In this document: positions 1-64,000 of the stretch, in pieces | Position numbering within the stretch: the stretch's first letter is position 1 | How the letters are laid out: each line of letters begins with the position of its first letter | Origin: Oceanobacillus sojae | Lineage (GTDB): Bacteria > Bacillota > Bacilli > Bacillales > Amphibacillaceae | Assembly: GCF_900162665.1 (NCBI RefSeq) | Contig: NZ_LT727811.1 | Location: 500,063 to 564,062 of the forward strand | Direction of reading: 5' to 3' | DNA: 64,000 nt | Translations under genes and position numbers: made by a program | Notes under the pieces: generated by a model | What the model was told of the DNA's origin: nothing | Databases searched by the model: none | What the model saw: the letters and a program-made list of their open reading frames with translations, nothing else

Positions 1-16
1 ATTAGGAGGATTTAAG

Positions 17-763
17 ATGATTATCCAGCTGGATAAAGAAATTTACGAAAGGCTTTCTGAATCTGAAGCTCTTGTAATAGATTATATAAATCAAAATGAA
101 GATAAAATTCCGGTGATGTCGATTACCAACATTGCTGAAAAATCGTTCACCTCTTCAGCTACCGTTTCCAGAACCATACAAAAATGCGGCTTCTCTGGCA
201 TTTCAGAGCTGAAATTCAAAATTTCAGAACAAAAACAAAAAAAGGGAGAAAACAATTCACCTTATGAAGTCAATAAAATTTTGGCAAAGTCTTTCCGCGA
301 ATGCACGCAGACAATAGACAACATAAGCACTACAGCGATACTCGATACGATTAAGCTTATAGAAAATGCCAATCGCGTATACATTTTTTCAAGAGGATTT
401 ACAGCTCTGGTAGCAGAGGAGTTCCAAATGTATTTACAGCTGGTTGGGTTTAATACGGTGATTGTAAAAGATGTTATGTGGATGCTTAATGCAGGGAAAA
501 TTGTGAAAGAAGGAGATTTAGCCATTTTTATTACAATTCAAAGTACTACTCCTGAATTGGCACGTGCTGCAAAGGCTATTAAGATGAATAATGCTAAAAT
601 GGTTACTATCTGTTGTAAACCGGGAACAAAATTAGAGGAACTATCAGATATAACCATTCTTGGACATACCGAAAATATTATGAAGATTAAAGGATTAGAT
701 GTTTATTCCAGAATCCCTTTAAACATCATTACCCGGACAATTATAGAATATATCAGTAAATGA
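17..763 (+). CDS. MurR/RpiR-family transcriptional regulator
   Basis: Seen: 248 residues. About residues 1-77 form an RpiR-type helix-turn-helix, with the SATVSRTIQKCGFSG recognition region. About 105-240 resemble a SIS phosphosugar-binding domain (RVYIFSRGFTALVAEEF). The ATG follows an AGGAGG-type site at 4-9. Known: RpiR proteins sense phosphorylated sugars through the SIS domain and regulate a neighbouring sugar pathway. Inferred: it controls the PfkB kinase 117 bp downstream or genes left of the window, since it is the first gene visible. The ligand cannot be told. SIS serines are less obvious than in canonical members, so this could be a divergent sensor. Confidence 0.88.
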   Translation: MIIQLDKEIYERLSESEALVIDYINQNEDKIPVMSITNIAEKSFTSSATVSRTIQKCGFSGISELKFKISEQKQKKGENNSPYEVNKILAKSFRECTQTIDNISTTAILDTIKLIENANRVYIFSRGFTALVAEEFQMYLQLVGFNTVIVKDVMWMLNAGKIVKEGDLAIFITIQSTTPELARAAKAIKMNNAKMVTICCKPGTKLEELSDITILGHTENIMKIKGLDVYSRIPLNIITRTIIEYISK

Positions 764-879
764 ATAGATTTTCATAATGCTTTCTTATTCCTTCTATTAT
801 GGAACCATTTACATTGCAAAATTGAGTACAATTATATTAGTAATGAAATCCCCACTATAAATGGCAAGGAGGTAATCAA

Positions 880-1794
880 ATGAGTATCCTTTCGATCGGC
901 CAGGCAGTTTATGATATAACTTTCCCCGCTGATACACCGATTGTTGAAAATCAAAAATACCGGATACCGCAAAGAATAGAATGTATGGGAGGGCCTGCTG
1001 CAAACGCTGCTTATTTGTGCGCATTATGGGGAAGCAGGACTTCACTTATAGCACGTATTGGAGTGGATTTATTCGGCCAGAAAATAATAGAACAATTAGA
1101 GACTGCCGGTGTTAATACTGCCTCATTAAAAATGAATAATCAGCTGGCTACCAGTATCAGCTGTATCATTGTTAATCAGCAAAATGGGCATCGGACCATT
1201 CTAAATAACCCTTTGCCCCAGGAAAACTTTGAGATAAATTGGCCGGATCACTCACCAGACATCATTCTCATTGACGGGCATGAAAAAGAAAGTATTCTTA
1301 AAGCAGTTGAAAGATACCCGCAGGCAATTACACTCATGGATGCCGGAACTTTTAAACCGGAGCTTTTAGATGTTATTAAAGCTGTTGATTATCTGGCCTG
1401 TTCAAAAGATTTCGCCTATCAATATTCTGGAGTAACCATTGATATGAATGACGAGCAAACCTGGCAGGATACCTTTTCCAGACTGGAGGAAATTAACACA
1501 AACACGATCGTGGTTACCCTTGGGGGCGATGGGTCTATCTACAAAAGCGAAGATACTATCTACCACATTCCTGCTTTTTCTGCAGATGCTATTGATACTA
1601 CCGGAGCAGGAGATATATTTCACGGTGCATTTGCCTACTGCTTAGATAATAATTATTCATTAGAGGAGACTATACTGATTTCTTCACTAGCCTCTTCTAT
1701 TTCTGTGGAAACGCTTGGCGGACAGCTCTCCATTCCGACTTTAGAGAGTGTTCGGAATCGAAAAAGAGAAAGAGGTGTGGAACTAAATATTTAG
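880..1794 (+). CDS. PfkB-family carbohydrate kinase
   Basis: Seen: 304 residues, the usual ribokinase/PfkB length. An N-terminal sugar-binding GGPAANAAYLCALWG segment is followed by the C-terminal DTTGAGDIFHGAF signature. In it GAGD supplies the anion hole and catalytic base (Asp245). The start has a strong AAGGAGG site at 868-874. Known: PfkB enzymes transfer phosphate from ATP to a sugar or sugar-like hydroxyl in the cytoplasm. Inferred: with the RpiR gene just upstream it probably phosphorylates a free sugar or nucleoside whose product is sensed by that regulator. The substrate cannot be deduced. It is monocistronic on the right, where an intrinsic terminator follows. Confidence 0.9.
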   Translation: MSILSIGQAVYDITFPADTPIVENQKYRIPQRIECMGGPAANAAYLCALWGSRTSLIARIGVDLFGQKIIEQLETAGVNTASLKMNNQLATSISCIIVNQQNGHRTILNNPLPQENFEINWPDHSPDIILIDGHEKESILKAVERYPQAITLMDAGTFKPELLDVIKAVDYLACSKDFAYQYSGVTIDMNDEQTWQDTFSRLEEINTNTIVVTLGGDGSIYKSEDTIYHIPAFSADAIDTTGAGDIFHGAFAYCLDNNYSLEETILISSLASSISVETLGGQLSIPTLESVRNRKRERGVELNI

Positions 1795-1847
1795 TAACCT
1801 CCCATTTTAACAGATAAAACATTGACTAAGAGTTGCAATATAAACTA

Positions 1848-1898
1848 TGCAGATAAGGAGGAGTTTGTCCCGATACCCTTCTTATCTGCACAGTTTTT
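1848..1898 (+). terminator. Intrinsic terminator after the PfkB kinase
   Basis: A perfect 10-bp inverted repeat (TGCAGATAAG at 1848-1857, CTTATCTGCA at 1881-1890) is followed by a run of eight T. The 23-base loop is long, but position and T-run fit Rho-independent termination of the kinase transcript. Confidence 0.7.
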
Positions 1899-2097
1899 TT
1901 TAAAATAAGAACTCCTTAGCTCTGACCGTATCTGTCGAGCTTGACATCAATGGACTCTATCCCTTTTTCTACAAATACATTATACAATTGTGCCTCCAAA
2001 CTTACTTTCTCACATCCTCCCTATGTGTAATCCTTCTCAAAATGGGTATTAAATCTATAAGCAGTTTTATAGAAACAAAGGAAGGAGTCATTTAACA
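1899..2097. other. Intergenic region with a short palindrome
   Basis: With the terminator this makes a 303-bp gap. The only structure seen is TCTATAA (2054-2060) and TTATAGA (2067-2073), a perfect 7-bp inverted repeat just upstream of the yerD ribosome-binding site (AAGGAGTC). It may be an operator or part of the promoter; the evidence is slight. Confidence 0.3.
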
Positions 2098-3702
2098 ATG
2101 GATTTTTCAGCATGGGTTTTCATCTTATTTGCACTAATTATCCTGGTAATAGCGATTATCATTATACCGCTTGTCCTATTTGCCTACATATACTGGAAGG
2201 ATCGCAAACAAAAACAGCATGCCATTTTGCGCAACTTCCCGCTGCTTGGCAAGATGCGGTATATTCTGGAAAAGGCCGGTCCAGAGCTCAGACAGTATTT
2301 ATTTGATGAGGATACCTCCGGAAAGCCCTTCTCCCGTGATGATTACCGTGACATTATTATGCCTGCCAAATATCAGAAAAATATGATCGGCTTTGGTTCC
2401 CGGCGTGATTTTGAGAAGGCAGATTTTTATGTGAGAAATGCTATGTTTCCTAAACAGCAGGAAGAATTAGATGTAGATAATACAAAACAGATTGATTCTA
2501 AAATTTATGCCGTAAAAGAAGATAATTTATTAAGCCGAAAAGAGAAATTGGAGAATAAACAAATTCAGCCTTGGCTTTTAAACGACAAACATACAGTAGT
2601 TATTGGCCCGCACTGCAGAGAACCTTTTCGTGTAAAGGGGCTGATTGGTATGTCTGCGATGAGCTATGGCGCATTAGGTGAGAATGCAATTTCTGCCTTG
2701 TCTAAAGGAATTGGCATGGCCGGCGGCTCCTGGATGAACACTGGTGAAGGCGGCTTATCTGACTATCATTTAGCCGGCAATACAGATATTATCGCCCAAA
2801 TTGGTCCCGGGCTTTTTGGCGTCCGTACACAAGCTGGCGATTTCAGTTGGGATTTACTAAAGAAAAAGAGCGAAATTACGCAGGTTAAAGCCTTTGAGTT
2901 GAAGCTTGCGCAAGGAGCAAAAACCCGCGGAGGACATGTCGATGCAGAAAAAGTAACAGAAAAAATTGCTTCTATACGTAATGTTGCACCCTATCAGGAG
3001 ATAGACAGTCCGAATCGTTTCCATGAATTTGATGATGTTCCATCTATGTTTTCTTTTATCGAGCAGATTCGTAATCATACAGGCTTACCAGTCGGTATTA
3101 AATTAGTTATCGGCAGCCCGGATGCATTAGAGGACATTGCCAGTTATATGAGAGAATCCGGGACGGGGCCGGATTTTATTACGGTAGATGGTTCAGAAGG
3201 AGGAACAGGTGCAACCTTTCAGGAGCTGGCAGACCGGGTTGGCCTCCCGATTAAATCTGCGGTTATCATTGCAGACCAGACATTGAAAAAGTACGGGGTT
3301 CGTGACCGCGTTAAATTAATCGCTTCCGGAAAGCTTTTTACGGCAGACCGGGTCGCCGTTATTCTTGGTATGGGCGCAGATCTTGTTCAGATTGCCCGGG
3401 CATTCATGATTACAGTCGGCTGTATTATGGCGCAAATCTGTCATACCAATCGCTGTCCTGTTGGTGTAGCAACAACTGATCCAAAGCTGCAAAAAGCACT
3501 TGTTGTCGATGAGAAGGCCTACCGGGCATTGAATTATCTTGTTACGCTCCGTGAAAGTCTGTTTCGTATATCAGCAGCTGCGGGCGTCACTTCACCAACA
3601 CTGATTCAATCATCACATATCCAATATAAAGATGACTATCAGCGCGTTTGTTCATTGGATGATTTGATTGCGAAAGATTTTCCCGTTTCTGTTTCTAATT
3701 AA
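2098..3702 (+). CDS. yerD: FMN-binding glutamate synthase family protein (YerD-like)
   Basis: Seen: 534 residues. One N-terminal membrane helix (about 5-30) precedes a domain matching the FMN/synthase part of the GltB large subunit. The segment GCIMAQICHTNRCPVGVATT keeps three cysteines (C442, C448, C453) at the 3Fe-4S ligand positions of glutamate synthase. Known: B. subtilis YerD has this architecture, without the GltB glutaminase domain. Inferred: a membrane-anchored FMN/Fe-S oxidoreductase. With no amidotransferase domain it is unlikely to be a classical glutamate synthase; its substrate is unknown. It stands alone, with a good RBS and no operon partner. Confidence 0.85.
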   Translation: MDFSAWVFILFALIILVIAIIIIPLVLFAYIYWKDRKQKQHAILRNFPLLGKMRYILEKAGPELRQYLFDEDTSGKPFSRDDYRDIIMPAKYQKNMIGFGSRRDFEKADFYVRNAMFPKQQEELDVDNTKQIDSKIYAVKEDNLLSRKEKLENKQIQPWLLNDKHTVVIGPHCREPFRVKGLIGMSAMSYGALGENAISALSKGIGMAGGSWMNTGEGGLSDYHLAGNTDIIAQIGPGLFGVRTQAGDFSWDLLKKKSEITQVKAFELKLAQGAKTRGGHVDAEKVTEKIASIRNVAPYQEIDSPNRFHEFDDVPSMFSFIEQIRNHTGLPVGIKLVIGSPDALEDIASYMRESGTGPDFITVDGSEGGTGATFQELADRVGLPIKSAVIIADQTLKKYGVRDRVKLIASGKLFTADRVAVILGMGADLVQIARAFMITVGCIMAQICHTNRCPVGVATTDPKLQKALVVDEKAYRALNYLVTLRESLFRISAAAGVTSPTLIQSSHIQYKDDYQRVCSLDDLIAKDFPVSVSN

Positions 3703-3813
3703 CCAGGATTTTTTCATGTGCAGTTTTTTAGCGCAGCCTTCCCTTCTTTTATTATTATAAAATGAAATTTCCTTTTGAAGGAGTGATTGCTTTTCTCTCA
3801 AAAAACCCCGTGG

Positions 3814-4545
3814 TTACTCACTCCTTGAAGGCTGCGGTTCAAACTGCAAAGCATACAAACCATACAAACCGGTAATCTTCACCTTCTGCCCTTCCTTCAA
3901 TTCAACATCAATATCCGGCTCCAACGGGTCAATCAAAATCTCAAAAACCTTTGGCTGTTCTCCTTCTTCAAAAATCTCCAGGTAGCCCATTCCAGAATCC
4001 AAATCAGTTACAACGGAATAGTTTCCAGGTTCAATATCTTTTCCGACTTCTGAAATACCTGCTGTTAATTCATTAGAAATATTTGTCTCTTCCGGAATCA
4101 GGATCAGCTCGTCAACTCCATCCACATAAACCGTATGAGAACCATTTAAATCTACAGTTATGCTGCCTACTCCATAACTGCCATCCAACAATGCCTCGAT
4201 AAGAAGTATACCTTCTTCGTCATATACGAGCACTCTTCCAGATTGAGGGGAACCGTCAAAACCCATACCAATGCTGTATCTGCCTTCCGGTGGAATAATT
4301 TCTTCTCCGTCTCCCGAGACGGGACCGATAACAATTTCTTCTGCTTCTGTATTACTGCGATCAATGGATTCGTACATCGTATCACTGACCTCACCGACAA
4401 TTTCTTCTCTTTCTTCTCCAATAATTTCATTATTTTCCTGATAGCTTAATACCTTCTCTGATCCAGAGGAGTCCTGACTGCAGCCGGTCAGTGCAAAAAA
4501 ACAGATTAGAACAATGAGGAAATACATCCGTTTCACTTCATCCAC
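3814..4545 (-). CDS. Putative lipoprotein, last gene of ABC exporter operon
   Basis: Seen: 243 residues with a lipoprotein signal peptide ending in the lipobox LTGC (Cys22), then a very acidic Ser/Glu-rich linker to about residue 90. The rest is probably beta-rich, containing two similar segments (GRYSIGMGFDGSPQSGRVLV and GNYSVVTDLDSGMGYLEIFE). The start is a GTG 9 bp after the ATPase stop, with AGGAAGG just ahead; a slightly later GTG or ATG is possible. Inferred: surface-anchored extracytoplasmic protein working with the two-permease ABC transporter encoded upstream in the same transcript. No known family was recognised and no function is claimed. Confidence 0.75.
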   Translation of the reverse strand: MDEVKRMYFLIVLICFFALTGCSQDSSGSEKVLSYQENNEIIGEEREEIVGEVSDTMYESIDRSNTEAEEIVIGPVSGDGEEIIPPEGRYSIGMGFDGSPQSGRVLVYDEEGILLIEALLDGSYGVGSITVDLNGSHTVYVDGVDELILIPEETNISNELTAGISEVGKDIEPGNYSVVTDLDSGMGYLEIFEEGEQPKVFEILIDPLEPDIDVELKEGQKVKITGLYGLYALQFEPQPSRSE

Positions 4546-4554
4546 GCCCCTTCC

Positions 4555-5463
4555 TCATAGCATTAAAGACTTTCCATCTTCATGATAGTATTCTTCATAA
4601 TATTCCGCTGTTCCGAGCGGTCCAATCGTTAATTCTTTTTCTTCAAAAGCAGACAGTCTGGTAATCCACGCATTCTTTTCCGTCTCATCCAGATTTGCGA
4701 TCGGAATGCAGCATAGATGCTTTGCAATATAGAGATGGTCCCCTGGTAAAGAATCCTTTAACGCTTCATACTGTTCAGCTGATAGATCTATTTTGATAAA
4801 TTTCTCATCTGTACGGCTGAAATCCTGCTGGTGAATAATCTTACCGTCCTTTAAATAAAGAACCCTGTCTGCGTATAAATCCAGATTGGAAAGCAAATGT
4901 GATGCTACAAATATAAGCTTTCCTTCTTTTTTCATCTGTATCAGGTATTCTGAGATGAGGGCAACATTTGCTACATCCAGTCCATTCATTAATTCATCCA
5001 TCAGCATCACAGGTGTATCCGCAGACGCAACCATGGCAAAGCATAGTCGCTGACGCATCCCCAAGGAATATGTTTTCACCTTCTTTTTCACATACCCTTC
5101 CATATGGAGCTGTTCATAAATCTTCTGCACATGGTCCGTGTTTCCCTTCCACATATTTGCATACAGCTTCATATGATCTACACCGCTAAGCTCTTCAAAT
5201 AAATCACTCTGTTCCGGAAAGGTTGTCAGCTGCTTATGAATTGCTATTTCATTTCTTTCCGTCTTATATTGCAGCTTGTCATGAAAAATAACAGTACCTT
5301 TATTGGGTTTTAAAAAGTTAGAAATCACATGAAATAACGTTGTTTTACCAGTTCCATTCGGGGCAACTACGCCAATGATTTCTCCGCTTTCTGCCGTAAG
5401 TGAAAGGTTATCTAATACTACTTTATCTTTATAGCTTACCGAAATATTGTCCAGCTTCAGCAT
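4555..5463 (-). CDS. ABC transporter ATP-binding protein
   Basis: Seen: 302 residues. Walker A APNGTGKTT lies near residue 35, and Walker B is VMLMDE followed by a D-loop-like NGLD. The signature is YSLGMRQR rather than LSGGQ, as is common in exporter-type (ABC-2/CcmA-like) ATPases. A C-terminal stretch of about 90 residues beyond the nucleotide-binding core may be regulatory. Known: such ATPases drive ABC-2-like export of antibiotics, peptides or lipids. Inferred: partner of the two membrane proteins encoded upstream on the same strand (5491-6651 and 6824-8053). Substrate unknown. Confidence 0.9.
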   Translation of the reverse strand: MLKLDNISVSYKDKVVLDNLSLTAESGEIIGVVAPNGTGKTTLFHVISNFLKPNKGTVIFHDKLQYKTERNEIAIHKQLTTFPEQSDLFEELSGVDHMKLYANMWKGNTDHVQKIYEQLHMEGYVKKKVKTYSLGMRQRLCFAMVASADTPVMLMDELMNGLDVANVALISEYLIQMKKEGKLIFVASHLLSNLDLYADRVLYLKDGKIIHQQDFSRTDEKFIKIDLSAEQYEALKDSLPGDHLYIAKHLCCIPIANLDETEKNAWITRLSAFEEKELTIGPLGTAEYYEEYYHEDGKSLML

Positions 5464-5490
5464 GATAAACCTCTTTTCTTTTTGTTTATT

Positions 5491-6651
5491 TTAGAACGTT
5501 TTTTCTAATGGCATATCTTTAGGCACTCTCCGATGATTCATTTTATTCATGGCGTAAATAACACCGATTAAGAGAATACTTATCCCTCCTAATACAGCCA
5601 TTGCATTCCAATAATCAATAAAGCTGTTTCCGAGTTCAACGGCAAGTTCACCGGATAAGACTTTGCTCATATCAATAAATTTAACCGGGTGTAAAAAGCT
5701 CAAATTGTAGCCGGCGGCCATTACAATATCGGGTAATAGAAATATACCAAGACCGACCAGTATGTTTGCAAAAGCATTCTTGAAAAGCATGTTCAATAAA
5801 ATAGATAGCAATAATAAGAAGATGATAACCAGCGCCATTCCTAAAAAGAGATAAAGGAGATACCGGCTGGCTGAAATCGCTGTATATGCTTCATTTTGAT
5901 AAATAAGCATCGGAAAGGAAAATTCATTTCCCTCCATTTTTGAAGATAGATACAGATTGCCTATTGAAAAACCGAGAAGAAGAAACAAGTAAATAAATAT
6001 GCTGTAAACCATCACCTTGCTTGTTACCTTCCGCATAAATGCTACAGGTAAGCTGCGCATCACGGACTGGTGCCTCAGCTCATAAACAAGTAATTCATTC
6101 CCGCTGATTAAAATAATAACAAGCAATACCAGACCTGAAACCATCGCAAAGGCATCTGCAAAATAATCGTTGGTCACAAATGATTCTGAATCAATCGGTA
6201 AATTATTATCTTGAATATATTGCAGCAGCGCATTTTCCTTTAATATTTCTTCCTCAGGAATAACTAAGTAATCTGGTATGCCTTCATTTCCTAATTCATG
6301 CACCTTCAGTCTTAATTGATTGATTTCCAGACCTTCTTCAACATATTGTTCTCCATCTTCCCCACTGCCAATATTCCATACCTGCATACCAAGCAGGCTT
6401 TGAATTTGCGTATGATAACCATATACCTCCGCTACCTCAGGCACATCATGACGCTGCTGGTCAAGATGATAAAAAGCAGCATAGGAGGCCTGTGTTTCTG
6501 CTCTTTTCTGCTCTGTTAGGGTTTCCGGCTCCTCCTGACTATAGTACATAAAAAATAATGGGAAAAAGAGCAGCAAGAATAGAGCAATAAAGGCATTTTT
6601 CCGGTTTCTCAATAATAGCTTGATTTCAAAAAGGCTAAATTTCCAAAACAT
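5491..6651 (-). CDS. ABC exporter membrane subunit (ABC-2-like), second
   Basis: Seen: 386 residues. One helix lies at about 20-37 (AFIALFLLLFFPLFFMYYS) and a long, mostly hydrophilic extracytoplasmic segment at about 38-165. Five further helices follow. This layout, with a large loop after TM1, is typical of ABC-2-type permeases. Its start lies 172 bp after the preceding permease gene, and the ATPase follows 27 bp downstream. Inferred: it pairs with the related subunit encoded at 6824-8053. The two share the same layout (a loop of about 130-150 residues after TM1), suggesting an ancient duplication giving a heterodimeric channel. Confidence 0.85.
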   Translation of the reverse strand: MFWKFSLFEIKLLLRNRKNAFIALFLLLFFPLFFMYYSQEEPETLTEQKRAETQASYAAFYHLDQQRHDVPEVAEVYGYHTQIQSLLGMQVWNIGSGEDGEQYVEEGLEINQLRLKVHELGNEGIPDYLVIPEEEILKENALLQYIQDNNLPIDSESFVTNDYFADAFAMVSGLVLLVIILISGNELLVYELRHQSVMRSLPVAFMRKVTSKVMVYSIFIYLFLLLGFSIGNLYLSSKMEGNEFSFPMLIYQNEAYTAISASRYLLYLFLGMALVIIFLLLLSILLNMLFKNAFANILVGLGIFLLPDIVMAAGYNLSFLHPVKFIDMSKVLSGELAVELGNSFIDYWNAMAVLGGISILLIGVIYAMNKMNHRRVPKDMPLEKTF

Positions 6652-6823
6652 ATAAATTATCCTTTCCGGCTAATGTGATCTCATCATTGTCCAATGAATA
6701 CAATTTTCATTTATGCTGTGATACGATAAATCTTAGTTGAACCAAACAGGAGATGGAGTGACCGTTTTTACCCATGCATAATAATATATTTCTTCTTTTA
6801 GAAACTGGGGAAATTACGAACAC

Positions 6824-8053
6824 TCATGCTGTGATACGGTAGAACCTTCGTTTGCTTATCACTCGGGAAACCACAAACAGAATGATTTCCAGTATCACAA
6901 TGCTGCTCAATAAAACAATAATTCCCTGCTGATAGGTAATGGACTCTAAATGCACTAAATAGTATTTTTCACCGGAAATAACCCGTCCAAAATCAAAATA
7001 GGTCTGTGGAAAATAACTTAAATCGATTCCAAAGAGCTCCGTTGTTGTTCTGGAATAGTAGATTCTCTCTGAGAACAGGAAAACTGTACTGACCATAATA
7101 ACAACCCAGGGATTTTTAAATAACAGACTGAAAATTGCATTTAAACGAATAAACAGGTACATAAGTATTGGAATGAGCCCCAGCGATAGAAGCAGAAATT
7201 TTGCAATAGTAATACTATCGTACTCACTGTGCCGATAATCCGAATAATCCTCCGGCATCGAGCTCGGCAGTGTGATTGGCACTGACAGCTTCAAAGAACC
7301 AAAACCATTCTGAATAGAAATAAGAAGCATTACCAATAGAAATAATCCAAACAGAATGAATAAGGTATACATAAATGCAACGAATGATTTCACATTAATC
7401 AGACGATACCAGCCAATCGGAATTCCCTGCAAGGCGCTGCGGTGCTCTTTATTCTTCGTTATCATGTCACTGCTGAAATAAATCGCACAAAACAGTACGA
7501 TAGCAGCAGTCGTATCAAGGATGAATTTAACAACTGTCTGCAGCGCTGTTTTCTGCTCAATCATTTCATATGTAATCGGCACACCCGCATCTAAGTAACC
7601 TAAATAACGGAGCCTTGTTAACGTTGCATTGCGTTCCATATCATGGGCCGGATAAGGTGCGCCAGAAATCAGCATCCAATCCATCCCTTCCACAATCGCG
7701 TTATAAAAGTTTTCATTCATTTTCCACTGAACAAAACGGTAGAAATTCTGATCTTTGAAAGCATGTACCAGACTGCTTTTCACTTGAAACTCATATGTAT
7801 TCTGAGCATATACGTTTTCAGTCATGCTGCCGAATCCTGTTCCGCCTCTATCGATCATCCCCTGCCGCACGGCCCCCAGGTTTTGCAGCTCAGCCTCCTT
7901 CTCTTCTATATCAAAGGAATCAGCTGTTTCCATATTAGGCAAAATTAAAAAACAATAAGCTGCGATAAGACCAATTAATGCGATAATAAATAAAATATTC
8001 TTTTTGTTGCGGAGCATCATTTTAAATTCGTGCATTATCATGGATATAGTCAT
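6824..8053 (-). CDS. ABC exporter membrane subunit (ABC-2-like), first gene
   Basis: Seen: 409 residues. TM1 is at about 20-37 (ILFIIALIGLIAAYCFLILP), a polar external segment at about 40-170, then five or six helices to the C-terminus. The first gene of the minus-strand operon, its start has a GGGGAA-type site. Known: paired ABC-2 permeases plus one ATPase form drug, bacteriocin-immunity or lipid exporters. Inferred: with the genes at 5491, 4555 and 3814 it forms a transporter plus accessory lipoprotein. No two-component system flanks it, which argues against a classical antimicrobial-peptide-sensing module, but the substrate cannot be assigned. Confidence 0.85.
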   Translation of the reverse strand: MTISMIMHEFKMMLRNKKNILFIIALIGLIAAYCFLILPNMETADSFDIEEKEAELQNLGAVRQGMIDRGGTGFGSMTENVYAQNTYEFQVKSSLVHAFKDQNFYRFVQWKMNENFYNAIVEGMDWMLISGAPYPAHDMERNATLTRLRYLGYLDAGVPITYEMIEQKTALQTVVKFILDTTAAIVLFCAIYFSSDMITKNKEHRSALQGIPIGWYRLINVKSFVAFMYTLFILFGLFLLVMLLISIQNGFGSLKLSVPITLPSSMPEDYSDYRHSEYDSITIAKFLLLSLGLIPILMYLFIRLNAIFSLLFKNPWVVIMVSTVFLFSERIYYSRTTTELFGIDLSYFPQTYFDFGRVISGEKYYLVHLESITYQQGIIVLLSSIVILEIILFVVSRVISKRRFYRITA

Positions 8054-8592
8054 TCCTAATTCCCCTTTTGATACAATTTGACAGATTAAGTTTTAAAGTT
8101 AATCAAAAAGTACTTAAGTGATTATAGTGAGGTAATGATCTTCTATTAAAATCGTTCACGCTGAATATTGTAAGCGTTTCAAATAGAAGTCACCGCATTC
8201 TATAGGAGCTGGTTGGCAGGCTTTTTCTGGTGAGACAAGAGCTTGGATTACAATTATTGATCCCGCTGAAAATCATTACAATCTTAGCAGGCTTCTTCTA
8301 ATTTATTCCTTTTTTACACACTCGTTTTTATGTAAAATTTTAAATTATATAAATTTTAACTATCTTCTATAGTGTAGCTTAATGCCTATTAATTGTAAAT
8401 AGGATTGAAAAAACTCTAAATTTTTACATAAGTAATTATGGGCTATGCATTAATTTTTAACATTATTTAGAAAACACAGGTAAAACTATCTGATATATTT
8501 TAAAATATTCTCTGCAGATGAATATAAAATCTCCCTCCTTTCCGTACATTTATGCTACATTATATAAATAAAAGCAAAAACGGGGGAAGCTT
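8054..8592. other. Divergent intergenic region, 539 bp
   Basis: AT-rich gap between the minus-strand ABC operon and the plus-strand diguanylate cyclase, holding both promoters. A TATAAT hexamer on the minus strand (about 8121-8126) lies some 70 bp upstream of the ABC operon start. A cre-like TGTAAGCGTTTCA (8169-8181) is one base too short for a cre site. No convincing small gene or structured RNA was found. Confidence 0.4.
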
Positions 8593-10149
8593 ATGGGAGT
8601 AACAGTCACAGCTTATATCGCTATTATGTCAGCTTCGGGTGTCTTTAATTTATATCTGGCTATATTCTCCTATCTCCGAAGACATTATTATAAACGAATT
8701 GGTCAAATCTTTATTATTTATACCGGCACGGTAACAATCTATTGCTTTGCGGCAGCGTTTGGCTTACTTTCAACAACCCTTGAACAAGTAAAAATATGGA
8801 CTGTCATCCAATATATCGGGATCGCTTTTGCTCCATTGCTTGGTCTTCTGTTTATTCTGCGCTATTTTGGCATGGAAAAGGCGTTCAAACGGACGAGTCT
8901 TTTACTTGTCGTTCCGGCTGTTACAGTTGCAATGGTGGCAACCAATGATTTTCATCATCTTCACTACCGGTCACTGGAGTTTCACCCTGTCTTGGGCGCA
9001 CCTTATATTGAACAGGTTATTGGTCCGTGGTATATCGTACATGGCATGTTCATCTTTGCCTGTATGTTTATAGCACTGTGCCTGACTTTATTTCAGCTCC
9101 GGTCTGCCGCCTTGATTTACCGGAAACAAATTATTATTTTGGCACTTGGTCAATGTATACCCATTTTGCTTGCTTTTCTCTATTTAATTGGGTTATCTCC
9201 AGCAGGGTTTGACTCCGTTCCGCTCTATCTTTGGCTGACTTCCATTCTGTATTTCTGGGCAATCACCAGTTCTTCTATGTTCACACTTGTCCCCGTTGCC
9301 AAAGACGTTATTTTTCAAAGAATAGCTGACGCGGTAATTGTTTTGGATGATTCCAAACGGTTAATCGAGTTTAATCAAGCCGCTAAACAGTTGTTTACGG
9401 ATATTCATAAAAATATGTATGGACAAGACTTTTATGCTTTTTGGAAAGGACTTACAGACACAGATTTTTCATATGATCTTTCCAAGGCTCCGCTTACTGT
9501 GGAAATGACGCAAAGTCTTCGTCAAAAAAACTATGTTTTTCATTTACGTATATCTAACTTATCTATCTCTCAGAAAAATAGTGGAGTCTTACTTATTTTC
9601 ACAGATATTACAGAGATGAAAAAATTGCAGAATCAATTGGAGTATTTTGCTTACTATGATGAATTAACAAATATATTTAACCGCAGAGCATTTTTCAAGT
9701 ATACGAAAGATGCTTTCAGAGAGGCGGAAAAGCAGTTTACGGTGATTCTCTTTGATATTGATTATTTTAAATATGTTAATGATACGTATGGTCACCATAG
9801 CGGCGATTTAATTTTAAGCGGACTCAGCCGGCTGATTCAGGAAATAACACCTGCACACAGTATTTTTGCCCGTTATGGCGGGGAAGAATTTGTCCTCGCC
9901 CTGCCTGGAAGCAGTGTAGAAGAAGGACTTCTATTAGCTGAAATGATTCGTAGAAAAGTAGAAAAACATCTATTTCCTACTGAAGACGGATCCATCACTA
10001 TTACTATCAGCATGGGAGCAGCGGGAGCTGACTTACCAGATGGGGAATGTACGCTGGAAGAGCTTCTGAACAGGGCAGATAAAGCATTGTATGCTGCTAA
10101 AGAGAGCGGCCGTAATCAAGTTCAGGCGGATAAAGATGTGCTTACGTAA
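8593..10149 (+). CDS. Membrane PAS-GGDEF diguanylate cyclase
   Basis: Seen: 518 residues. Seven hydrophobic helices fill about 1-225 (histidine-kinase 7TM-type sensor), a PAS-like domain spans about 230-340, and a GGDEF domain about 350-515. The active-site loop is GGEEF at 429-433, with a DELTNIFNRRAF start and FDIDYFKYVND metal/substrate segment. Known: such proteins condense two GTP into cyclic di-GMP. Inferred: active cyclase, as all catalytic residues are present. No RxxD inhibitory site is visible upstream of GGEEF, so classical product inhibition is not expected. The input signal is unknown and no EAL gene is adjacent. RBS GGGGGAA precedes the ATG. Confidence 0.93.
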   Translation: MGVTVTAYIAIMSASGVFNLYLAIFSYLRRHYYKRIGQIFIIYTGTVTIYCFAAAFGLLSTTLEQVKIWTVIQYIGIAFAPLLGLLFILRYFGMEKAFKRTSLLLVVPAVTVAMVATNDFHHLHYRSLEFHPVLGAPYIEQVIGPWYIVHGMFIFACMFIALCLTLFQLRSAALIYRKQIIILALGQCIPILLAFLYLIGLSPAGFDSVPLYLWLTSILYFWAITSSSMFTLVPVAKDVIFQRIADAVIVLDDSKRLIEFNQAAKQLFTDIHKNMYGQDFYAFWKGLTDTDFSYDLSKAPLTVEMTQSLRQKNYVFHLRISNLSISQKNSGVLLIFTDITEMKKLQNQLEYFAYYDELTNIFNRRAFFKYTKDAFREAEKQFTVILFDIDYFKYVNDTYGHHSGDLILSGLSRLIQEITPAHSIFARYGGEEFVLALPGSSVEEGLLLAEMIRRKVEKHLFPTEDGSITITISMGAAGADLPDGECTLEELLNRADKALYAAKESGRNQVQADKDVLT

Positions 10150-10159
10150 AGCAAATAAT

Positions 10160-10203
10160 TAGCTGTGTCGATACTCTGTTGGAAGTACGACACAGCTATT
10201 TTC
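10160..10203. terminator. Terminator between the cyclase and phnX
   Basis: Perfect 10-bp stem (AGCTGTGTCG at 10161-10170, CGACACAGCT at 10188-10197) followed by ATTTTC. It lies between convergent genes, so it probably serves both strands; the T-run is better on the plus strand. Confidence 0.75.
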
Positions 10204-10246
10204 ATCATAGATTACAAATGCACTATTTCTTAAAATTGAAAAGTAT

Positions 10247-11041
10247 TTATTTCTTAAGCTGCTGGTTAATCTCCTCAATAATTCCTGGAAGCTCTCCAAG
10301 GGTCCGTATCGTAAAATCAGCCCCATGCTCTATAAAAGTCTTCTCTATGCCAATAATCAATTCCTCCTGCTCTGCTTCTGGTAACGCATCAAATTCTTTT
10401 TCACTTAAACCCATTTCTGAGCTGCCAATAACAACTGCTACAGACCAGACTCCGGCATTTAATGCTTCATCTATATCAGGAACAGTATCTCCAACCTTAA
10501 CCACATGACGGGATGCTGTCAGTTTTAAAGCTTCCATATTCCGATAAATCATATATGGATATGGTCGTCCCAACCCACTTGTTCCATCCGCAGTAATATA
10601 AAAGTCCGGCCGATATCCTTTTTTCTCCGCTTCCGGAAAAACCACTTCCATCATTTTTTGCGTATAGCCTGAGCTGGAGCCAATTTTCAAGCCTTGCTTT
10701 CTTAACTGCTCTATCGTGTCCAGTACCTCCGGCTTTGGATCCGTATACGGTGCCAGTGTTTCCAAGAGAGCAGATTCAAAGGCAGCATTTAAGTTCTCTA
10801 CATCCCTCTCCGTAAACTTCCCTCCGTGTTCCTCATTCCATAAAGCTGAAATTCGCGGCATAGACAGCATTGTCCGGATGTGATCAATCTTCGTCAGTCC
10901 CATCGGCTCTCTTGCTTCTTCAATGGTTACTTCTATTCCTGCCTTTTTAAATACTGTAACAAACGCATTTACCGGGGCAAAACAGCCAAAATCCACTGTT
11001 GTTCCTGCCCAATCAAAGATGATACCTTCTACCTTATTCAT
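10247..11041 (-). CDS. phnX: Phosphonoacetaldehyde hydrolase
   Basis: Seen: 264 residues, the normal PhnX length. The HAD motif FDWAGT carries nucleophile Asp10. Lys51 in GLTKIDHIR sits where the PhnX Schiff-base lysine is expected, and VGDTVPDIDEALNAG is the HAD metal motif. Known: PhnX cleaves phosphonoacetaldehyde to acetaldehyde and phosphate in the cytoplasm. Its start overlaps the phnW stop by 4 bp (ATGA), indicating translational coupling. It is the last gene of the 2-aminoethylphosphonate operon and completes the two-step route that yields usable phosphate. Confidence 0.96.
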   Translation of the reverse strand: MNKVEGIIFDWAGTTVDFGCFAPVNAFVTVFKKAGIEVTIEEAREPMGLTKIDHIRTMLSMPRISALWNEEHGGKFTERDVENLNAAFESALLETLAPYTDPKPEVLDTIEQLRKQGLKIGSSSGYTQKMMEVVFPEAEKKGYRPDFYITADGTSGLGRPYPYMIYRNMEALKLTASRHVVKVGDTVPDIDEALNAGVWSVAVVIGSSEMGLSEKEFDALPEAEQEELIIGIEKTFIEHGADFTIRTLGELPGIIEEINQQLKK

Positions 11042-12132
11042 TTAACCACCACTCCCATATATTCTTGGATTATATTGCATAATCTTTTTATATCCGCTTC
11101 ATAGACTTCTCCAATATTACCGACCCGGAACGTGTTGATTTCTGTCAGCTTGCCAGGATAAAGAACAAACCCTCTTTCCTTCACATAATGATAAAAATCT
11201 TCAAATGCAAATGTGTCATTCGGGAACAGGAATGTCGTAATAATCGGCGACTGTCTCTTATTCGGTATATAAGCCCGGAATCCAAGCTTTTCTAATCCTT
11301 CCCGCAGCAGCTGATTATTACGCTGATAACGCTGAAATCTTGCCGGGGTCCCTCCTTCTGCAATTAATTCATCCATTGCTTTAGAAAATGCTGCTACCAC
11401 ATGCGTCGGCGAGGTATAACGCCATTTCCCATCCTTATTCATGGTCTTCCACTGATTATATAAATCTAAGGAGAGACTGCTTGCATTTCCCTCACAGGCC
11501 TGCAGTTTGTCCTGCTTCGCAATAACAAATCCGAAGCCCGGCACGCCCTGGATACATTTATTTGCACTGCTGATTAAATAGTCAATACCGAGCTCCGGAA
11601 TATTCATTTCTATCCCGCCAAAACTGCTCATCGCATCAACAATTAGTGTTTTCTGATGGGCCTTGGCAAGCCCGGAAATCATCTCAACCGGATTCAATAT
11701 ACCTGTTGTTGTTTCACAATGCACCATCACCAGATGAGTAATCGCTGAATCATTTTCTAAAATGTACCTTAATTCCAATTCATCCGGATAAGCATTATAT
11801 GCCACACTGTAATGCTTATAATTTAAACCGATATAATCAGCTATTTTTACAATTCGTTCCCCATAGGTACCATTCGTGATAATTAATGCTTTTTCCTTCT
11901 TATTTATTGTGGTTGTCATAACAGATTCGACCGTAAATGTACCGCTTCCCTGCATCAGTACAGCTGTATAATCCTCTAGGGGAGCCTTCGCCAAATCAAG
12001 CAGCTGCATACGGATTTTCTGGGTGATATCCTTATAATCCTGATCCCACGTACAGCGATCAAAGAGCATTTCCTCTTTCACTGCTGCCGTTGTTGTTAAT
12101 GGTCCTGGTGTTAATAGTTTATATTGTTCCAA
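11038..12132 (-). CDS. phnW: 2-aminoethylphosphonate:pyruvate aminotransferase
   Basis: Seen: a fold-type I PLP aminotransferase beginning YKLLTPGPL, with ISSANKCIQGVPGFGFV containing the PLP lysine and VDAMSSFGG the ring-stacking Asp region. The longest frame reaches 12177. However, a TTG at 12132 has AAAGGAG nine bases ahead and gives 364 residues, the family's usual size, so it is preferred. Known: PhnW moves the amino group of 2-aminoethylphosphonate to pyruvate, giving phosphonoacetaldehyde and alanine. It lies directly downstream of its transporter genes and overlaps phnX. Confidence 0.95.
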   Translation of the reverse strand: MEQYKLLTPGPLTTTAAVKEEMLFDRCTWDQDYKDITQKIRMQLLDLAKAPLEDYTAVLMQGSGTFTVESVMTTTINKKEKALIITNGTYGERIVKIADYIGLNYKHYSVAYNAYPDELELRYILENDSAITHLVMVHCETTTGILNPVEMISGLAKAHQKTLIVDAMSSFGGIEMNIPELGIDYLISSANKCIQGVPGFGFVIAKQDKLQACEGNASSLSLDLYNQWKTMNKDGKWRYTSPTHVVAAFSKAMDELIAEGGTPARFQRYQRNNQLLREGLEKLGFRAYIPNKRQSPIITTFLFPNDTFAFEDFYHYVKERGFVLYPGKLTEINTFRVGNIGEVYEADIKRLCNIIQEYMGVVVK

Positions 12133-12207
12133 AATATATCGCTCCTTTTTGCGGAATAAGAAGGTTAACAATTCCATAATCAGATTTTAATAGTCTCGTC
12201 CTGCTCC

Positions 12208-13191
12208 TTATTTTGCAGAATTAAAGAATTCCTGATGCTTTTCCAGCAGTTTTACGTCTAGCGGCTGTTCAAAGGTCTTAGAATGCGCCGGTTTATGCGT
12301 GTTGTCAACAGTTTCTCCTTCATAAAGAGCAACAGGATAGTAGGTTAACAGCTCTTCTCTTGCATCTGTCGAGATAACCTCTGCCATATCCATTGCTTTT
12401 TGTGTTTTTTCATCATTATCCTTTTTCACTACTGCTACTGCTTCCGTCAGTGAGAAGTTCCCTTCTGTCGGATCAATAAAGTCAATGGGCGCCCCTGATT
12501 CTTTTGCTACAACTGCCTGATGCCTAAGTCCGAAACCGGCAGCCACTTCTCCTGCCTGCACCTTGCTGATTGGTCCGGAGCCCGAGCTTTCCAGATGCGG
12601 TCCTACATTCGCAATCAGATTTTGGAAAATTTCTTTCCCTTCTTCTTCTCCGTACTCACTGATTACAGCCTGTACCATTAACCACGCAGTTGAAGAATTA
12701 TCGATGTTTGGAATGGATACAAGTCCTTCATATTCAGGTTTTGCTAAATCTGCAATACTTTCTGGAGCTTCCAAGCCATGTTGCTCCAGTACTTCTGTAT
12801 TCACAAAGATGGCACCGGTATTTCCTAAAATTGGGGTATAATAAGCTGGATCTTCCTCTAACGCCTCTGTTTCAAATGTTAAATCCTCAAACATATCGTT
12901 CTGCTCCTGTGCACTGTCCAGAAAATAAGAGCTCATTGTTACTATATCTGCTTCCATCTGGTTTCCTTCTGCCAGCAATTTCCCTCCCAATTCAGATGTT
13001 CCTTGGGACTGCAAAATATATTCTCCTTCATAGCCTGCATCATCTAATGCGGCCTCCATTGCTGATGTTGCTTCCTCATCTGCATTGGTATAAATGACGA
13101 CATCATCACTGCCCTGCGCCCCGCATCCTGCTAAGATAATTGCTAAACCGATTCCTGCACCTATGATTGACTTTTTCATGGATTTCAACAT
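12208..13191 (-). CDS. 2-aminoethylphosphonate ABC transporter, substrate-binding lipoprotein
   Basis: Seen: 327 residues with lipobox ILAGC near residue 22, then a Fe3+/thiamine-type periplasmic-binding fold (VVIYTNADEEATSAMEAAL at the N-terminus, GPISKVQAGEVAAGFGLRHQ mid-protein). Known: Firmicute 2-aminoethylphosphonate transporters use binding proteins of this class. Inferred from position between the transporter permease gene and phnW: it captures 2-aminoethylphosphonate outside the membrane. The fold alone would also fit an iron transporter; the operon decides. Start ATG; a TGTTGAAATCC context gives only a modest RBS (AGGGGAA is nearby). Confidence 0.88.
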   Translation of the reverse strand: MLKSMKKSIIGAGIGLAIILAGCGAQGSDDVVIYTNADEEATSAMEAALDDAGYEGEYILQSQGTSELGGKLLAEGNQMEADIVTMSSYFLDSAQEQNDMFEDLTFETEALEEDPAYYTPILGNTGAIFVNTEVLEQHGLEAPESIADLAKPEYEGLVSIPNIDNSSTAWLMVQAVISEYGEEEGKEIFQNLIANVGPHLESSGSGPISKVQAGEVAAGFGLRHQAVVAKESGAPIDFIDPTEGNFSLTEAVAVVKKDNDEKTQKAMDMAEVISTDAREELLTYYPVALYEGETVDNTHKPAHSKTFEQPLDVKLLEKHQEFFNSAK

Positions 13192-13200
13192 ATTTTCCCC

Positions 13201-14838
13201 TCACTTTTTATAGATTGCGGTTCTTTTTTGAAGAGCATCGCACACAGCCCTGACCAATAAGTTGGTTAAGAAAATCAGTACAGATAGAACAAATATTTCA
13301 TTGAACTTTGCAAAATGCTGCAGTTCATTAATTTTGCTTGCTACAACTGTCGTCTGGGCAGATACCAGGAAGATAACACCGCTGATTGTTACCATCGCAT
13401 TGATGAAATAGTAGCTGAACATTTCTAAAACCGTAGATATAGAGTTTGGTAAAATAACACGATATACCGTTTTAATCCAATTATCCCCCAGCAATTCTCC
13501 TGAAGTTTCCCAGCCCGGGTTCATCTTTGTTAATGCATTTTTCGCCATTAAATATGGGGTTGTAAAGTAATGCATAATATTACATAAAACAATAATGATA
13601 AAGGTTCCTTTTAAACTGCTGTTATTAAAGAGCAGTAAATAGGATAGCCCCAGTACCATACCAGGCACTGTATTAGTAATCATCGAAAAAATATCGACGG
13701 TTTGTTTTCCTTTTATCGGTGTCCGCGCATTAAGAAGCGCTGATCCGTACGTGATAATCGTTCCTAACACAGCGGTTAATACCGCAACAATAAGTGAATT
13801 CCTGTAAACTGAAACCAGATCATTCGACTGGAAGATACTTGTAATATGCTGCCATGTAAAGCTTAAATCATAAGGGAAAGCCGTCACAAATGGCGTAATG
13901 AACATGACAGCAAATACAGAAAGCATCGCCAGCAGGACAATAACAGAAGCAGCTCCAAAGAAACTGTCTCTGAATTTACTTGGTGTTAATTCGGTTTCAC
14001 TGAACTTATCATAATGAAAATTGAATTTTTCGAGATAGTTCAATAGAATAACACCTGCCACTGCCGGAAATAGCATCAGCACAGCAATCACAGCACCTTG
14101 ACTGAAATCCGGAATCGAACCGAGCATCGCCTGATAAAGCTGTGTAGCAACAACATCATATGTCCCGCCTACGGATGCCGGTATCCCAAAGTCGGTGAAG
14201 CTGAGGATAAAGGATAAAACAAATGCGCCTCCCAAAGCTCCTGACAATGGACGGACAACAGTGTTCAAAAAGCTCCTTAACGTCCTGTCCCCCATCAGCT
14301 TCGATACGATAATAAATTTCTTATCAATATATTTGAAAGAGTTATGAATTAACAGGAAAGCTGCAGGCAATGTATAGATGACATATCCAATCAGCAGTCC
14401 GTTAAATCCATAGATTTCAAATAAATTTCTCCCAAAAAGCTTTGTCAGTAAGCCCTGATTTCCAAAGGTGTACATAATTGCAAACCCGTAAGTAATAGTA
14501 GGAATCAGCATTGGAATAAGAATTCCGACTTTCACAACACTTTTTAAAGGCTGATAGATCCTTGTAAAATTGACGGCATATGCTAAAGCAAATGCCAGTG
14601 TTGTAGTAATGATGGCTGTAGCGCCAGACACCTTGATGCTATTACCTATTGCACTGATTAATGTGTTATTTGACAAAGCTTCCATATAATTTGAAAACCC
14701 TGCGCCCCCATCGTCAGAGACAAATGAGCGGAAAAATAAAACAAGCAGCGGAGCTATCAGAAAGGTAAAAAACAATAATAAGATAATGATAAAGATAGCC
14801 CGCATTTCCGGTTTTGCATTACGCATATTTTTCACCAA
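13201..14838 (-). CDS. 2-aminoethylphosphonate ABC transporter, fused permease
   Basis: Seen: 545 residues with about twelve membrane helices in two homologous halves. Each half has an EAA-type loop for the ATPase, seen as SKLMGDRTLRSFLNTVVRPL in the first and SGELLGDNWIKTVYRVILP in the second. Known: the PhnU and PhnV-type permeases are fused in many Gram-positive versions of this system. The gene overlaps the upstream ATPase gene by 20 bp and ends 10 bp before the binding protein. Inferred role: membrane channel for 2-aminoethylphosphonate uptake. Confidence 0.9.
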   Translation of the reverse strand: MVKNMRNAKPEMRAIFIIILLLFFTFLIAPLLVLFFRSFVSDDGGAGFSNYMEALSNNTLISAIGNSIKVSGATAIITTTLAFALAYAVNFTRIYQPLKSVVKVGILIPMLIPTITYGFAIMYTFGNQGLLTKLFGRNLFEIYGFNGLLIGYVIYTLPAAFLLIHNSFKYIDKKFIIVSKLMGDRTLRSFLNTVVRPLSGALGGAFVLSFILSFTDFGIPASVGGTYDVVATQLYQAMLGSIPDFSQGAVIAVLMLFPAVAGVILLNYLEKFNFHYDKFSETELTPSKFRDSFFGAASVIVLLAMLSVFAVMFITPFVTAFPYDLSFTWQHITSIFQSNDLVSVYRNSLIVAVLTAVLGTIITYGSALLNARTPIKGKQTVDIFSMITNTVPGMVLGLSYLLLFNNSSLKGTFIIIVLCNIMHYFTTPYLMAKNALTKMNPGWETSGELLGDNWIKTVYRVILPNSISTVLEMFSYYFINAMVTISGVIFLVSAQTTVVASKINELQHFAKFNEIFVLSVLIFLTNLLVRAVCDALQKRTAIYKK

Positions 14839-15571
14839 ATAAATTATAGATATTTTGCCGCTTAATCTGCAGCTGTCTTAAAATAAATTCCTTCACAAAA
14901 TTATTTTTCGGCTGATTAATAATTTCAAAAGGTGTGCCGAACTGCGAAATATTTCCCTGATTAATAATCAAGATTTTATCCGATAGGGTTAAAGCTTCCT
15001 CCGGGTCATGTGTCACAATAATCGTTGTCAAGCCAAACTCCTTAGCAATCGACTTAATTCTTTCTTTAATTGATTCCTTAATCACACCATCCAATGCACT
15101 TAACGGCTCATCCAAAAGCAGCAGCTTCGGTTTCGTAACTAGTGTTCTAGCCAAGGCAACCCGCTGCTTCTGTCCGCCTGACAACTCGCCAATCCTCTTT
15201 TTCAAATGCGGCTTTAGCTCCAGAAACTCAATATATTCCCTGACTTCCTCCACCGATGCAGTGTCTTTTTTATTACGCAGTCCATAAACAATATTTTCAT
15301 ATGCATTTAAATGGGGGAACAGTGCGTAATCTTGAAATACTATATTAAATCCACGATTTTTCATATCTACATGGCTTAAGTCCTCATCATTAAAAATAAC
15401 TTTCCCCTGATCGATTCTGGTCAGTCCCAGGATAATATTTAACAGGGTTGTTTTCCCGCTTCCGCTGGGTCCAAGCAGCGATACAATTTCGCCGCTGTTG
15501 ATTTTAAGATCAATATTTTCTAATACTACTTTCTGGTCGAATTGTTTGCTTATATTTTGCAGTTCCAACAA
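14819..15571 (-). CDS. 2-aminoethylphosphonate ABC transporter, ATPase
   Basis: Seen: Walker A GPSGSGKTT, signature LSGGQKQR, Walker B LLLLDEPLSALD and H-loop VTHDPEEA: a complete importer ATPase. The open frame reaches 15604, but that ATG lacks an RBS. A TTG at 15571 has AGGAGGAGG eight bases upstream and gives 250 residues beginning with the conserved LELQNISKQF, so it is preferred. It is the first gene of the five-gene operon (ATPase, permease, binding protein, phnW, phnX). Inferred role: energises 2-aminoethylphosphonate import. Confidence 0.9.
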   Translation of the reverse strand: MLELQNISKQFDQKVVLENIDLKINSGEIVSLLGPSGSGKTTLLNIILGLTRIDQGKVIFNDEDLSHVDMKNRGFNIVFQDYALFPHLNAYENIVYGLRNKKDTASVEEVREYIEFLELKPHLKKRIGELSGGQKQRVALARTLVTKPKLLLLDEPLSALDGVIKESIKERIKSIAKEFGLTTIIVTHDPEEALTLSDKILIINQGNISQFGTPFEIINQPKNNFVKEFILRQLQIKRQNIYNLFGEKYA

Positions 15572-15650
15572 ACTGACCACCTCCTCCTGAGTTACCTCCA
15601 TCATATAAAACGAATATTAAGATAAATCACTAATCGTGTTAAGAATATGT

Positions 15651-15688
15651 AAATTATGAATATATTAAGCATAAGTTATGCATAATTT
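15651..15688. promoter_or_regulatory. Nested palindromes, candidate operator of the phn operon
   Basis: In the divergent region between the ATPase and the DeoR gene, AAATTATG (15651-15658) and CATAATTT (15681-15688) form an inverted repeat. It encloses the perfect 13-bp palindrome GCATAAGTTATGC (15669-15681). Two more TTATGC half-sites occur at 15709-15714 and 15759-15764. Inferred: binding sites for the divergent DeoR-type regulator; not proven. Confidence 0.5.
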
Positions 15689-15818
15689 ATAATATTATTC
15701 ATTTACACTTATGCGAAACTCATTCTAAACTTTATGTAAATAGATTGATTATGCCGCAAAGTACCCGTAAACTAGGTATATAGAGTAATCCAATTAAACG
15801 TGACATGAGGAGGATAAA

Positions 15819-16583
15819 ATGCTTCCAGTTGAGAGACAACAGAAAATGATTGATTTATTAATGATAAAGAAAGTGATGAAAATGCCTGAGCTTCAGGAAG
15901 AGTTGAAAATTTCTATAGATACACTGCGCAGGGACATAAATGCCCTTACTGAACAGGGAAAACTTAAAAAGATATATGGAGGCGTCAAATTAGTGGAGCC
16001 AAAGTTTGGCGAAGCTTCTATGGAAGAACGGATGATCAGCCATTTGGACAAGAAAACAGCCATTGCAAAAAAATGTAATGCGTTTATTGAGGACGGGGAC
16101 TGCATTTATTTAGACAGTGGGTCAACAACCTATCAAATTGCAAAATATATTAAAGAAAAAAGAAATCTGACAGTCATTACAAACTCTGTCCCTGTCATCC
16201 TGGAATTAATGAACAGCGCTGTGGAACTCATTGTAATAGGCGGGAAGGTCAGAAAAAATGAAAGGTCTGTCGTTACCTATGATTACTTATTTAACTTTCA
16301 TCAATTGAACATACAGAAAGCCTTTATCTGTGCAAGCGGAATTACGATGGATAAGGGAGTTTCCGATTATAACGTGGAGGAAGCCCTTGCCCGAAAAAAG
16401 ATTGTTGAGCTTTCCCATGAGGTCTATGTTGCTGCGGACAGCTCCAAATTTGGAAGGAATGTCACAGTAAATATTGCCGGACTGGATGAGATTGATTATG
16501 TGGTAACGGATCATGAAGTGGATGAAGAGGTTATAAAACAATTTAATAAGGTGAGGACAGAGTTGATTATATCTGCCAAATGA
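15819..16583 (+). CDS. DeoR/GlpR-family transcriptional regulator
   Basis: Seen: 254 residues. A DeoR winged helix-turn-helix fills about 1-60 (SIDTLRRDINALTEQGKLKKIYGGV). The sensor domain includes IYLDSGSTTYQIAKYI and ends with VAADSSKFG, typical of the family. The start has a GAGGAGGAT site. Known: DeoR proteins usually repress neighbouring catabolic genes and sense a phosphorylated metabolite. Inferred: because it diverges from the 2-aminoethylphosphonate operon across a 247-bp region full of palindromes, it likely controls that operon. Phosphonoacetaldehyde or the phosphonate itself are possible ligands. Control by phosphate starvation (PhoP) could coexist. Confidence 0.9.
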   Translation: MLPVERQQKMIDLLMIKKVMKMPELQEELKISIDTLRRDINALTEQGKLKKIYGGVKLVEPKFGEASMEERMISHLDKKTAIAKKCNAFIEDGDCIYLDSGSTTYQIAKYIKEKRNLTVITNSVPVILELMNSAVELIVIGGKVRKNERSVVTYDYLFNFHQLNIQKAFICASGITMDKGVSDYNVEEALARKKIVELSHEVYVAADSSKFGRNVTVNIAGLDEIDYVVTDHEVDEEVIKQFNKVRTELIISAK

Positions 16584-16607
16584 AGTTTGATAATGAAAAA
16601 GAGATTT

Positions 16608-16654
16608 GAGTCACATATTAGAATAAGTGAAAATTCTATTCTAATATGTGACTC
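16608..16654. terminator. Bidirectional terminator with perfect 18-bp stem
   Basis: Positions 16608-16625 and 16637-16654 are perfect reverse complements (GAGTCACATATTAGAATA in the left arm) with an 11-base loop. It lies between convergent genes. On the minus strand a T-rich stretch follows the stem; on the plus strand the tail is only moderately T-rich. Confidence 0.75.
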
Positions 16655-16686
16655 GTTGAATCTAATTCCGTTCTGTAAAAAATCTG

Positions 16687-17952
16687 TTATGGTAAGCTCT
16701 GTATCTTATCCGCAGTTCTGTCTGCCACTCCTGCCCATTTCAATATTTCCTGCTTTAAAATAGTTGCCCCCGGTGCAATTTGCTCTATCGAACTATACTC
16801 TTTAGGGTTATGACTCAACCCTTTTTCTGATGGAATGAATATCAGCCCCACCGGACACAGATTTGTCATATTCATGGCATCGTGTCCTGCGCCGCTTGGC
16901 ATCAGCTGATAAGCATACTCATTTTCATCACAGGTTTTGCTTAATTCCTGGATGACTTCTTCACTTAAAACTACTGGAGCCTGATCGTTTGTTCTTGTAT
17001 GATGAATAATTAATCCGCGTTTTTCTTCTGTATCTTTTATCGATTGAAATAATTTTTGAATAACCATTTTCTTCGACGCTTCTGAAATCCCGCGAATATC
17101 TACTTGCATCTTCACCCTGCCAGGAATAACGTTCATCGCTCCCGGCTCTACATCACAAACACCGACAGTAGCAACCGTCCCGACAGATTTTTCAGCCTTG
17201 GCCGCTTTTTCAATGGCAAGCGCGATTTCAGCTGCCCCCAGAAAAGCATCTTTGCGGTAACCCATCGGGGTTGTTCCAGAATGTGAAGCTTCTCCTTCTA
17301 TATTTAACTGAAATCTTGTAGCACCTGCTATTCCAGTCACAATACCAATGGGTATATTTTTTTCCTCCAATACAGGTCCTTGTTCAACATGGAGCTCAAA
17401 AAAAGCTTTATATGCTCCCTTTCTTTGTTTTGCCTCACCAAATTTATCTAAATGAAGCTTGTATTTTTGGAATGCATCTCTCAAAAAAATACCATCTTTA
17501 TCTTGTAAGTCAGCGATATCTTCTTTTTTCAACAAACCGGCAATTGCTTTACTGCCCAATGTTGAAAAACTAAATCTTGCCGACTCCTCACAGGCAAAAA
17601 CAATTAATTCCAATGGATGTTCTGTTTGAATTTTTGCTTCATTCAGGCTGCGTATAATTTCTATTGCAGCTGCAACCCCTAAGGTCCCGTCGTATGCACC
17701 AGCTTCATATACACTATCAATATGCGAGCCGAACGCAACAGCCGGCAGCTCCGGATGCGTCCCTTCCCGCCTGGCGATAAGATTCCCGACAGAATCATAT
17801 TTGACGGACATACCTTCTTTCTTGCAAATTTCCCCAATTTCATCTGCAGCTTGGCGCTCTTCATCTGTATAAGCCAGTCTGTTAATACCTTCACCTGCTT
17901 CACTGAATGAATTAATATTTTTCAAAGTCTGTTCCAATCTTTTAAAGTCCAA
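16687..17952 (-). CDS. Zn-dependent M20 hydrolase, allantoate amidohydrolase / N-carbamoyl-L-amino acid hydrolase family
   Basis: Seen: 421 residues. Metal-site segments are GSHIDSVYEAGAYDG, the catalytic-Glu region CEESARFSF, ELHVEQGPVLE and GAGHDAMNM. The dimer-interface GEASHSGTTPMGYRKDA carries the conserved substrate-contacting His. Start is TTG at 17952, with AAGGAG nine bases ahead. Known: the family hydrolyses allantoate, ureidoglycolate-type or N-carbamoyl amino acid substrates, releasing ammonia and CO2. No purine-catabolic or hydantoinase neighbours are present, so the substrate is open. It appears monocistronic, ending at a shared terminator. Confidence 0.9.
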   Translation of the reverse strand: MDFKRLEQTLKNINSFSEAGEGINRLAYTDEERQAADEIGEICKKEGMSVKYDSVGNLIARREGTHPELPAVAFGSHIDSVYEAGAYDGTLGVAAAIEIIRSLNEAKIQTEHPLELIVFACEESARFSFSTLGSKAIAGLLKKEDIADLQDKDGIFLRDAFQKYKLHLDKFGEAKQRKGAYKAFFELHVEQGPVLEEKNIPIGIVTGIAGATRFQLNIEGEASHSGTTPMGYRKDAFLGAAEIALAIEKAAKAEKSVGTVATVGVCDVEPGAMNVIPGRVKMQVDIRGISEASKKMVIQKLFQSIKDTEEKRGLIIHHTRTNDQAPVVLSEEVIQELSKTCDENEYAYQLMPSGAGHDAMNMTNLCPVGLIFIPSEKGLSHNPKEYSSIEQIAPGATILKQEILKWAGVADRTADKIQSLP

Positions 17953-18063
17953 ATCAGCTGACTCCTTCCCTTTTCAAATGATTTATTGTTATAACTTACA
18001 GGTTATATGATGATTGCTGTTAACTGAATAATACATAAATTCCTGAAAAATAAAATATAAAAA

Positions 18064-18086
18064 CCAACTAAAACTAGTTGGCTTTT
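18064..18086 (-). terminator. Intrinsic terminator after the small ORF at 18124
   Basis: Stem CCAACTA (18064-18070) and TAGTTGG (18075-18081), four-base loop. Read on the minus strand it is followed by TTTTTATATTTT, matching the end of the minus-strand small ORF; plus-strand Ts (18083-18087) make it bidirectional. Confidence 0.7.
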
Positions 18087-18123
18087 TGTCTCAAACAACA
18101 ATTATATAATTTTTTATTCTATT

Positions 18124-18300
18124 CTAAAACTCCATCTCTTTTAGAAAATCTTTGTAATTAATCTCCAAAGCTTTACAGCATTCTTCTACTTCTTTAAAGA
18201 AATCAAAATCATCTTCCGCCGGCATATCCCTGTATTCAGAATAATATATTATCAGGTTATGCAATTTTACAAAAGCAGCTAATTTCGGCTCGTTTTCCAT
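18124..18300 (-). CDS. Small acidic protein of unknown function
   Basis: Seen: 58 residues beginning MENEPKLAAFVKLHNLIIYY, rich in Glu/Asp and predicted helical (a helix, an acidic turn, a second helix with FFKEVEECCKALEINYKDFL). The open frame extends to 18381, but the ATG at 18300 has an AGGAT-type site at suitable spacing, and the upstream residues look like non-coding translation. It has its own terminator, which supports a real gene. A two-helix size resembles Spo0E-like phosphatases, but the Spo0E signature is not seen, so no function is given. Confidence 0.6.
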   Translation of the reverse strand: MENEPKLAAFVKLHNLIIYYSEYRDMPAEDDFDFFKEVEECCKALEINYKDFLKEMEF

Positions 18301-18542
18301 TTGGTCACATCCTATCCGTAATTTTAAAAGTAAGGTTAGTTTAACAAATATCCTCTCCGTTAACAATAGTAAATATATCAAATTTTCAAATAAATAGTAT
18401 GCGTTATCTATTATAATTAGGGGGGCGTATTCCTCTATCTTTCTTATGATTCCATTCCATATCAGTTACTGATTGGAAGACAATTTCTGATATAGCTCAA
18501 ATACAGCTTAACTTTACCTGAAAGGAATTAGATTCAATATAT

Positions 18543-20936
18543 TTATCCCTCTGGAACCATCCTTAATTCCAAACCTTCCCTCTCATCCATCCTCGTCTCA
18601 TGATAATTCCCTTGCACCCAATCACTCATCTGATCATGGTACCACTCGCTTCTGAAATGCCCATCCTGCCCGGGCCCGACAATATGATATCCTGCATTCA
18701 TATCTCCGGCATCTATCACAAAGCGCCAGGAAGCGCCGTGATCTACTACACCTGTTTTTGAATTATAGCTGGCAGCCATTGGTGTCACACCACTTCCTCC
18801 AACTGGTATAGCATCTTCATTATTAAAGAAAAATGCTAAAAATGGGCTGACTCCTGATAATGGATGATTGAATTCAACCTGATGGTAGTCGCCCCATGTC
18901 CAGGCCGGCATATCCTCTCCATAATCTTCTTTCAGTTTTTCCAAGGTTGCCTGCAGAGAGCTATGCAACACATTTTCTATCCCGCCATTTTCATTCAGCC
19001 AGATTGATTTCTCCCCGTCTCTAGCCAGTCGCAGCATATTATCTATTGATTGGGACTCTGTTGAAAATAACCTTCGCATCGTATCAGGTATTTCTCCATC
19101 ATAAATTGTATTTTCAATTTCCTGCATCCAATGCTCAAAAATTAGCGGCTGCGGCTTATCCTTATCTGCTGTAAAGTCCCAATCCGCCAGCAGCTTTAGA
19201 GCTTCTTGTTCCTGCGCTTTCAATTCTATATCGCTCAAGGCTTCCTCAAAGAAAGGAACAAATTCCCGAGCTCTTAAATCGGTCTGATCCATTTGCAGAT
19301 TCTGCATATCTTCTACTGTAAAATTGTCTCCTGATTCCAGGACCTCCTCAATTCGTTCATAGCGATAAGGCTGCACCCATACATTGCTAATATGATAAGG
19401 ATAGCTGTCCGGCGCAATTTTATTGTTGGCAGTTGCAATAAAACCTTTCTCCGGATTCACGACAGTAGGAAGCTCATCAAATGGGATAAAGTCCTGCCAT
19501 TCGTTCTCTGCTTCCCAACCATTTAATGGTAATAAAGCATCTTTTCCATCTTCATAAATCGGTATTTTACCATTGGCTTTATAAGCAATGGTGCCATCCT
19601 GAGATGCAAAAACAAAATTTTGTGCCGGAACTAAGAACTTTTCCAATCCTTCTTCAAATTCCTCCCAGTCAGCGGCACGATTCATCTCCATAATTGCCTC
19701 TAATTCCGTACTCGCCTCCAGCGCAGTCCATCTTAAGGAAAGCACAGTCTCTTTCCCAGTATCTTCAGCAAACTCTGAAATAACAGGTCCATGACGTGTT
19801 TCTATCACTTCATAATTAATTGTTGCGCTATCTTTTACTTTAATCGGCTCCTCAATGATTGAGGCCTCTTCCCACGCATCTTCATATAAAAATTCATTTG
19901 GATTATCCGGATTACGTTTTTCAATATATAATTGCTGTACATCTGGCCCTGTATTGGTCACACCCCATGCTATCTGATCATTATGACCAAGAATAATTCC
20001 CGGCACGCCGGCAAAAATAACTCCGCTCACATTCAGGCCATCCGCTGATTCCAAATGCATTTGCAGCCAAATCGATGGAGTGGCCAGTCCAAGATGCGGA
20101 TCATCTGCCAAAAGAGGCATTCCTGACGCAGTTTTATCACCGCTGACAACCCAGTTATTACTGCCATTAAAAGAATGGGGAATAATTGCATCCTCAAAGC
20201 TTGCTGCAATATCCAGCTCCTCCTCTTTAATAATCGTCGGTCTATTTTCCGGATAAGCAGGGAACAATTCATATGCCTTTTCTTCAGCAAATTCATTCAG
20301 CAGATAATAATTAAACGCCTGTTGCTCCCAATGCCCGCCAAGATCAAATGCCATAAACTTCCCGATTGTCAGTGAGTCCACCGGCGTCCATTCCTCCGGT
20401 TCAAACCCCATTAATTTAAATTCAACCGGTAAGCTGTTATTTGCCTTCGCTTCCTCCATATAAGCATTTACCCCGGCAGCAAAGTCCTCAAGAACTTCTA
20501 TGGATTCTTCAGAATAAACCTCATAGGATTCCTCGGCTGCACGTCTTAACCCGAGCGTCCGAAAATATTTATCCTGATTAACAGCATCCTCACCAATCAC
20601 CTCGCTCAGCGTTCCCGACGCCTGTCTTCGCGAAAGCTCCATTTGAAACATCCGCCGATCTGCCTGGATATAGCCCTGCGCAATATACAAATCCCGGGCA
20701 TTATCCGCCTGAATATGCGGCACCCCGTCTTCATCCGTTATGATGGTAACTTCACTGCCAAGTACAGAAAGCTCTACTGTTCCTTCAGTTGTCGGAAGGG
20801 ATTTATTTATGTATCCGTTTACAAACAAAAACGCAGCAAGACCAAGAATAACAATAAAACCAACTATGCTGAGCAGAACTTTCTTTTTACTAAATCTATT
20901 TTTCTTAGCCGATGTTTCATAGACTTTCTTTCCCAA
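18543..20936 (-). CDS. Penicillin acylase family protein (Ntn hydrolase)
   Basis: Seen: 797 residues, normal for the family. An N-terminal membrane anchor (about 19-40) leads to an alpha region that ends before GSNNWVVSGDKT. There Ser259 would become the N-terminal nucleophile after self-cleavage; an oxyanion/Asn region and a C-terminal HGASWRFVIDAGD segment follow. Start is TTG, nine bases after GGGGG. Known: these enzymes hydrolyse amides such as penicillin side chains, acyl-homoserine lactones or N-acyl amino acids, and act outside the membrane. Its own promoter precedes it. The specific substrate is unknown; quorum quenching is possible but unproven. Confidence 0.92.
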   Translation of the reverse strand: MGKKVYETSAKKNRFSKKKVLLSIVGFIVILGLAAFLFVNGYINKSLPTTEGTVELSVLGSEVTIITDEDGVPHIQADNARDLYIAQGYIQADRRMFQMELSRRQASGTLSEVIGEDAVNQDKYFRTLGLRRAAEESYEVYSEESIEVLEDFAAGVNAYMEEAKANNSLPVEFKLMGFEPEEWTPVDSLTIGKFMAFDLGGHWEQQAFNYYLLNEFAEEKAYELFPAYPENRPTIIKEEELDIAASFEDAIIPHSFNGSNNWVVSGDKTASGMPLLADDPHLGLATPSIWLQMHLESADGLNVSGVIFAGVPGIILGHNDQIAWGVTNTGPDVQQLYIEKRNPDNPNEFLYEDAWEEASIIEEPIKVKDSATINYEVIETRHGPVISEFAEDTGKETVLSLRWTALEASTELEAIMEMNRAADWEEFEEGLEKFLVPAQNFVFASQDGTIAYKANGKIPIYEDGKDALLPLNGWEAENEWQDFIPFDELPTVVNPEKGFIATANNKIAPDSYPYHISNVWVQPYRYERIEEVLESGDNFTVEDMQNLQMDQTDLRAREFVPFFEEALSDIELKAQEQEALKLLADWDFTADKDKPQPLIFEHWMQEIENTIYDGEIPDTMRRLFSTESQSIDNMLRLARDGEKSIWLNENGGIENVLHSSLQATLEKLKEDYGEDMPAWTWGDYHQVEFNHPLSGVSPFLAFFFNNEDAIPVGGSGVTPMAASYNSKTGVVDHGASWRFVIDAGDMNAGYHIVGPGQDGHFRSEWYHDQMSDWVQGNYHETRMDEREGLELRMVPEG

Positions 20937-20985
20937 TTACAGAATCCCCCTTTGTAGCGCTCTTTTTAATGTCTATCTAATGAGA

Positions 20986-21013
20986 AGCATAGCATGTTGG
21001 ATTGGGATGTCAA
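20986..21013 (-). promoter_or_regulatory. Sigma-A promoter of the penicillin acylase gene
   Basis: On the minus strand TTGACA (complement of 21008-21013), a 16-bp spacer and TATGCT (complement of 20986-20991) lie 50 bp upstream of the TTG start. The -35 hexamer is a perfect consensus match. Confidence 0.65.
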
Positions 21014-21095
21014 GATTGCTATATTGTGGAATATATGCTGGAGAATTGATTTTTATATCCCGAATGCTGGTTAAAACAAAGCATTCCAGAAATCA

Positions 21096-21135
21096 AACAG
21101 AGCAATATGAGCGAGGCTGCTTATATTGCCCTGTT
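21096..21135 (-). terminator. Stem-loop at the end of the alpha-glucoside operon
   Basis: Arms AACAGAGCAATAT (21096-21108) and ATATTGCCCTGTT (21123-21135) pair with one mismatch, 24 bp past the GH4 stop codon. The following minus-strand sequence is only moderately T-rich, so termination may be partial. Confidence 0.55.
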
Positions 21136-21158
21136 CCTGTCTAAAAAACTATTATATT

Positions 21159-24094
<2,936 letters not shown>

Positions 24095-24121
24095 AACTCC
24101 TTTGTTTTAATCTATAATTTC

Positions 24122-24150
24122 AATATAAAGGCAGCGCTTTCAAATTCCAA
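24122..24150 (-). promoter_or_regulatory. Alpha-glucoside operon promoter with cre site in the spacer
   Basis: On the minus strand TTGGAA (complement of 24145-24150), a 17-bp spacer and TATATT (complement of 24122-24127). The spacer holds TGAAAGCGCTGCCT (complement of 24129-24142), which fits the cre consensus WTGNAANCGNWNNCW at every position. CcpA bound there would block polymerase: predicted glucose repression. Confidence 0.7.
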
Positions 24151-24191
24151 TGGGTTTGACGCGTTTAGAAATAGCGTAGTAACATTAGATT

Positions 24192-24214
24192 ATATTTTCA
24201 TATAACGAAAATAT
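24192..24214. promoter_or_regulatory. Inverted repeat, candidate RpiR operator
   Basis: ATATTTTC (24192-24199) and GAAAATAT (24207-24214) form a perfect 8-bp inverted repeat between the EIICB gene and the divergent RpiR gene. It lies immediately upstream of the latter's ribosome-binding site. Candidate site for autoregulation or for activating the operon. Confidence 0.45.
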
Positions 24215-24237
24215 TTTCAGTAGAAGAGGTGGGCAAG

Positions 24238-24987
24238 ATGATTTTAGATAAACTGGTAAACCAATACTTTGATGATTTAAATGAGAATGACTTACATATT
24301 ATTAAAACGATTCATGAGCACATTGATGAAATGAAGACAATGAAAATTCAGGATCTGGCTAACTATGCTCATACATCCATTTCTTCTATTCATCGCCTTA
24401 CTAGAAAGATAGGCTTGGATGGCTATAGTGATTTAAAATCTTATATTAAATTAAACAATTTCACGGAGGGTACTACCCAGGATTTGATGGAGCTGCTTAA
24501 CCAGGATATCCAGCAGACAATGAAGTATATGGAGCAACTGGACTTTCACCAGCTAAATCAGCTGATTGACCGTGCTCCTTATATTTATATTTACGGTACT
24601 GGTACAGCTCAATTGGATTTAGCGAATGATGTGCAGAGGCAACTATGGTCGCTCCATAAAAAATCCCAGGTAATGCGGAGTGAACGGGACTTCACAGATG
24701 GACTCGGAGAAATTGATAAGGATGATCTGTTATTTATTATTTCTTTATCCGGAGAATCGAAAAACCTGGATGAGATCATTCATATGATTAAAACAAGAAA
24801 TATTAAATATATCAGTGTAACAACATTGCGAAATAATTTACTGGCTCAAAACGCAATGTTTAATATCTATGTAAACAGCACACCATTTTATCTTTATAAT
24901 AAAGTGGACAACTCGAGCTTTCTGCCGTTCTATATTGTTTTTGATATTATTCTTAGGAAGTTTAGTGAGTGGAAGATGGGAAGATAG
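24238..24987 (+). CDS. RpiR-family regulator of the alpha-glucoside operon (GlvR/MalR-like)
   Basis: Seen: about 249 residues. An RpiR helix-turn-helix fills about 1-75 (HTSISSIHRLTRKIGLDGYSD), and a SIS domain lies at about 105-235 with IYGTGTAQLDLAND and FIISLSGESKNLDEI phosphosugar loops. A GTG at 24229 is in frame but lies inside the GAGGTG ribosome-binding site, so ATG 24238 is chosen. Known: B. subtilis GlvR (YfiA) is an RpiR-type activator encoded in the glv operon. Here the gene diverges instead. Inferred: senses maltose-6-phosphate or a relative. Confidence 0.9.
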   Translation: MILDKLVNQYFDDLNENDLHIIKTIHEHIDEMKTMKIQDLANYAHTSISSIHRLTRKIGLDGYSDLKSYIKLNNFTEGTTQDLMELLNQDIQQTMKYMEQLDFHQLNQLIDRAPYIYIYGTGTAQLDLANDVQRQLWSLHKKSQVMRSERDFTDGLGEIDKDDLLFIISLSGESKNLDEIIHMIKTRNIKYISVTTLRNNLLAQNAMFNIYVNSTPFYLYNKVDNSSFLPFYIVFDIILRKFSEWKMGR

Positions 24988-25048
24988 AAACATTTGTGGA
25001 AGAAGAAACAGCTGCGTGAAATTAAATTACGAAGGATTATTTTAGTAA

Positions 25049-25095
25049 AGGTCTTTCTCTATCGCAAACCTACATATAGAGAACGACCTCTTTTT
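25049..25095. terminator. Terminator between RpiR and RhuM genes
   Basis: AGGTC-T-TTCTCTAT (25049-25062) pairs with ATAGAGAA-C-GACCT (25076-25089) with one internal mismatch, followed by CTTTTT. It lies between convergent genes; the plus-strand tail is the better one. Confidence 0.75.
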
Positions 25096-25099
25096 ATAG

Positions 25100-26098
25100 T
25101 CATTTCTTCAAATGATTATTATCAATAAATTCGTCAAAATCACTATACCCATCTTTATCTATACGTTGTTGGTTATATTTCTGATACTCTTCTATGGCAG
25201 TTTTATCAGCTACAGCCTTCGCTACCCTACCAGCTCCTTGCAGAATTTCCCTCTCGTCAAATTCTAGAAAAGCGTCTAATCTTTTTTTCCAATCAGCCAT
25301 ATACATTGGTTTTCTTCGCTCTGCTTGATCCTCTGCATAGTCTAAATATCTTGTAACAATGCGATTTAAAGATTTTAGTTCTTTTTCGGTTAAGTAGTTT
25401 TTGGCTACTGTCACGTCTTGTCTCCGAATTTTTTCTCCGCTCCAAGAAGTAAGGCCCATATTCTTATTTTTTGCTCTTGCTCTACTTTCAATCAGTTCTG
25501 CAGCAGTTTGACCATGAATAGCAAAGTGGAGCTTATTCTGTACTGTTGCAAAGAACGCTTTTGTTATATCAGCTCTAGGATTATAGTCAATAGAGGTAGC
25601 ATAGATATCTGTAATCTTTTGATAGAATCGTTTTTCAGAAGCACGGATATCGCGAATTCTTTCAAGAAGTTCATCAAAATAATCTTCACCGAAATTACGC
25701 ATTTCTTTTAAGCGTTCATCATCCATTGTAAATCCTTTAACTAGATATTCATTCAAACGTTCTGTTGCCCATTGACGAAATTGAGTACCTCTATGGGAGC
25801 GTACACGATATCCAATAGCGATGATCATTTCTAGATTATAAAAATTAACTTTACGTTCCACCTCTCTTTTGCCTTCGTTTTGAACTATTCGGTTTTTCCG
25901 AATAGTTGAAGACTCTTGCAGTTCCTCCTCTACATATATATTTTTTATATGTTCATTAATCGTATTTACTCCTTTTTGATAAAGCTCAGCAATGGCTTTT
26001 TGTGTCATCCAGACCGTTTCATTTTCTAATCGGACATCTATTTTCGTATTTCCTTCTTCCGTCTGATAAATTAGAATGTTTGTATCATTGTTATTCAC
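25100..26098 (-). CDS. rhuM: RhuM family protein
   Basis: Seen: 332 residues. The N-terminal half matches the RhuM/virulence-protein family (VWMTQKAIAELYQKGVNTIN, a helix-turn-helix-like segment, then YNLEMIIAIGYRVRSHRGTQ and FRQWATERLNEYLVKGF). The C-terminal half is helical and charged. The GTG at 26098 has AAAGGAG eight bases ahead; the longer frame to 26125 lacks a site. Known: rhuM was first named on a Salmonella pathogenicity island and occurs sporadically, often beside restriction-modification or other defence genes. Biochemical function is not established. Here it stands alone between operons, consistent with horizontal acquisition. Confidence 0.88.
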   Translation of the reverse strand: MNNNDTNILIYQTEEGNTKIDVRLENETVWMTQKAIAELYQKGVNTINEHIKNIYVEEELQESSTIRKNRIVQNEGKREVERKVNFYNLEMIIAIGYRVRSHRGTQFRQWATERLNEYLVKGFTMDDERLKEMRNFGEDYFDELLERIRDIRASEKRFYQKITDIYATSIDYNPRADITKAFFATVQNKLHFAIHGQTAAELIESRARAKNKNMGLTSWSGEKIRRQDVTVAKNYLTEKELKSLNRIVTRYLDYAEDQAERRKPMYMADWKKRLDAFLEFDEREILQGAGRVAKAVADKTAIEEYQKYNQQRIDKDGYSDFDEFIDNNHLKK

Positions 26099-26323
26099 TA
26101 ATCTCACTCCTTTCATAGTGGTCACGATTCAAATATACAAAATATACATCTAAATATTATTTTAATATTCTCTCTCTAATTCTCCCCTTTATTCTACCAC
26201 TTTTCTTTATTCACCAGTATGATGATTTTAATCATTCTATCTGCTATTTATGTATTTCTCCAAGAGTATGATAGCGTGCTAGATAAGATTCTATAACTAT
26301 GAGGTATATAATTTTATCTTTTG

Positions 26324-26354
26324 AAAAAAAAGACCAGCCAATAAAAGCTCGTCT
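26324..26354 (-). terminator. Intrinsic terminator after the membrane protein at 26370
   Basis: Read on the minus strand AGACGAGC and GCTGGTCT (complements of 26347-26354 and 26331-26338) pair with one mismatch and are followed by eight T (complement of 26324-26331). Confidence 0.75.
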
Positions 26355-26369
26355 CCTTGTTTCCTCATA

Positions 26370-27575
26370 TCATTTCGTCAGTGATTCATCCTCATTCTCC
26401 TCTCCTTTCCTCTCCCGTTCCTTCTTCAATCGTTCCTGCCGTTGTCTTTGGCGATAACCATAAGTCGCATTCAGCACAACATCCTCATCCTCCAGCGCTG
26501 TACCGAGCGCACCAATAACTGTAGCCACACTGGCAGCAATCCAGGCAATGTAGAAATAATTGATCAGTCCTGGATCTCCTGTAAGCTGATCCTCCAGCAT
26601 CCCCATCGGAATAAAAACAAATACACCGACCAGGAATAAACCAAACAGCATCACATAGTAAATGCACACTGTAATAAATAACGTAAAAAATGTCGTTGCA
26701 TTATACAGTCTTCGCACATAGCTGATATTCTGATCCCGCTTTCTCTCCCATAACCGATGAATCAAAATAATCCATATCGTCATCGCCAATATAGAAAAGA
26801 CGGTAAGTAAACACATTCTGAAAATCGTATAATGCTCGCTTAACAGCCATAAGGTTGGAAAAACAAGTGCATAAGAACCTGTAGCAAAAGCGATAATCAG
26901 GATTTTCAGAAATGTTGGAAACAGAGCCCAAGGCCGATTTGCTCGTACCATTCCAGCCAATAAACGGATAGAAATACTTCCTCTGCGTCCTACTGTAAAA
27001 CGGACATCCAGGTATTCCTCTTCCCCATCATCCGGTGTCTCGCGCTTAAGTGGCGACAGCCAGCCTAGGAATCTGCTTGTCATCAAATTTTTAGGGTCAC
27101 CTACATTTATCCCTTTGTGCTTGCTTCTCTTTGACTCGATGCGCAATGCAGAACGTTCCCGGTTTTCGTCTGAGCTTCCGTAGTACATTTCATTCACGAG
27201 CTGCATAATCGATTCACGCAAACGCCTGATCATCAAGGTTGAGCCAAAGCTGGGCATACTGATAAGCGCTATATTTTCATCTTCATTTGCTTCGGCAACA
27301 ATCATTCGATTGTCTATAAATAGAGGAATGTCAGTTAGGCAGATAGCATAATCCCATTCCTTCTCCTCTTTCATTTTCTCAGTGGCCTCCAATATTTGTT
27401 TTGAATTTGCACCTCCACCGAGCAAGGGATCCTCTATATACTCAATTTTCCATTCTATTTCTTCTTTTACATAATACTCAAGCAGTGATGGCAATTCATT
27501 TTGCAGCCTTGCTCCTATTTCTTCTGGATAACCTGGTGCAGTTATCAGACCGATATATTCCGTAGTTTCGCTCAA
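26370..27575 (-). CDS. Membrane protein of unknown function with a soluble N-terminal domain
   Basis: Seen: 401 residues. A soluble N-terminal domain of about 140 residues is predicted alpha/beta (EYIGLITAPGYPEEIGARL, DYAICLTDIPLF). A basic linker follows, then about four to five membrane helices (220-365) and a highly charged Arg/Glu-rich tail (RQRQRQERLKKERERK). No family was recognised. It is monocistronic with its own terminator. Inferred: inner-membrane protein with a cytoplasmic sensor or enzyme-like head; the conserved-looking ICLTDIPLF and GGGANS segments may form a ligand site. The start sits next to a GAGGTGAACC-type site, which is acceptable. Confidence 0.8.
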   Translation of the reverse strand: MSETTEYIGLITAPGYPEEIGARLQNELPSLLEYYVKEEIEWKIEYIEDPLLGGGANSKQILEATEKMKEEKEWDYAICLTDIPLFIDNRMIVAEANEDENIALISMPSFGSTLMIRRLRESIMQLVNEMYYGSSDENRERSALRIESKRSKHKGINVGDPKNLMTSRFLGWLSPLKRETPDDGEEEYLDVRFTVGRRGSISIRLLAGMVRANRPWALFPTFLKILIIAFATGSYALVFPTLWLLSEHYTIFRMCLLTVFSILAMTIWIILIHRLWERKRDQNISYVRRLYNATTFFTLFITVCIYYVMLFGLFLVGVFVFIPMGMLEDQLTGDPGLINYFYIAWIAASVATVIGALGTALEDEDVVLNATYGYRQRQRQERLKKERERKGEENEDESLTK

Positions 27576-27920
27576 ATTGGGTTCACCTCTATTTTCTGTA
27601 TGCTATTTTCTGTAATAACTATGTTCCTTTAACCGAAAAAGGAGATGTTTAAACACTTCATTTATAGAATCAAAGGGAATTAGACAGCTTTTATCTAAAT
27701 TGACCCGTAATGTAATAAATATTAATTTACCCTGAGAAAATGCATCATTCTTTAAAAAGAAGCTGTTTTCCCTGACTATTCAGCAATAATTAGACACCCT
27801 GTCATCATAATAACTCTATATTATTTTTTCTGAAAATTACTTGTTATCCTTCCATATTTGTGTTAAGGTTTTAAAAAGTTTAAACTTCTTTTTCTTTAAA
27901 AATGAAGGAGGGGCTTCTTT
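27576..27920. promoter_or_regulatory. Intergenic promoter region of the RpiR/amino acid operon
   Basis: 345 bp without a gene. A weak promoter is proposed: TTGTTA (27841-27846), 17-bp spacer, TAAGGT (27864-27869). Just downstream lies the perfect 12-bp palindrome AAGTTTAAACTT (27876-27887), placed where a repressor would block initiation. Inferred autoregulatory operator for the RpiR gene at 27921. Confidence 0.45.
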
Positions 27921-28790
27921 TTGGAAAATGATCTGCCTATTAAAGACTTAATCGAAACACATTTTAATGCCTTATCAAAGAAACAGCAGAAGGTAGCAAA
28001 TTTCGTATTAAATAACCCAACCTTTGTTGGTACACATTCCGCAGCTGAGGTTGGAAAGAAAGCTGAAACAAGTGAAACAACCGTTATCCGCTTTTGTTAT
28101 GCACTTGGGCTTGAGGGCTACGCACAGCTGCAAAAGAAAATTACCTTATTTGTTTTCAACCAAAATACTGTCAGTACGCTGGGGAATTATTTTTCAGCAA
28201 AGAAGAAGCTGTTTAACGATCAGCACCTGATTGAAAAAGCAATGGAAAAAGATATCGCGCAAATTGACAGAATTGCTAAACAAATAGATAAAGAATTATT
28301 CTATAAAGCAACACATCAATTACATCAAGCAAAAAAAATATATATTATCGGTGCCGGTGCATCACAATTCCCTGTCCAGTGGCTGCATTTCACATTAAAT
28401 ATTCTGCGCCCGAATGTATCGATTATTCAAACCGACACGCCGGAGCTTATCCGGACGATGCAGGAAATAGATGAAGACTCTGTCGTCATCGTTATTTCCT
28501 TACACCGCTATTTTAAAGAACCGATCCATATTGCGGAAGCTCTTCATAAGCGGGGAATAACTGTGCTTGCTATAACAGATTCCAAGCTGGCACCGATCCA
28601 AAAGCACTGTTCTCATTCTTTTATATTGGAGCAAACCGAAAAATCAACGATTGATTTAATGCCATCGCTTATTTCCTTCCTTAATCTAATGGTAACAGGG
28701 ATGATGACATTTGATCCGAATTATTATGATAAGCAGCGTGTGAACTTCGATGATTTTAATAATAGTTTTATTTCTGACAGATGGAGTTGA
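27921..28790 (+). CDS. MurR/RpiR-family regulator of the amino acid racemase operon
   Basis: Seen: 289 residues. A helix-turn-helix domain fills about 1-80 (ETSETTVIRFCYALGLEGYAQ) and a SIS domain about 125-265 (IYIIGAGASQFPVQWLHFTL, VVIVISLHRYFKEPIHIAEAL). Start is TTG, about ten bases after GGAGG. It ends 5 bp before the M20 gene, so it is probably first in a five-gene operon. Known: RpiR members mostly sense phosphosugars. Oddity: its operon encodes amino acid enzymes, so its ligand may not be a sugar phosphate. In the second loop the usual SxSGxT is SLHRYF, which lacks the phosphate-binding serines. Confidence 0.88.
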   Translation: MENDLPIKDLIETHFNALSKKQQKVANFVLNNPTFVGTHSAAEVGKKAETSETTVIRFCYALGLEGYAQLQKKITLFVFNQNTVSTLGNYFSAKKKLFNDQHLIEKAMEKDIAQIDRIAKQIDKELFYKATHQLHQAKKIYIIGAGASQFPVQWLHFTLNILRPNVSIIQTDTPELIRTMQEIDEDSVVIVISLHRYFKEPIHIAEALHKRGITVLAITDSKLAPIQKHCSHSFILEQTEKSTIDLMPSLISFLNLMVTGMMTFDPNYYDKQRVNFDDFNNSFISDRWS

Positions 28791-28795
28791 GATAA

Positions 28796-29944
28796 ATGAC
28801 AAATCAGCAATTAGCAGAACGATTACAGCCAATCTTTGAACATTTGCACAAGAATCCGGAAATAAGCTGGAATGAAGCAGAAACAACAGCATATCTGGTG
28901 GATTTTCTGCGCCAAGAGGGTTTGGCGCCACACACATTCAGCAATATGACCGGGTTATATGTAGACATCGGAAAAGGTACTCCCAAGGTTGGATTTAGAA
29001 CCGATATAGATGCTTTATGGCAAGAGGTAGATGGAGATTTCCAGGCAAACCATTCATGTGGTCATGATGGCCATATGACCGTAGCTCTCGGTGCTGTCCT
29101 CTTATTAAAAGAGCTCGAGCCGACCTTGCCAGGGGCTGTCCGCATCCTTTTCCAGCCGGCCGAAGAAAAAGCACAGGGAGCAAAAGCTTTTGTTGACCAA
29201 GGCGTTATCGATCCGCTCCAGTTTTTATTCGGCACACATGTCCGCCCACTCATAGAATTAGGAGACGGAACTTACGCACCAGCTTTACATCATGGTGCAG
29301 CGAAGCTTTTCACAGGAGAAATTCATGGTGTAGAAGCACATGGTGCAAGACCGGAACAGGGAGCGAATGCTATTGAGGCTGCAGCTTCACTGATTGATGG
29401 ACTAAAACGTATTTGGATCAGCCCTGCTGAATCGGCTTCTATCAAAATGACACAAATACGGGCAGGCGGAACATCAACAAATATCATTCCGGGCAGTGCA
29501 GTATTCAGTATTGATGCACGGGCACAAACAAATGAAACAATGGATGCTTTGACCGCAGGCTTTGAAAAGGCTGTTAAAGCAGTCAGCACACTGTATGATG
29601 TTTCCATTGATTACAAAGTAGATGCCCATATTGCTGCAGCTCAAGTGGACGACACAGCCAAATCCATTATGAAGCAGGCAATTATCGATGTGGCAGGAGA
29701 AGAAAATTGCGCGCCTGAGGTCATCACACCGGGAGGAGAGGATTTTCATTTTTATACGTATTCCAAGCCGCATCTGCAAACAACGATGCTAGGTCTCGGA
29801 TGCGGGGTGACGCCAGGGCTCCATCATCCCCAAATGACATTTAATCAAAAACGCCTGCCGACCGGAGCAGAAATTATTACACGGGCACTTGTCCTTGCAC
29901 TACAACAGACAAAGAAAGAAGCGATACACAATGATTCAATATAA
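28796..29944 (+). CDS. M20 amidohydrolase, predicted N-succinyl/acyl-L-amino acid deacylase
   Basis: Seen: 382 residues. Metal-binding FRTDIDAL and CGHDGHM, catalytic AEEKAQGAKAF, HGVEAHGARPEQG in the dimerisation domain and TPGGEDFHFY near the C-terminus are complete for an M20D amidohydrolase. Known: these hydrolyse N-acyl amino acids. In the Geobacillus kaustophilus pathway a member of this superfamily desuccinylates N-succinyl-L-amino acids. Inferred by context: it lies next to a GNAT acyltransferase and a racemase, so it should perform the last, irreversible step. It overlaps the GNAT gene by 14 bp. RBS GGAG is ten bases upstream. Confidence 0.88.
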   Translation: MTNQQLAERLQPIFEHLHKNPEISWNEAETTAYLVDFLRQEGLAPHTFSNMTGLYVDIGKGTPKVGFRTDIDALWQEVDGDFQANHSCGHDGHMTVALGAVLLLKELEPTLPGAVRILFQPAEEKAQGAKAFVDQGVIDPLQFLFGTHVRPLIELGDGTYAPALHHGAAKLFTGEIHGVEAHGARPEQGANAIEAAASLIDGLKRIWISPAESASIKMTQIRAGGTSTNIIPGSAVFSIDARAQTNETMDALTAGFEKAVKAVSTLYDVSIDYKVDAHIAAAQVDDTAKSIMKQAIIDVAGEENCAPEVITPGGEDFHFYTYSKPHLQTTMLGLGCGVTPGLHHPQMTFNQKRLPTGAEIITRALVLALQQTKKEAIHNDSI

Positions 29945-30749
29945 AGAACTAAAAACAATGGCAGAAATGGAACAAATTCAGGATCTTGAAGGAAGAGTGT
30001 GGGGAATGACAGCCCTTCCCACCCATCAGACACTTACCGCAGTCAAAAATGGAGGCATCATCGTCGGAGCTTATGCAGATGGAGAACTAATCGGCTTCAG
30101 CTATGGATTTGCAGGCTTCGATAACGGCAAAAGCTATCTATGCTCTCACATGCTTGGCATTGACGCGGCATACCGTTCCCGGGGTATCGGAGAAATGCTG
30201 AAGCAAAGACAACGGGAGATTGCCATTCGGAAAGGCTATGACATGATGAAGTGGACATATGATCCGCTGGAAACACGTAATGCCTATCTCAATCTCACCA
30301 AGCTGAACGGTATTTGCCACACCTATATTGAAAATTGTTATGGTGAAATGCAGGATGGCTTTAATAAAGGGCTTCCTTCAGACCGCTTTGAAATTCATTG
30401 GCATCTGAAAAGCCCACATGTGGTGGAAAAACAATCGGTTAACACAGGAAATCCGAGAACTCTAAACACGCTGTGCTTTAATCAGGAAAGCTTACCCGTC
30501 TTTCACAAAGAGAAAGAACTCGCAGAATTGACGGAATATTCCTATTCCATTGATGTGCCTAAGGATTTTCAAGGGTTAAAAGCAGCAAGCCAAGAGCTGG
30601 CGATGGATTGGAGACTGCAGACAAGAGAGCTGTTCCAGAAACTTTTTACAGCAGGTTACGCCGCTGTACAGCTGAAAGCCTATGAAAACTACGGAAAATA
30701 TATTTTTGTAAAAAAAGACATCTTAGACCTTGGAGGAGATCAAACATGA
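29931..30749 (+). CDS. GNAT acyltransferase, predicted succinyl-CoA:D-amino acid N-succinyltransferase
   Basis: Seen: 272 residues with a single GNAT core. [20 protein letters not shown] is the CoA pyrophosphate loop (RxxGIG). [15 protein letters not shown] is the C-terminal core strand/helix, followed by about 110 extra residues. The frame opens earlier, but ATG 29931 gives the natural start; its RBS is weak and it overlaps the M20 gene, suggesting coupling. Known: a GNAT of this size acylates D-amino acids in the N-succinylamino acid racemase operon of G. kaustophilus. Assignment here is by gene context; acetyl rather than succinyl donors cannot be excluded. Confidence 0.85.
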
Positions 30750-31852
30750 AAATAAAAGAAATCACGATCCGTCATTTACAAATGAAGCTAAAAGCACCTT
30801 TCACAACAAGCTTTGGCACATTTACAAACCGGGACTTTTTGTTACTGGAAGCAAAGGATGAGGATGGTACCATCGGATGGGGTGAATCCGTTGCCTTCCA
30901 CGCACCCTGGTATAACGAGGAAACGCTGCAGACTAATTGGCATATGCTGGAGGATTTTCTAATCCCGCTTATTTTAAATAAAGAACTAAAACATCCAGAT
31001 GAAGTAAATGAAATCTTTGCCGCCATCCGAAAAAATAATATGGCAAAATCGACCCTTGAAGGAGCCGTCTGGGATATTTATGCACAGCAGACCAATCAAT
31101 CTCTGGCAACAGCATTAGGCGGAGCAAAAGAAAAAATTGAAGTCGGTATCAGTATCGGCATTCAAAAATCCATTGATGATCTCGTCACTTTAGTAGATGG
31201 TTACATTCAAGAAGGCTATAAGCGTATGAAAGTAAAAATTAAGCCTGGCTGGGACGTAGACGTGATGCGTACATTACGTGAAAAATTCCCGGACACAGAT
31301 ATTATGGCAGATGCCAACTCTGCCTATCGCTTAGAGGATGCTGACCTGTTAAAGCAGTTAGATGACTTTGATCTGATGATGATTGAACAGCCTTTAGCGT
31401 CGGACGATATTATTGATCACGCCAAATTACAGCAGAAACTCAAAATACCTATCTGCCTGGATGAAAGCATTCATTCATTGGAGGATGCACGAAAAGCAGT
31501 CGAGCTCGGAAGCACCAAAATTATTAATATCAAAATTGGCCGTGTCGGCGGTTTAACCGAAGCGAAGAAAATCCATGATTACTGTGCAGAAAATGGCATT
31601 CCAGTGTGGTGCGGCGGGATGCTGGAATCCGGGATTGGCCGCTCCCATAACGTTGCTTTAACAACCTTGCCTAACTTTATCTTACCAGGTGATACTGCCG
31701 GATCCAGCCGCTACTGGGAAAAAGATATTATCACACCGGAAGTTGTTGCAGAAAATGGTTATATCACCGTTCCAACCACAGCTGGAATTGGTTATGAAGT
31801 AGATCGGGAAGCTGTAGAGAACTACACCGTAGCACAGAAAGATTACAGATAA
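30746..31852 (+). CDS. Enolase-superfamily N-acylamino acid racemase / o-succinylbenzoate synthase family
   Basis: Seen: 368 residues. The muconate-lactonising/enolase barrel has base KxK at about 162-164 ([11 protein letters not shown]), metal ligands Asp189 (DANSAY), Glu214 (IEQPL) and Asp239 (CLDES), and the opposite base Lys263 (NIKIGRVGG). This spacing equals the well-studied Amycolatopsis NSAR/OSBS. Known: members dehydrate SHCHC in menaquinone synthesis, racemise N-succinylamino acids, or both. No men genes are nearby, while a GNAT and a deacylase are, so racemase is the favoured role. The ATG overlaps the GNAT stop by 4 bp. Confidence 0.92.
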
Positions 31853-31865
31853 GGGAGATAGTCAG

Positions 31866-32918
31866 ATGAAAAAGAGTTTTCAAATAGGAAGTGCCTTTGT
31901 TGGTCTTATTATCGGAGCCGGATTTGCTTCCGGGCAGGAAGTGATGCAATATTTCACCAGTTTTGGTATCTGGGGAACAGTCGGCGGGGTTGTCGCTACT
32001 CTCCTCTTCATCTTTTTAGGCTATACCTTTGCCCAACTGGGAACAGATTTGCAGGCAGCCTCTCATAAAGGCGTGATTTATCATATTGGCGGACGTTATA
32101 TTGGAGCAATATTGGATATCTTGATTACCTTTTTCTTATTCGGTGTCGCTGTTGTAATGTTTGCAGGCTCCGGTTCCACCTTTGAGCAGATGTTTGGCAT
32201 TAATACAATGGCAGGAAGCATCATTATGGTGGCACTGACTATCCTGACATTACTATTAAATACCAAAAAAATTATCGGCATCATCGCAGCAATCACCCCT
32301 TATTTAATCGCGATTATCTTTGTCATTTTAATCTATTCTATTTTTACAATGGATTTATCCCTTTCTGAGGCAGATGCCATAGCAAAAGAACAAACTTCTG
32401 CAGCATCGAACTGGCTGTTAAGTGCTTTTCTTTATGTATCTTATAACCTGGCAGCAGGGGCAGCCTTGCTAATTGTTATGAGCGGCGGTGAGAAAGACCG
32501 TAAAGTTGCCGGTCTTGGAGGCATTTTGGGAGGAGTGACGCTTGGCGGTTTGATTATCCTGATTCACATCGGTATGTTCGTGAAAATAGACGTGGTTGCT
32601 GGAATGGACATGCCGACCCTTGCATTAGCAGAACAAATCCACCCGGTTGTCGGCATCCTGATGGCCATTGCATTACTTGGCATGATGTATAATACAGCAG
32701 TAGGCATGTTCTACTCCTTTACGGTACGTTTTATTTCACCTGACAGTAAAGCCTATAAGCCTGCTGTGGTTATTATTGGATTACTTGGATTCATAGCCAG
32801 CTTTGCCGGTTTTACAACACTTGTCGGGAAGGTATATTCTACGATGGGCTATCTGGGATTTGCTTTGATTATTGCGGCGATTATTGCCTGGTTCAGGAGG
32901 AGTAAGGCCGGGGTTTAA
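31866..32918 (+). CDS. YkvI-family membrane transporter
   Basis: Seen: 350 residues with about ten membrane helices. It starts with the characteristic VGLIIGAGFASGQEVMQYFT, as in B. subtilis YkvI, a relative of branched-chain amino acid carriers in the APC superfamily. It lies 13 bp after the racemase gene with a GGGAGAT-type RBS, so it is the last gene of the operon. Inferred: carries the amino acid substrate (perhaps a D- or N-acylated amino acid) or exports the L-amino acid product. YkvI itself has no proven substrate, so direction and cargo remain open. Confidence 0.88.
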   Translation: MKKSFQIGSAFVGLIIGAGFASGQEVMQYFTSFGIWGTVGGVVATLLFIFLGYTFAQLGTDLQAASHKGVIYHIGGRYIGAILDILITFFLFGVAVVMFAGSGSTFEQMFGINTMAGSIIMVALTILTLLLNTKKIIGIIAAITPYLIAIIFVILIYSIFTMDLSLSEADAIAKEQTSAASNWLLSAFLYVSYNLAAGAALLIVMSGGEKDRKVAGLGGILGGVTLGGLIILIHIGMFVKIDVVAGMDMPTLALAEQIHPVVGILMAIALLGMMYNTAVGMFYSFTVRFISPDSKAYKPAVVIIGLLGFIASFAGFTTLVGKVYSTMGYLGFALIIAAIIAWFRRSKAGV

Positions 32919-32988
32919 GTATACGAAGCTGCGTTCTCATAAGAAAACTATTTGAAATAGGCTCTTTCAAGGTAATTGTCAAACTATA

Positions 32989-33017
32989 TTGTCTTTATCT
33001 CTTTATTATGGTAAATT
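32989..33017 (+). promoter_or_regulatory. Promoter of the guanine riboswitch transcript
   Basis: TTGTCT (32989-32994), 17-bp spacer, TAAATT (33012-33017). It sits about 30 bases before the aptamer, leaving a short 5' leader. The -10 hexamer is imperfect. Confidence 0.5.
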
Positions 33018-33048
33018 CAATTCGTAAGTGTGTTTAAAAATAAATAGC

Positions 33049-33120
33049 ACCCCGTATATTCCTGGTAATATGGTCCGGGAGTCTCTACAGAGTAACCGAT
33101 AATTACTCTACTATGGACGG
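33049..33120 (+). promoter_or_regulatory. Guanine-class purine riboswitch aptamer
   Basis: Seen: three-way junction with the conserved purine elements. P2 is CCTGG/CCGGG enclosing the AATATGG loop, GTCTCTAC joins P2 to P3, and P3 is AGAGTAA/TTACTCT (33089-33095, 33103-33109) enclosing CCGATAA. P1 is CCCCGTA with TATGGACGG, including a small bulge. The ligand-specifying base in ACTATGG (33111) is C, which reads guanine/hypoxanthine; adenine sensors have T. Two terminator hairpins follow. Known: guanine binding favours termination in such leaders. It controls the NCS2-like permease and phosphoribosyltransferase downstream. Confidence 0.93.
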
Positions 33121-33148
33121 TTAATTATAATAGAGTAAACTGACAGAG

Positions 33149-33175
33149 CAATGACGCATATGGCGTATTGTTTTT
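33149..33175 (+). terminator. First terminator hairpin in the riboswitch expression platform
   Basis: CAAT-G-ACGC (33149-33157) pairs with GCGTATTG (33163-33170) with one bulged G, followed by five T. It lies 28 bases after the aptamer, the usual place for the switching terminator. Confidence 0.65.
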
Positions 33176-33195
33176 GCTGTTGATTCTAGTTATCT

Positions 33196-33230
33196 GGTCG
33201 TCTATTCAATAAATAGGCGGCCTTTTCTAT
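33196..33230 (+). terminator. Second terminator hairpin before the permease gene
   Basis: GGTCGTCTATT (33196-33206) pairs along all 11 positions (three G-U) with AATAGGCGGCC (33212-33222), loop CAATA, then TTTTCTATTT. It is stronger than the first hairpin; either or both may respond to guanine. Confidence 0.75.
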
Positions 33231-33333
33231 TTGCTGGCTGGTTACTTATCAGCTTTGTTCAGGATGTATTCTATTATAGTTGCCAGCCTCTATTCAACCA
33301 ATGCAGATATGCGGGTGCAAATGGAGGAAATAC

Positions 33334-34404
33334 ATGGATATTTTGAAGGATATTCTGGCAGCATTAAGCGGTGTGCTGAATGGGCTGCCTCAAGGCTTGC
33401 TGGCATTAGCATTCGGCTTTGCTTCCGTCCCTACCGCTTTAGCATTTATTGTCGGAGCTGCGGGAAATGCCTTTACTGGAACAGTAGCAGTCATTTCATT
33501 TCAGGCAGAATCTATTACTGTTGCCGGTACATTAGGGAAAAATATGAAAGAAAGGCTGTCAATGCTTTTCTTTGGAGCCTGTTTCATGGTCATCATTGGC
33601 GCTTTCGGTCTTCTAGAACGTATTGTGGAATGGATTGGTCCTGTCGTCACCGCAGGCATGATGGCAGGTGTCGGTCTAATGCTGACAAAAGTAGCCTGGG
33701 ATATGGCTAAGAAAGACAAGCTGGCTGGTATTATCTCCTTTGCCAGCGCCCTGGTTACTTATATTGCAACACAGGATCTGGTTTATACCATTGCCGTTTC
33801 TGTGATTCTTTCCAGCCTGATTTATTACTTTGTGCATAAGAATGATACTGCCGGCGAAGCTCACCCTCTCCCTAAAGAGAAAATAGCGCTCCAGCCCTTT
33901 GTCTTTAATCCGGCTGTTATCCGCGGCGCTTTGGCATTGGCCTGTTTAAACATTGGGGCTAATATCGCCTTTGGCAACATTAATAGTGCGATTGCTGAAA
34001 AAAGCTTAAATCTTGATGTTCTTACCGTTATCAGCGGTGCTGCTTCTATGGTCTCTGCATTATTTGGCGGCGGCCCTGTTGAAGTTGTTATTTCTGCCAC
34101 AGCCAGCGCTCCTCATGCCGTCTGGTCAGGTGTTTTAATGATGATTATTATGGCAGTTATTCTTCTTTTTGGGGTTCTGCCAAAAATAGGGAAATACATA
34201 CCGACCGCATCGATTGCAGGCTTTTTGTTTGTTCTGGGAGCAATCGTTACATTACCGGGTAATGCGATCGAATCTTTAACAGCAGATGGTTCCGGCGGCA
34301 TCGTCGGAGCAACTACGATCGTGGTAACTTCCATTACCGATCCTTTTATCGGAATGGTCGCAGGTGTCGTCATGCAATTCTTAATTAATTTATTCGGATT
34401 CTAA
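33334..34404 (+). CDS. NCS2-like purine permease
   Basis: Seen: 356 residues with about eleven to twelve hydrophobic segments and the internal GNAFTGTVAVISFQ and SALFGGGPVEVVIS motifs of nucleobase carriers. It is shorter than classical PbuG/PbuX (about 430). The frame is open from 33280, but ATG 33334 has GGAGG six bases upstream and starts MDILKDILAAL. Inferred: takes up guanine, hypoxanthine or xanthine, because a guanine-class riboswitch lies in its leader and a phosphoribosyltransferase follows. Subfamily uncertain; it could be a compact NCS2/SulP-fold branch. Confidence 0.85.
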   Translation: MDILKDILAALSGVLNGLPQGLLALAFGFASVPTALAFIVGAAGNAFTGTVAVISFQAESITVAGTLGKNMKERLSMLFFGACFMVIIGAFGLLERIVEWIGPVVTAGMMAGVGLMLTKVAWDMAKKDKLAGIISFASALVTYIATQDLVYTIAVSVILSSLIYYFVHKNDTAGEAHPLPKEKIALQPFVFNPAVIRGALALACLNIGANIAFGNINSAIAEKSLNLDVLTVISGAASMVSALFGGGPVEVVISATASAPHAVWSGVLMMIIMAVILLFGVLPKIGKYIPTASIAGFLFVLGAIVTLPGNAIESLTADGSGGIVGATTIVVTSITDPFIGMVAGVVMQFLINLFGF

Positions 34405-34422
34405 TAAAACGGGGTGGACAGA

Positions 34423-34956
34423 ATGAAAACATTTGAGATTGATATAAAAGGCTTGAAGAGAGTATTGCCGATCGTTGCGGTAGCAGAGGATTTAAATATT
34501 GCCAGCTTTGATATTCTGGGGGATACAGAATTAGTTACTTATCTTGCTCCATTATTAGCAGAAAAGCTGCCGGAAATCGACTATATCGTAACCGCTGAAG
34601 CAAAAGGTATTCCGTTAATTCATGAAATATCAAAGGTGCTGGAAATGGATACATACATTGTTGCACGAAAAAGCATTAAACCTTATATGCAGAACCCGCT
34701 GGTTAAAAAGGTAACTTCCATTACAACACAGAAGGAGCAGACCTTATGCCTTGATGGAAAAGATGCTGATTTACTTCATGGAAAAAGAGTTGCCATTATT
34801 GATGATGTGATCAGTACAGGCGAATCTGTACGTGCACTGGAGAAGCTTTTAGAAGAAGCAGGTGCAAATGTATTAGCCAAGGCTGCTCTTTTAGCTGAGG
34901 GCAGTGCTGCTGAGCGGGCGGATATTATCTTTTTGGAGGAATTGCCTTTGTTTTAG
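34423..34956 (+). CDS. Purine phosphoribosyltransferase family protein
   Basis: Seen: 177 residues. A type I phosphoribosyltransferase with PRPP loop VAIIDDVISTGES and an Apt-like TAEAKGIPLIHEIS segment. ATG 34423 follows GGGGTGG; an upstream GTG lies inside that site and is rejected. Known: such enzymes join PRPP to a nucleobase, giving a nucleotide and pyrophosphate. Inferred: salvage of the base brought in by the preceding permease, as in the xpt-pbuX pair of B. subtilis but in reversed order. Overall look is closer to adenine than to xanthine transferases, so base specificity is unsure. Confidence 0.88.
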   Translation: MKTFEIDIKGLKRVLPIVAVAEDLNIASFDILGDTELVTYLAPLLAEKLPEIDYIVTAEAKGIPLIHEISKVLEMDTYIVARKSIKPYMQNPLVKKVTSITTQKEQTLCLDGKDADLLHGKRVAIIDDVISTGESVRALEKLLEEAGANVLAKAALLAEGSAAERADIIFLEELPLF

Positions 34957-34975
34957 CTTTATCATCAAACAGATG

Positions 34976-35018
34976 TCCATAGCTTGAATGGTCTCTCATC
35001 TCAGGCTATGGATTTTTT
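34976..35018 (+). terminator. Terminator of the purine salvage operon
   Basis: Perfect 8-bp stem TCCATAGC (34976-34983) and GCTATGGA (35005-35012), followed by six T. Confidence 0.75.
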
Positions 35019-35069
35019 ACACTTGAGCTTGTAACATTCACTCTCCAAAAATCATATCTTCAGTTAATG

Positions 35070-35102
35070 AAAGAGTTGAGAAAACGTCTATGGCAACTCT
35101 TT
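35070..35102 (-). terminator. Stem-loop ending the cidA/lrgB operon
   Basis: Perfect 9-bp stem AAAGAGTTG (35070-35078) and CAACTCTTT (35094-35102), six bases past the lrgB-like stop on the minus strand. The T-tail is weak. Confidence 0.55.
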
Positions 35103-35107
35103 TCACT

Positions 35108-35782
35108 CTAAATAAAGGTAGTTAACAAGGTGCCCCAAACCAACGTAATTAGGGCAGCGAAAATCATCGCTAATGAAGAAAAAACAGATTCCTGTTTTCC
35201 ATATTCCAATGCTTTACTCGTACCAACACCATGTGCCCCCATTCCTAAAGCCAGCCCCTTCGCAATCGGTGTCTTGATGGATAGCCACTTCAGCACTTTA
35301 GGTCCAACAATCCCTCCTGCTATTCCAGTTATAATAACAAAAACCGTTGTCAATGCCGGCAATCCTCCAATCTCTTTAGATACCTCCATTGCAATAGGTG
35401 TTGTAATCGATCTGGGAAGAATGGAAACAATAAAATCATCACTCAAATGAATTAACTTTGATAACAAAAAAGTAGAAATCATAGCCACAAGCGTTCCAAT
35501 TGTAATGCTGACGGCAATTGTTCCGAGGTATTTTTTTATAGTCGGCAAGTTCTTATAAATAGGAACTGCAAATGCAACCGTAGCTGGTGCCAGCATATGC
35601 GACAATAGTATCGAGCCCTGCAAATATTGGTTGGCAGATACATGTGTGATAGTAATTAACACGATTAATAGTATTGGTGCCAGCAGCAAGGGATGAAAAG
35701 CAGCTATGGATATTTTTTTATAAATCTTTTTAGAAAGTAAATAAATCAGATACGTTACAATTGTAAATACTGCAATGATCAA
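35108..35782 (-). CDS. LrgB/CidB-family membrane protein
   Basis: Seen: 224 residues, normal for LrgB, with about six to seven helices and the conserved PKSITTPIA-like segment, here LPRSITTPIAMEVSKEIGG, plus GAHGVGTSKALEYG. The open frame runs to 35968, but a TTG at 35782 has AAGGAGG upstream and gives the family start MIIAVFTIV; it overlaps the cidA-like stop by 4 bp. Known: CidA/LrgA and CidB/LrgB pairs form a membrane system linked to murein hydrolase export, cell death or small organic acid transport. It matches B. subtilis YwbG. Confidence 0.9.
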   Translation of the reverse strand: MIIAVFTIVTYLIYLLSKKIYKKISIAAFHPLLLAPILLIVLITITHVSANQYLQGSILLSHMLAPATVAFAVPIYKNLPTIKKYLGTIAVSITIGTLVAMISTFLLSKLIHLSDDFIVSILPRSITTPIAMEVSKEIGGLPALTTVFVIITGIAGGIVGPKVLKWLSIKTPIAKGLALGMGAHGVGTSKALEYGKQESVFSSLAMIFAALITLVWGTLLTTFI

Positions 35783-36147
35783 TGCCCTTCCTCCTTCTTC
35801 CTGGCAGATACTTTTTCCGCAGTTAAAGCCGTTACACCCATGACAATCATCGTACTGATAAGAATCAAGAATATAATACCCAGCCCCTGCAGACTGAAAA
35901 TCTGTTGATAATTCACTATTCCTACTGCCGAAGGGATAAAGAATAACAGCAGCTCGGCCATTAGCCATTTAGCACCCTGCTCCACCCATTCCAGCTTGAT
36001 TAGGTTGCAGCACAGGGCTACAAACAATAGAAACAATCCAAGCATAGAAGACGGGATTGGCAAAGGAATAAAATGTTTTAATACTATTCCTAAGAAGAGA
36101 AAAACATGTAAAAAGCCTATTTGTAAAATAACCCCTATTATTTTCAT
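35779..36147 (-). CDS. cidA: CidA/LrgA-family holin-like protein
   Basis: Seen: 122 residues with four membrane helices, the second beginning after the conserved IPLPIPSSMLGLFLLF, and the FIPSAVGIVNY motif typical of CidA/YwbH. A charged C-terminus (EKVSARKKEEGH) follows. Known: small holin-like partner of LrgB/CidB. The gene is translationally coupled to the LrgB gene (TTGA overlap) and lies 107 bp downstream of the LysR gene on the same strand, as in ywbI-ywbH-ywbG of B. subtilis. Inferred: response to overflow metabolites such as acetate or pyruvate. Confidence 0.92.
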   Translation of the reverse strand: MKIIGVILQIGFLHVFLFLGIVLKHFIPLPIPSSMLGLFLLFVALCCNLIKLEWVEQGAKWLMAELLLFFIPSAVGIVNYQQIFSLQGLGIIFLILISTMIVMGVTALTAEKVSARKKEEGH

Positions 36148-36242
36148 CCGCTTCCCCTTCTTTGTTCTTCATTTCAAATTAGCTAATAACTATATTACGC
36201 TGCTTTATATCATTCGTAAAATACATATTAATCATGCTTTTC

Positions 36243-36257
36243 ATAACTCAAAGTTAT
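36243..36257. promoter_or_regulatory. Inverted repeat, candidate LysR-type site
   Basis: ATAACT-CAA-AGTTAT is a perfect 6-bp inverted repeat of the AT-rich type bound by LysR regulators. It lies 96 bp upstream of the cidA-like start and overlaps the end of the LysR gene. Candidate activation site; low certainty. Confidence 0.35.
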
Positions 36258-37135
36258 AATGAATCGGTTAAAATAAAATCAATAAACTTCCTCCCAGCAT
36301 TGGAAATGTATTTCCCTTTTTTCGTAATGACAGCCAGCTTCCAAAGGATAGTCGGTTTAAGACTGATAATATGAATATCCTTCGTAAACAGACGGTTACA
36401 GATCGATTGCGGTAAAATGGCTATTCCCAAATTGGCTGCTACCATCTCAGACATCAGATCCCACTGCATACTCTTAAATAAAATTTTTGGTTCAAAGCCT
36501 GCCGTAATAAAGAAATGGTTTCGTACAATCTGGTTTAAGGCAAATTCCTCATGGTAAAAAATAAATTCTTCATCCCTTAGCTCCTTTACATTCACTTCTT
36601 TAGAAGAAGCAAGCGGATGATTCTTATGAACAATCAGCTTCATCTCCTCCTCCACGATAGGATAAACATCAAAAATCTGCTCATCTATAGGAAGTACTGC
36701 CACGCCAAGCTCAAACTCTCCCTCTTCTACACTTTTTACAACCCTCGCTCCCCCGTATTCAGTAATATCTAATTTAATATTAGGGTAACTGCGATGAAAT
36801 TTCTTCATAACCTTCGGGAAAAATAAGCTCCCAATAAACGGTGGCAGTCCAATATTAAGCTGGCCCACTGAAAAATTAGTCAAGTCATTTAACGTCAATT
36901 TCATTTCATCCACTAATCCTGTTATTTCCTGCGTGTATTCTAACACCATATTGCCTGCATCTGTTAAGTCGATCGTCTTGTTAGTACGAATAATCAGGGT
37001 AGTTCCCAGCTCCTCCTCCAATGCCTTGATAGACTTGCTTAATGCCGGCTGGGAAATATGAATTTGTTGGGCAGCCTTTGTAATACTTTTATGCTTCGCC
37101 ACTTCCTTGAAATAAAACAATTGTTTTAATTCCAA
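36254..37135 (-). CDS. LysR-family regulator of the cidA/lrgB pair (CidR/YwbI-like)
   Basis: Seen: 293 residues. The N-terminal winged helix is MELKQLFYFKEVAKHKSITK with ISQPALSKSIKALEEELG, and an effector-binding domain fills about 90-293. A GTG at 37144 is in frame, but it lies within the GGAGG site; TTG 37135 is eight bases after GGAGG and gives the classic LysR start. Known: CidR of staphylococci and related regulators activate cidABC in response to acetate from overflow metabolism. Inferred same role because the target pair lies just downstream on the same strand. Confidence 0.9.
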   Translation of the reverse strand: MELKQLFYFKEVAKHKSITKAAQQIHISQPALSKSIKALEEELGTTLIIRTNKTIDLTDAGNMVLEYTQEITGLVDEMKLTLNDLTNFSVGQLNIGLPPFIGSLFFPKVMKKFHRSYPNIKLDITEYGGARVVKSVEEGEFELGVAVLPIDEQIFDVYPIVEEEMKLIVHKNHPLASSKEVNVKELRDEEFIFYHEEFALNQIVRNHFFITAGFEPKILFKSMQWDLMSEMVAANLGIAILPQSICNRLFTKDIHIISLKPTILWKLAVITKKGKYISNAGRKFIDFILTDSL

Positions 37136-37299
37136 AATCGCCACCTCCGTTTTTAACTATAACTAATATATCATTTTTTAGAAAACCACTCATGCTGCCA
37201 CCAATTAAATGAAATATTTCATTAATCCTTCCAGCAAATATCCACCCACGTTATAATAATAACTAAAGTATTGTACGCACCTGTTGAAAGGAGAGAATC

Positions 37300-38100
37300 A
37301 TGGATATTTTAATGAAGATTCAAGAAGACTATCTGAACTTTTCCAAACAAGAAAAAAAAATCGCTGATTATATATTGCGCTTCAGCCATGAAATTAACAA
37401 TATGAAAATTGGAGAGCTGGCAAACAGAACAGGTACATCTAATGCATCCATTACGAGATTTGTAAAAAGAATTGGCTGTAACAATTATTCCGATATGAAA
37501 TTTCTTATTAACGCCAAAGCTGATCCGGAAGAGAATCAGGAAACACACGGGATAGCAGACGAAGTGCTTGTATACTATCAAAATGTTATAAAAAATACAC
37601 AGCGGTTAATTGATATAAATAAAATCCAAGCCTTCATGGGCTTAATCAAACAGGCTGAAAATATTAATATCATAGGTATCAGCAGCTCCGGTGTTACCGC
37701 AGATCTTTTCAGCATCCGGTTAATGCGGATGGGATTAACGGCAAAAAGTTATTCTGACCCTTTATGGATGCTTATGCAAGCAAGTATAGCCAAGCCGGGA
37801 GATTTATTTATAGCTATTTCAAACAGCGGTACTACTCATTCCATTGTCGAAACACTTACAGAGGCCAAAAAAAATGGAGCAACGATTGTCTCTATCACCG
37901 GTTATTTCGAAAACCCCGTTTCTAAATTAAGTGATCTGGTATTTTACGTATATAACACCCGTTTTGTCCATGATGAAAAATTTTCAAACTCGCAATTTTC
38001 CATGGTTTATTTAATGGATGTTATTACCACCTTTCTTCTGGAGGATGAAGAATTTAAAGATAAAACACTCAAAACAAGAGAAATTGTTGGAGATTTATAA
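37300..38100 (+). CDS. MurR/RpiR-family regulator, probably of the mannose-family PTS operon
   Basis: Seen: 266 residues. A helix-turn-helix domain fills about 1-75 (GTSNASITRFVKRIGCNNYSD). A full SIS domain at about 110-245 has both phosphosugar loops, IIGISSSGVTADLFS and IAISNSGTTHSIVETLTEA. AAAGGAG lies seven bases ahead of ATG. It has its own terminator, then the PTS operon on the same strand. Inferred: senses the sugar-6-phosphate made by the downstream permease and binds the palindrome over that operon's -10 box. Specific sugar unknown. Confidence 0.9.
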   Translation: MDILMKIQEDYLNFSKQEKKIADYILRFSHEINNMKIGELANRTGTSNASITRFVKRIGCNNYSDMKFLINAKADPEENQETHGIADEVLVYYQNVIKNTQRLIDINKIQAFMGLIKQAENINIIGISSSGVTADLFSIRLMRMGLTAKSYSDPLWMLMQASIAKPGDLFIAISNSGTTHSIVETLTEAKKNGATIVSITGYFENPVSKLSDLVFYVYNTRFVHDEKFSNSQFSMVYLMDVITTFLLEDEEFKDKTLKTREIVGDL

Positions 38101-38125
38101 AAAAATATTAAAAAATTTTGTGCAG

Positions 38126-38166
38126 GAACTTGAGAAAAGGAAAATTATTTTCAAGTTCTTTTTTTA
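38126..38166 (+). terminator. Terminator after the RpiR gene at 37300
   Basis: GAACTTGA (38126-38133) and TCAAGTTC (38151-38158) form a perfect 8-bp stem followed by nine T. It separates the regulator from the PTS operon. Confidence 0.8.
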
Positions 38167-38261
38167 TATTTATTAAATAAATAGAAGCCTCTTTTGCAAA
38201 AAGAATTGCAAAAACACTAATTCTACGCACATTTTCGGTAATTATTATCATGAATTATATA

Positions 38262-38290
38262 TTGAAATAATAATTATCATAGTTTATGAT
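38262..38290 (+). promoter_or_regulatory. Promoter of the phosphatase/PTS operon with operator over the -10 box
   Basis: TTGAAA (38262-38267), 17-bp spacer, TATGAT (38285-38290). The -10 box is the right arm of the perfect palindrome ATCATA-GTT-TATGAT (38276-38290). ATTATCAT occurs at 38273-38280 and again at 38244-38251, 29 bp apart (about three helix turns). Inferred repressor binding sites, most likely for the RpiR protein encoded upstream. Confidence 0.65.
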
Positions 38291-38328
38291 ATGTATAAAT
38301 TCAGGAGCAGTACTAAAGGAGGTATTTT

Positions 38329-39414
38329 GTGGGGGAATACAAACAACCATACACAATTCCAAACATAGAAATACAAAGGAACGATAATCAGCTGACAATA
38401 AAATTAGTAAACGCATCAAAATCAGAATATCAATTATACGTCGGCAGCGAACCGGAAGCAGAAAAAATCAATACATTACTCGGCACCAGCTCAACAGGCG
38501 AGTTTACCGTTTCGTTACCGGTAGCAGAAGGACCGTATTATTTTCTAATTAAATCCGGTGATTTTCAGACCAATATCTTTTCTGAGCGTGTCATCCAATT
38601 ACATGGAGCGATTAACATTCGGGATATGGGCGGCTATGAAACGGATGATGGCAGAGTTACAAAATGGGGACTGCTATTTCGGGGAGATCAATTATCAAAA
38701 TTAGATGCAGATGATGTAAAGCTGCTGGAACGAATGAATCTGAAAACCATTGTCGATTACCGGTCGGATCATGAACGCAGCATAAATCCAAATGTAGAAA
38801 TACCAAGTGTGGCAAACACTTATCATTGCGATCCACATTCAAGCTTCTCGGAAGCAGCAGCCAACGCGATCGATTTGCATAGTGAAAATGTAAAACTTGT
38901 AAGCGCTTTAGATAATGGAGAAATTGATCCTAAATATATAAATGACAAAGGTGAAAATGTCATTGAAGATTATCGAAAATTAATCGATTCAGAGGAAGCA
39001 AAAAATGCTTACGGTAAATTTCTCCGTATCTGTGCAGACAGCGAAAATATCCCGCTGGTCCATCACTGCAGAGGAGGAAAAGACCGGACAGGCTTAGGCT
39101 CGATGTTCTTACTTCTGCTGTTAAATGTGAAAGAAGAAGAAATCATTCGGGATTATGTTCTTACCGGCATTATCCGTAAAGAAAGAAACCAGCTAAAATA
39201 TCAGCACTACAGTGCACTAACATCGAATCAAAACTATTTAGATTATCTCATGGCGATGATTGAAACCAGAGAAGAATATGTGAAGGCCAGTATTGATAGA
39301 TTGAAAGAGATGTATGAATCCGTAGATGCCTATATGATTCAACATTTTGGGCTGACAGAAGAACAAATAGAAAAAATGAGAGAGATATACCTGGAGGAGG
39401 GTGTTGCAAAATGA
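38329..39414 (+). CDS. Tyrosine-protein phosphatase (Y_phosphatase3 type), first gene of a PTS operon
   Basis: Seen: 361 residues. An N-terminal beta-rich domain of about 85 residues (QLTIKLVNASKSEYQLYVGS) precedes NIRDMGGY and WGLLFRGDQLSKL. The CX5R active site is HCRGGKDRTG, with Cys247 and Arg253. GTG start after AAAGGAGG. Known: the family (e.g. Listeria LipA, IphP-like) removes phosphate from phosphotyrosine or phosphoinositides; many are secreted, but no signal peptide is seen here. The stop overlaps EIIA by 4 bp, tying it to the PTS. Inferred: dephosphorylates a sugar phosphate or regulates the PTS; both are untested. Confidence 0.9.
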   Translation: MGEYKQPYTIPNIEIQRNDNQLTIKLVNASKSEYQLYVGSEPEAEKINTLLGTSSTGEFTVSLPVAEGPYYFLIKSGDFQTNIFSERVIQLHGAINIRDMGGYETDDGRVTKWGLLFRGDQLSKLDADDVKLLERMNLKTIVDYRSDHERSINPNVEIPSVANTYHCDPHSSFSEAAANAIDLHSENVKLVSALDNGEIDPKYINDKGENVIEDYRKLIDSEEAKNAYGKFLRICADSENIPLVHHCRGGKDRTGLGSMFLLLLLNVKEEEIIRDYVLTGIIRKERNQLKYQHYSALTSNQNYLDYLMAMIETREEYVKASIDRLKEMYESVDAYMIQHFGLTEEQIEKMREIYLEEGVAK

Positions 39415-39845
39415 GTCAAGTAGCAGTACTTGTTACGAGCCATGGAGAGTTCGCTAAACACGCATTGAAAAGTGCAGAAATGATTGTCGGAGAACAAGAA
39501 AATTACGGTGTTGTCACAGTCAGTATGGACTTAACACTGGCAGATGCCGAAAAGGAGCTGGCGGAAGAATTAAATAAGTTAGACCGCAGTGCAGGAACCG
39601 TTATTTTAGTAGACATTTTTGGAGGAACTCCCTCCAATATGAGCGGAAGAATTGTGCTTTCTGAAGAGAATGTCTTAGCGGTCAGCGGTCTAAATCTGCC
39701 AATGCTGCTTGATTTATTAAGTAACAGGGAAAGAAGCCTGGATGAAATTGCGGAATCCTTGAAAAGCACCTATCAGGAAGGGTTTACAAATATAACAGAA
39801 CAACTAAACAAAGGAGAAGATGAAGATGAGTGTGAAATTTTGTAG
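39411..39845 (+). CDS. PTS mannose/fructose/sorbose-family EIIA
   Basis: Seen: 144 residues. VLVTSHGEFA contains the phosphorylated His11, and VDIFGGTPSNMS is the conserved EIIA-Man loop. It overlaps the phosphatase gene by 4 bp and the EIIB gene by 20 bp. Known: receives phosphate from HPr and passes it to EIIB. Length matches stand-alone EIIA-Man proteins (not fused to EIIB). Part of a complete IIA-IIB-IIC-IID system. Confidence 0.95.
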   Translation: MSQVAVLVTSHGEFAKHALKSAEMIVGEQENYGVVTVSMDLTLADAEKELAEELNKLDRSAGTVILVDIFGGTPSNMSGRIVLSEENVLAVSGLNLPMLLDLLSNRERSLDEIAESLKSTYQEGFTNITEQLNKGEDEDECEIL

Positions 39846-40296
39846 AATTGATGACCGGTTAATTCATGGCCAAGTCGTAACAACATGGGTGAATGTCCAC
39901 AGTATTGAACAGGTAATTATTTTAAACGAAACCGTTGCACAGGATAAAATTCAATCCAATGTGTTGAAAATGAGTGCACCCAGCAATATTAAACTGCATA
40001 TTTTTTCACCGGAAAAATTCCTGGAGGTTATTCAAAAAAACCCGCTTTCCCGGAACACTATGCTGCTATTTTCTTCCCCATTTGATGTAGAGAAGCTGGT
40101 TAATGCAGGCTATGAGATTCCAAGCCTGAACGTTGGCGGAATGCGGGGAAATGCAGAACGCACCCAATATACAAAAGCAGTATCACTGACTCCGGAAGAA
40201 AAAGCTTCCTTTGAAAGATTACTTGTGAAGGATATAGATATCACCATTCAAATGGTACCAAGTGAAGCACGTGTAAAAATGAATGAGGTGATTTAG
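39826..40296 (+). CDS. PTS mannose/fructose/sorbose-family EIIB
   Basis: Seen: 156 residues starting MSVKFCRIDDRLIHGQVVTT, with the phosphorylated His14 in RLIHGQV. Two ATGs are possible (39820 and 39826). AAGGAG at 39811-39816 suits the second (nine-base spacing), which is chosen. Known: takes phosphate from EIIA and gives it to the sugar during transport. GGMRGNAERTQYTKAVSLT is the conserved EIIB-Sor core segment. Sugar specificity cannot be read from this subunit. Confidence 0.94.
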   Translation: MSVKFCRIDDRLIHGQVVTTWVNVHSIEQVIILNETVAQDKIQSNVLKMSAPSNIKLHIFSPEKFLEVIQKNPLSRNTMLLFSSPFDVEKLVNAGYEIPSLNVGGMRGNAERTQYTKAVSLTPEEKASFERLLVKDIDITIQMVPSEARVKMNEVI

Positions 40297-40298
40297 TC

Positions 40299-41102
40299 AT
40301 GACCATGACTATTATAGTAATTACCTTAATAGCTTTTATCCTCGGAATTGATGATGTAAGTACAAAAATGTTTCGGAGACCATTATTAATTGCACCGATT
40401 ATCGGTTTTATTTTAGGGGATGTTCAAGCAGGACTGGCAATCGGGGCAACCCTTGAAATTATGTGGATGGGTATTGGAAATGTAGGTGCATATATGGCGC
40501 CTGACCTCATTACAGGAACAATTATCAGCACTTCATTAGCTATTATGAGTACGAATGGAAGCATCGAAACAGCGGTCGCAACTGCGATTACTTTAGCTAT
40601 TCCAACTTCTATTCTGGCACAGCAATTACTCGTATTAATTCAGACAATCAATGTTTCATTAAATGGCTGGGCAAAACGGCTGGCCGATAATGCGGATGTG
40701 AAGGGAACCTTCTGGTTAATCTATCCCCCGGCATTGTTAACTGGTGCAGCCCGTGCTGTTCCTACATTTATAGCTCTTTATTTCGGGGCTGGGGCAATTC
40801 AATCTGCTGTAGACGCTTTGCCAACCTTTGTCATTAACGGGTTGGAAACCGCCGGCAGCATCATCCCGGCTGTAGGTATTGCCCTATTAATGCTTGCCAT
40901 GCTTAAAAAGTTTGAGCTTTGGATGTTCTTAGTTCTCGGATTTGTCTTTTCTTCCTACTTAGGCTTAGATATTCTTCCAATGACTTTAATCGCAATTGTG
41001 TTTGCATATTTCTATGAAATGATTACACGAAAAACGGCAGCAGGCGCAAATGGAGCGAATGAATCATCCAAAAATACAGGAGAAGAGGAGTATGATCTGT
41101 AA
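40299..41102 (+). CDS. PTS mannose/fructose/sorbose-family EIIC
   Basis: Seen: 267 residues with about seven to eight membrane helices. GLAIGATLEIMWMGIGNVGA is the family signature loop near the sugar path. GAGGTG lies eight bases before the ATG, 3 bp after the EIIB gene. Known: forms the membrane channel together with EIID. Inferred: part of a sugar importer of unknown specificity. The operon carries no sugar-specific catabolic enzyme, which suggests the internal sugar phosphate enters central metabolism directly or is handled by the phosphatase. Confidence 0.94.
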   Translation: MTMTIIVITLIAFILGIDDVSTKMFRRPLLIAPIIGFILGDVQAGLAIGATLEIMWMGIGNVGAYMAPDLITGTIISTSLAIMSTNGSIETAVATAITLAIPTSILAQQLLVLIQTINVSLNGWAKRLADNADVKGTFWLIYPPALLTGAARAVPTFIALYFGAGAIQSAVDALPTFVINGLETAGSIIPAVGIALLMLAMLKKFELWMFLVLGFVFSSYLGLDILPMTLIAIVFAYFYEMITRKTAAGANGANESSKNTGEEEYDL

Positions 41103-41926
41103 TGGAACAAAAACTGACTAAAAAAGATTTATGGAAGTTGTTCATGCGATTAAACACCATGCGAATCACATTGAACTATGAAACATTACAGGGTGTCGGA
41201 TTTATGCGTGCCATTGCTCCTGTATTAGAAAAAACATATTCCGATAAAGAGGAATTATCCGATGCTATGAGACGGCATGCTCAATTTTATAATTCTCATG
41301 TAAACGGTGATGCAGTAATCTTAGCAGTAACGGCTGCTATGGAGGAATCAACAGGTCCGGATGAAAAAGAAGGGATTAATTCACTGAAAACCGGTCTTAT
41401 GGGCCCGCTGGCTGGACTGGGTGACAGTCTGATTAAGTTCACATGGGTTCCCATCATCGGAAGTATCGGAGCATCCTTAGCCTTCAGCGGAAGTATTATT
41501 GGGCCTATTCTAATGTTTATCCTCTATAATATCGTGAACATTGGCCTTAGATATTATGCTATTGTGTACGGATATAAAAAGGGTATCGGCTTCCTGAATG
41601 ACAACCAGGAAAGCAATTTAATCCAGAGAATCTCCACAATGGCTAACGTCGTCGGACTGATGGTCGTCGGTGCACTCATTTCAACCATAATTAAGGTGCA
41701 GACCCCCTTGGAAATATCAACGGGATCCAGTGTCACCGGTGAAGTTGGAGAGAATGTTATTTCTATTCAGGAAATGCTTGATCAAATTATGCCGTCTGTT
41801 TTAAGTCTGGCAGTTACGATTGCTGTTTACCATGTTCTCAAGAAAACAAAAGGTTCTCATGCTGCCATGATTATTGTCATTCTGATGCTGTTAACAATCG
41901 CCTTAACTTATTTTGGAATTTTATAG
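41102..41926 (+). CDS. PTS mannose/fructose/sorbose-family EIID
   Basis: Seen: 274 residues. The N-terminal soluble part contains ETLQGVGFMRAIAPVLEKTY and RRHAQFYNSHVN, then SLKTGLMGPLAGLGDSLIK leads into C-terminal membrane helices. This is the full EIID signature. Its ATG overlaps the EIIC stop by one base (TAATG), so expression is coupled. Known: EIID is unique to this PTS class and completes the channel. A strong terminator follows, ending the operon that starts with the phosphatase. Confidence 0.95.
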   Translation: MEQKLTKKDLWKLFMRLNTMRITLNYETLQGVGFMRAIAPVLEKTYSDKEELSDAMRRHAQFYNSHVNGDAVILAVTAAMEESTGPDEKEGINSLKTGLMGPLAGLGDSLIKFTWVPIIGSIGASLAFSGSIIGPILMFILYNIVNIGLRYYAIVYGYKKGIGFLNDNQESNLIQRISTMANVVGLMVVGALISTIIKVQTPLEISTGSSVTGEVGENVISIQEMLDQIMPSVLSLAVTIAVYHVLKKTKGSHAAMIIVILMLLTIALTYFGIL

Positions 41927-41997
41927 AGGATGGCTTACAGGTAACAGGATGAGAAATGGCTGATTTGGTATTTTAATAGTATTAATAAAGCTCTTAG

Positions 41998-42032
41998 CCT
42001 GAAACGTTGAATATTCTTCGTTTCAGGTTTTT
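41998..42032 (+). terminator. Terminator of the mannose-family PTS operon
   Basis: Perfect 9-bp stem CCTGAAACG (41998-42006) and CGTTTCAGG (42019-42027), followed by five T. Confidence 0.85.
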
Positions 42033-42090
42033 CTATCTATCTTTGTTGTTCCCAGCTAAACAAGAATTGCCCGGCTGTACGCTTTATACA

Positions 42091-42131
42091 TAAAAACCCG
42101 GACAAACAATCCAGCTTGTTCATCCAGGTTC
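42091..42131 (-). terminator. Terminator of the Gfo/Idh/MocA gene
   Basis: On the minus strand AACCTGGA and TCCGGGTT (complements of 42123-42130 and 42095-42102) pair with an inner AACAA/TTGTT stem, followed by TTTTTATG. Confidence 0.7.
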
Positions 42132-42165
42132 TATTAATTTATGCTACAGCATCATTCTTCTTTTC

Positions 42166-43182
42166 TTACTTTAAATCTTTAATTCCCGTTTCTAACATTT
42201 CCATTTGCAGTACTGTCTGTTCATCCGTAATGGTTTTATCCTTCCCATTAATAACAGCTTCATATAAATCATCGTATACTCTTCCATAATCACCATTGAC
42301 AGATGGCACCTTTTCTTCATGGAAGATACCCTCTTCATCGACATAAGTCAGTACACCATAATGATTTATTGTATCGATGCCGAAGTCCTTATTATCAGGC
42401 ATATAAAATAACTTTAAGTGCTCTTCCTGACGATCCTTTGTTTCTTTGATAAAACACCCTTTTTTACCATGGACAACAAAGCTCGGTCTTTCTTTCACTC
42501 TGAAATAACTGGATTTCACAGATACTTTTAACCTGCCGTAATATAGATCCAGATCGAAATAATCATTCATTCTTCCCTGTCCCAGCAATTGTTTCACATC
42601 ATAATGAATATCTTCCGGCTTGCCGAAATAACTGATGACCTGATCCAGCGTATGACAGCCATGTCCATACAGAAATGATGAATTGGGGTCAAAGGAATCG
42701 GCAGACTCCGGTACTTCAGGACGGTAATAATCATAGTGCATCTCCACTTCCAGCAAATCCCCTATTTCCCCTTCTTCTATCACTTTTTGAACAGTTAAAA
42801 AATCGCTGTCAAAACGTCTGTTTTGATATGCCTGCACAATTAGATCTTTCTCTTTTGCCAAAGCAAATATTTCTTTTGCCTGTTCAGAGGTTTCCATAAA
42901 AGGCTTTTCGACCAGACAATGCTTATTATGTTCCAAGACGCGTTTGGCGTACTCATAATGGCTGTCATGTTTTGTACAGATCACAATGAGTTGAATCTCT
43001 TCATCCTGTAATAATTCATCTAAGTCGGAAGTATAATGTACTCCATTAATCTTATCCCAGCTATCATGATCAGGATTTCTCCGATAAATTGTTTTCACCT
43101 TTATATTCTCTCGTTGCAATACGAATGGCAAATGGTATCTGTTTGTGCTTTTTCCATTTCCTATATAACCGATTGTAAGCAT
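42166..43182 (-). CDS. Gfo/Idh/MocA-family NAD(P)-dependent oxidoreductase
   Basis: Seen: 338 residues. A Rossmann fold starts IGYIGNGKSTNRYHLPFVL (an IGNGKSTNRYH variant, as in the YdgJ/YvaA branch, instead of GxGxxA). The conserved EKP is in LVEKPF, and GHGCHTLDQ holds the catalytic His-Asp region. Known: these enzymes oxidise or reduce sugars, inositols or their derivatives; YvaA (IolW) of B. subtilis is an NADP-dependent scyllo-inositol dehydrogenase. Monocistronic, convergent with the PTS operon; no inositol genes are nearby. Substrate therefore uncertain. Confidence 0.9.
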   Translation of the reverse strand: MLTIGYIGNGKSTNRYHLPFVLQRENIKVKTIYRRNPDHDSWDKINGVHYTSDLDELLQDEEIQLIVICTKHDSHYEYAKRVLEHNKHCLVEKPFMETSEQAKEIFALAKEKDLIVQAYQNRRFDSDFLTVQKVIEEGEIGDLLEVEMHYDYYRPEVPESADSFDPNSSFLYGHGCHTLDQVISYFGKPEDIHYDVKQLLGQGRMNDYFDLDLYYGRLKVSVKSSYFRVKERPSFVVHGKKGCFIKETKDRQEEHLKLFYMPDNKDFGIDTINHYGVLTYVDEEGIFHEEKVPSVNGDYGRVYDDLYEAVINGKDKTITDEQTVLQMEMLETGIKDLK

Positions 43183-43403
43183 AGCAGCCTCCTAAATTGT
43201 AGTTGTTAATTATTATTGTATACTGTTTCTTCTATTATTACTTATAAGTTATATTGGGTCAAAGAGTTCTCTTTAACTGGTAATGAGGAATTTAATATCT
43301 TTATGCTTTAGAATTGCAAGCTATTAGAAGGTTTTTTCCTTTCCTAATCTTCTTCTCAATCTCCTTTATGGCAGTTTGCAGCTATTAGTGTGTATGTTGA
43401 GAA

Positions 43404-43439
43404 AAAAAGAAAAACAGACAACTATACCCTAGCCGTCTG
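43404..43439 (-). terminator. Terminator of the histidine phosphatase lipoprotein
   Basis: On the minus strand CAGACGGCTA and TAGTTGTCTG pair over 10 positions (two G-U) with loop GGGTA, then TTTTTC. It lies 21 bp past the stop codon. Confidence 0.8.
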
Positions 43440-43460
43440 ACAAAATTTATTTCATCTCTA

Positions 43461-44267
43461 TCAATTTCCTTCTAAATAAGAAGTATCTCCCAGCGTTTCC
43501 AAGGTATACTCCCCATCTTTGTATTTCAAAATAGTAACACTTCCATTGTCAATACTTTCCCCTTGGTATTCCCCAGGGACAAGTATTTCTAACAAAGTAG
43601 GAATCATACTTCCAGATGACACAATAAGGACATTACCTGACTGGTCATTCTCCACTACCAAATCCATTGCTTCCTTGCCGCGATCTGTGATCTCATCATA
43701 AGTCTCTGCTGCATCTAATGGATCGTGTTCTGCAATCGCATCAGCAATTCCATCATCACCAAGAATATCAACTAGTTCTCCGTATTCTGACCATTCTTCA
43801 TCAAATTCAAGGTCATAGCTATTCATTATTGGATTCCACATTTCTTCATTCGTTTTCCCTTCAAATCCACCGTAATTCCATTCCTTAAATCCATCATGTT
43901 CAATAATTTCAGGAGTATCAGAATCATTTTCTGTCAGAATTAATTTGGCTGTATTTCGTTGTCTGCCAAGATCACTGGAATAGGCTGAAATAAACTCAAT
44001 ATCTGATAATCCTTTACCAACAATGCTAGCCTGTTCCTTCCCTTCATCGGTCAGCTGGGAATCTGCAAATCCCTGAACTTGTCCGGTTGTATTAAACCAT
44101 GTTTTCCCGTGTCTTACGAGGTAGATAACTAATTCATCCTGCTGCTCCTGCTCCGTTGCCTCCTCTGAATCTGCCGAAGATTCATTTGATGGTGTATCTG
44201 AGTTACTCGCACATGCTGCCAATAGCAACAATAGAAAAGCTCCCAGTAGGATCATTTTTTGTTTCAT
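43461..44267 (-). CDS. Histidine-phosphatase-family lipoprotein
   Basis: Seen: 268 residues. The lipoprotein signal has lipobox LAAC (about residue 19) and an acidic Ser/Glu-rich linker to about 45. A phosphoglycerate-mutase-like domain then starts IYLVRHGKTWFN, with catalytic His in RHG, SSDLGRQRNTA as second phosphate contact and a C-terminal SSGSMIPTLLE region where the second catalytic His is expected. There HG/H is replaced by SGS. Known: secreted members are phosphatases of broad range. Inferred: extracytoplasmic phosphatase, perhaps altered in catalysis because the second His is not evident. Monocistronic. Confidence 0.85.
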   Translation of the reverse strand: MKQKMILLGAFLLLLLAACASNSDTPSNESSADSEEATEQEQQDELVIYLVRHGKTWFNTTGQVQGFADSQLTDEGKEQASIVGKGLSDIEFISAYSSDLGRQRNTAKLILTENDSDTPEIIEHDGFKEWNYGGFEGKTNEEMWNPIMNSYDLEFDEEWSEYGELVDILGDDGIADAIAEHDPLDAAETYDEITDRGKEAMDLVVENDQSGNVLIVSSGSMIPTLLEILVPGEYQGESIDNGSVTILKYKDGEYTLETLGDTSYLEGN

Positions 44268-44304
44268 TTTTACTTCCCCCTATACGCTATTTTTTATTGA
44301 CTTT

Positions 44305-46236
44305 TTATTCTGAAAAATAACCTCCAGCACCCATCAGCTCAATTAAACGGTCAATAATCACTTCCCGATTTTTTGCTCCGGCCAAGTAATTCACATGATA
44401 AGATTCGGCAACCAGCTCAATAATACGAGGAAAGATCTGATTAAACATATGTGTATCCTGTTTATTTACTGCCAATCCGATAATTAATTTTACTTCATTG
44501 CTGTCCCAATCAACTGGTGTATCTGGTATCAATATAATTAGACCTGTCTTATCTGCCTCATATTTCATTGTATGTGGAATAGCCACCCCGCTTGGATAAG
44601 AAGTAGCGGAAATTTTTTCTCTCTGATTTAATTTCTCCAGATAATCTGTCGGCACATAGTTATTTTGTTGAAATACACCTGAGATTGTTTGCATGATTTG
44701 TTTCTTTGATAAATCTTCATCTAGATGAATGAAGAATTCCTCTTTGATAAGCTCCGGAATTTTCATTTTAATAAATTGAACATATTTGTGATGCTTGATT
44801 TCTTCAATTTGTCTTCGGATTAATGCGATATCATGCTTTGTTATAAATTCATGTATACTTACGATTTCTGCATTAATCGTGGCAAAGGCATTCTCTACCT
44901 GGTTAGCATCTAGGGTTGTAATAATAAATTCTGGTGAAAGAAGTGCACTTATCTCACTGATATCTTCATATACCCCTGCCACTTCCAGATCATCCTCAAA
45001 ATTTCTTTTAATAACGTGCTGAATATCTGACTGCTGTGATAGATAGGCAGGAGTAATAATAATCGTTTTAATTTTTTGTTCTTCCTCCGGCTGACTATTC
45101 AGGTAAGAGCCGATATGCAATGCGAGAAAAGCAATCTCATCATCATTGATTTCAACATCCAGATCATTGGCTAATACAGATGCCAGATAGACTGAGATAT
45201 CAAAAATAATCGGATACTTAATACGTATGTTTAAGACACTCAGGTTTCTTGTATATTTATTTTGTAATAAGCGATTATAGAGATTTTGGATATGAATCAG
45301 GAGCCGATTTCTAAATGAATCGTTATCAAAATCAACCATATAGACTTCACTTATTTCCTGGATAGCATGATCTAAAGCCTTAGCGATATCATTACTTGTA
45401 TAGTTATTTACCAGTGTCTTATCCGGGTTGGATTGTCCGTCAAATAAGATAGATAGCTCGTCTTTATCTGCTTGAGAAAGGCGAATCTGATAATTTTCAT
45501 ACAACCGCTCCGCTATTTCTTCCACTATCTGAAAGCTGACAGCAGTCCGATTTTCAACTTGATAAGAGCTCTTTTCTAATTGTTCATCGTCTGAAGCGCG
45601 ATCTACAGCTATCGCTAAATGCAGAATAAAATTTTTGCAAAAATACGTATTTGGATGCACATCATATTTTTCAAAGCTTTCTTTACTTAATTTCATTAAT
45701 GCTTGCAGGGAGATATCCCCTAAAAACATCTGGATTTCCTGCTCTAAGGAGGTACTGGTCGGTTTCGAATAATCGATTAAATCAATCATCAGCTTTCTGC
45801 GGCTCTTTTCATTTCCTTTTAACAAATATCGATGATGCTGTTGGGTAATCTGCAGCCCATGCTTATTTACTAACTGATTAAGCTGAGCCATATCCGATCG
45901 TATGGTTGCATCAGAAACATATAACGTATCTGCTAAATCAAACAAATCCAAACCGCGTTCAGACCTTTTAATCAGGCGCCTCAATATATAAAAACGTCTG
46001 CTCTCCGCATGACTTGTAGTGTTTGTGCCTTTATGAACCTGCTTGTTTTCTTCTCCAATGCGATAGCCTGCTCTGCTGGATTCAATCAGGTTGGGATGCT
46101 TTTCATTGATTGCTTTCACATAATTCCGAACCGTACGATCACTTACACTTAAAGCCTCTGCCAACGTTTTGGAAGATACATAATGTTCTCCTGTCAGTTT
46201 TCTTAAATAATCTAAGAGCATTTCTGTGTTGTTCAT
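44305..46236 (-). CDS. licR: LicR-type PRD transcriptional regulator with EIIB- and EIIA-like domains
   Basis: Seen: 643 residues (B. subtilis LicR is 641). Two helix-turn-helix segments fill about 1-130, PRD1 about 180-280, PRD2 about 290-390. An EIIB-like domain spans about 400-490 and a PTS EIIA-2 domain about 500-640, with phosphorylated His in GVAIPHTM. The EIIB-like domain has TPAYLSQ where a Cys is usual. ATG 46236 is chosen because it is nine bases after AAGGA. Known: LicR activates the lichenan/cellobiose operon when dephosphorylated at its EIIA domain by the transporter. Here it lies downstream of the PTS genes, not upstream. Confidence 0.9.
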   Translation of the reverse strand: MNNTEMLLDYLRKLTGEHYVSSKTLAEALSVSDRTVRNYVKAINEKHPNLIESSRAGYRIGEENKQVHKGTNTTSHAESRRFYILRRLIKRSERGLDLFDLADTLYVSDATIRSDMAQLNQLVNKHGLQITQQHHRYLLKGNEKSRRKLMIDLIDYSKPTSTSLEQEIQMFLGDISLQALMKLSKESFEKYDVHPNTYFCKNFILHLAIAVDRASDDEQLEKSSYQVENRTAVSFQIVEEIAERLYENYQIRLSQADKDELSILFDGQSNPDKTLVNNYTSNDIAKALDHAIQEISEVYMVDFDNDSFRNRLLIHIQNLYNRLLQNKYTRNLSVLNIRIKYPIIFDISVYLASVLANDLDVEINDDEIAFLALHIGSYLNSQPEEEQKIKTIIITPAYLSQQSDIQHVIKRNFEDDLEVAGVYEDISEISALLSPEFIITTLDANQVENAFATINAEIVSIHEFITKHDIALIRRQIEEIKHHKYVQFIKMKIPELIKEEFFIHLDEDLSKKQIMQTISGVFQQNNYVPTDYLEKLNQREKISATSYPSGVAIPHTMKYEADKTGLIILIPDTPVDWDSNEVKLIIGLAVNKQDTHMFNQIFPRIIELVAESYHVNYLAGAKNREVIIDRLIELMGAGGYFSE

Positions 46237-46256
46237 AATAATCATTCCTTATAGAG

Positions 46257-46285
46257 AAAAAAGGGGTGCCCGCCACCCCTTTTTT
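46257..46285 (-). terminator. Terminator between the GH1 gene and licR
   Basis: Perfect 12-bp stem AAAAAAGGGGTG (46257-46268) and CACCCCTTTTTT (46274-46285). Its A/T arms give T-tails on both strands. It sits 11 bp past the GH1 stop, so licR is either read through or has its own promoter in the 51-bp gap. Confidence 0.85.
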
Positions 46286-46295
46286 CTATTACTGC

Positions 46296-49005
<2,710 letters not shown>

Positions 49006-49009
<4 letters not shown>

Positions 49010-49332
49010 CCCTTCAGTTCTTTATATAGTTTAATCATTTCCTGCATCATATTTATTTCTGTCTTTACTGTCATTAAGGTATCCTGTGCGTGACCAAACA
49101 ATGGCGAGTATGGAATATCAATTCCTTCCGCTTCTTTTTGCAGCATATTTGTTTGCGCCTGATGAGCAGTTCCTACTTCGTCATTTGCCTCTTTTATTAA
49201 TCGATTTGCTTCTTCAAAGTTAGCTTCTGAAGCTTTATTCACCGCTTGAAATACCAATTCGCGCGCATTTCCTGCATGGAGTATCACCTGCATGGAAATG
49301 GATACTAATTCATCTTTGCTTACTTCTTCCAT
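49006..49332 (-). CDS. licA: PTS lactose/cellobiose-family EIIA
   Basis: Seen: 108 residues, all helical. His81 in FGHAQDTLM is the family's phosphorylated His. Also seen are the conserved ILHAGNARELVFQA and AHQAQTNMLQKEAEG segments. The gene lies 2 bp after the EIIB stop and overlaps EIIC by 4 bp. Known: EIIA receives phosphate from HPr and passes it to EIIB, and can phosphorylate the PRD regulator indirectly. Gene order here is EIIB, EIIA, EIIC; in B. subtilis it is licB, licC, licA. Confidence 0.94.
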
Positions 49333-49334
49333 AA

Positions 49335-49652
49335 TTACTCGCCGCCTTCAAGATAATCTTTTGCTACTTTAACCAGTCCCTTGCCATCGAGGGCACCGTA
49401 AACTCGTTGTGGAATAATTCCTGCTTTAACTCCTGCTTCTTCACAGGCTCCCTGCACTTCTTCAATCATATATTTTAAATGTGGTGCCACTAGTAATAAG
49501 TCAATTTCATTTAAGTGGTTATGCACTTCAGATTCACTTTTTGCTTTGAATTCGATATCTGCTTTCTCCTTCTTCGCAGCTTTTCTTGCCGCCGCAGCCA
49601 TAAATCCTGAAGATGCTCCTGCTCCACAGATTAATAATACTTTTTTAGCCAT
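49335..49652 (-). CDS. licB: PTS lactose/cellobiose-family EIIB
   Basis: Seen: 105 residues from ATG 49652 (MAKKVLLICGAGASSGFMA), with the phosphorylated Cys9 in the phosphatase-like loop CGAGASSGF. The open frame extends 14 codons further, but the chosen ATG has AAGGGGAAG upstream. First gene of the beta-glucoside operon (EIIB, EIIA, EIIC, GH1). Known: EIIB of this class phosphorylates cellobiose-like disaccharides at the 6-position during import. Confidence 0.93.
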   Translation of the reverse strand: MAKKVLLICGAGASSGFMAAAARKAAKKEKADIEFKAKSESEVHNHLNEIDLLLVAPHLKYMIEEVQGACEEAGVKAGIIPQRVYGALDGKGLVKVAKDYLEGGE

Positions 49653-49695
49653 AATTAACTTCCCCTTTCTTGTATGGTTCAAGTTTATCAACACC

Positions 49696-49737
49696 GGTAA
49701 GCGATTACATTTAAATCTATTTCCTCGTATTAGGAAA
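49696..49737 (-). promoter_or_regulatory. cre site and inverted repeat upstream of the lic operon
   Basis: On the minus strand TGTAATCGCTTACC (complement of 49696-49709) fits the cre consensus with one terminal mismatch, about 45 bases before the EIIB start. Further upstream TTTCCT-AATACG-AGGAAA (complement of 49720-49737) is a perfect 6-bp inverted repeat. Inferred: CcpA repression site plus a candidate LicR activator site; hexamers TTTCCT and TTAAAT spaced 17 bp could be the promoter. Confidence 0.55.
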
Positions 49738-49798
49738 GAGGATTAAACCAGAAAACAGGAGCATATACAATCATGTTTTCAGCACTTCCGAAAAACCA

Positions 49799-49843
49799 AA
49801 TAAGACACATTCTGCTTCGCTAATAAGCAGAATGTGTCTTATT
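49799..49843 (-). terminator. Terminator of nagB with perfect 18-bp stem
   Basis: 49799-49816 and 49826-49843 are perfect reverse complements (left arm AATAAGACACATTCTGCT), loop nine bases. On the minus strand TTTGGTTTTTC follows. It lies 15 bp past the nagB stop. Confidence 0.85.
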
Positions 49844-49858
49844 TTACTTTAAGTAATA

Positions 49859-50599
49859 TTATTTTTTCGTCTCTTCACCCAACAAAGATGCTGCTTCCTC
49901 ATCAATAATAACAATGACATTATCCTTATCTCTGAGTGCAGTTGCAGGGCAGTCTGTAGAAACTTCCCCTTCCAGAAGGTTTTTCACTGCTTCACTTTTA
50001 CGTTTTCCAGATACAAGCAGGATAACTTTCTCTGCTTCCAGAATCTCAGTAAATCCCAATGTTATCATTTCTGTCGGGGCTGCATCTCTTTCAATATTGT
50101 ATTCTCTCATGGTACTTTCAATGGTAGAATCATCATGTTCTGCCAGGAAAATAGTCGAATCAAAAGGCGTCCCGGGTTCATTGGCTCCAATATGCCCATT
50201 GGTTCCTAATCCAAGCACCTGAACATCTCTCGGATAAGCATTTAACACTTCTTTATATCTGTTGATTTCTTCCTCTTTATTTTCGGCCTCTCCATTAATT
50301 AAAAAGATTTCCTTCGGCTGTGTATTAATTTTGTTATAAAAATTTTCATACATAAAAGTGTTTACCGTATATACAGCGTCCTTAGGGCCAATATATTCAT
50401 CCAGATTCATCATCACCGTATTACTGATATCCAGTCCGTTATTTACTCCTTCTACAAGCAAAGTAAATAATCCTCTTGGTGAGCCGCCTGTTGTCATTGA
50501 TATCACCGGCTGTTCCTTTGTTTCCATGACATCTTTAATAATTTCATACCCTTTTTCCGACATTTCCTCATAGTTTTTCACAAAAATAGTTTTCATCAT
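49859..50599 (-). CDS. nagB: Glucosamine-6-phosphate deaminase
   Basis: Seen: about 246 residues. MTTGGSPRGLFTLLVEG is the phosphate loop, MMNLDEYIG the catalytic Asp region and GLGTNGHIGANEPGTPF the active-site His region, all typical of NagB. Starts are possible at 50608, 50599 and 50596. None has a close RBS; AAAGGAGGG lies upstream of a 24-base palindrome (see that entry). Known: converts glucosamine-6-phosphate to fructose-6-phosphate and ammonia. It lies 57 bp or more after an EIICB permease gene, with no nagA nearby. Confidence 0.95.
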   Translation of the reverse strand: MMKTIFVKNYEEMSEKGYEIIKDVMETKEQPVISMTTGGSPRGLFTLLVEGVNNGLDISNTVMMNLDEYIGPKDAVYTVNTFMYENFYNKINTQPKEIFLINGEAENKEEEINRYKEVLNAYPRDVQVLGLGTNGHIGANEPGTPFDSTIFLAEHDDSTIESTMREYNIERDAAPTEMITLGFTEILEAEKVILLVSGKRKSEAVKNLLEGEVSTDCPATALRDKDNVIVIIDEEAASLLGEETKK

Positions 50600-50605
50600 T
50601 TTTAT

Positions 50606-50629
50606 CATTAAAACAACCCTGTTTTAATG
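50606..50629 (-). promoter_or_regulatory. Palindrome between Shine-Dalgarno and start codon of nagB
   Basis: CATTAAAACA-ACCC-TGTTTTAATG is a perfect 10-bp inverted repeat. The nagB site GGAGGG lies at 50635-50640 (minus strand), five bases before the hairpin, and ATG 50599 begins six bases after it. If the hairpin folds, effective spacing is about 11 bases. It may be a structured spacer controlling translation or a DNA operator. Confidence 0.5.
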
Positions 50630-50665
50630 AATGTCCCTCCTTTATTACAATCCTTTTTATATAGC

Positions 50666-52261
50666 TTATTTCTTTACTTCCTGCTTCAAAGCTCGAGCAG
50701 CTTGTTCCACTTTTCCGCCATAAACAACCTGAATATTTTTTTGATCAATTTTTACAATTCCCATAGATCCTGTTTCCTTTAATAAGGCTTCATTAACTAC
50801 AGAAGTATCATTAAGTATCAATCGTAATCTGGAAATACAATTATCGATCTCAACAATATTTTCTTTTCCTCCAAGCGCAGTCATAATTTGTGTACCTAGA
50901 TTATCTCCCTCCTTTGTTGAAGCCTCCAGATTTGTATCTTCAGTTGTTTCTTCCGAATCGGATGTCCTTCCCGGAGTCTTGACATCCATCTTTTCAATAA
51001 CGAATTTGAAAACAAAGTAGTAAGCAACTGCATAGAAAATACCAACAAGTACAATTAAATACCATCTCGTATAGGTTCCTTGTAAAATACCGAAAATCGT
51101 TAAATCAATCAAGCCGCCGCCAGCATTTCCGACAGCTACACCCATTACTGTCATCAGGAAGAATGAGAGGCCGGCCATAAATGCATGAAACACCCATAAA
51201 ACTGGCGAAATAAAGATAAAAGCAAATTCAATTGGCTCGGTAATACCTGTCAGAAAAGCTGTTAATGCTGCAGCAAGGAGCATCCCTTTTACCTTTGGAC
51301 GATTTTTCAAATAAGCTGTTTTATACATGGCATAACATGCTGCCGGGAGACCAAACACCATAAAAGCATGTGTCCCTTGTGTTAAGAAGCGTGTTGCAGC
51401 TCTTAATGTTTCCATATCCGGCTGTGCAGATGCAAGTGATGCGTTAAATATAGATAATGCCCCAGATACCGTCTGTCCGTCTACAACCGCCGTACCGCCT
51501 ATTGGAGTAAAACGGATTAATTGGTTTAAAACATGATGCAGTCCTGTAGGAATAAGCAATCTCTCGGAAAAGCCGTATAAGAATGTCCCAATCGCACCCG
51601 ACCGCCCGATTAATCCACCTAAACCATTGATAGCTGTATTAAAGTATGGCCAGATTAAATATGCAGCAAATGAAATAAATGGGATCGTTACAATAATCAT
51701 AATCGGAACAAAACGGTTACCGCTAAAAAAGCTGAAAGCAGTAGGCAATTGTTTTGTATGGTACCGATTATGGATAAAAGCAGTCCATAATCCAACAAGA
51801 ATACCTCCAAAAACACCCATCCGATAGGTAAATACACCAAGCATTAATTCATAGGCATTTGATATTTCCACTGCCCGTACCTGATTCATGCCTTCTTGTA
51901 ACAGATGCTCCACGGATGTCGTTTCTGCGGTTATACCATTCAGTTTTAGGAAATAACCGATAACTACATGGAAGATAACAAATGCAATGACTACAGAAAA
52001 ACCGGCTATCTCTTTATCCTCTCTTGCCATTCCAATAGCTACAGAAACAGCAAATAGAATTGGAAGCAGTGCAAACATCATGGAAACAATCGCCTGCACC
52101 CCGCCAATAATGTTTTGAATGATGACAGCGTTAGCAAAAGTTTCACCAACAAGTGATGGATTTTGCAAAATGGAAACAATACCTAGTAATAATCCTGAAG
52201 CAATAATAATGGATAATGGACCCATTAATGTCTTTCCAAACTTTTGAATCTTTGTTCTCAC
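50666..52261 (-). CDS. PTS EIICB permease of the glucose/alpha-glucoside/amino-sugar family
   Basis: Seen: 531 residues. About ten EIIC helices contain FSERLLIPTGLHHVLNQLIR and GITEPIEFAFIF; a Thr/Glu-rich linker follows, then EIIB with phosphorylated Cys in EIDNCISRLRLIL. GTG 52261 follows GGAGG by eight bases; an in-frame GTG nine bases earlier lies in that site. It is a relative of the EIICB at 22508. Followed by nagB, so it probably imports an amino sugar or a derivative as the 6-phosphate. No EIIA is encoded here; a shared EIIA-Glc is implied. Could instead be a MalX-like permease. Confidence 0.9.
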   Translation of the reverse strand: MRTKIQKFGKTLMGPLSIIIASGLLLGIVSILQNPSLVGETFANAVIIQNIIGGVQAIVSMMFALLPILFAVSVAIGMAREDKEIAGFSVVIAFVIFHVVIGYFLKLNGITAETTSVEHLLQEGMNQVRAVEISNAYELMLGVFTYRMGVFGGILVGLWTAFIHNRYHTKQLPTAFSFFSGNRFVPIMIIVTIPFISFAAYLIWPYFNTAINGLGGLIGRSGAIGTFLYGFSERLLIPTGLHHVLNQLIRFTPIGGTAVVDGQTVSGALSIFNASLASAQPDMETLRAATRFLTQGTHAFMVFGLPAACYAMYKTAYLKNRPKVKGMLLAAALTAFLTGITEPIEFAFIFISPVLWVFHAFMAGLSFFLMTVMGVAVGNAGGGLIDLTIFGILQGTYTRWYLIVLVGIFYAVAYYFVFKFVIEKMDVKTPGRTSDSEETTEDTNLEASTKEGDNLGTQIMTALGGKENIVEIDNCISRLRLILNDTSVVNEALLKETGSMGIVKIDQKNIQVVYGGKVEQAARALKQEVKK

Positions 52262-52874
52262 ATGACACACCTCCGTTTATCTGGCTGGCACTTGCAAAAT
52301 CATATTATCTATTTTAATTGATTTAACGTAATTAACCGCCTCCAAATAAGTAATTAATTTGTATAATATCTTCTCTAGAGAAACTGAGCTTATAGAAAGC
52401 CTTTTCATCGCGATTTAAGAGTGATTGTATCACCATCGAATGACCTGAACAATATCCTTTCCCTTTTTTAAATTCATAATCTGTTTCTGATTTTCCATTC
52501 AAATTCGGATTAAATATTCAGGCAGTCTTTTCAATTTGATTTAAGATGTTAAAAAGTCCGACTGAATGCAGATCGGGAAGGATATCAAGAAAAATTTTAT
52601 CCATTCAACAATATGTAATCCTTACAAATTTCTATAAAATCAGAACTTGAAATGAATCTGTAAAACAGCTTTATCAAACAGGAATTAACCTTAAGAAACG
52701 TTGTTATATCAAAGTTTAAGCCCACAGTATTATATTTCCGGTGCTAAATGATTATTCAAGATGTGATTATTCAATCTTCTTCTCTTCCAAATATTGTACT
52801 GTCTATTTTCAAGTGATACGATTAGCGCAAATATAGCCACCTGGTATGACAATAATTTTAAAGGAGAAGATACA
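52262..52874. promoter_or_regulatory. Divergent control region between EIICB and the M20 amidase
   Basis: 613 bp without a gene. For the amidase a promoter is proposed: TTGTAC (52794-52799), 17-bp spacer, TACGAT (52817-52822). TGATTATTCAA occurs twice (52749-52759, 52764-52774), 15 bp apart, just upstream: candidate regulator sites. The rest is AT-rich with no clear structure. The promoter of the EIICB gene must lie near 52262-52350 on the minus strand. Confidence 0.45.
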
Positions 52875-54131
52875 ATGAAAGTAAATTTAGATAGAATTAT
52901 TAAAGATATCGAGACATTAGCAACTTTTACATCTACACCAAATCACGGGGTTACTCGCTCCTCCTATTCAAAAGAAGATAAGCTGGCAAAAGCGTATATA
53001 AAAAATGAGATGGAGAAAATCGGCTTAAACGTATGGGAGGATGGATTTTCAACACTTTTCGGACGCAGAGAAGGGAAAAATCCAGATACTCCAGTCATCA
53101 TGATTGGTTCCCATTATGATTCTGTTGTTAACGGAGGAGCTTTTGACGGAACAGCAGGTACTATCGCTGCATTAGAGGTCTTACGTGTTTTTCATGAAAA
53201 CAATATTGAAAACGAATTCCCGATCGAAATGATTGCCATGAATGCTGAAGAAGGAGAAACATTCGGACCGAGTACCGGTGTATCCAATTCAAGAGCACTT
53301 GTCGGCACGTTAACAGAAGAGGAATTAGATAAAGTAAAAAATAGGCATGGTCAAACGAAAAGAGAAGCCATGAAGGAATACGGCTTGATTCCAGATTTAA
53401 AAAACGCAATGAGAGACAAAGAATCCATTAGAAATTTTATTGAACTGCATATTGAACAAGGGCCTATTCTTGACAGTACGGATACACCCGTCGGACTTAT
53501 TGAATATATTCCAGGAATAGGAAGATACAAAGTCAATTTTCATGGGGAGCTGGCTGATTCCACTGCACCGATGGCAAATCGGAGGGATGCTCTGCTTGCA
53601 GCGTCACAGTTTGTTTCAGCTGTAAATCAGATTATTGAAGGATTAGGAGAAGGTATTACAGGAATGGTTGGAGAATTGGATATTTCGCCAAATTCGCATC
53701 AATTTGTTCCGGATTTTGTACAGGCAAAAGTGGAGGTTAGAACCTTTGATGCAGAAATGCTTCAGGAGATTAACTTACGTGAGCAATTGACAGAAGTATT
53801 AAACGAGATTACTAAACGGACAAACGTAGAAACAGAATTAATTGAAATGGCCAGAATCGGCTATAGTAATCCTACACCGCCAAGTATTATGTTAAAAGAA
53901 AATGTAAATATTATGAAGGAAATATGCGAAAAACTGAATTACAAATATACGATTATTAATAATGGCACAGGACATGATGCCATGATAACGGCCGATTTTA
54001 TTCCAACAAATATGATTTATGTCCCAAGCAAGGATGGTATTTCTCATCATCCAGATGAATGGACAGATTATGAGGATTTAGAAAAGGGCATTAATGTAAT
54101 GCTCCATTTAGTAATGGAAATATGTAAATAG
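52875..54131 (+). CDS. M20 hydantoinase/carbamoylase-family amidase with altered dimer loop
   Basis: Seen: 418 residues. Metal segments are GSHYDSVVNGGAFDG, AEEGETFGPSTG, LHIEQGPILDS and GTGHDAMITADF. In the dimer-interface loop, where the paralogue at 16687 has GEASHSGTTPM with its conserved His, this protein reads GELADSTAPM: one residue shorter and without the His. ATG 52875 follows AAGGAG. Known: family hydrolyses N-carbamoyl amino acids or allantoate. Inferred: changed substrate; divergent from an EIICB/nagB operon, it may deacylate an amino-sugar derivative. This is speculative. Confidence 0.88.
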   Translation: MKVNLDRIIKDIETLATFTSTPNHGVTRSSYSKEDKLAKAYIKNEMEKIGLNVWEDGFSTLFGRREGKNPDTPVIMIGSHYDSVVNGGAFDGTAGTIAALEVLRVFHENNIENEFPIEMIAMNAEEGETFGPSTGVSNSRALVGTLTEEELDKVKNRHGQTKREAMKEYGLIPDLKNAMRDKESIRNFIELHIEQGPILDSTDTPVGLIEYIPGIGRYKVNFHGELADSTAPMANRRDALLAASQFVSAVNQIIEGLGEGITGMVGELDISPNSHQFVPDFVQAKVEVRTFDAEMLQEINLREQLTEVLNEITKRTNVETELIEMARIGYSNPTPPSIMLKENVNIMKEICEKLNYKYTIINNGTGHDAMITADFIPTNMIYVPSKDGISHHPDEWTDYEDLEKGINVMLHLVMEICK

Positions 54132-54152
54132 CCCTGTCAAAACAGGGTGAAT

Positions 54153-54200
54153 GATGCTTATACAGGGAGAATACGTTTCCTGCATAAGCATCTCTTTTTT
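54153..54200 (+). terminator. Terminator of the M20 amidase gene
   Basis: Perfect 9-bp stem GATGCTTAT (54153-54161) and ATAAGCATC (54184-54192) with an inner CAGG/CCTG, followed by TCTTTTTT. A smaller CCCTGT/ACAGGG hairpin (54132-54147) lies right after the stop codon. Confidence 0.85.
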
Positions 54201-54219
54201 ATATAGAAAGGGACTTAAA

Positions 54220-54999
54220 TTATGATATATGCGCTTTCTTATAATTTGTAAACCCTTCGTACAGCAGACTGAGAATAAGGTTTAATGTACAAAAGGATGA
54301 ATCGTTCAGTTGATTGACCTTATTAATATTCGAAACCTGATAATACAAATTATAGTCAGCAATATAGGCTAACTCATTTCTTGAAAATACGGTAACAGAA
54401 ATCATTGGCACATTTTTTACTGCTATATTTTTAATCATGGAATCAATAGACTTCATGTTTCCGGAAAGGGATACAACCAGGATTAAATCATCCGAATTAA
54501 TCGTATTCGAAAGTAATTCAAGCTCGGTTTTACTGGGAATTATATTGAGATAAATATTGTGATTCCACAGGCATCTGGAGAATTCTTTTAACATTAAATC
54601 CTGTCCGTAGCCTGTCCCATAAGCAAAAATGCGTTTTGCATTTAATAAACGATGATAAATCTCCTCTAAGCTCTTATCTTCCTCAAAAAGCTTGATCGTT
54701 TCTGTAACATCCTTCAGTAAATTAGAGCTGTTAAAATAGTGGCTGTTACTTTGCAGATTTGCCTTGCTCATTCGTTCAGCTTCTTCTTTTAAGAAGTAAC
54801 GAAATTCGCTGTAGCCATGAAATCCAAGCTTTTTAGTTGTACGTATAACCGTCGAAGAGGAAACATTACAGTACTTCGCAACTTCTGTGACAGTTTTATC
54901 CTTACATACATCAATATTCTGACTGATAAAGCTGACGACGTGTAAATCATTATCATTTAATTCTTCATAATGCTTATTAATAAGTGCCTCCAGATTCAT
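54220..54999 (-). CDS. MurR/RpiR-family regulator (GlvR-like)
   Basis: Seen: 259 residues. An RpiR helix-turn-helix (NVSSSTVIRTTKKLGFHGYSE) and a SIS domain with IFAYGTGYGQDLMLKEFSR and ILVVSLSGNMKSIDSMI. Its N-terminus (INKHYEELNDNDLHVVSFI) resembles the regulator at 24238 (VNQYFDDLNENDLHIIKTI), pointing to paralogy. Known: such proteins accompany alpha-glucoside/amino-sugar EIICB permeases. Inferred: regulates the EIICB-nagB operon and the amidase next to it, since the EIICB at 50666 is likewise a paralogue of the one at 22508. AAGGAGAGA precedes the ATG. Confidence 0.9.
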   Translation of the reverse strand: MNLEALINKHYEELNDNDLHVVSFISQNIDVCKDKTVTEVAKYCNVSSSTVIRTTKKLGFHGYSEFRYFLKEEAERMSKANLQSNSHYFNSSNLLKDVTETIKLFEEDKSLEEIYHRLLNAKRIFAYGTGYGQDLMLKEFSRCLWNHNIYLNIIPSKTELELLSNTINSDDLILVVSLSGNMKSIDSMIKNIAVKNVPMISVTVFSRNELAYIADYNLYYQVSNINKVNQLNDSSFCTLNLILSLLYEGFTNYKKAHIS

Positions 55000-55190
55000 T
55001 TGCTGTCTCTCCTTAAAGTATGTTTTTATAAAAATCTCAGCACTATCTATTCCAAGGAATTGAATCCTGTTTCTTTTGAATAGTATAACACAATCTTTTT
55101 ATGTAAAAAGCGGTGAATAAATGCCAAGTCTCATACATTTAAGGGTGAGGATTTCCTGGTAATTTGTAAAATAAACTCTTAACAATGACA

Positions 55191-55230
55191 AAAGCACTTA
55201 AAAAGGTTCTTTCACCTATCTAAGTGCTTT
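55191..55230 (-). terminator. Terminator of the peptide/peptidase operon
   Basis: AAAGCACTTA (55191-55200) and TAAGTGCTTT (55221-55230) form a perfect 10-bp stem with an inner AGGT/ACCT pair. It lies 7 bp past the last stop codon of the operon on the minus strand. Confidence 0.75.
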
Positions 55231-55236
55231 ATCTTT

Positions 55237-56421
55237 CTACTTATTCTCAGCCATATAATCTAACACCGCGGTACCCAATACCTTAGCTGCAATAAGCAAT
55301 CCTCTTTCATCAATATCAAATTTCGGATGATGATGCGGATACGTCGGCTTGCCGGTAACCTCAGCACCTGTAAAGAAAAATGTACCCTTCACATGTTGGA
55401 GATAATAAGAAAAGTCCTCTCCACCCATGATTTTCGGTGATTCTGTTACCTCTTTAACTCCAGGCACTTCTTTTGCCAGTTCAGCAACAAAGGCTGTTTC
55501 CTCTGCATGATTGACAAGAGCCGGATAGCCTCTCTGATAATTTAAAACACCTTCTGCACCAGATAATGCACAGGTAGAAGCAACAATTGTCTCCATCTCG
55601 TTTTCAATCAAATCTTGTACTTTTTTATCAAAAGTACGGACAGTTCCTTTTAAGAGTGCTGTATCAGCAATCACATTATTCGCATTTTTTGCTTCAAAGG
55701 ATCCTACAGAAACAACCGCCAGATCTAATGGGTCTACCTTTCTGCTGACTATTTGCTGTAAATTCGTTACAAGCTGGCTCCCTATTAAAATACTATCCTT
55801 TGTCTGATGAGGTGATGCTCCATGACCGCCTTTTCCCTGAATATGAATATCAAAGAAATCTGCTGCAGCCTGGAGAGGACCTACCCGGTAACGAATTTCA
55901 CCAAGAGGAACCTGAGCTTGCAGATGTGTACCAAAAATCACGTCGACTCCATCTAAGCAGCCATCCTCAATCATTGGTTTTGCACCGCCTGGAATCATTT
56001 CTTCTGCATGCTGATGAATAAACACAACAGTTCCTGCTAAATCTTCTTTCATTCCATTTAATACTTTCGCTAAACCAAGCAGTGTTGCTGTATGCCCATC
56101 ATGTCCACAAGCATGCATTACCCCTGGATTTTCAGATTTAAAAGGGAGATCCGTTTCTTCCTGAATAGGTAAGGCATCAAAATCAGCACGCAGCGCTATA
56201 GTAGGTCCTGGATTTTCTCCCTCTAAATAGGCTACAACTCCGTTTCCTCCTACATTGGTTCGTACGCGATGCCCCAGCTTTTCATGAAATGCTGCGATAT
56301 ATTCCGGTGTCTCCTTCTCTTGAAACGACAATTCTGGATGCCGATGCAGATGCCTTCTAATAGCTACAATTTCTTCATAAGTATCATCTAAATTCCCATA
56401 CAATAAGTCCTTTTCCTTCAT
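55237..56421 (-). CDS. M20D amidohydrolase (N-acyl amino acid hydrolase family)
   Basis: Seen: 394 residues. RHLHRHPELSFQEKETPEYI, ADFDALPIQEETDLPF, CGHDGHTATLLG, QHAEEMIPGGAKPMIEDG, GKGGHGASPHQTKDS and MGGEDFSYYLQ are all present: complete metal and dimer motifs of the HipO/AmhX group. Known: removes acyl groups from amino acids, or cleaves hippurate or some dipeptides. Last gene of the Opp-type operon, 45 bp after the M24 gene. Inferred: final processing of imported peptides or N-acylated amino acids. Confidence 0.92.
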   Translation of the reverse strand: MKEKDLLYGNLDDTYEEIVAIRRHLHRHPELSFQEKETPEYIAAFHEKLGHRVRTNVGGNGVVAYLEGENPGPTIALRADFDALPIQEETDLPFKSENPGVMHACGHDGHTATLLGLAKVLNGMKEDLAGTVVFIHQHAEEMIPGGAKPMIEDGCLDGVDVIFGTHLQAQVPLGEIRYRVGPLQAAADFFDIHIQGKGGHGASPHQTKDSILIGSQLVTNLQQIVSRKVDPLDLAVVSVGSFEAKNANNVIADTALLKGTVRTFDKKVQDLIENEMETIVASTCALSGAEGVLNYQRGYPALVNHAEETAFVAELAKEVPGVKEVTESPKIMGGEDFSYYLQHVKGTFFFTGAEVTGKPTYPHHHPKFDIDERGLLIAAKVLGTAVLDYMAENK

Positions 56422-56466
56422 GCTCCCTTACCTCCGCGTTTTAAATTTTATAACATAAATACTATT

Positions 56467-57645
56467 CTAACAAATTAATGAATTTAAGTCTCTTGGGTAG
56501 TAGGTGAGCATTTCTATGCCATTTTCCGTTATCAAAACAGTATCCGAATGTCTGAATCCGCCTAACCCCGGTACATAAACTCCCGGTTCAACTGTAACAA
56601 CCATTCCCGGTTTCATTTCCCGATGATCTCCTAAATCAAAGAAAGGAGCTTCATGTCCAAGTATACCAATATTATGCCCTGTATGGTGTCTGGTCAGTTC
56701 CGCAATACCTTCCTGTTTAAAGAATTCCTGTACCTGCTCCTCTACAAAGGAGAAAGGTTTTCCTGGCTGAATAGCTTTAAAAGCAACCTCTTGTGCTCTA
56801 TACATATAATCAAAATGCTTTTCCTGCTCTGGAGAAAATTCTTCCACAAACATAACTCTTTCCAGCTCACTGTTATAGCCAAAAACACTTGCTCCCGCTC
56901 CTGTTACTAAGGTATCCCCTTTTGATAGAATAATATTTTGTGTCACAGCATGCGGGAAAGCAGATTCAGGTCCAATCTGGCCTCTAAAAATGGCATGTGC
57001 TGTTCCGCCGTGCGGCTTATATTCCGGCCCTAAGGTTTCAATCATAGCCAAAGTGGCTTCGTTAGATGCTTTTGTTGTAATTTCGATTTCACTTACTCCG
57101 GCTTTCGTATACTTTTGCAATAAACGATGCGCTAAATTCCCCCAGCGGCAAGACTCTTTAATAAGCTCTATTTCATTTCGTGATTTTACAAATCGCAATT
57201 CTTCTATAACTCCTCGCAGAGATTGAAACGATTTTGCTGTAATAAGCTGATCAATACTCGGTCCTTCATATCCCATGGAAGACCCGTAGCCGATAGAATC
57301 ATACCCAACTGTTTTCCCTTCAAATCCATTATCAATAAGGACTTCTTTAAAATATTCCATAGAATGCTTGATACCTGGGTATTCAGGATATGAATGAACA
57401 TGGTCGACAACAGAATACTCTTCTGCATGCTCATGCTCCAATTGAGGTACAAACAAATGGAATTGATGGTTGGAATCAACGGCTAGCCCAATCGGTCTTT
57501 CCGTGGGATGAAAATGGAAACCTGTTAAATAAAAAATATCGGCAACTGCAAATATAACAGCCACATCACAGCTTCTCCCTTCCACCTTTTCAATGAATTT
57601 CTGCTGGCGTTCTTTAAATTCAGACTTAGGAATTTCTAATAACAT
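56467..57645 (-). CDS. M24 metallopeptidase (Xaa-Pro dipeptidase-like)
   Basis: Seen: 392 residues. The creatinase-like N-domain includes VAVIFAVADIFYLTGFHFHP; the pita-bread domain has GASVFGYNSELER, HHTGHNIGILGHEAP, PGMVVTVEPGVYVPGLGG and HSDTVLI. Metal ligands His, Glu and Glu-region are clear, but the first Asp pair is not canonical (TGAGASVFGYNSELER has N/S where DxG...D is usual). Known: M24 enzymes cleave Xaa-Pro bonds or are creatinase-like hydrolases. Overlaps the ATPase gene by 20 bp. Inferred: processes imported peptides; altered Asp residues may reduce or alter metal use. Confidence 0.88.
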   Translation of the reverse strand: MLLEIPKSEFKERQQKFIEKVEGRSCDVAVIFAVADIFYLTGFHFHPTERPIGLAVDSNHQFHLFVPQLEHEHAEEYSVVDHVHSYPEYPGIKHSMEYFKEVLIDNGFEGKTVGYDSIGYGSSMGYEGPSIDQLITAKSFQSLRGVIEELRFVKSRNEIELIKESCRWGNLAHRLLQKYTKAGVSEIEITTKASNEATLAMIETLGPEYKPHGGTAHAIFRGQIGPESAFPHAVTQNIILSKGDTLVTGAGASVFGYNSELERVMFVEEFSPEQEKHFDYMYRAQEVAFKAIQPGKPFSFVEEQVQEFFKQEGIAELTRHHTGHNIGILGHEAPFFDLGDHREMKPGMVVTVEPGVYVPGLGGFRHSDTVLITENGIEMLTYYPRDLNSLIC

Positions 57646-58633
57646 CTTTTATTTCCTCCTTTGAATTTGTATATAGATGACAAGTCGCCTTATGTCCATC
57701 CGTAAAGAAAACTTCCTCAGGAGCTTTTTCACTGCAAATGTCCATAGCAAAAGGACACCTTGTATGGAATGGACAACCTTTGGGCGGATTGGCGGGACTT
57801 GGGACATCACCTTTTAAAATAATTCTTTTCCTCTCTTCTCGTGGATGAGCAACTGGAACTGCAGAAATTAACGCCTGGGTATAAGGGTGCTTAGGATTTT
57901 CAAATAGCTCCTCAGTCTCCGCTACCTCCACAATTTTCCCTAAATACATGACTGCTACTCTATCTGTCATGTGCTCAATAACACTTAAATCATGAGAAAT
58001 AAATAGATACGTTAATCCGAATTCCTTCTGTAAATCAAGCATTAGATTGATGACCTGAGATTGTACAGAGACATCCAATGCAGAAACTGGCTCATCGGCA
58101 ATAATAAAGTCCGGCTGTAAAATGACAGCTCTGGCTATGCCGATTCTCTGCCGCTGTCCTCCAGAAAATTCATGAGGATATCTATGCAAATGAGATTTAG
58201 ATAGTCCCACAATTTCTAAAATCTCATGTATTTTCTTTTCACGCTCCTTTCCTTCAAACTTTTTGTGGATTCGCAGAGGCTCCATTAAGATTTCCCGCAC
58301 AGTCTTCTTAGGATTCAAGGAAGCATACGGATCCTGAAAAATCATTTGAAAATCTTTTCTGAGCTTCCTCATATCGCTGTAGCTGATCTTTGTAATGTCT
58401 TTTCCCTGGAAATAAATTTCCCCGGCAGTTGCATCCGTTAAACCTAAAATTGTCTTCCCTGTCGTTGACTTTCCGCATCCCGATTCACCAACTAAAGCGT
58501 ATGTTTCTCCACGCTTAATCGAAAAACTCACATCATCAACAGCTCGAATGATTGTTTTTTGTTTAAACATTCCCTTAGAAACCTCATAATATTTCTTCAG
58601 GTTTTGGACTTTTACTAGATAATCCTCTGCCAT
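57626..58633 (-). CDS. Oligopeptide/dipeptide ABC transporter ATPase (OppF/DppF type)
   Basis: Seen: 335 residues. Walker A GESGCGKSTT, signature FSGGQRQRIGIARAV and Walker B DFIIADEPVSALD. The C-terminal peptide-transporter motif has four-cysteine-type CPFHTRCPFAMDICSEKAPE, as in Fe-S-containing DppF/OppF tails. Abuts the OppD-type gene with no gap. Known: powers peptide or nickel import with the second ATPase. Inferred from the linked M24 and M20 enzymes: peptides or N-acyl amino acids are the cargo. Confidence 0.94.
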   Translation of the reverse strand: MAEDYLVKVQNLKKYYEVSKGMFKQKTIIRAVDDVSFSIKRGETYALVGESGCGKSTTGKTILGLTDATAGEIYFQGKDITKISYSDMRKLRKDFQMIFQDPYASLNPKKTVREILMEPLRIHKKFEGKEREKKIHEILEIVGLSKSHLHRYPHEFSGGQRQRIGIARAVILQPDFIIADEPVSALDVSVQSQVINLMLDLQKEFGLTYLFISHDLSVIEHMTDRVAVMYLGKIVEVAETEELFENPKHPYTQALISAVPVAHPREERKRIILKGDVPSPANPPKGCPFHTRCPFAMDICSEKAPEEVFFTDGHKATCHLYTNSKEEIKDVIRNS

Positions 58634-59620
58634 TTACCTCACCACACCTTCATCAGAGCTTTGTAACCAGCACTTACTAAGATGTCCATCTTCCTGAAAT
58701 GCAGGCGGCGATTCTTGAAAACACTTTTCCATTGCTAACGGACAACGGTTAGCGAAAATACATCCCTGTTTTACCTGCTCCGGCTTGGGAACCTGCCCTT
58801 GAATAGCGTATAGCTTACTTTTCCGCTCATTATTTGAAGGCAGTGATTGAATCAGTCCTCTAGTGTAAGGATGCAAAGGACGATCAAATAATTCATTGAC
58901 TTCTGCCGATTCTACGATTTCTCCTGCATACATGACAACCACCCAGTCACACATTTCCGCAACAACACCTAAGTCATGCGTAATTAACATTAAGCTCCTA
59001 TCCTTCTTACTCGTTATCTTTTTCAACAGCGATAAGATTTGTGCCTGTATCGTTACATCCAGTGCCGTTGTCGGCTCATCAGCAATCATAAGCTTCGGTT
59101 CGCATAATAATGCCATAGATATCATTACACGCTGTCTCATTCCTCCAGACAGCTGATGCGGATATTCATGAATAATTTGTTCCGGACGAGGAATGCCGAC
59201 CTGTTTCAGTACTTTTATAATCGCTGCTTTTTGTTCTTTATTTGATAATTGGCGATGCCTTTTTAGCGGTTCACTTAATTGCTGTCCAATTGTAAATACA
59301 GGATTCAATGATGTCATCGGTTCTTGAAAAATCATTGAAATTTCATTCCCGCGTATTTTACGCCATTCTTTTTCCTTCAACTTTGTTAATTCTTTTCCAT
59401 CAAATAATATTTCTCCTGAAGGAATACTGCTTATTCTGTCCGGAAGTAACCCCATCACCGCCAGGGAGGTAACACTTTTTCCACTTCCAGACTCACCTAC
59501 AATCCCAACTGTTTGGCCTGCCTTGATTTGAAAGCTCACTTCTCGAATCGGCTGCACAATGTGCTTCCCATTTTGAAACTGAATCTTTAAGTCCTTAATT
59601 TCTAAAATGGATTCTGCCAC
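58634..59620 (-). CDS. Oligopeptide/dipeptide ABC transporter ATPase (OppD/DppD type)
   Basis: Seen: 328 residues. Walker A GESGSGKSVT, signature LSGGMRQRVMISMAL, Walker B PKLMIADEPTTALD and H-loop ITHDLGVVAEMCD. The tail with cysteines (CIFANRCPLAMEKC) matches the OppD/DppD class. Placed 18 bp after the permease gene at 59639. Known: heterodimer partner of the OppF-type ATPase. It appears intact and active. Confidence 0.94.
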   Translation of the reverse strand: MAESILEIKDLKIQFQNGKHIVQPIREVSFQIKAGQTVGIVGESGSGKSVTSLAVMGLLPDRISSIPSGEILFDGKELTKLKEKEWRKIRGNEISMIFQEPMTSLNPVFTIGQQLSEPLKRHRQLSNKEQKAAIIKVLKQVGIPRPEQIIHEYPHQLSGGMRQRVMISMALLCEPKLMIADEPTTALDVTIQAQILSLLKKITSKKDRSLMLITHDLGVVAEMCDWVVVMYAGEIVESAEVNELFDRPLHPYTRGLIQSLPSNNERKSKLYAIQGQVPKPEQVKQGCIFANRCPLAMEKCFQESPPAFQEDGHLSKCWLQSSDEGVVR

Positions 59621-59638
59621 TGGTAAAACACCTCCCTG

Positions 59639-60559
59639 CTATTTCCCTTTGATCTTCGGATCTAACGTATCTCTCAGCCAATCCCCGAACAAATTAATGC
59701 CAAGTGCAGTGATAATAATAGCTAACCCGGGAAATGTAATTAACCACCAGGCACTAAATATAAAATCTTTCCCCTCGCTTAACATATTCCCCCAAGCAGG
59801 CGTCGGAGGCTGCACGCCGAATCCTAGAAAGCTGACAGAAGCTTCCGCAATAATAAACGAACTTATCTGCAAAGAAGCAAGAATAATCATTGGTGTAAAT
59901 AGATTCGGAACAATATGCTTTATCAGGATTTCAAATCGGGAAACGCCGGTTGCTACAGCAGCCTGGATAAAATCCTTCTCACGCAAAGCAAGAACTTCAC
60001 TTCTAATTACCCGTGCAAAAATGACCCAGCCTCCAATAGCAAGCGAGATAATGATATTCTTTAGACCCGCTCCCAGAACAGCATTAATAATAAGCACCAG
60101 TAAAATAAACGGAAAGCTCAGCTGTACATCGACCAGACGCATCAACACAATATCAATCCAGCCCCGGAAAAAGCCGGATATAATTCCGATAACTGTACCA
60201 ATCAACCCTGCAATTAAAACCGTAGATAAACCAATAATCACAGATATTCGTGCTCCTAAAATAATTCTGGAAAGCAAATCCCGGCCTAAATGATCTGTCC
60301 CTAACAAATGTCCATCTGTTAAAGGAGGTAGAAGCTTTGCAGTCAATTCCGTTTTGACAGGATCATATGGCGCAATCCAATGTCCAAAAATACTTAGAAA
60401 GAGTAAGATGAAAATAATCGCAACTCCCAGCAGTCCCGTCCAGCTGTGTAACAGGCTGGTAAAGAATTCTGCTGCCTTTGTCTTTTGGGAAAATGCCAGC
60501 GAATCGTCTTCTGGAATCAGTGGTTCATTTGGTATACTAGAAGCCATAGAAACACTCAC
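59639..60559 (-). CDS. Oligopeptide/dipeptide ABC transporter permease (OppC/DppC type)
   Basis: Seen: 306 residues with six helices. Its soluble N-terminal part precedes WTGLLGVAIIFILLFLSIFG. DHLGRDLLSRIILGARISV is the DppC signature, and ATGVSRFEILIKHIVPN the EAA loop touching the ATPases. The gene starts immediately after the OppB-type stop (60560), so the two are coupled. Known: forms the membrane pore with the OppB-type subunit. Confidence 0.94.
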   Translation of the reverse strand: MSVSMASSIPNEPLIPEDDSLAFSQKTKAAEFFTSLLHSWTGLLGVAIIFILLFLSIFGHWIAPYDPVKTELTAKLLPPLTDGHLLGTDHLGRDLLSRIILGARISVIIGLSTVLIAGLIGTVIGIISGFFRGWIDIVLMRLVDVQLSFPFILLVLIINAVLGAGLKNIIISLAIGGWVIFARVIRSEVLALREKDFIQAAVATGVSRFEILIKHIVPNLFTPMIILASLQISSFIIAEASVSFLGFGVQPPTPAWGNMLSEGKDFIFSAWWLITFPGLAIIITALGINLFGDWLRDTLDPKIKGK

Positions 60560-61477
60560 CTACTTTACTCGAATTTGCGGATTAACATACGCATAGATTA
60601 CATCTGCCAGGAAATTAATCACTGTATAAATTAATGCAATAATAAATACACCAGCTAACACTACCGGAAAATCCCTTGTCATCAGTGCTTGTTCAATCAA
60701 TCGGCCAACTCCCGGCCACGAAAAGACAATTTCTGTAATGACCGCTCCGCCAAGCAGCTCGCCAAGATCTAGAGCCACCAGTGTAATAATTGGAATCAAT
60801 GAATTTTTTAAAGCATATTTCATTATCAGCGGAAACGTCGGCGTACCGGAAGCTTTTGCAGTACGAATAAAATCCTGCTGAAGAACATCGAGCATCGCTG
60901 ACCTTGTAAACCTGGTGAATCTGGCCGTACTATAGAAAGCTAAGGTAAGCATGGGCAGAATCATATGTATTGGTGTTCCTGCTCCGCCAGACGGTAATAT
61001 TTTCAACTGCGCGGCAAATAAAAATATCAGAAGCAGTCCCATCCAGAATGTTGGAATAGCCTGACCGATAACCGTTAATCCAACTGCAACCCGGTCAAAA
61101 ATAGAATTGCGGTAATAAGCAGACAAAACTCCTAATGGAATAGCTATAACTAAAGCAAGAATCAGTGCTGCCGCTGCTAATTGAAAGGTCGCCGGCAAAC
61201 GATCCAGTACACTTTGCAATGCATCCTGCTGCGTTCTTAATGATTCACCAAAATCTCCCTGAACGGCATTACCCATAAATTCCCCATACTGCACATAGAG
61301 CGGCCTGTCTAACCCCATTTGGTGCTGAAATGCCTCAATCTGTTCTCTGGAAGCATCCTGAGGCAGGAAAAGTGTTGTTGGATCTCCAGACAAACGCATT
61401 AAAAAGAAAACTGCCGTAAGGACTAAAAATACAACTAGTATTCCTTGAAAAAAACGCTTCACAATGAAATCTAGCAT
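60560..61477 (-). CDS. Oligopeptide/dipeptide ABC transporter permease (OppB/DppB type)
   Basis: Seen: 305 residues with six helices. MGLDRPLYVQYGEFMGNAVQ follows TM1 (typical DppB), the EAA loop is KASGTPTFPLIMKYALKNSL, and the C-terminal FSWPGVGRLIEQALMTRDFP is the family hallmark. It lies 89 bp after the binding-protein gene, a gap that contains a strong stem-loop. Known: pore subunit. Inferred: expressed at a lower level than the binding protein because of that attenuator. Confidence 0.94.
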   Translation of the reverse strand: MLDFIVKRFFQGILVVFLVLTAVFFLMRLSGDPTTLFLPQDASREQIEAFQHQMGLDRPLYVQYGEFMGNAVQGDFGESLRTQQDALQSVLDRLPATFQLAAAALILALVIAIPLGVLSAYYRNSIFDRVAVGLTVIGQAIPTFWMGLLLIFLFAAQLKILPSGGAGTPIHMILPMLTLAFYSTARFTRFTRSAMLDVLQQDFIRTAKASGTPTFPLIMKYALKNSLIPIITLVALDLGELLGGAVITEIVFSWPGVGRLIEQALMTRDFPVVLAGVFIIALIYTVINFLADVIYAYVNPQIRVK

Positions 61478-61519
61478 GGTTGTCCCCCTTTACTGGTTTC
61501 TATGCAATATCTTTGTATT

Positions 61520-61554
61520 AAAAAGGCGGAAAGAAACCTGTATTTCCTTCCACC
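61520..61554 (-). terminator. Intrinsic attenuator between binding protein and permease genes
   Basis: On the minus strand GGTGGAAGGAAAT (complement of 61542-61554) pairs along 13 positions, with some G-U, with GTTTCTTTCCGCC (complement of 61525-61537). The loop is ACAG and five T follow. It sits inside the operon, 13 bp past the binding-protein stop. Confidence 0.75.
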
Positions 61555-61566
61555 CTCGCATCATTC

Positions 61567-63120
61567 CTACTCCCAGGACATATCGTATATCACAATTCTT
61601 TCATCCACTCTTGGCTCAAAGTCCAAATCTGATCTGACTGCATATAAATCAGCCTGCTGCCATAATGGAACCCAAACCGCCTGCTCAACTAACTTACGCT
61701 GAAGCTCTGCATAGGCATCGAAGCGATCGTCCGGATCGAAAGTGCCGTTAGCATCATAGATTTCCTGATCAATCTCTTCATCATGAAAACTGCTATAAGG
61801 AGCATCCTCCGTAAATAAGTTTCCGATTGTCCCCTGCTGTTCAAAAGCAGGTCCCCATCCAAGAATAAACATATCTCCCATTTCTCTGTTTTGAATTCTC
61901 TCTAAATGATTTCCCCATTCATTTACAGAAACATCTACTTGAATACCAATCTCTCCAAGCTGTGCAGCAATCGCTTGTGCTACCTGATTATCCATAGGAT
62001 AACGTCCGCTTGGTGTTTCTAAAGTCAAACTAATCTCTTCAGGTGTGTACCCTGCTTCTTCAATCAGTTCAACAGCTTTATCCGGGTCATAACCATAATC
62101 CTCTGTTTCTACATAGCCGGAGTTAACAGGTGACAATGGGCCGGTAATCTTTGTGCCGTACCCGTTTAAAACATTTTCCAGCAAAGAATCTACATCGACA
62201 GCATAGTTAATCGCCTGACGTACCTTTTGATCCTGAAGAGGTCCATCATGAAATGTATTCAAAGCAACATAATTGATTCTTGATGAAGAAGCCTCTCCTA
62301 TTTTAGAGTTATCATCATTTTCAATTTCTGCTACGGAGTCTACCGGGATATTTTTAAATAAATCAACTTCTCCACTTAAGAAGGCTGATAATCGGGAGCT
62401 GAACTCCGGAATATAACGAAATTCAACATTCTTAATCTCCGGCTCTCCTTTCCAATAATCATCATAAGCTTCTAATTTCAGATGATTATCGCGTGACCAT
62501 TCCACGAATTGATAAGGACCTGTCCCCACTGGCTCATTGGCAGCTGTATCGTTCCCAACGTCCTCAACATACCCCGGCTCCATAATCAGCAAATCCTCTG
62601 TGATTCTCTCCATTAAATCCGGGAAGGGTCTGGATGTTGTTATTTCTATTTCATAAGGAGATATAACAGTTACTTCCTCAATGTCCACCCAGCGTGAACG
62701 ATAAAAAGATTGATTGGATTCATCTAAAATATAATCAATACTGAACTTCACAGCATCTGCATTAAATTCAGCGCCATTATGAAAGGTTACCCCTTCCTTC
62801 AGCTGAAAGCGCCATGTTAATTCATCGATATTCTCCCATGATTCCGCTAAATTAGGGACATAATCCTTTGTTTCTATATCACGCTCAATAAGAGGTTCAT
62901 AGATATTCCTTATCTGTGCATCTGTGACGTAATTTACATCCGTGTTAGCCATCAGAGTTGCTGCATCGGATTCAAATCCAATGACAATTGAGTCCTTTGA
63001 GTCTCCTCCATCTCCGCTTCCCTCTCCTCCACTATCCTCTCCACCAGCAGTTTCTTCTGTACAAGCTGCTAAAACAAAAAACATCATTGAAAGTAATGCT
63101 AAGAAAAACATTTTTTTCAT
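61567..63120 (-). CDS. Oligopeptide/dipeptide ABC transporter, substrate-binding lipoprotein (SBP family 5)
   Basis: Seen: 517 residues. The lipoprotein signal has lipobox LAAC (about residue 20), a Gly/Ser/Asp-rich linker follows to about 43. Then comes the family 5 binding fold with YVPNLAESWENIDELTWRFQLKEGVTFHNGAEF and NRYPMDNQVAQAIAAQLGEI-like segments. Known: such proteins capture peptides, nickel or other small solutes at the cell surface. The start lies 1 bp after the MarR stop, so the regulator and transporter share a transcript. Cargo is inferred to be peptide because M24 and M20 genes follow. Confidence 0.93.
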   Translation of the reverse strand: MKKMFFLALLSMMFFVLAACTEETAGGEDSGGEGSGDGGDSKDSIVIGFESDAATLMANTDVNYVTDAQIRNIYEPLIERDIETKDYVPNLAESWENIDELTWRFQLKEGVTFHNGAEFNADAVKFSIDYILDESNQSFYRSRWVDIEEVTVISPYEIEITTSRPFPDLMERITEDLLIMEPGYVEDVGNDTAANEPVGTGPYQFVEWSRDNHLKLEAYDDYWKGEPEIKNVEFRYIPEFSSRLSAFLSGEVDLFKNIPVDSVAEIENDDNSKIGEASSSRINYVALNTFHDGPLQDQKVRQAINYAVDVDSLLENVLNGYGTKITGPLSPVNSGYVETEDYGYDPDKAVELIEEAGYTPEEISLTLETPSGRYPMDNQVAQAIAAQLGEIGIQVDVSVNEWGNHLERIQNREMGDMFILGWGPAFEQQGTIGNLFTEDAPYSSFHDEEIDQEIYDANGTFDPDDRFDAYAELQRKLVEQAVWVPLWQQADLYAVRSDLDFEPRVDERIVIYDMSWE

Positions 63121-63121
63121 T

Positions 63122-63559
63122 TCAATCTCTCCTATTCTTTGTTTCTAGTAAAGCTTCTATCTTATTCATAGACTCAATCAACACCCCGACATCCTGTTCA
63201 GAAATATCTTTAATCATTTCTTCTACTTTTTCATTTGCTCTGTCCTGAAGCTTCTTTAATTCCTCCCTTCCCTTTGACGTCAAATAAATATATTGCACTC
63301 TTCGATCCTTGCTGGAAGTAACTCTTTCTATGAGCTCTCTCTTCTCAAATTTTCGAAGAATCTTACTAATATATCCCTTATCCAGCACGAAATAATTGGA
63401 AAGATATTTGGCTGTGCAATCTTTCTTGTTGCTGGTTTCATACAGAATCATTGCCTCTGTGGCAGAAAAAGAACTGCCATCCGCATATAGTGATAAAATC
63501 CCCATTATTTTTATATAAAACCTATTAAATCGTTTTATTTCTTGAATCTGTTCTTCCAT
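63122..63559 (-). CDS. MarR-family transcriptional regulator
   Basis: Seen: 145 residues. A winged helix-turn-helix with VLDKGYISKILRKFEKRELI as recognition helix and SSKDRRVQYIYLTSKGREEL as wing; flanking helices form the dimer domain. First gene of the operon, immediately followed by the binding-protein gene. Known: MarR proteins are small-ligand-responsive dimers, usually autorepressors. Inferred: represses its own operon through palindromic AT-rich DNA over the promoter at 63621-63632. The inducer could be a peptide, amino acid or acyl compound. Confidence 0.9.
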   Translation of the reverse strand: MEEQIQEIKRFNRFYIKIMGILSLYADGSSFSATEAMILYETSNKKDCTAKYLSNYFVLDKGYISKILRKFEKRELIERVTSSKDRRVQYIYLTSKGREELKKLQDRANEKVEEMIKDISEQDVGVLIESMNKIEALLETKNRRD

Positions 63560-63620
63560 ACCTTTTCTGACACCGCCTATTGATAACTTAAGATTCTCTT
63601 AATAATAAATTTTCTAATAA

Positions 63621-63657
63621 TTATTTTAATAATATGGATATTAGTTGCATTTGTCAA
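63621..63657 (-). promoter_or_regulatory. Promoter and MarR operator candidate of the peptide operon
   Basis: On the minus strand TTGACA (complement of 63652-63657), 17-bp spacer and TATTAT (complement of 63629-63634): a near-consensus sigma-A promoter. The perfect inverted repeat TTATT-TT-AATAA (63621-63632) overlaps the -10 box, the expected site for autorepression by the MarR protein. Confidence 0.75.
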
Positions 63658-63682
63658 CTATTATTTTATGAAATAATCCAGA

Positions 63683-63718
63683 TAAAAAATCCACTTCATA
63701 GTAAAACAGAAGTGGATT
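63683..63718 (-). terminator. Terminator of the MFS transporter gene
   Basis: On the minus strand AATCCACTTC and GAAGTGGATT (complements of 63709-63718 and 63688-63697) form a perfect 10-bp stem followed by TTTTTATC. Confidence 0.85.
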
Positions 63719-63733
63719 CCTTATTAAGTCTAT

Positions 63734-64000
63734 TTATTTCTTTTTATTTAAATAATCCTTATAAACTAAAACAGCAACAACTAGAAAGCTAAAGCTTACA
63801 ATCCGAAAAATCATCTCTATACTAATCCACTCAGCCAGCATACCTAATATGAATGCACTGACTCCAACGCCGACATCGAAGCTGGAAAAGAAAGTTGCAT
63901 TAGCGGCACCACTTTTTTCTTCACTTACATTTTGAACAGTCCATGTTTGAAGACATGGCATTACTGTTCCATATCCTGCTCCAAATAAAATCGCCGAGAT
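63734..64000 (-). CDS. MFS transporter, C-terminal part (gene continues beyond the window)
   Basis: Seen: the last 89 codons of a frame open to the right edge. ISAILFGAGYGTVMPCLQTW matches helix 10 of drug-type MFS efflux pumps. A cytoplasmic loop (VSEEKSGAANATFFSSFDVG) and two final helices follow, ending in KDYLNKKK. Known: proton-driven efflux of drugs or metabolites. The 5' part lies outside the window, so substrate class and start cannot be judged. An ATG at 63961 is internal and not the start. Confidence 0.85.
   Translation of the reverse strand: MSAILFGAGYGTVMPCLQTWTVQNVSEEKSGAANATFFSSFDVGVGVSAFILGMLAEWISIEMIFRIVSFSFLVVAVLVYKDYLNKKK

Follow-up and report, generated by a model that had tools for sequence, protein, structure and literature searches.

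The window, a 64,000-nucleotide stretch of the Oceanobacillus sojae genome (GCF_900162665.1, NZ_LT727811.1, positions 500,063 to 564,062), contains at 27921-32918 five co-directional genes on the forward strand, which we judge likely to form an inducible operon for one-way D- to L-amino acid conversion, with one enzyme that menaquinone (vitamin K2) synthesis would also use. The gene order in the ORF list is RpiR, M20, GNAT, NSAR/OSBS and YkvI-like carrier (Table 1). In the proposed mechanism, for which we infer the substrates, acyl donor, effector and directions, the YkvI-like carrier would import D-amino acids and the GNAT would acylate them, probably with succinyl-CoA as in the published Geobacillus pathway. 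Family membership and co-occurrence suggest that the NSAR/OSBS would racemise the N-acyl amino acid and that the M20 enzyme would hydrolyse the N-acyl-L product and so drive the reaction in one direction. An RpiR protein with a putative non-sugar SIS pocket may bind two RAAG-N6-CTTY palindromes, positioned near the candidate promoter and the ribosome-binding site, and thereby repress the operon. This racemase can probably also serve as o-succinylbenzoate synthase, a step for which its orthologue is the sole candidate found in at least one close relative. The catalytic trio is already known; with a regulator, a proposed operator and a carrier of its own, the recurring unit gives a complete, testable salvage module.

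Table 1. Features of the five-gene operon and its upstream region, in window coordinates.
Feature	Position	Strand	Basis or remark
Candidate promoter (TTGTTA, 17 nt, TAAGGT)	27841..27869	+	Putative; read by eye; weak
Proposed RpiR operator 1, AAAGTTTAAACTTC, RAAG-N6-CTTY palindrome	27875..27888	.	Pattern count in upstream regions
Proposed RpiR operator 2, GAAGGAGGGGCTTC	27904..27917	.	Overlaps the first gene's ribosome-binding site; pattern count
RpiR-type repressor (HTH_6 + SIS)	27921..28790	+	SIS loop S193-x-x-R196-Y197 replaces the phosphosugar loop
M20-family amidohydrolase, proposed N-acyl-L-amino acid deacylase	28796..29944	+	TIGR01891 and conserved residues
GNAT, proposed D-amino acid N-acyltransferase, putatively using succinyl-CoA	29931..30749	+	Acetyltransf_1, fold matches, conservation
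NSAR/OSBS: N-acylamino acid racemase, probably also o-succinylbenzoate synthase	30746..31852	+	TIGR01928, active-site residues
YkvI-like carrier, predicted LeuT/APC fold, proposed D-amino acid importer	31866..32918	+	AlphaFold2 model, Foldseek

The spacings along the operon are +5, -14, -4 and +13 bp, so the 14- and 4-bp overlaps between closely packed genes, as originally predicted, are correct by the ORF coordinates. For the GNAT gene, the ORF list gives an upstream TTG start at 29889, and homologues align from the ATG at 29931. The candidate promoter is weak because it is absent from the hits of a consensus scan, in which both promoter-like sites (19 versus a shuffled mean of 14.6) and terminator-like sites (4 versus 5.2) around the operon occurred at about chance frequency.

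The racemase comprises the N and C domains of the MR_MLE family and scores 401.6 bits against TIGR01928 (cut-off 200.65). All six residues named in the original prediction, K162 and K164 of the KxK motif together with D189, E214, D239 and K263, are present and are invariant in 150 of 150 distinct relatives. Position 266, presumably a second-shell residue tied to racemase specificity, is R in 148 of these sequences and K in the other two. Near full-length matches are found to the NSAR/OSBS enzymes of Amycolatopsis, Deinococcus and Listeria (lin2664) (1sja, 1r0m and 1wuf; 340.8, 357.1 and 367.7 bits, respectively), the Listeria enzyme sharing both the KxK...D...E...D...K pattern and R266; their genomic setting differs from that of the window racemase.

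The men operon of the window genome, with genes named by family search, reads menF-D-H-B-E and contains no menC. The gene after menE encodes a mechanosensitive channel, whereas in three compared loci (L143-L145) the gene directly after menE is a racemase homologue, a Bacillus-type MenC that lies inside the men operon and is 42-48% identical to the two copies of the window genome. These two copies, the window racemase and a second NSAR/OSBS with 58% identity to it, are the only genes of that genome above the TIGR01928 cut-off. In the relative G006, where menE is again followed by a channel gene, the sole NSAR/OSBS (E <= 1e-70) is an 88%-identical orthologue within the same operon. G006 has just one further PF13378 gene above the cut-off; its best match is L-Ala-D/L-Glu epimerase (263 bits, below the model cut-off of 500), and against TIGR01928 it reaches 157 bits, again below the cut-off. 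As far as searched, the G006 orthologue is the sole OSBS candidate of its genome, and the window genome has two. With menC absent from the men operon and no OSBS candidate found outside this gene family, the racemase probably has both functions rather than being dedicated to D-amino acids. Despite the second copy, the window racemase probably also acts as the menaquinone OSBS, which would account for the apparent menC gap in these genomes and would be a natural case of one promiscuous enzyme kept for two chemistries at once. Alternatively, the 58%-identical copy could be the true OSBS, and the window copy would then be a dedicated racemase.

The presence of the racemase matches that of MenD in 119 of 120 family genomes (both present in 107, both absent in 12; the one exception, a 75%-complete genome, has the racemase without MenD), and a review (PMC4215206) calls OSBS the biologically relevant function of the Amycolatopsis enzyme and describes the evolution of the NSAR and OSBS reactions as a topic of investigation. 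Together with the men operon without menC and the sole candidate in G006, these observations would suit an enzyme that is physiologically MenC only and was displaced from the men operon, its proximity to the GNAT and M20 genes being historical and its racemase activity a by-product. We consider this unlikely, because the racemase is recurrently linked with GNAT, M20, RpiR and carrier genes and because the window genome has a spare racemase paralogue. Additionally, in genome G024 (99% complete) MenD was not found at E <= 1e-60, and since the racemase-GNAT-M20-RpiR set is nevertheless kept there, this set has a use apart from menaquinone. The original prediction had named, as evidence against itself, a racemase with OSBS activity only in a men-deficient genome. 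A menC gap is indeed found, but the G024 set argues against a dedicated OSBS, and the inference that a missing menC makes the finding wrong was rejected on the same ground.

The M20 protein comprises Peptidase_M20 and M20_dimer domains and scores 265.2 bits against TIGR01891 (cut-off 153.75). Its residues C88, H90, E123, E124, H148, H343 and H344, which we take to have a metal-ligand role, are conserved in at least 95% of 90 sequences; this set and the corresponding one for the GNAT (n = 113) comprise sequences with more than 38% identity within GNAT loci. The GNAT protein contains an Acetyltransf_1 domain and is longer than the matching PDB GNATs, and a sequence search against the PDB returned no match at E <= 0.001. 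The clustering of GNAT, NSAR and M20 genes follows the Geobacillus-type D-to-L pathway, which was reportedly described by Sakai et al. in 2006 (Biochemistry 45:4455) as consisting of an NSAR, a GNAT succinyltransferase and a desuccinylase in Geobacillus kaustophilus. The NSAR/OSBS racemase, GNAT and M20 enzyme of that pathway match the logic proposed here; in this comparison, made on the enzymes alone, the present operon also has an RpiR gene with its palindrome and a carrier of predicted LeuT fold. The operon is best read as a D-to-L route via N-acyl intermediates, and the joint occurrence of the GNAT, M20, racemase, RpiR and carrier genes supports this; this part of the original prediction stands, but the racemase is probably not a dedicated D-amino acid enzyme. 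A succinyl and an acetyl donor, or a D- and an L-preference of the GNAT, are not separable from these data.

The carrier, called YkvI-like after the original prediction, has no Pfam or NCBIfam match at E <= 0.001. Its AlphaFold2 model (pLDDT 83.7, pTM 0.84) predicts a LeuT/APC fold, and Foldseek against the PDB matches the model to CodB (TMq 0.73), AdiC (0.72) and BasC (0.68). The predicted fold is common to CodB, AdiC, BasC and LeuT (TMq 0.68-0.73, best entry each), whereas the carrier is just 12-17% identical to these proteins and lacks a sequence-family match. CodB and Nramp are among its top fold matches; carriers of nucleobases and of metals share the LeuT fold as well.

In a sister layout that lacks GNAT, the racemase shares its strand with a carrier gene of the DcuC family, and the RpiR and M20 genes are divergent. 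This layout, which reads as uptake of acylated substrates, and the aminoglycoside and phosphinothricin acetyltransferases among the GNAT fold matches would fit an operon that scavenges N-acyl amino acids made elsewhere, or that acts on L-amino acids or xenobiotic amines to detoxify or modify them, rather than salvaging D-amino acids. Such a role appears quite improbable for the window operon, which has its own GNAT and a carrier of predicted LeuT fold rather than DcuC type, and L-amino acids would hardly call for a racemase step between acylation and deacylation.

From 562 confirmed GNAT stretches the best 80 were taken, a choice that biases the set to close GNATs, and 53 of these 80 carry all five genes. 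A second set of 79 loci consists of 18 picked for the GNAT, 60 picked for the racemase and the window's own; here 16 loci, the window's own among them, are complete. The two sets share at least six genomes, and locus counts do not equal independent events, since many of the compared sequences are related. Contrary to the original prediction, RpiR and YkvI are therefore not a new combination of this genome, and the complete loci of both sets show that other operons join them too; a description of the five-gene operon was not found in the open-licence literature searched, including YkvI titles. At the best 80 GNAT loci, some of which end at contig ends so that the counts are affected, the same-strand neighbours are M20 at 61, RpiR at 63, the carrier at 66 and the racemase at 76. 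Neighbour genes were labelled by BLAST to proteins of the window or its genome (> 60 bits), and the second racemase locus of the window genome (L006) was excluded from the counts. A tree took 26 of the 80 loci as input and was built by a 'quick' method with long branches flagged; only its starred branches were relied on.

The five-gene order is identical in all complete loci (L156 has one extra RpiR-like gene downstream) and is retained where the GNAT is only about 45% identical to that of the window. Across 69 same-strand five-gene loci, the median gaps are 5 bp before M20, 5 before GNAT, 1 before the racemase and 76 before the carrier. With this order and these tight gaps, the chance that five functionally unrelated genes merely lie side by side is practically negligible, and only loci without one or more of the genes speak for it. 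The neighbours of NSAR homologues were checked for RpiR and YkvI genes, as originally suggested: in the 60 racemase-anchored loci, which make the fair comparison and cover roughly half of the 120 listed non-own places, the carrier lies beside the racemase in 11 of 22 with GNAT and in none of 38 without. The carrier gene thus goes with the GNAT gene, not with the racemase. RpiR and M20 are not exclusive to the GNAT layout, since an RpiR and an M20 gene stand divergent in 7 of the 38 GNAT-less racemase loci; of 151 genomes sampled from the class, 31 carry the GNAT itself.

The RpiR protein shares its HTH_6 and SIS domains with RpiR/MurR phosphosugar-sensing repressors such as HexR, which is its best NCBIfam match at 94.3 bits versus a cut-off of 296. 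The phosphosugar-binding SIS loop of these repressors, which we take to be of the S-x-S-G-x-T type, is replaced by S-x-x-R-Y in the operon RpiR. Specifically, the loop reads SLHRY, and S193, R196 and Y197 occur in at least 90% of 93 relatives (>= 30% identity). Among 11 other aligned RpiR proteins of the genome, which has at least two more such genes (window 24229-24987 and 37300-38100) besides these, nine have S-x-x-G, one has S-P-Y-T and one, from the second racemase locus, has S-x-x-R-Y. The predicted SIS domain without a phosphosugar loop is confirmed by this comparison, and the loop change offers a direct handle on the ligand sensed by this RpiR branch. As a tentative extension, which we hold to be possible though on balance doubtful, the S-x-x-R-Y class may sense a carboxylate (a D-amino acid or an N-acyl amino acid) and act at RAAG-N6-CTTY, tying D-amino acid salvage to menaquinone via the shared racemase/OSBS; the GNAT-less sister locus, with the same regulator class and a DcuC-type carrier, would then take up ready-made N-acyl amino acids. 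If this is true, the repressor would control respiratory cofactor supply in genomes like G006.

A genome scan with RAAGTYTAWACTTY matched both RpiR-racemase loci and four other sites, six in all, and a reversed control pattern gave three matches; with four extra places versus three control matches, no wider RpiR regulon can be claimed, and this idea was dropped. Among relatives, the RAAG-N6-CTTY palindrome occurs in 87 of 93 distinct regions upstream of the corresponding RpiR genes versus 35 of 1049 regions upstream of other ORFs, and at least two such sites occur in 53 of the 93 versus 2 of the 1049.

The RpiR, M20, GNAT, NSAR/OSBS racemase and YkvI-like carrier genes sit, in this order, at the positions originally predicted (27921–32918, forward strand), and the overlaps claimed for them are borne out by the ORF coordinates, with spacings in order of a 5-bp gap, a 14-bp overlap, a 4-bp overlap and a 13-bp gap. 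The GNAT starts with ATG at 29931, the same start point as in its homologues, and GNATs 83–86% identical to it are found in Oceanobacillus sojae, O. oncorhynchi and O. jeddahense. Gene set, gene order, active-site residues, palindromes, the loop change in the regulator and a men operon without menC can all be read directly from the sequence. The observations of the original prediction are confirmed, and its interpretation as a D-to-L amino acid route is supported in part. The operon is a pathway of known kind in a recurring, more complete form, and its racemase probably also serves menaquinone synthesis. In the proposed route, the carrier would import D-amino acids, GNAT would N-acylate them, NSAR/OSBS would racemise the N-acyl amino acid and an L-specific M20 would deacylate it, with RpiR repressing the operon until induction relieves it. 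This chemistry is that of the Geobacillus pathway reportedly put forward by Sakai in 2006.

All five genes occur in the window order, on one strand within 6 kb, in 53 of the 80 named loci (the best 80 of 562 stretches, selected by GNAT), one of which (L156) has an extra RpiR-like gene after them; the racemase is present in 76. The 27 others hold GNAT-racemase-carrier (6), RpiR-GNAT-racemase-carrier (6), RpiR-M20-GNAT-racemase (4), GNAT without same-strand racemase (4), M20-GNAT-racemase (3), GNAT-racemase (3) and M20-GNAT-racemase-carrier (1). Among 60 loci selected by racemase, 22 have GNAT, and it is in these that RpiR and the YkvI-like carrier recur. The carrier adjoins the racemase in 11 of these 22 loci versus 0 of the 38 without GNAT, so it tracks the GNAT pathway rather than the OSBS role. 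Same-strand RpiR occurs in 15/22 versus 0/38 and same-strand M20 in 15/22 versus 2/38, while RpiR and M20 both lie on the opposite strand in 7 of the 38 GNAT-less loci. Of 151 genomes sampled from the class, including the window's own, 31 have GNAT at E ≤ 1e-40. Two Psychrobacillus operons (L208, L215) end in two consecutive carrier genes. Close GNAT homologues (59–62% identical) in Lacicoccus and Salinicoccus (L163, L168, L174) stand without a recognised homologue of the racemase, M20, RpiR or carrier in the compared stretch, which for L174 ends at a contig edge.

A GNAT-less sister layout is seen in locus L147, where RpiR and M20 are divergent and a gene much like the DcuC-family carrier of L129 (likeness judged by eye) lies directly 5' of the racemase. 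L129 shares this layout, with its carrier gene split over two frames, both parts matching DcuC, and RpiR and M20 are also divergent from the racemase in L124, L130, L148, L149 and L150. This arrangement suggests import of ready-made N-acyl amino acids.

The window racemase scores 401.6 bits on the NSAR/OSBS family model TIGR01928 (cut-off 200.65), and solved NSAR/OSBS enzymes align with it nearly end to end, best Listeria lin2664 (1wuf), then Deinococcus. The predicted residues K162, K164, D189, E214, D239 and K263 are all present, and none of them varies among 150 distinct relatives. Position 266, presumably a second-shell residue linked to racemase specificity, carries Arg in 148 of these and Lys in the other 2.

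In the window genome (4.80 Mb, 18 contigs), just one other gene passes the TIGR01928 cut-off, a second NSAR/OSBS on contig C15 that is 58% identical to the window copy. It is divergent from another RpiR gene (the two at L006 9228–11311), adjoins a sodium:dicarboxylate-symporter-family gene and falls in a separate starred tree set, whose 8 members share the divergent-RpiR layout. Of the sister layout, the C15 locus retains the regulator and the racemase, and neither an M20 nor a DcuC-type gene was seen between these two or immediately next to them. A divergent M20 persists in some related loci, and a DcuC-type carrier gene in two that were inspected. Two more enolase-superfamily genes have L-Ala-D/L-Glu epimerase as their best match (267 and 238 bits, against a model cut-off of 500) and, at 165 and 137 bits, stay under the TIGR01928 cut-off. 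The men genes, named by NCBIfam, are menA on the opposite strand, then menF (isochorismate synthase), menD, menH, menB and menE, with a mechanosensitive-channel gene directly after menE and no menC in the operon. Either racemase copy could act as OSBS here.

Across 120 sampled genomes of the family (racemase E ≤ 1e-70, MenD E ≤ 1e-60), the racemase is found in 108 and MenD in 107; the two occur together in 107 and are both missing in 12, one 75% complete genome (G150) has the racemase without MenD, and none has MenD without the racemase. Of 22 further genomes, all have the racemase and 21 MenD; the exception, G024 (99% complete, no MenD at E ≤ 1e-60), has a same-strand racemase-GNAT-M20-RpiR series (L091, L256). 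In G006, of the window's genus, the single NSAR/OSBS shares 88% identity with the window copy and lies within the same five-gene operon (L078). G006 also has MenD, a mechanosensitive-channel gene after menE, and one other PF13378 gene over the cut-off, which matches L-Ala-D/L-Glu epimerase best and is 63% identical to an epimerase-like gene of the window genome. Hence G006, a genome with the classical menaquinone genes, has yielded no OSBS candidate other than the close orthologue of the window racemase.

A quick maximum-likelihood tree built from 107 racemases places the window copy in a starred set of 18, together with Lysinibacillus, Ureibacillus, Heyndrickxia, Neobacillus, Chryseomicrobium, Salinicoccus, Jeotgalicoccus and a few from its own family and genus, e.g. 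G001 and G006. The operons of further same-genus genomes (G003, G012, G020; G007, G011, G022) lie elsewhere, and either horizontal transfer of the operon or loss of alternate copies is likely. Two tandem racemase genes in G071 (L125 7961–10307), without GNAT, are both 60% identical to the window copy.

The pattern RAAG-N6-CTTY, picked after inspecting some of the same regions so that the test is not blind, has at least one site upstream of 87 of 93 distinct RpiR genes and at least two upstream of 53; for other ORFs of those loci, 1049 upstream regions give counts of 35 and 2, and shuffled sequence has one or more sites at a fraction of 0.013. GNAT loci have sites in 83 of 85 cases, divergent loci in 4 of 8. 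As predicted, the RpiR SIS domain is without a phosphosugar loop, having an R-Y loop (S193, R196 and Y197, each kept in 90% or more of the 93 proteins), and the paralogue comparison agrees: of 11 other RpiR proteins of the genome that were aligned, R-Y appears only in the one beside the C15 racemase, of the same S-x-x-R-Y class and with one RAAG-N6-CTTY site at its locus, and the remaining 10 have S-x-x-G (9) or S-P-Y-T (one). The ligand of this class may be of carboxylate type.

The predicted GNAT model is confident (pLDDT 92.5) and matches PDB acetyltransferases (best E 3.3e-8; TMq 0.36–0.48 among the 50 matches listed), and since the Pfam match spans residues 23–108, the C-terminal part probably lies outside the common GNAT core. 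M20 residues C88, H90, E123, E124, H148, H343 and H344, which we take to be metal-binding, reach at least 95% conservation across 90 sequences. For the carrier, the model (pLDDT 83.7) resembles the LeuT/APC-fold carriers CodB (TMq 0.73), AdiC (≤0.72), BasC (0.68) and LeuT (≤0.68).

Candidate operator sites and features surrounding the operon
Feature	Position	Remark
RAAG-N6-CTTY candidate operator site 1	27875–27888	upstream of the operon's RpiR gene
RAAG-N6-CTTY candidate operator site 2	27904–27917	over ribosome-binding site
Penicillin-amidase-family protein	18543–20936	
PTS EIIBC and family-4 glycosidase genes	within 18543–24987	beside another RpiR gene
RpiR gene	24229–24987	
RhuM-family protein	25100–26125	PF13310, 396.5 bits
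Divergent neighbour of operon	26370–27575	no Pfam family over cut-off
Purine riboswitch aptamer	33032–33133	RF00167, 76.2 bits; starts ~113 bp past operon
Terminator-like hairpin	33196–33222	after aptamer
Permease-like gene	33280–34404	downstream of riboswitch
Phosphoribosyltransferase gene	34414–34956	downstream of riboswitch
LrgB-family gene	35108–35968	
LrgA-like ORF	35779–36147	overlaps LrgB-family gene; by eye
LysR-type regulator	36254–37144	adjoins LrgB/LrgA-like pair
RpiR gene	37300–38100	

In a consensus scan, the stretch from the carrier gene to the purine aptamer shows no terminator-like site. The divergent neighbour recurs at 84–95% identity in 4 of 5 same-genus operon loci (L074–L078) and in L152–L154, and the solitary GNATs of L163 and L168 also have homologues of it nearby, about 30% identical.
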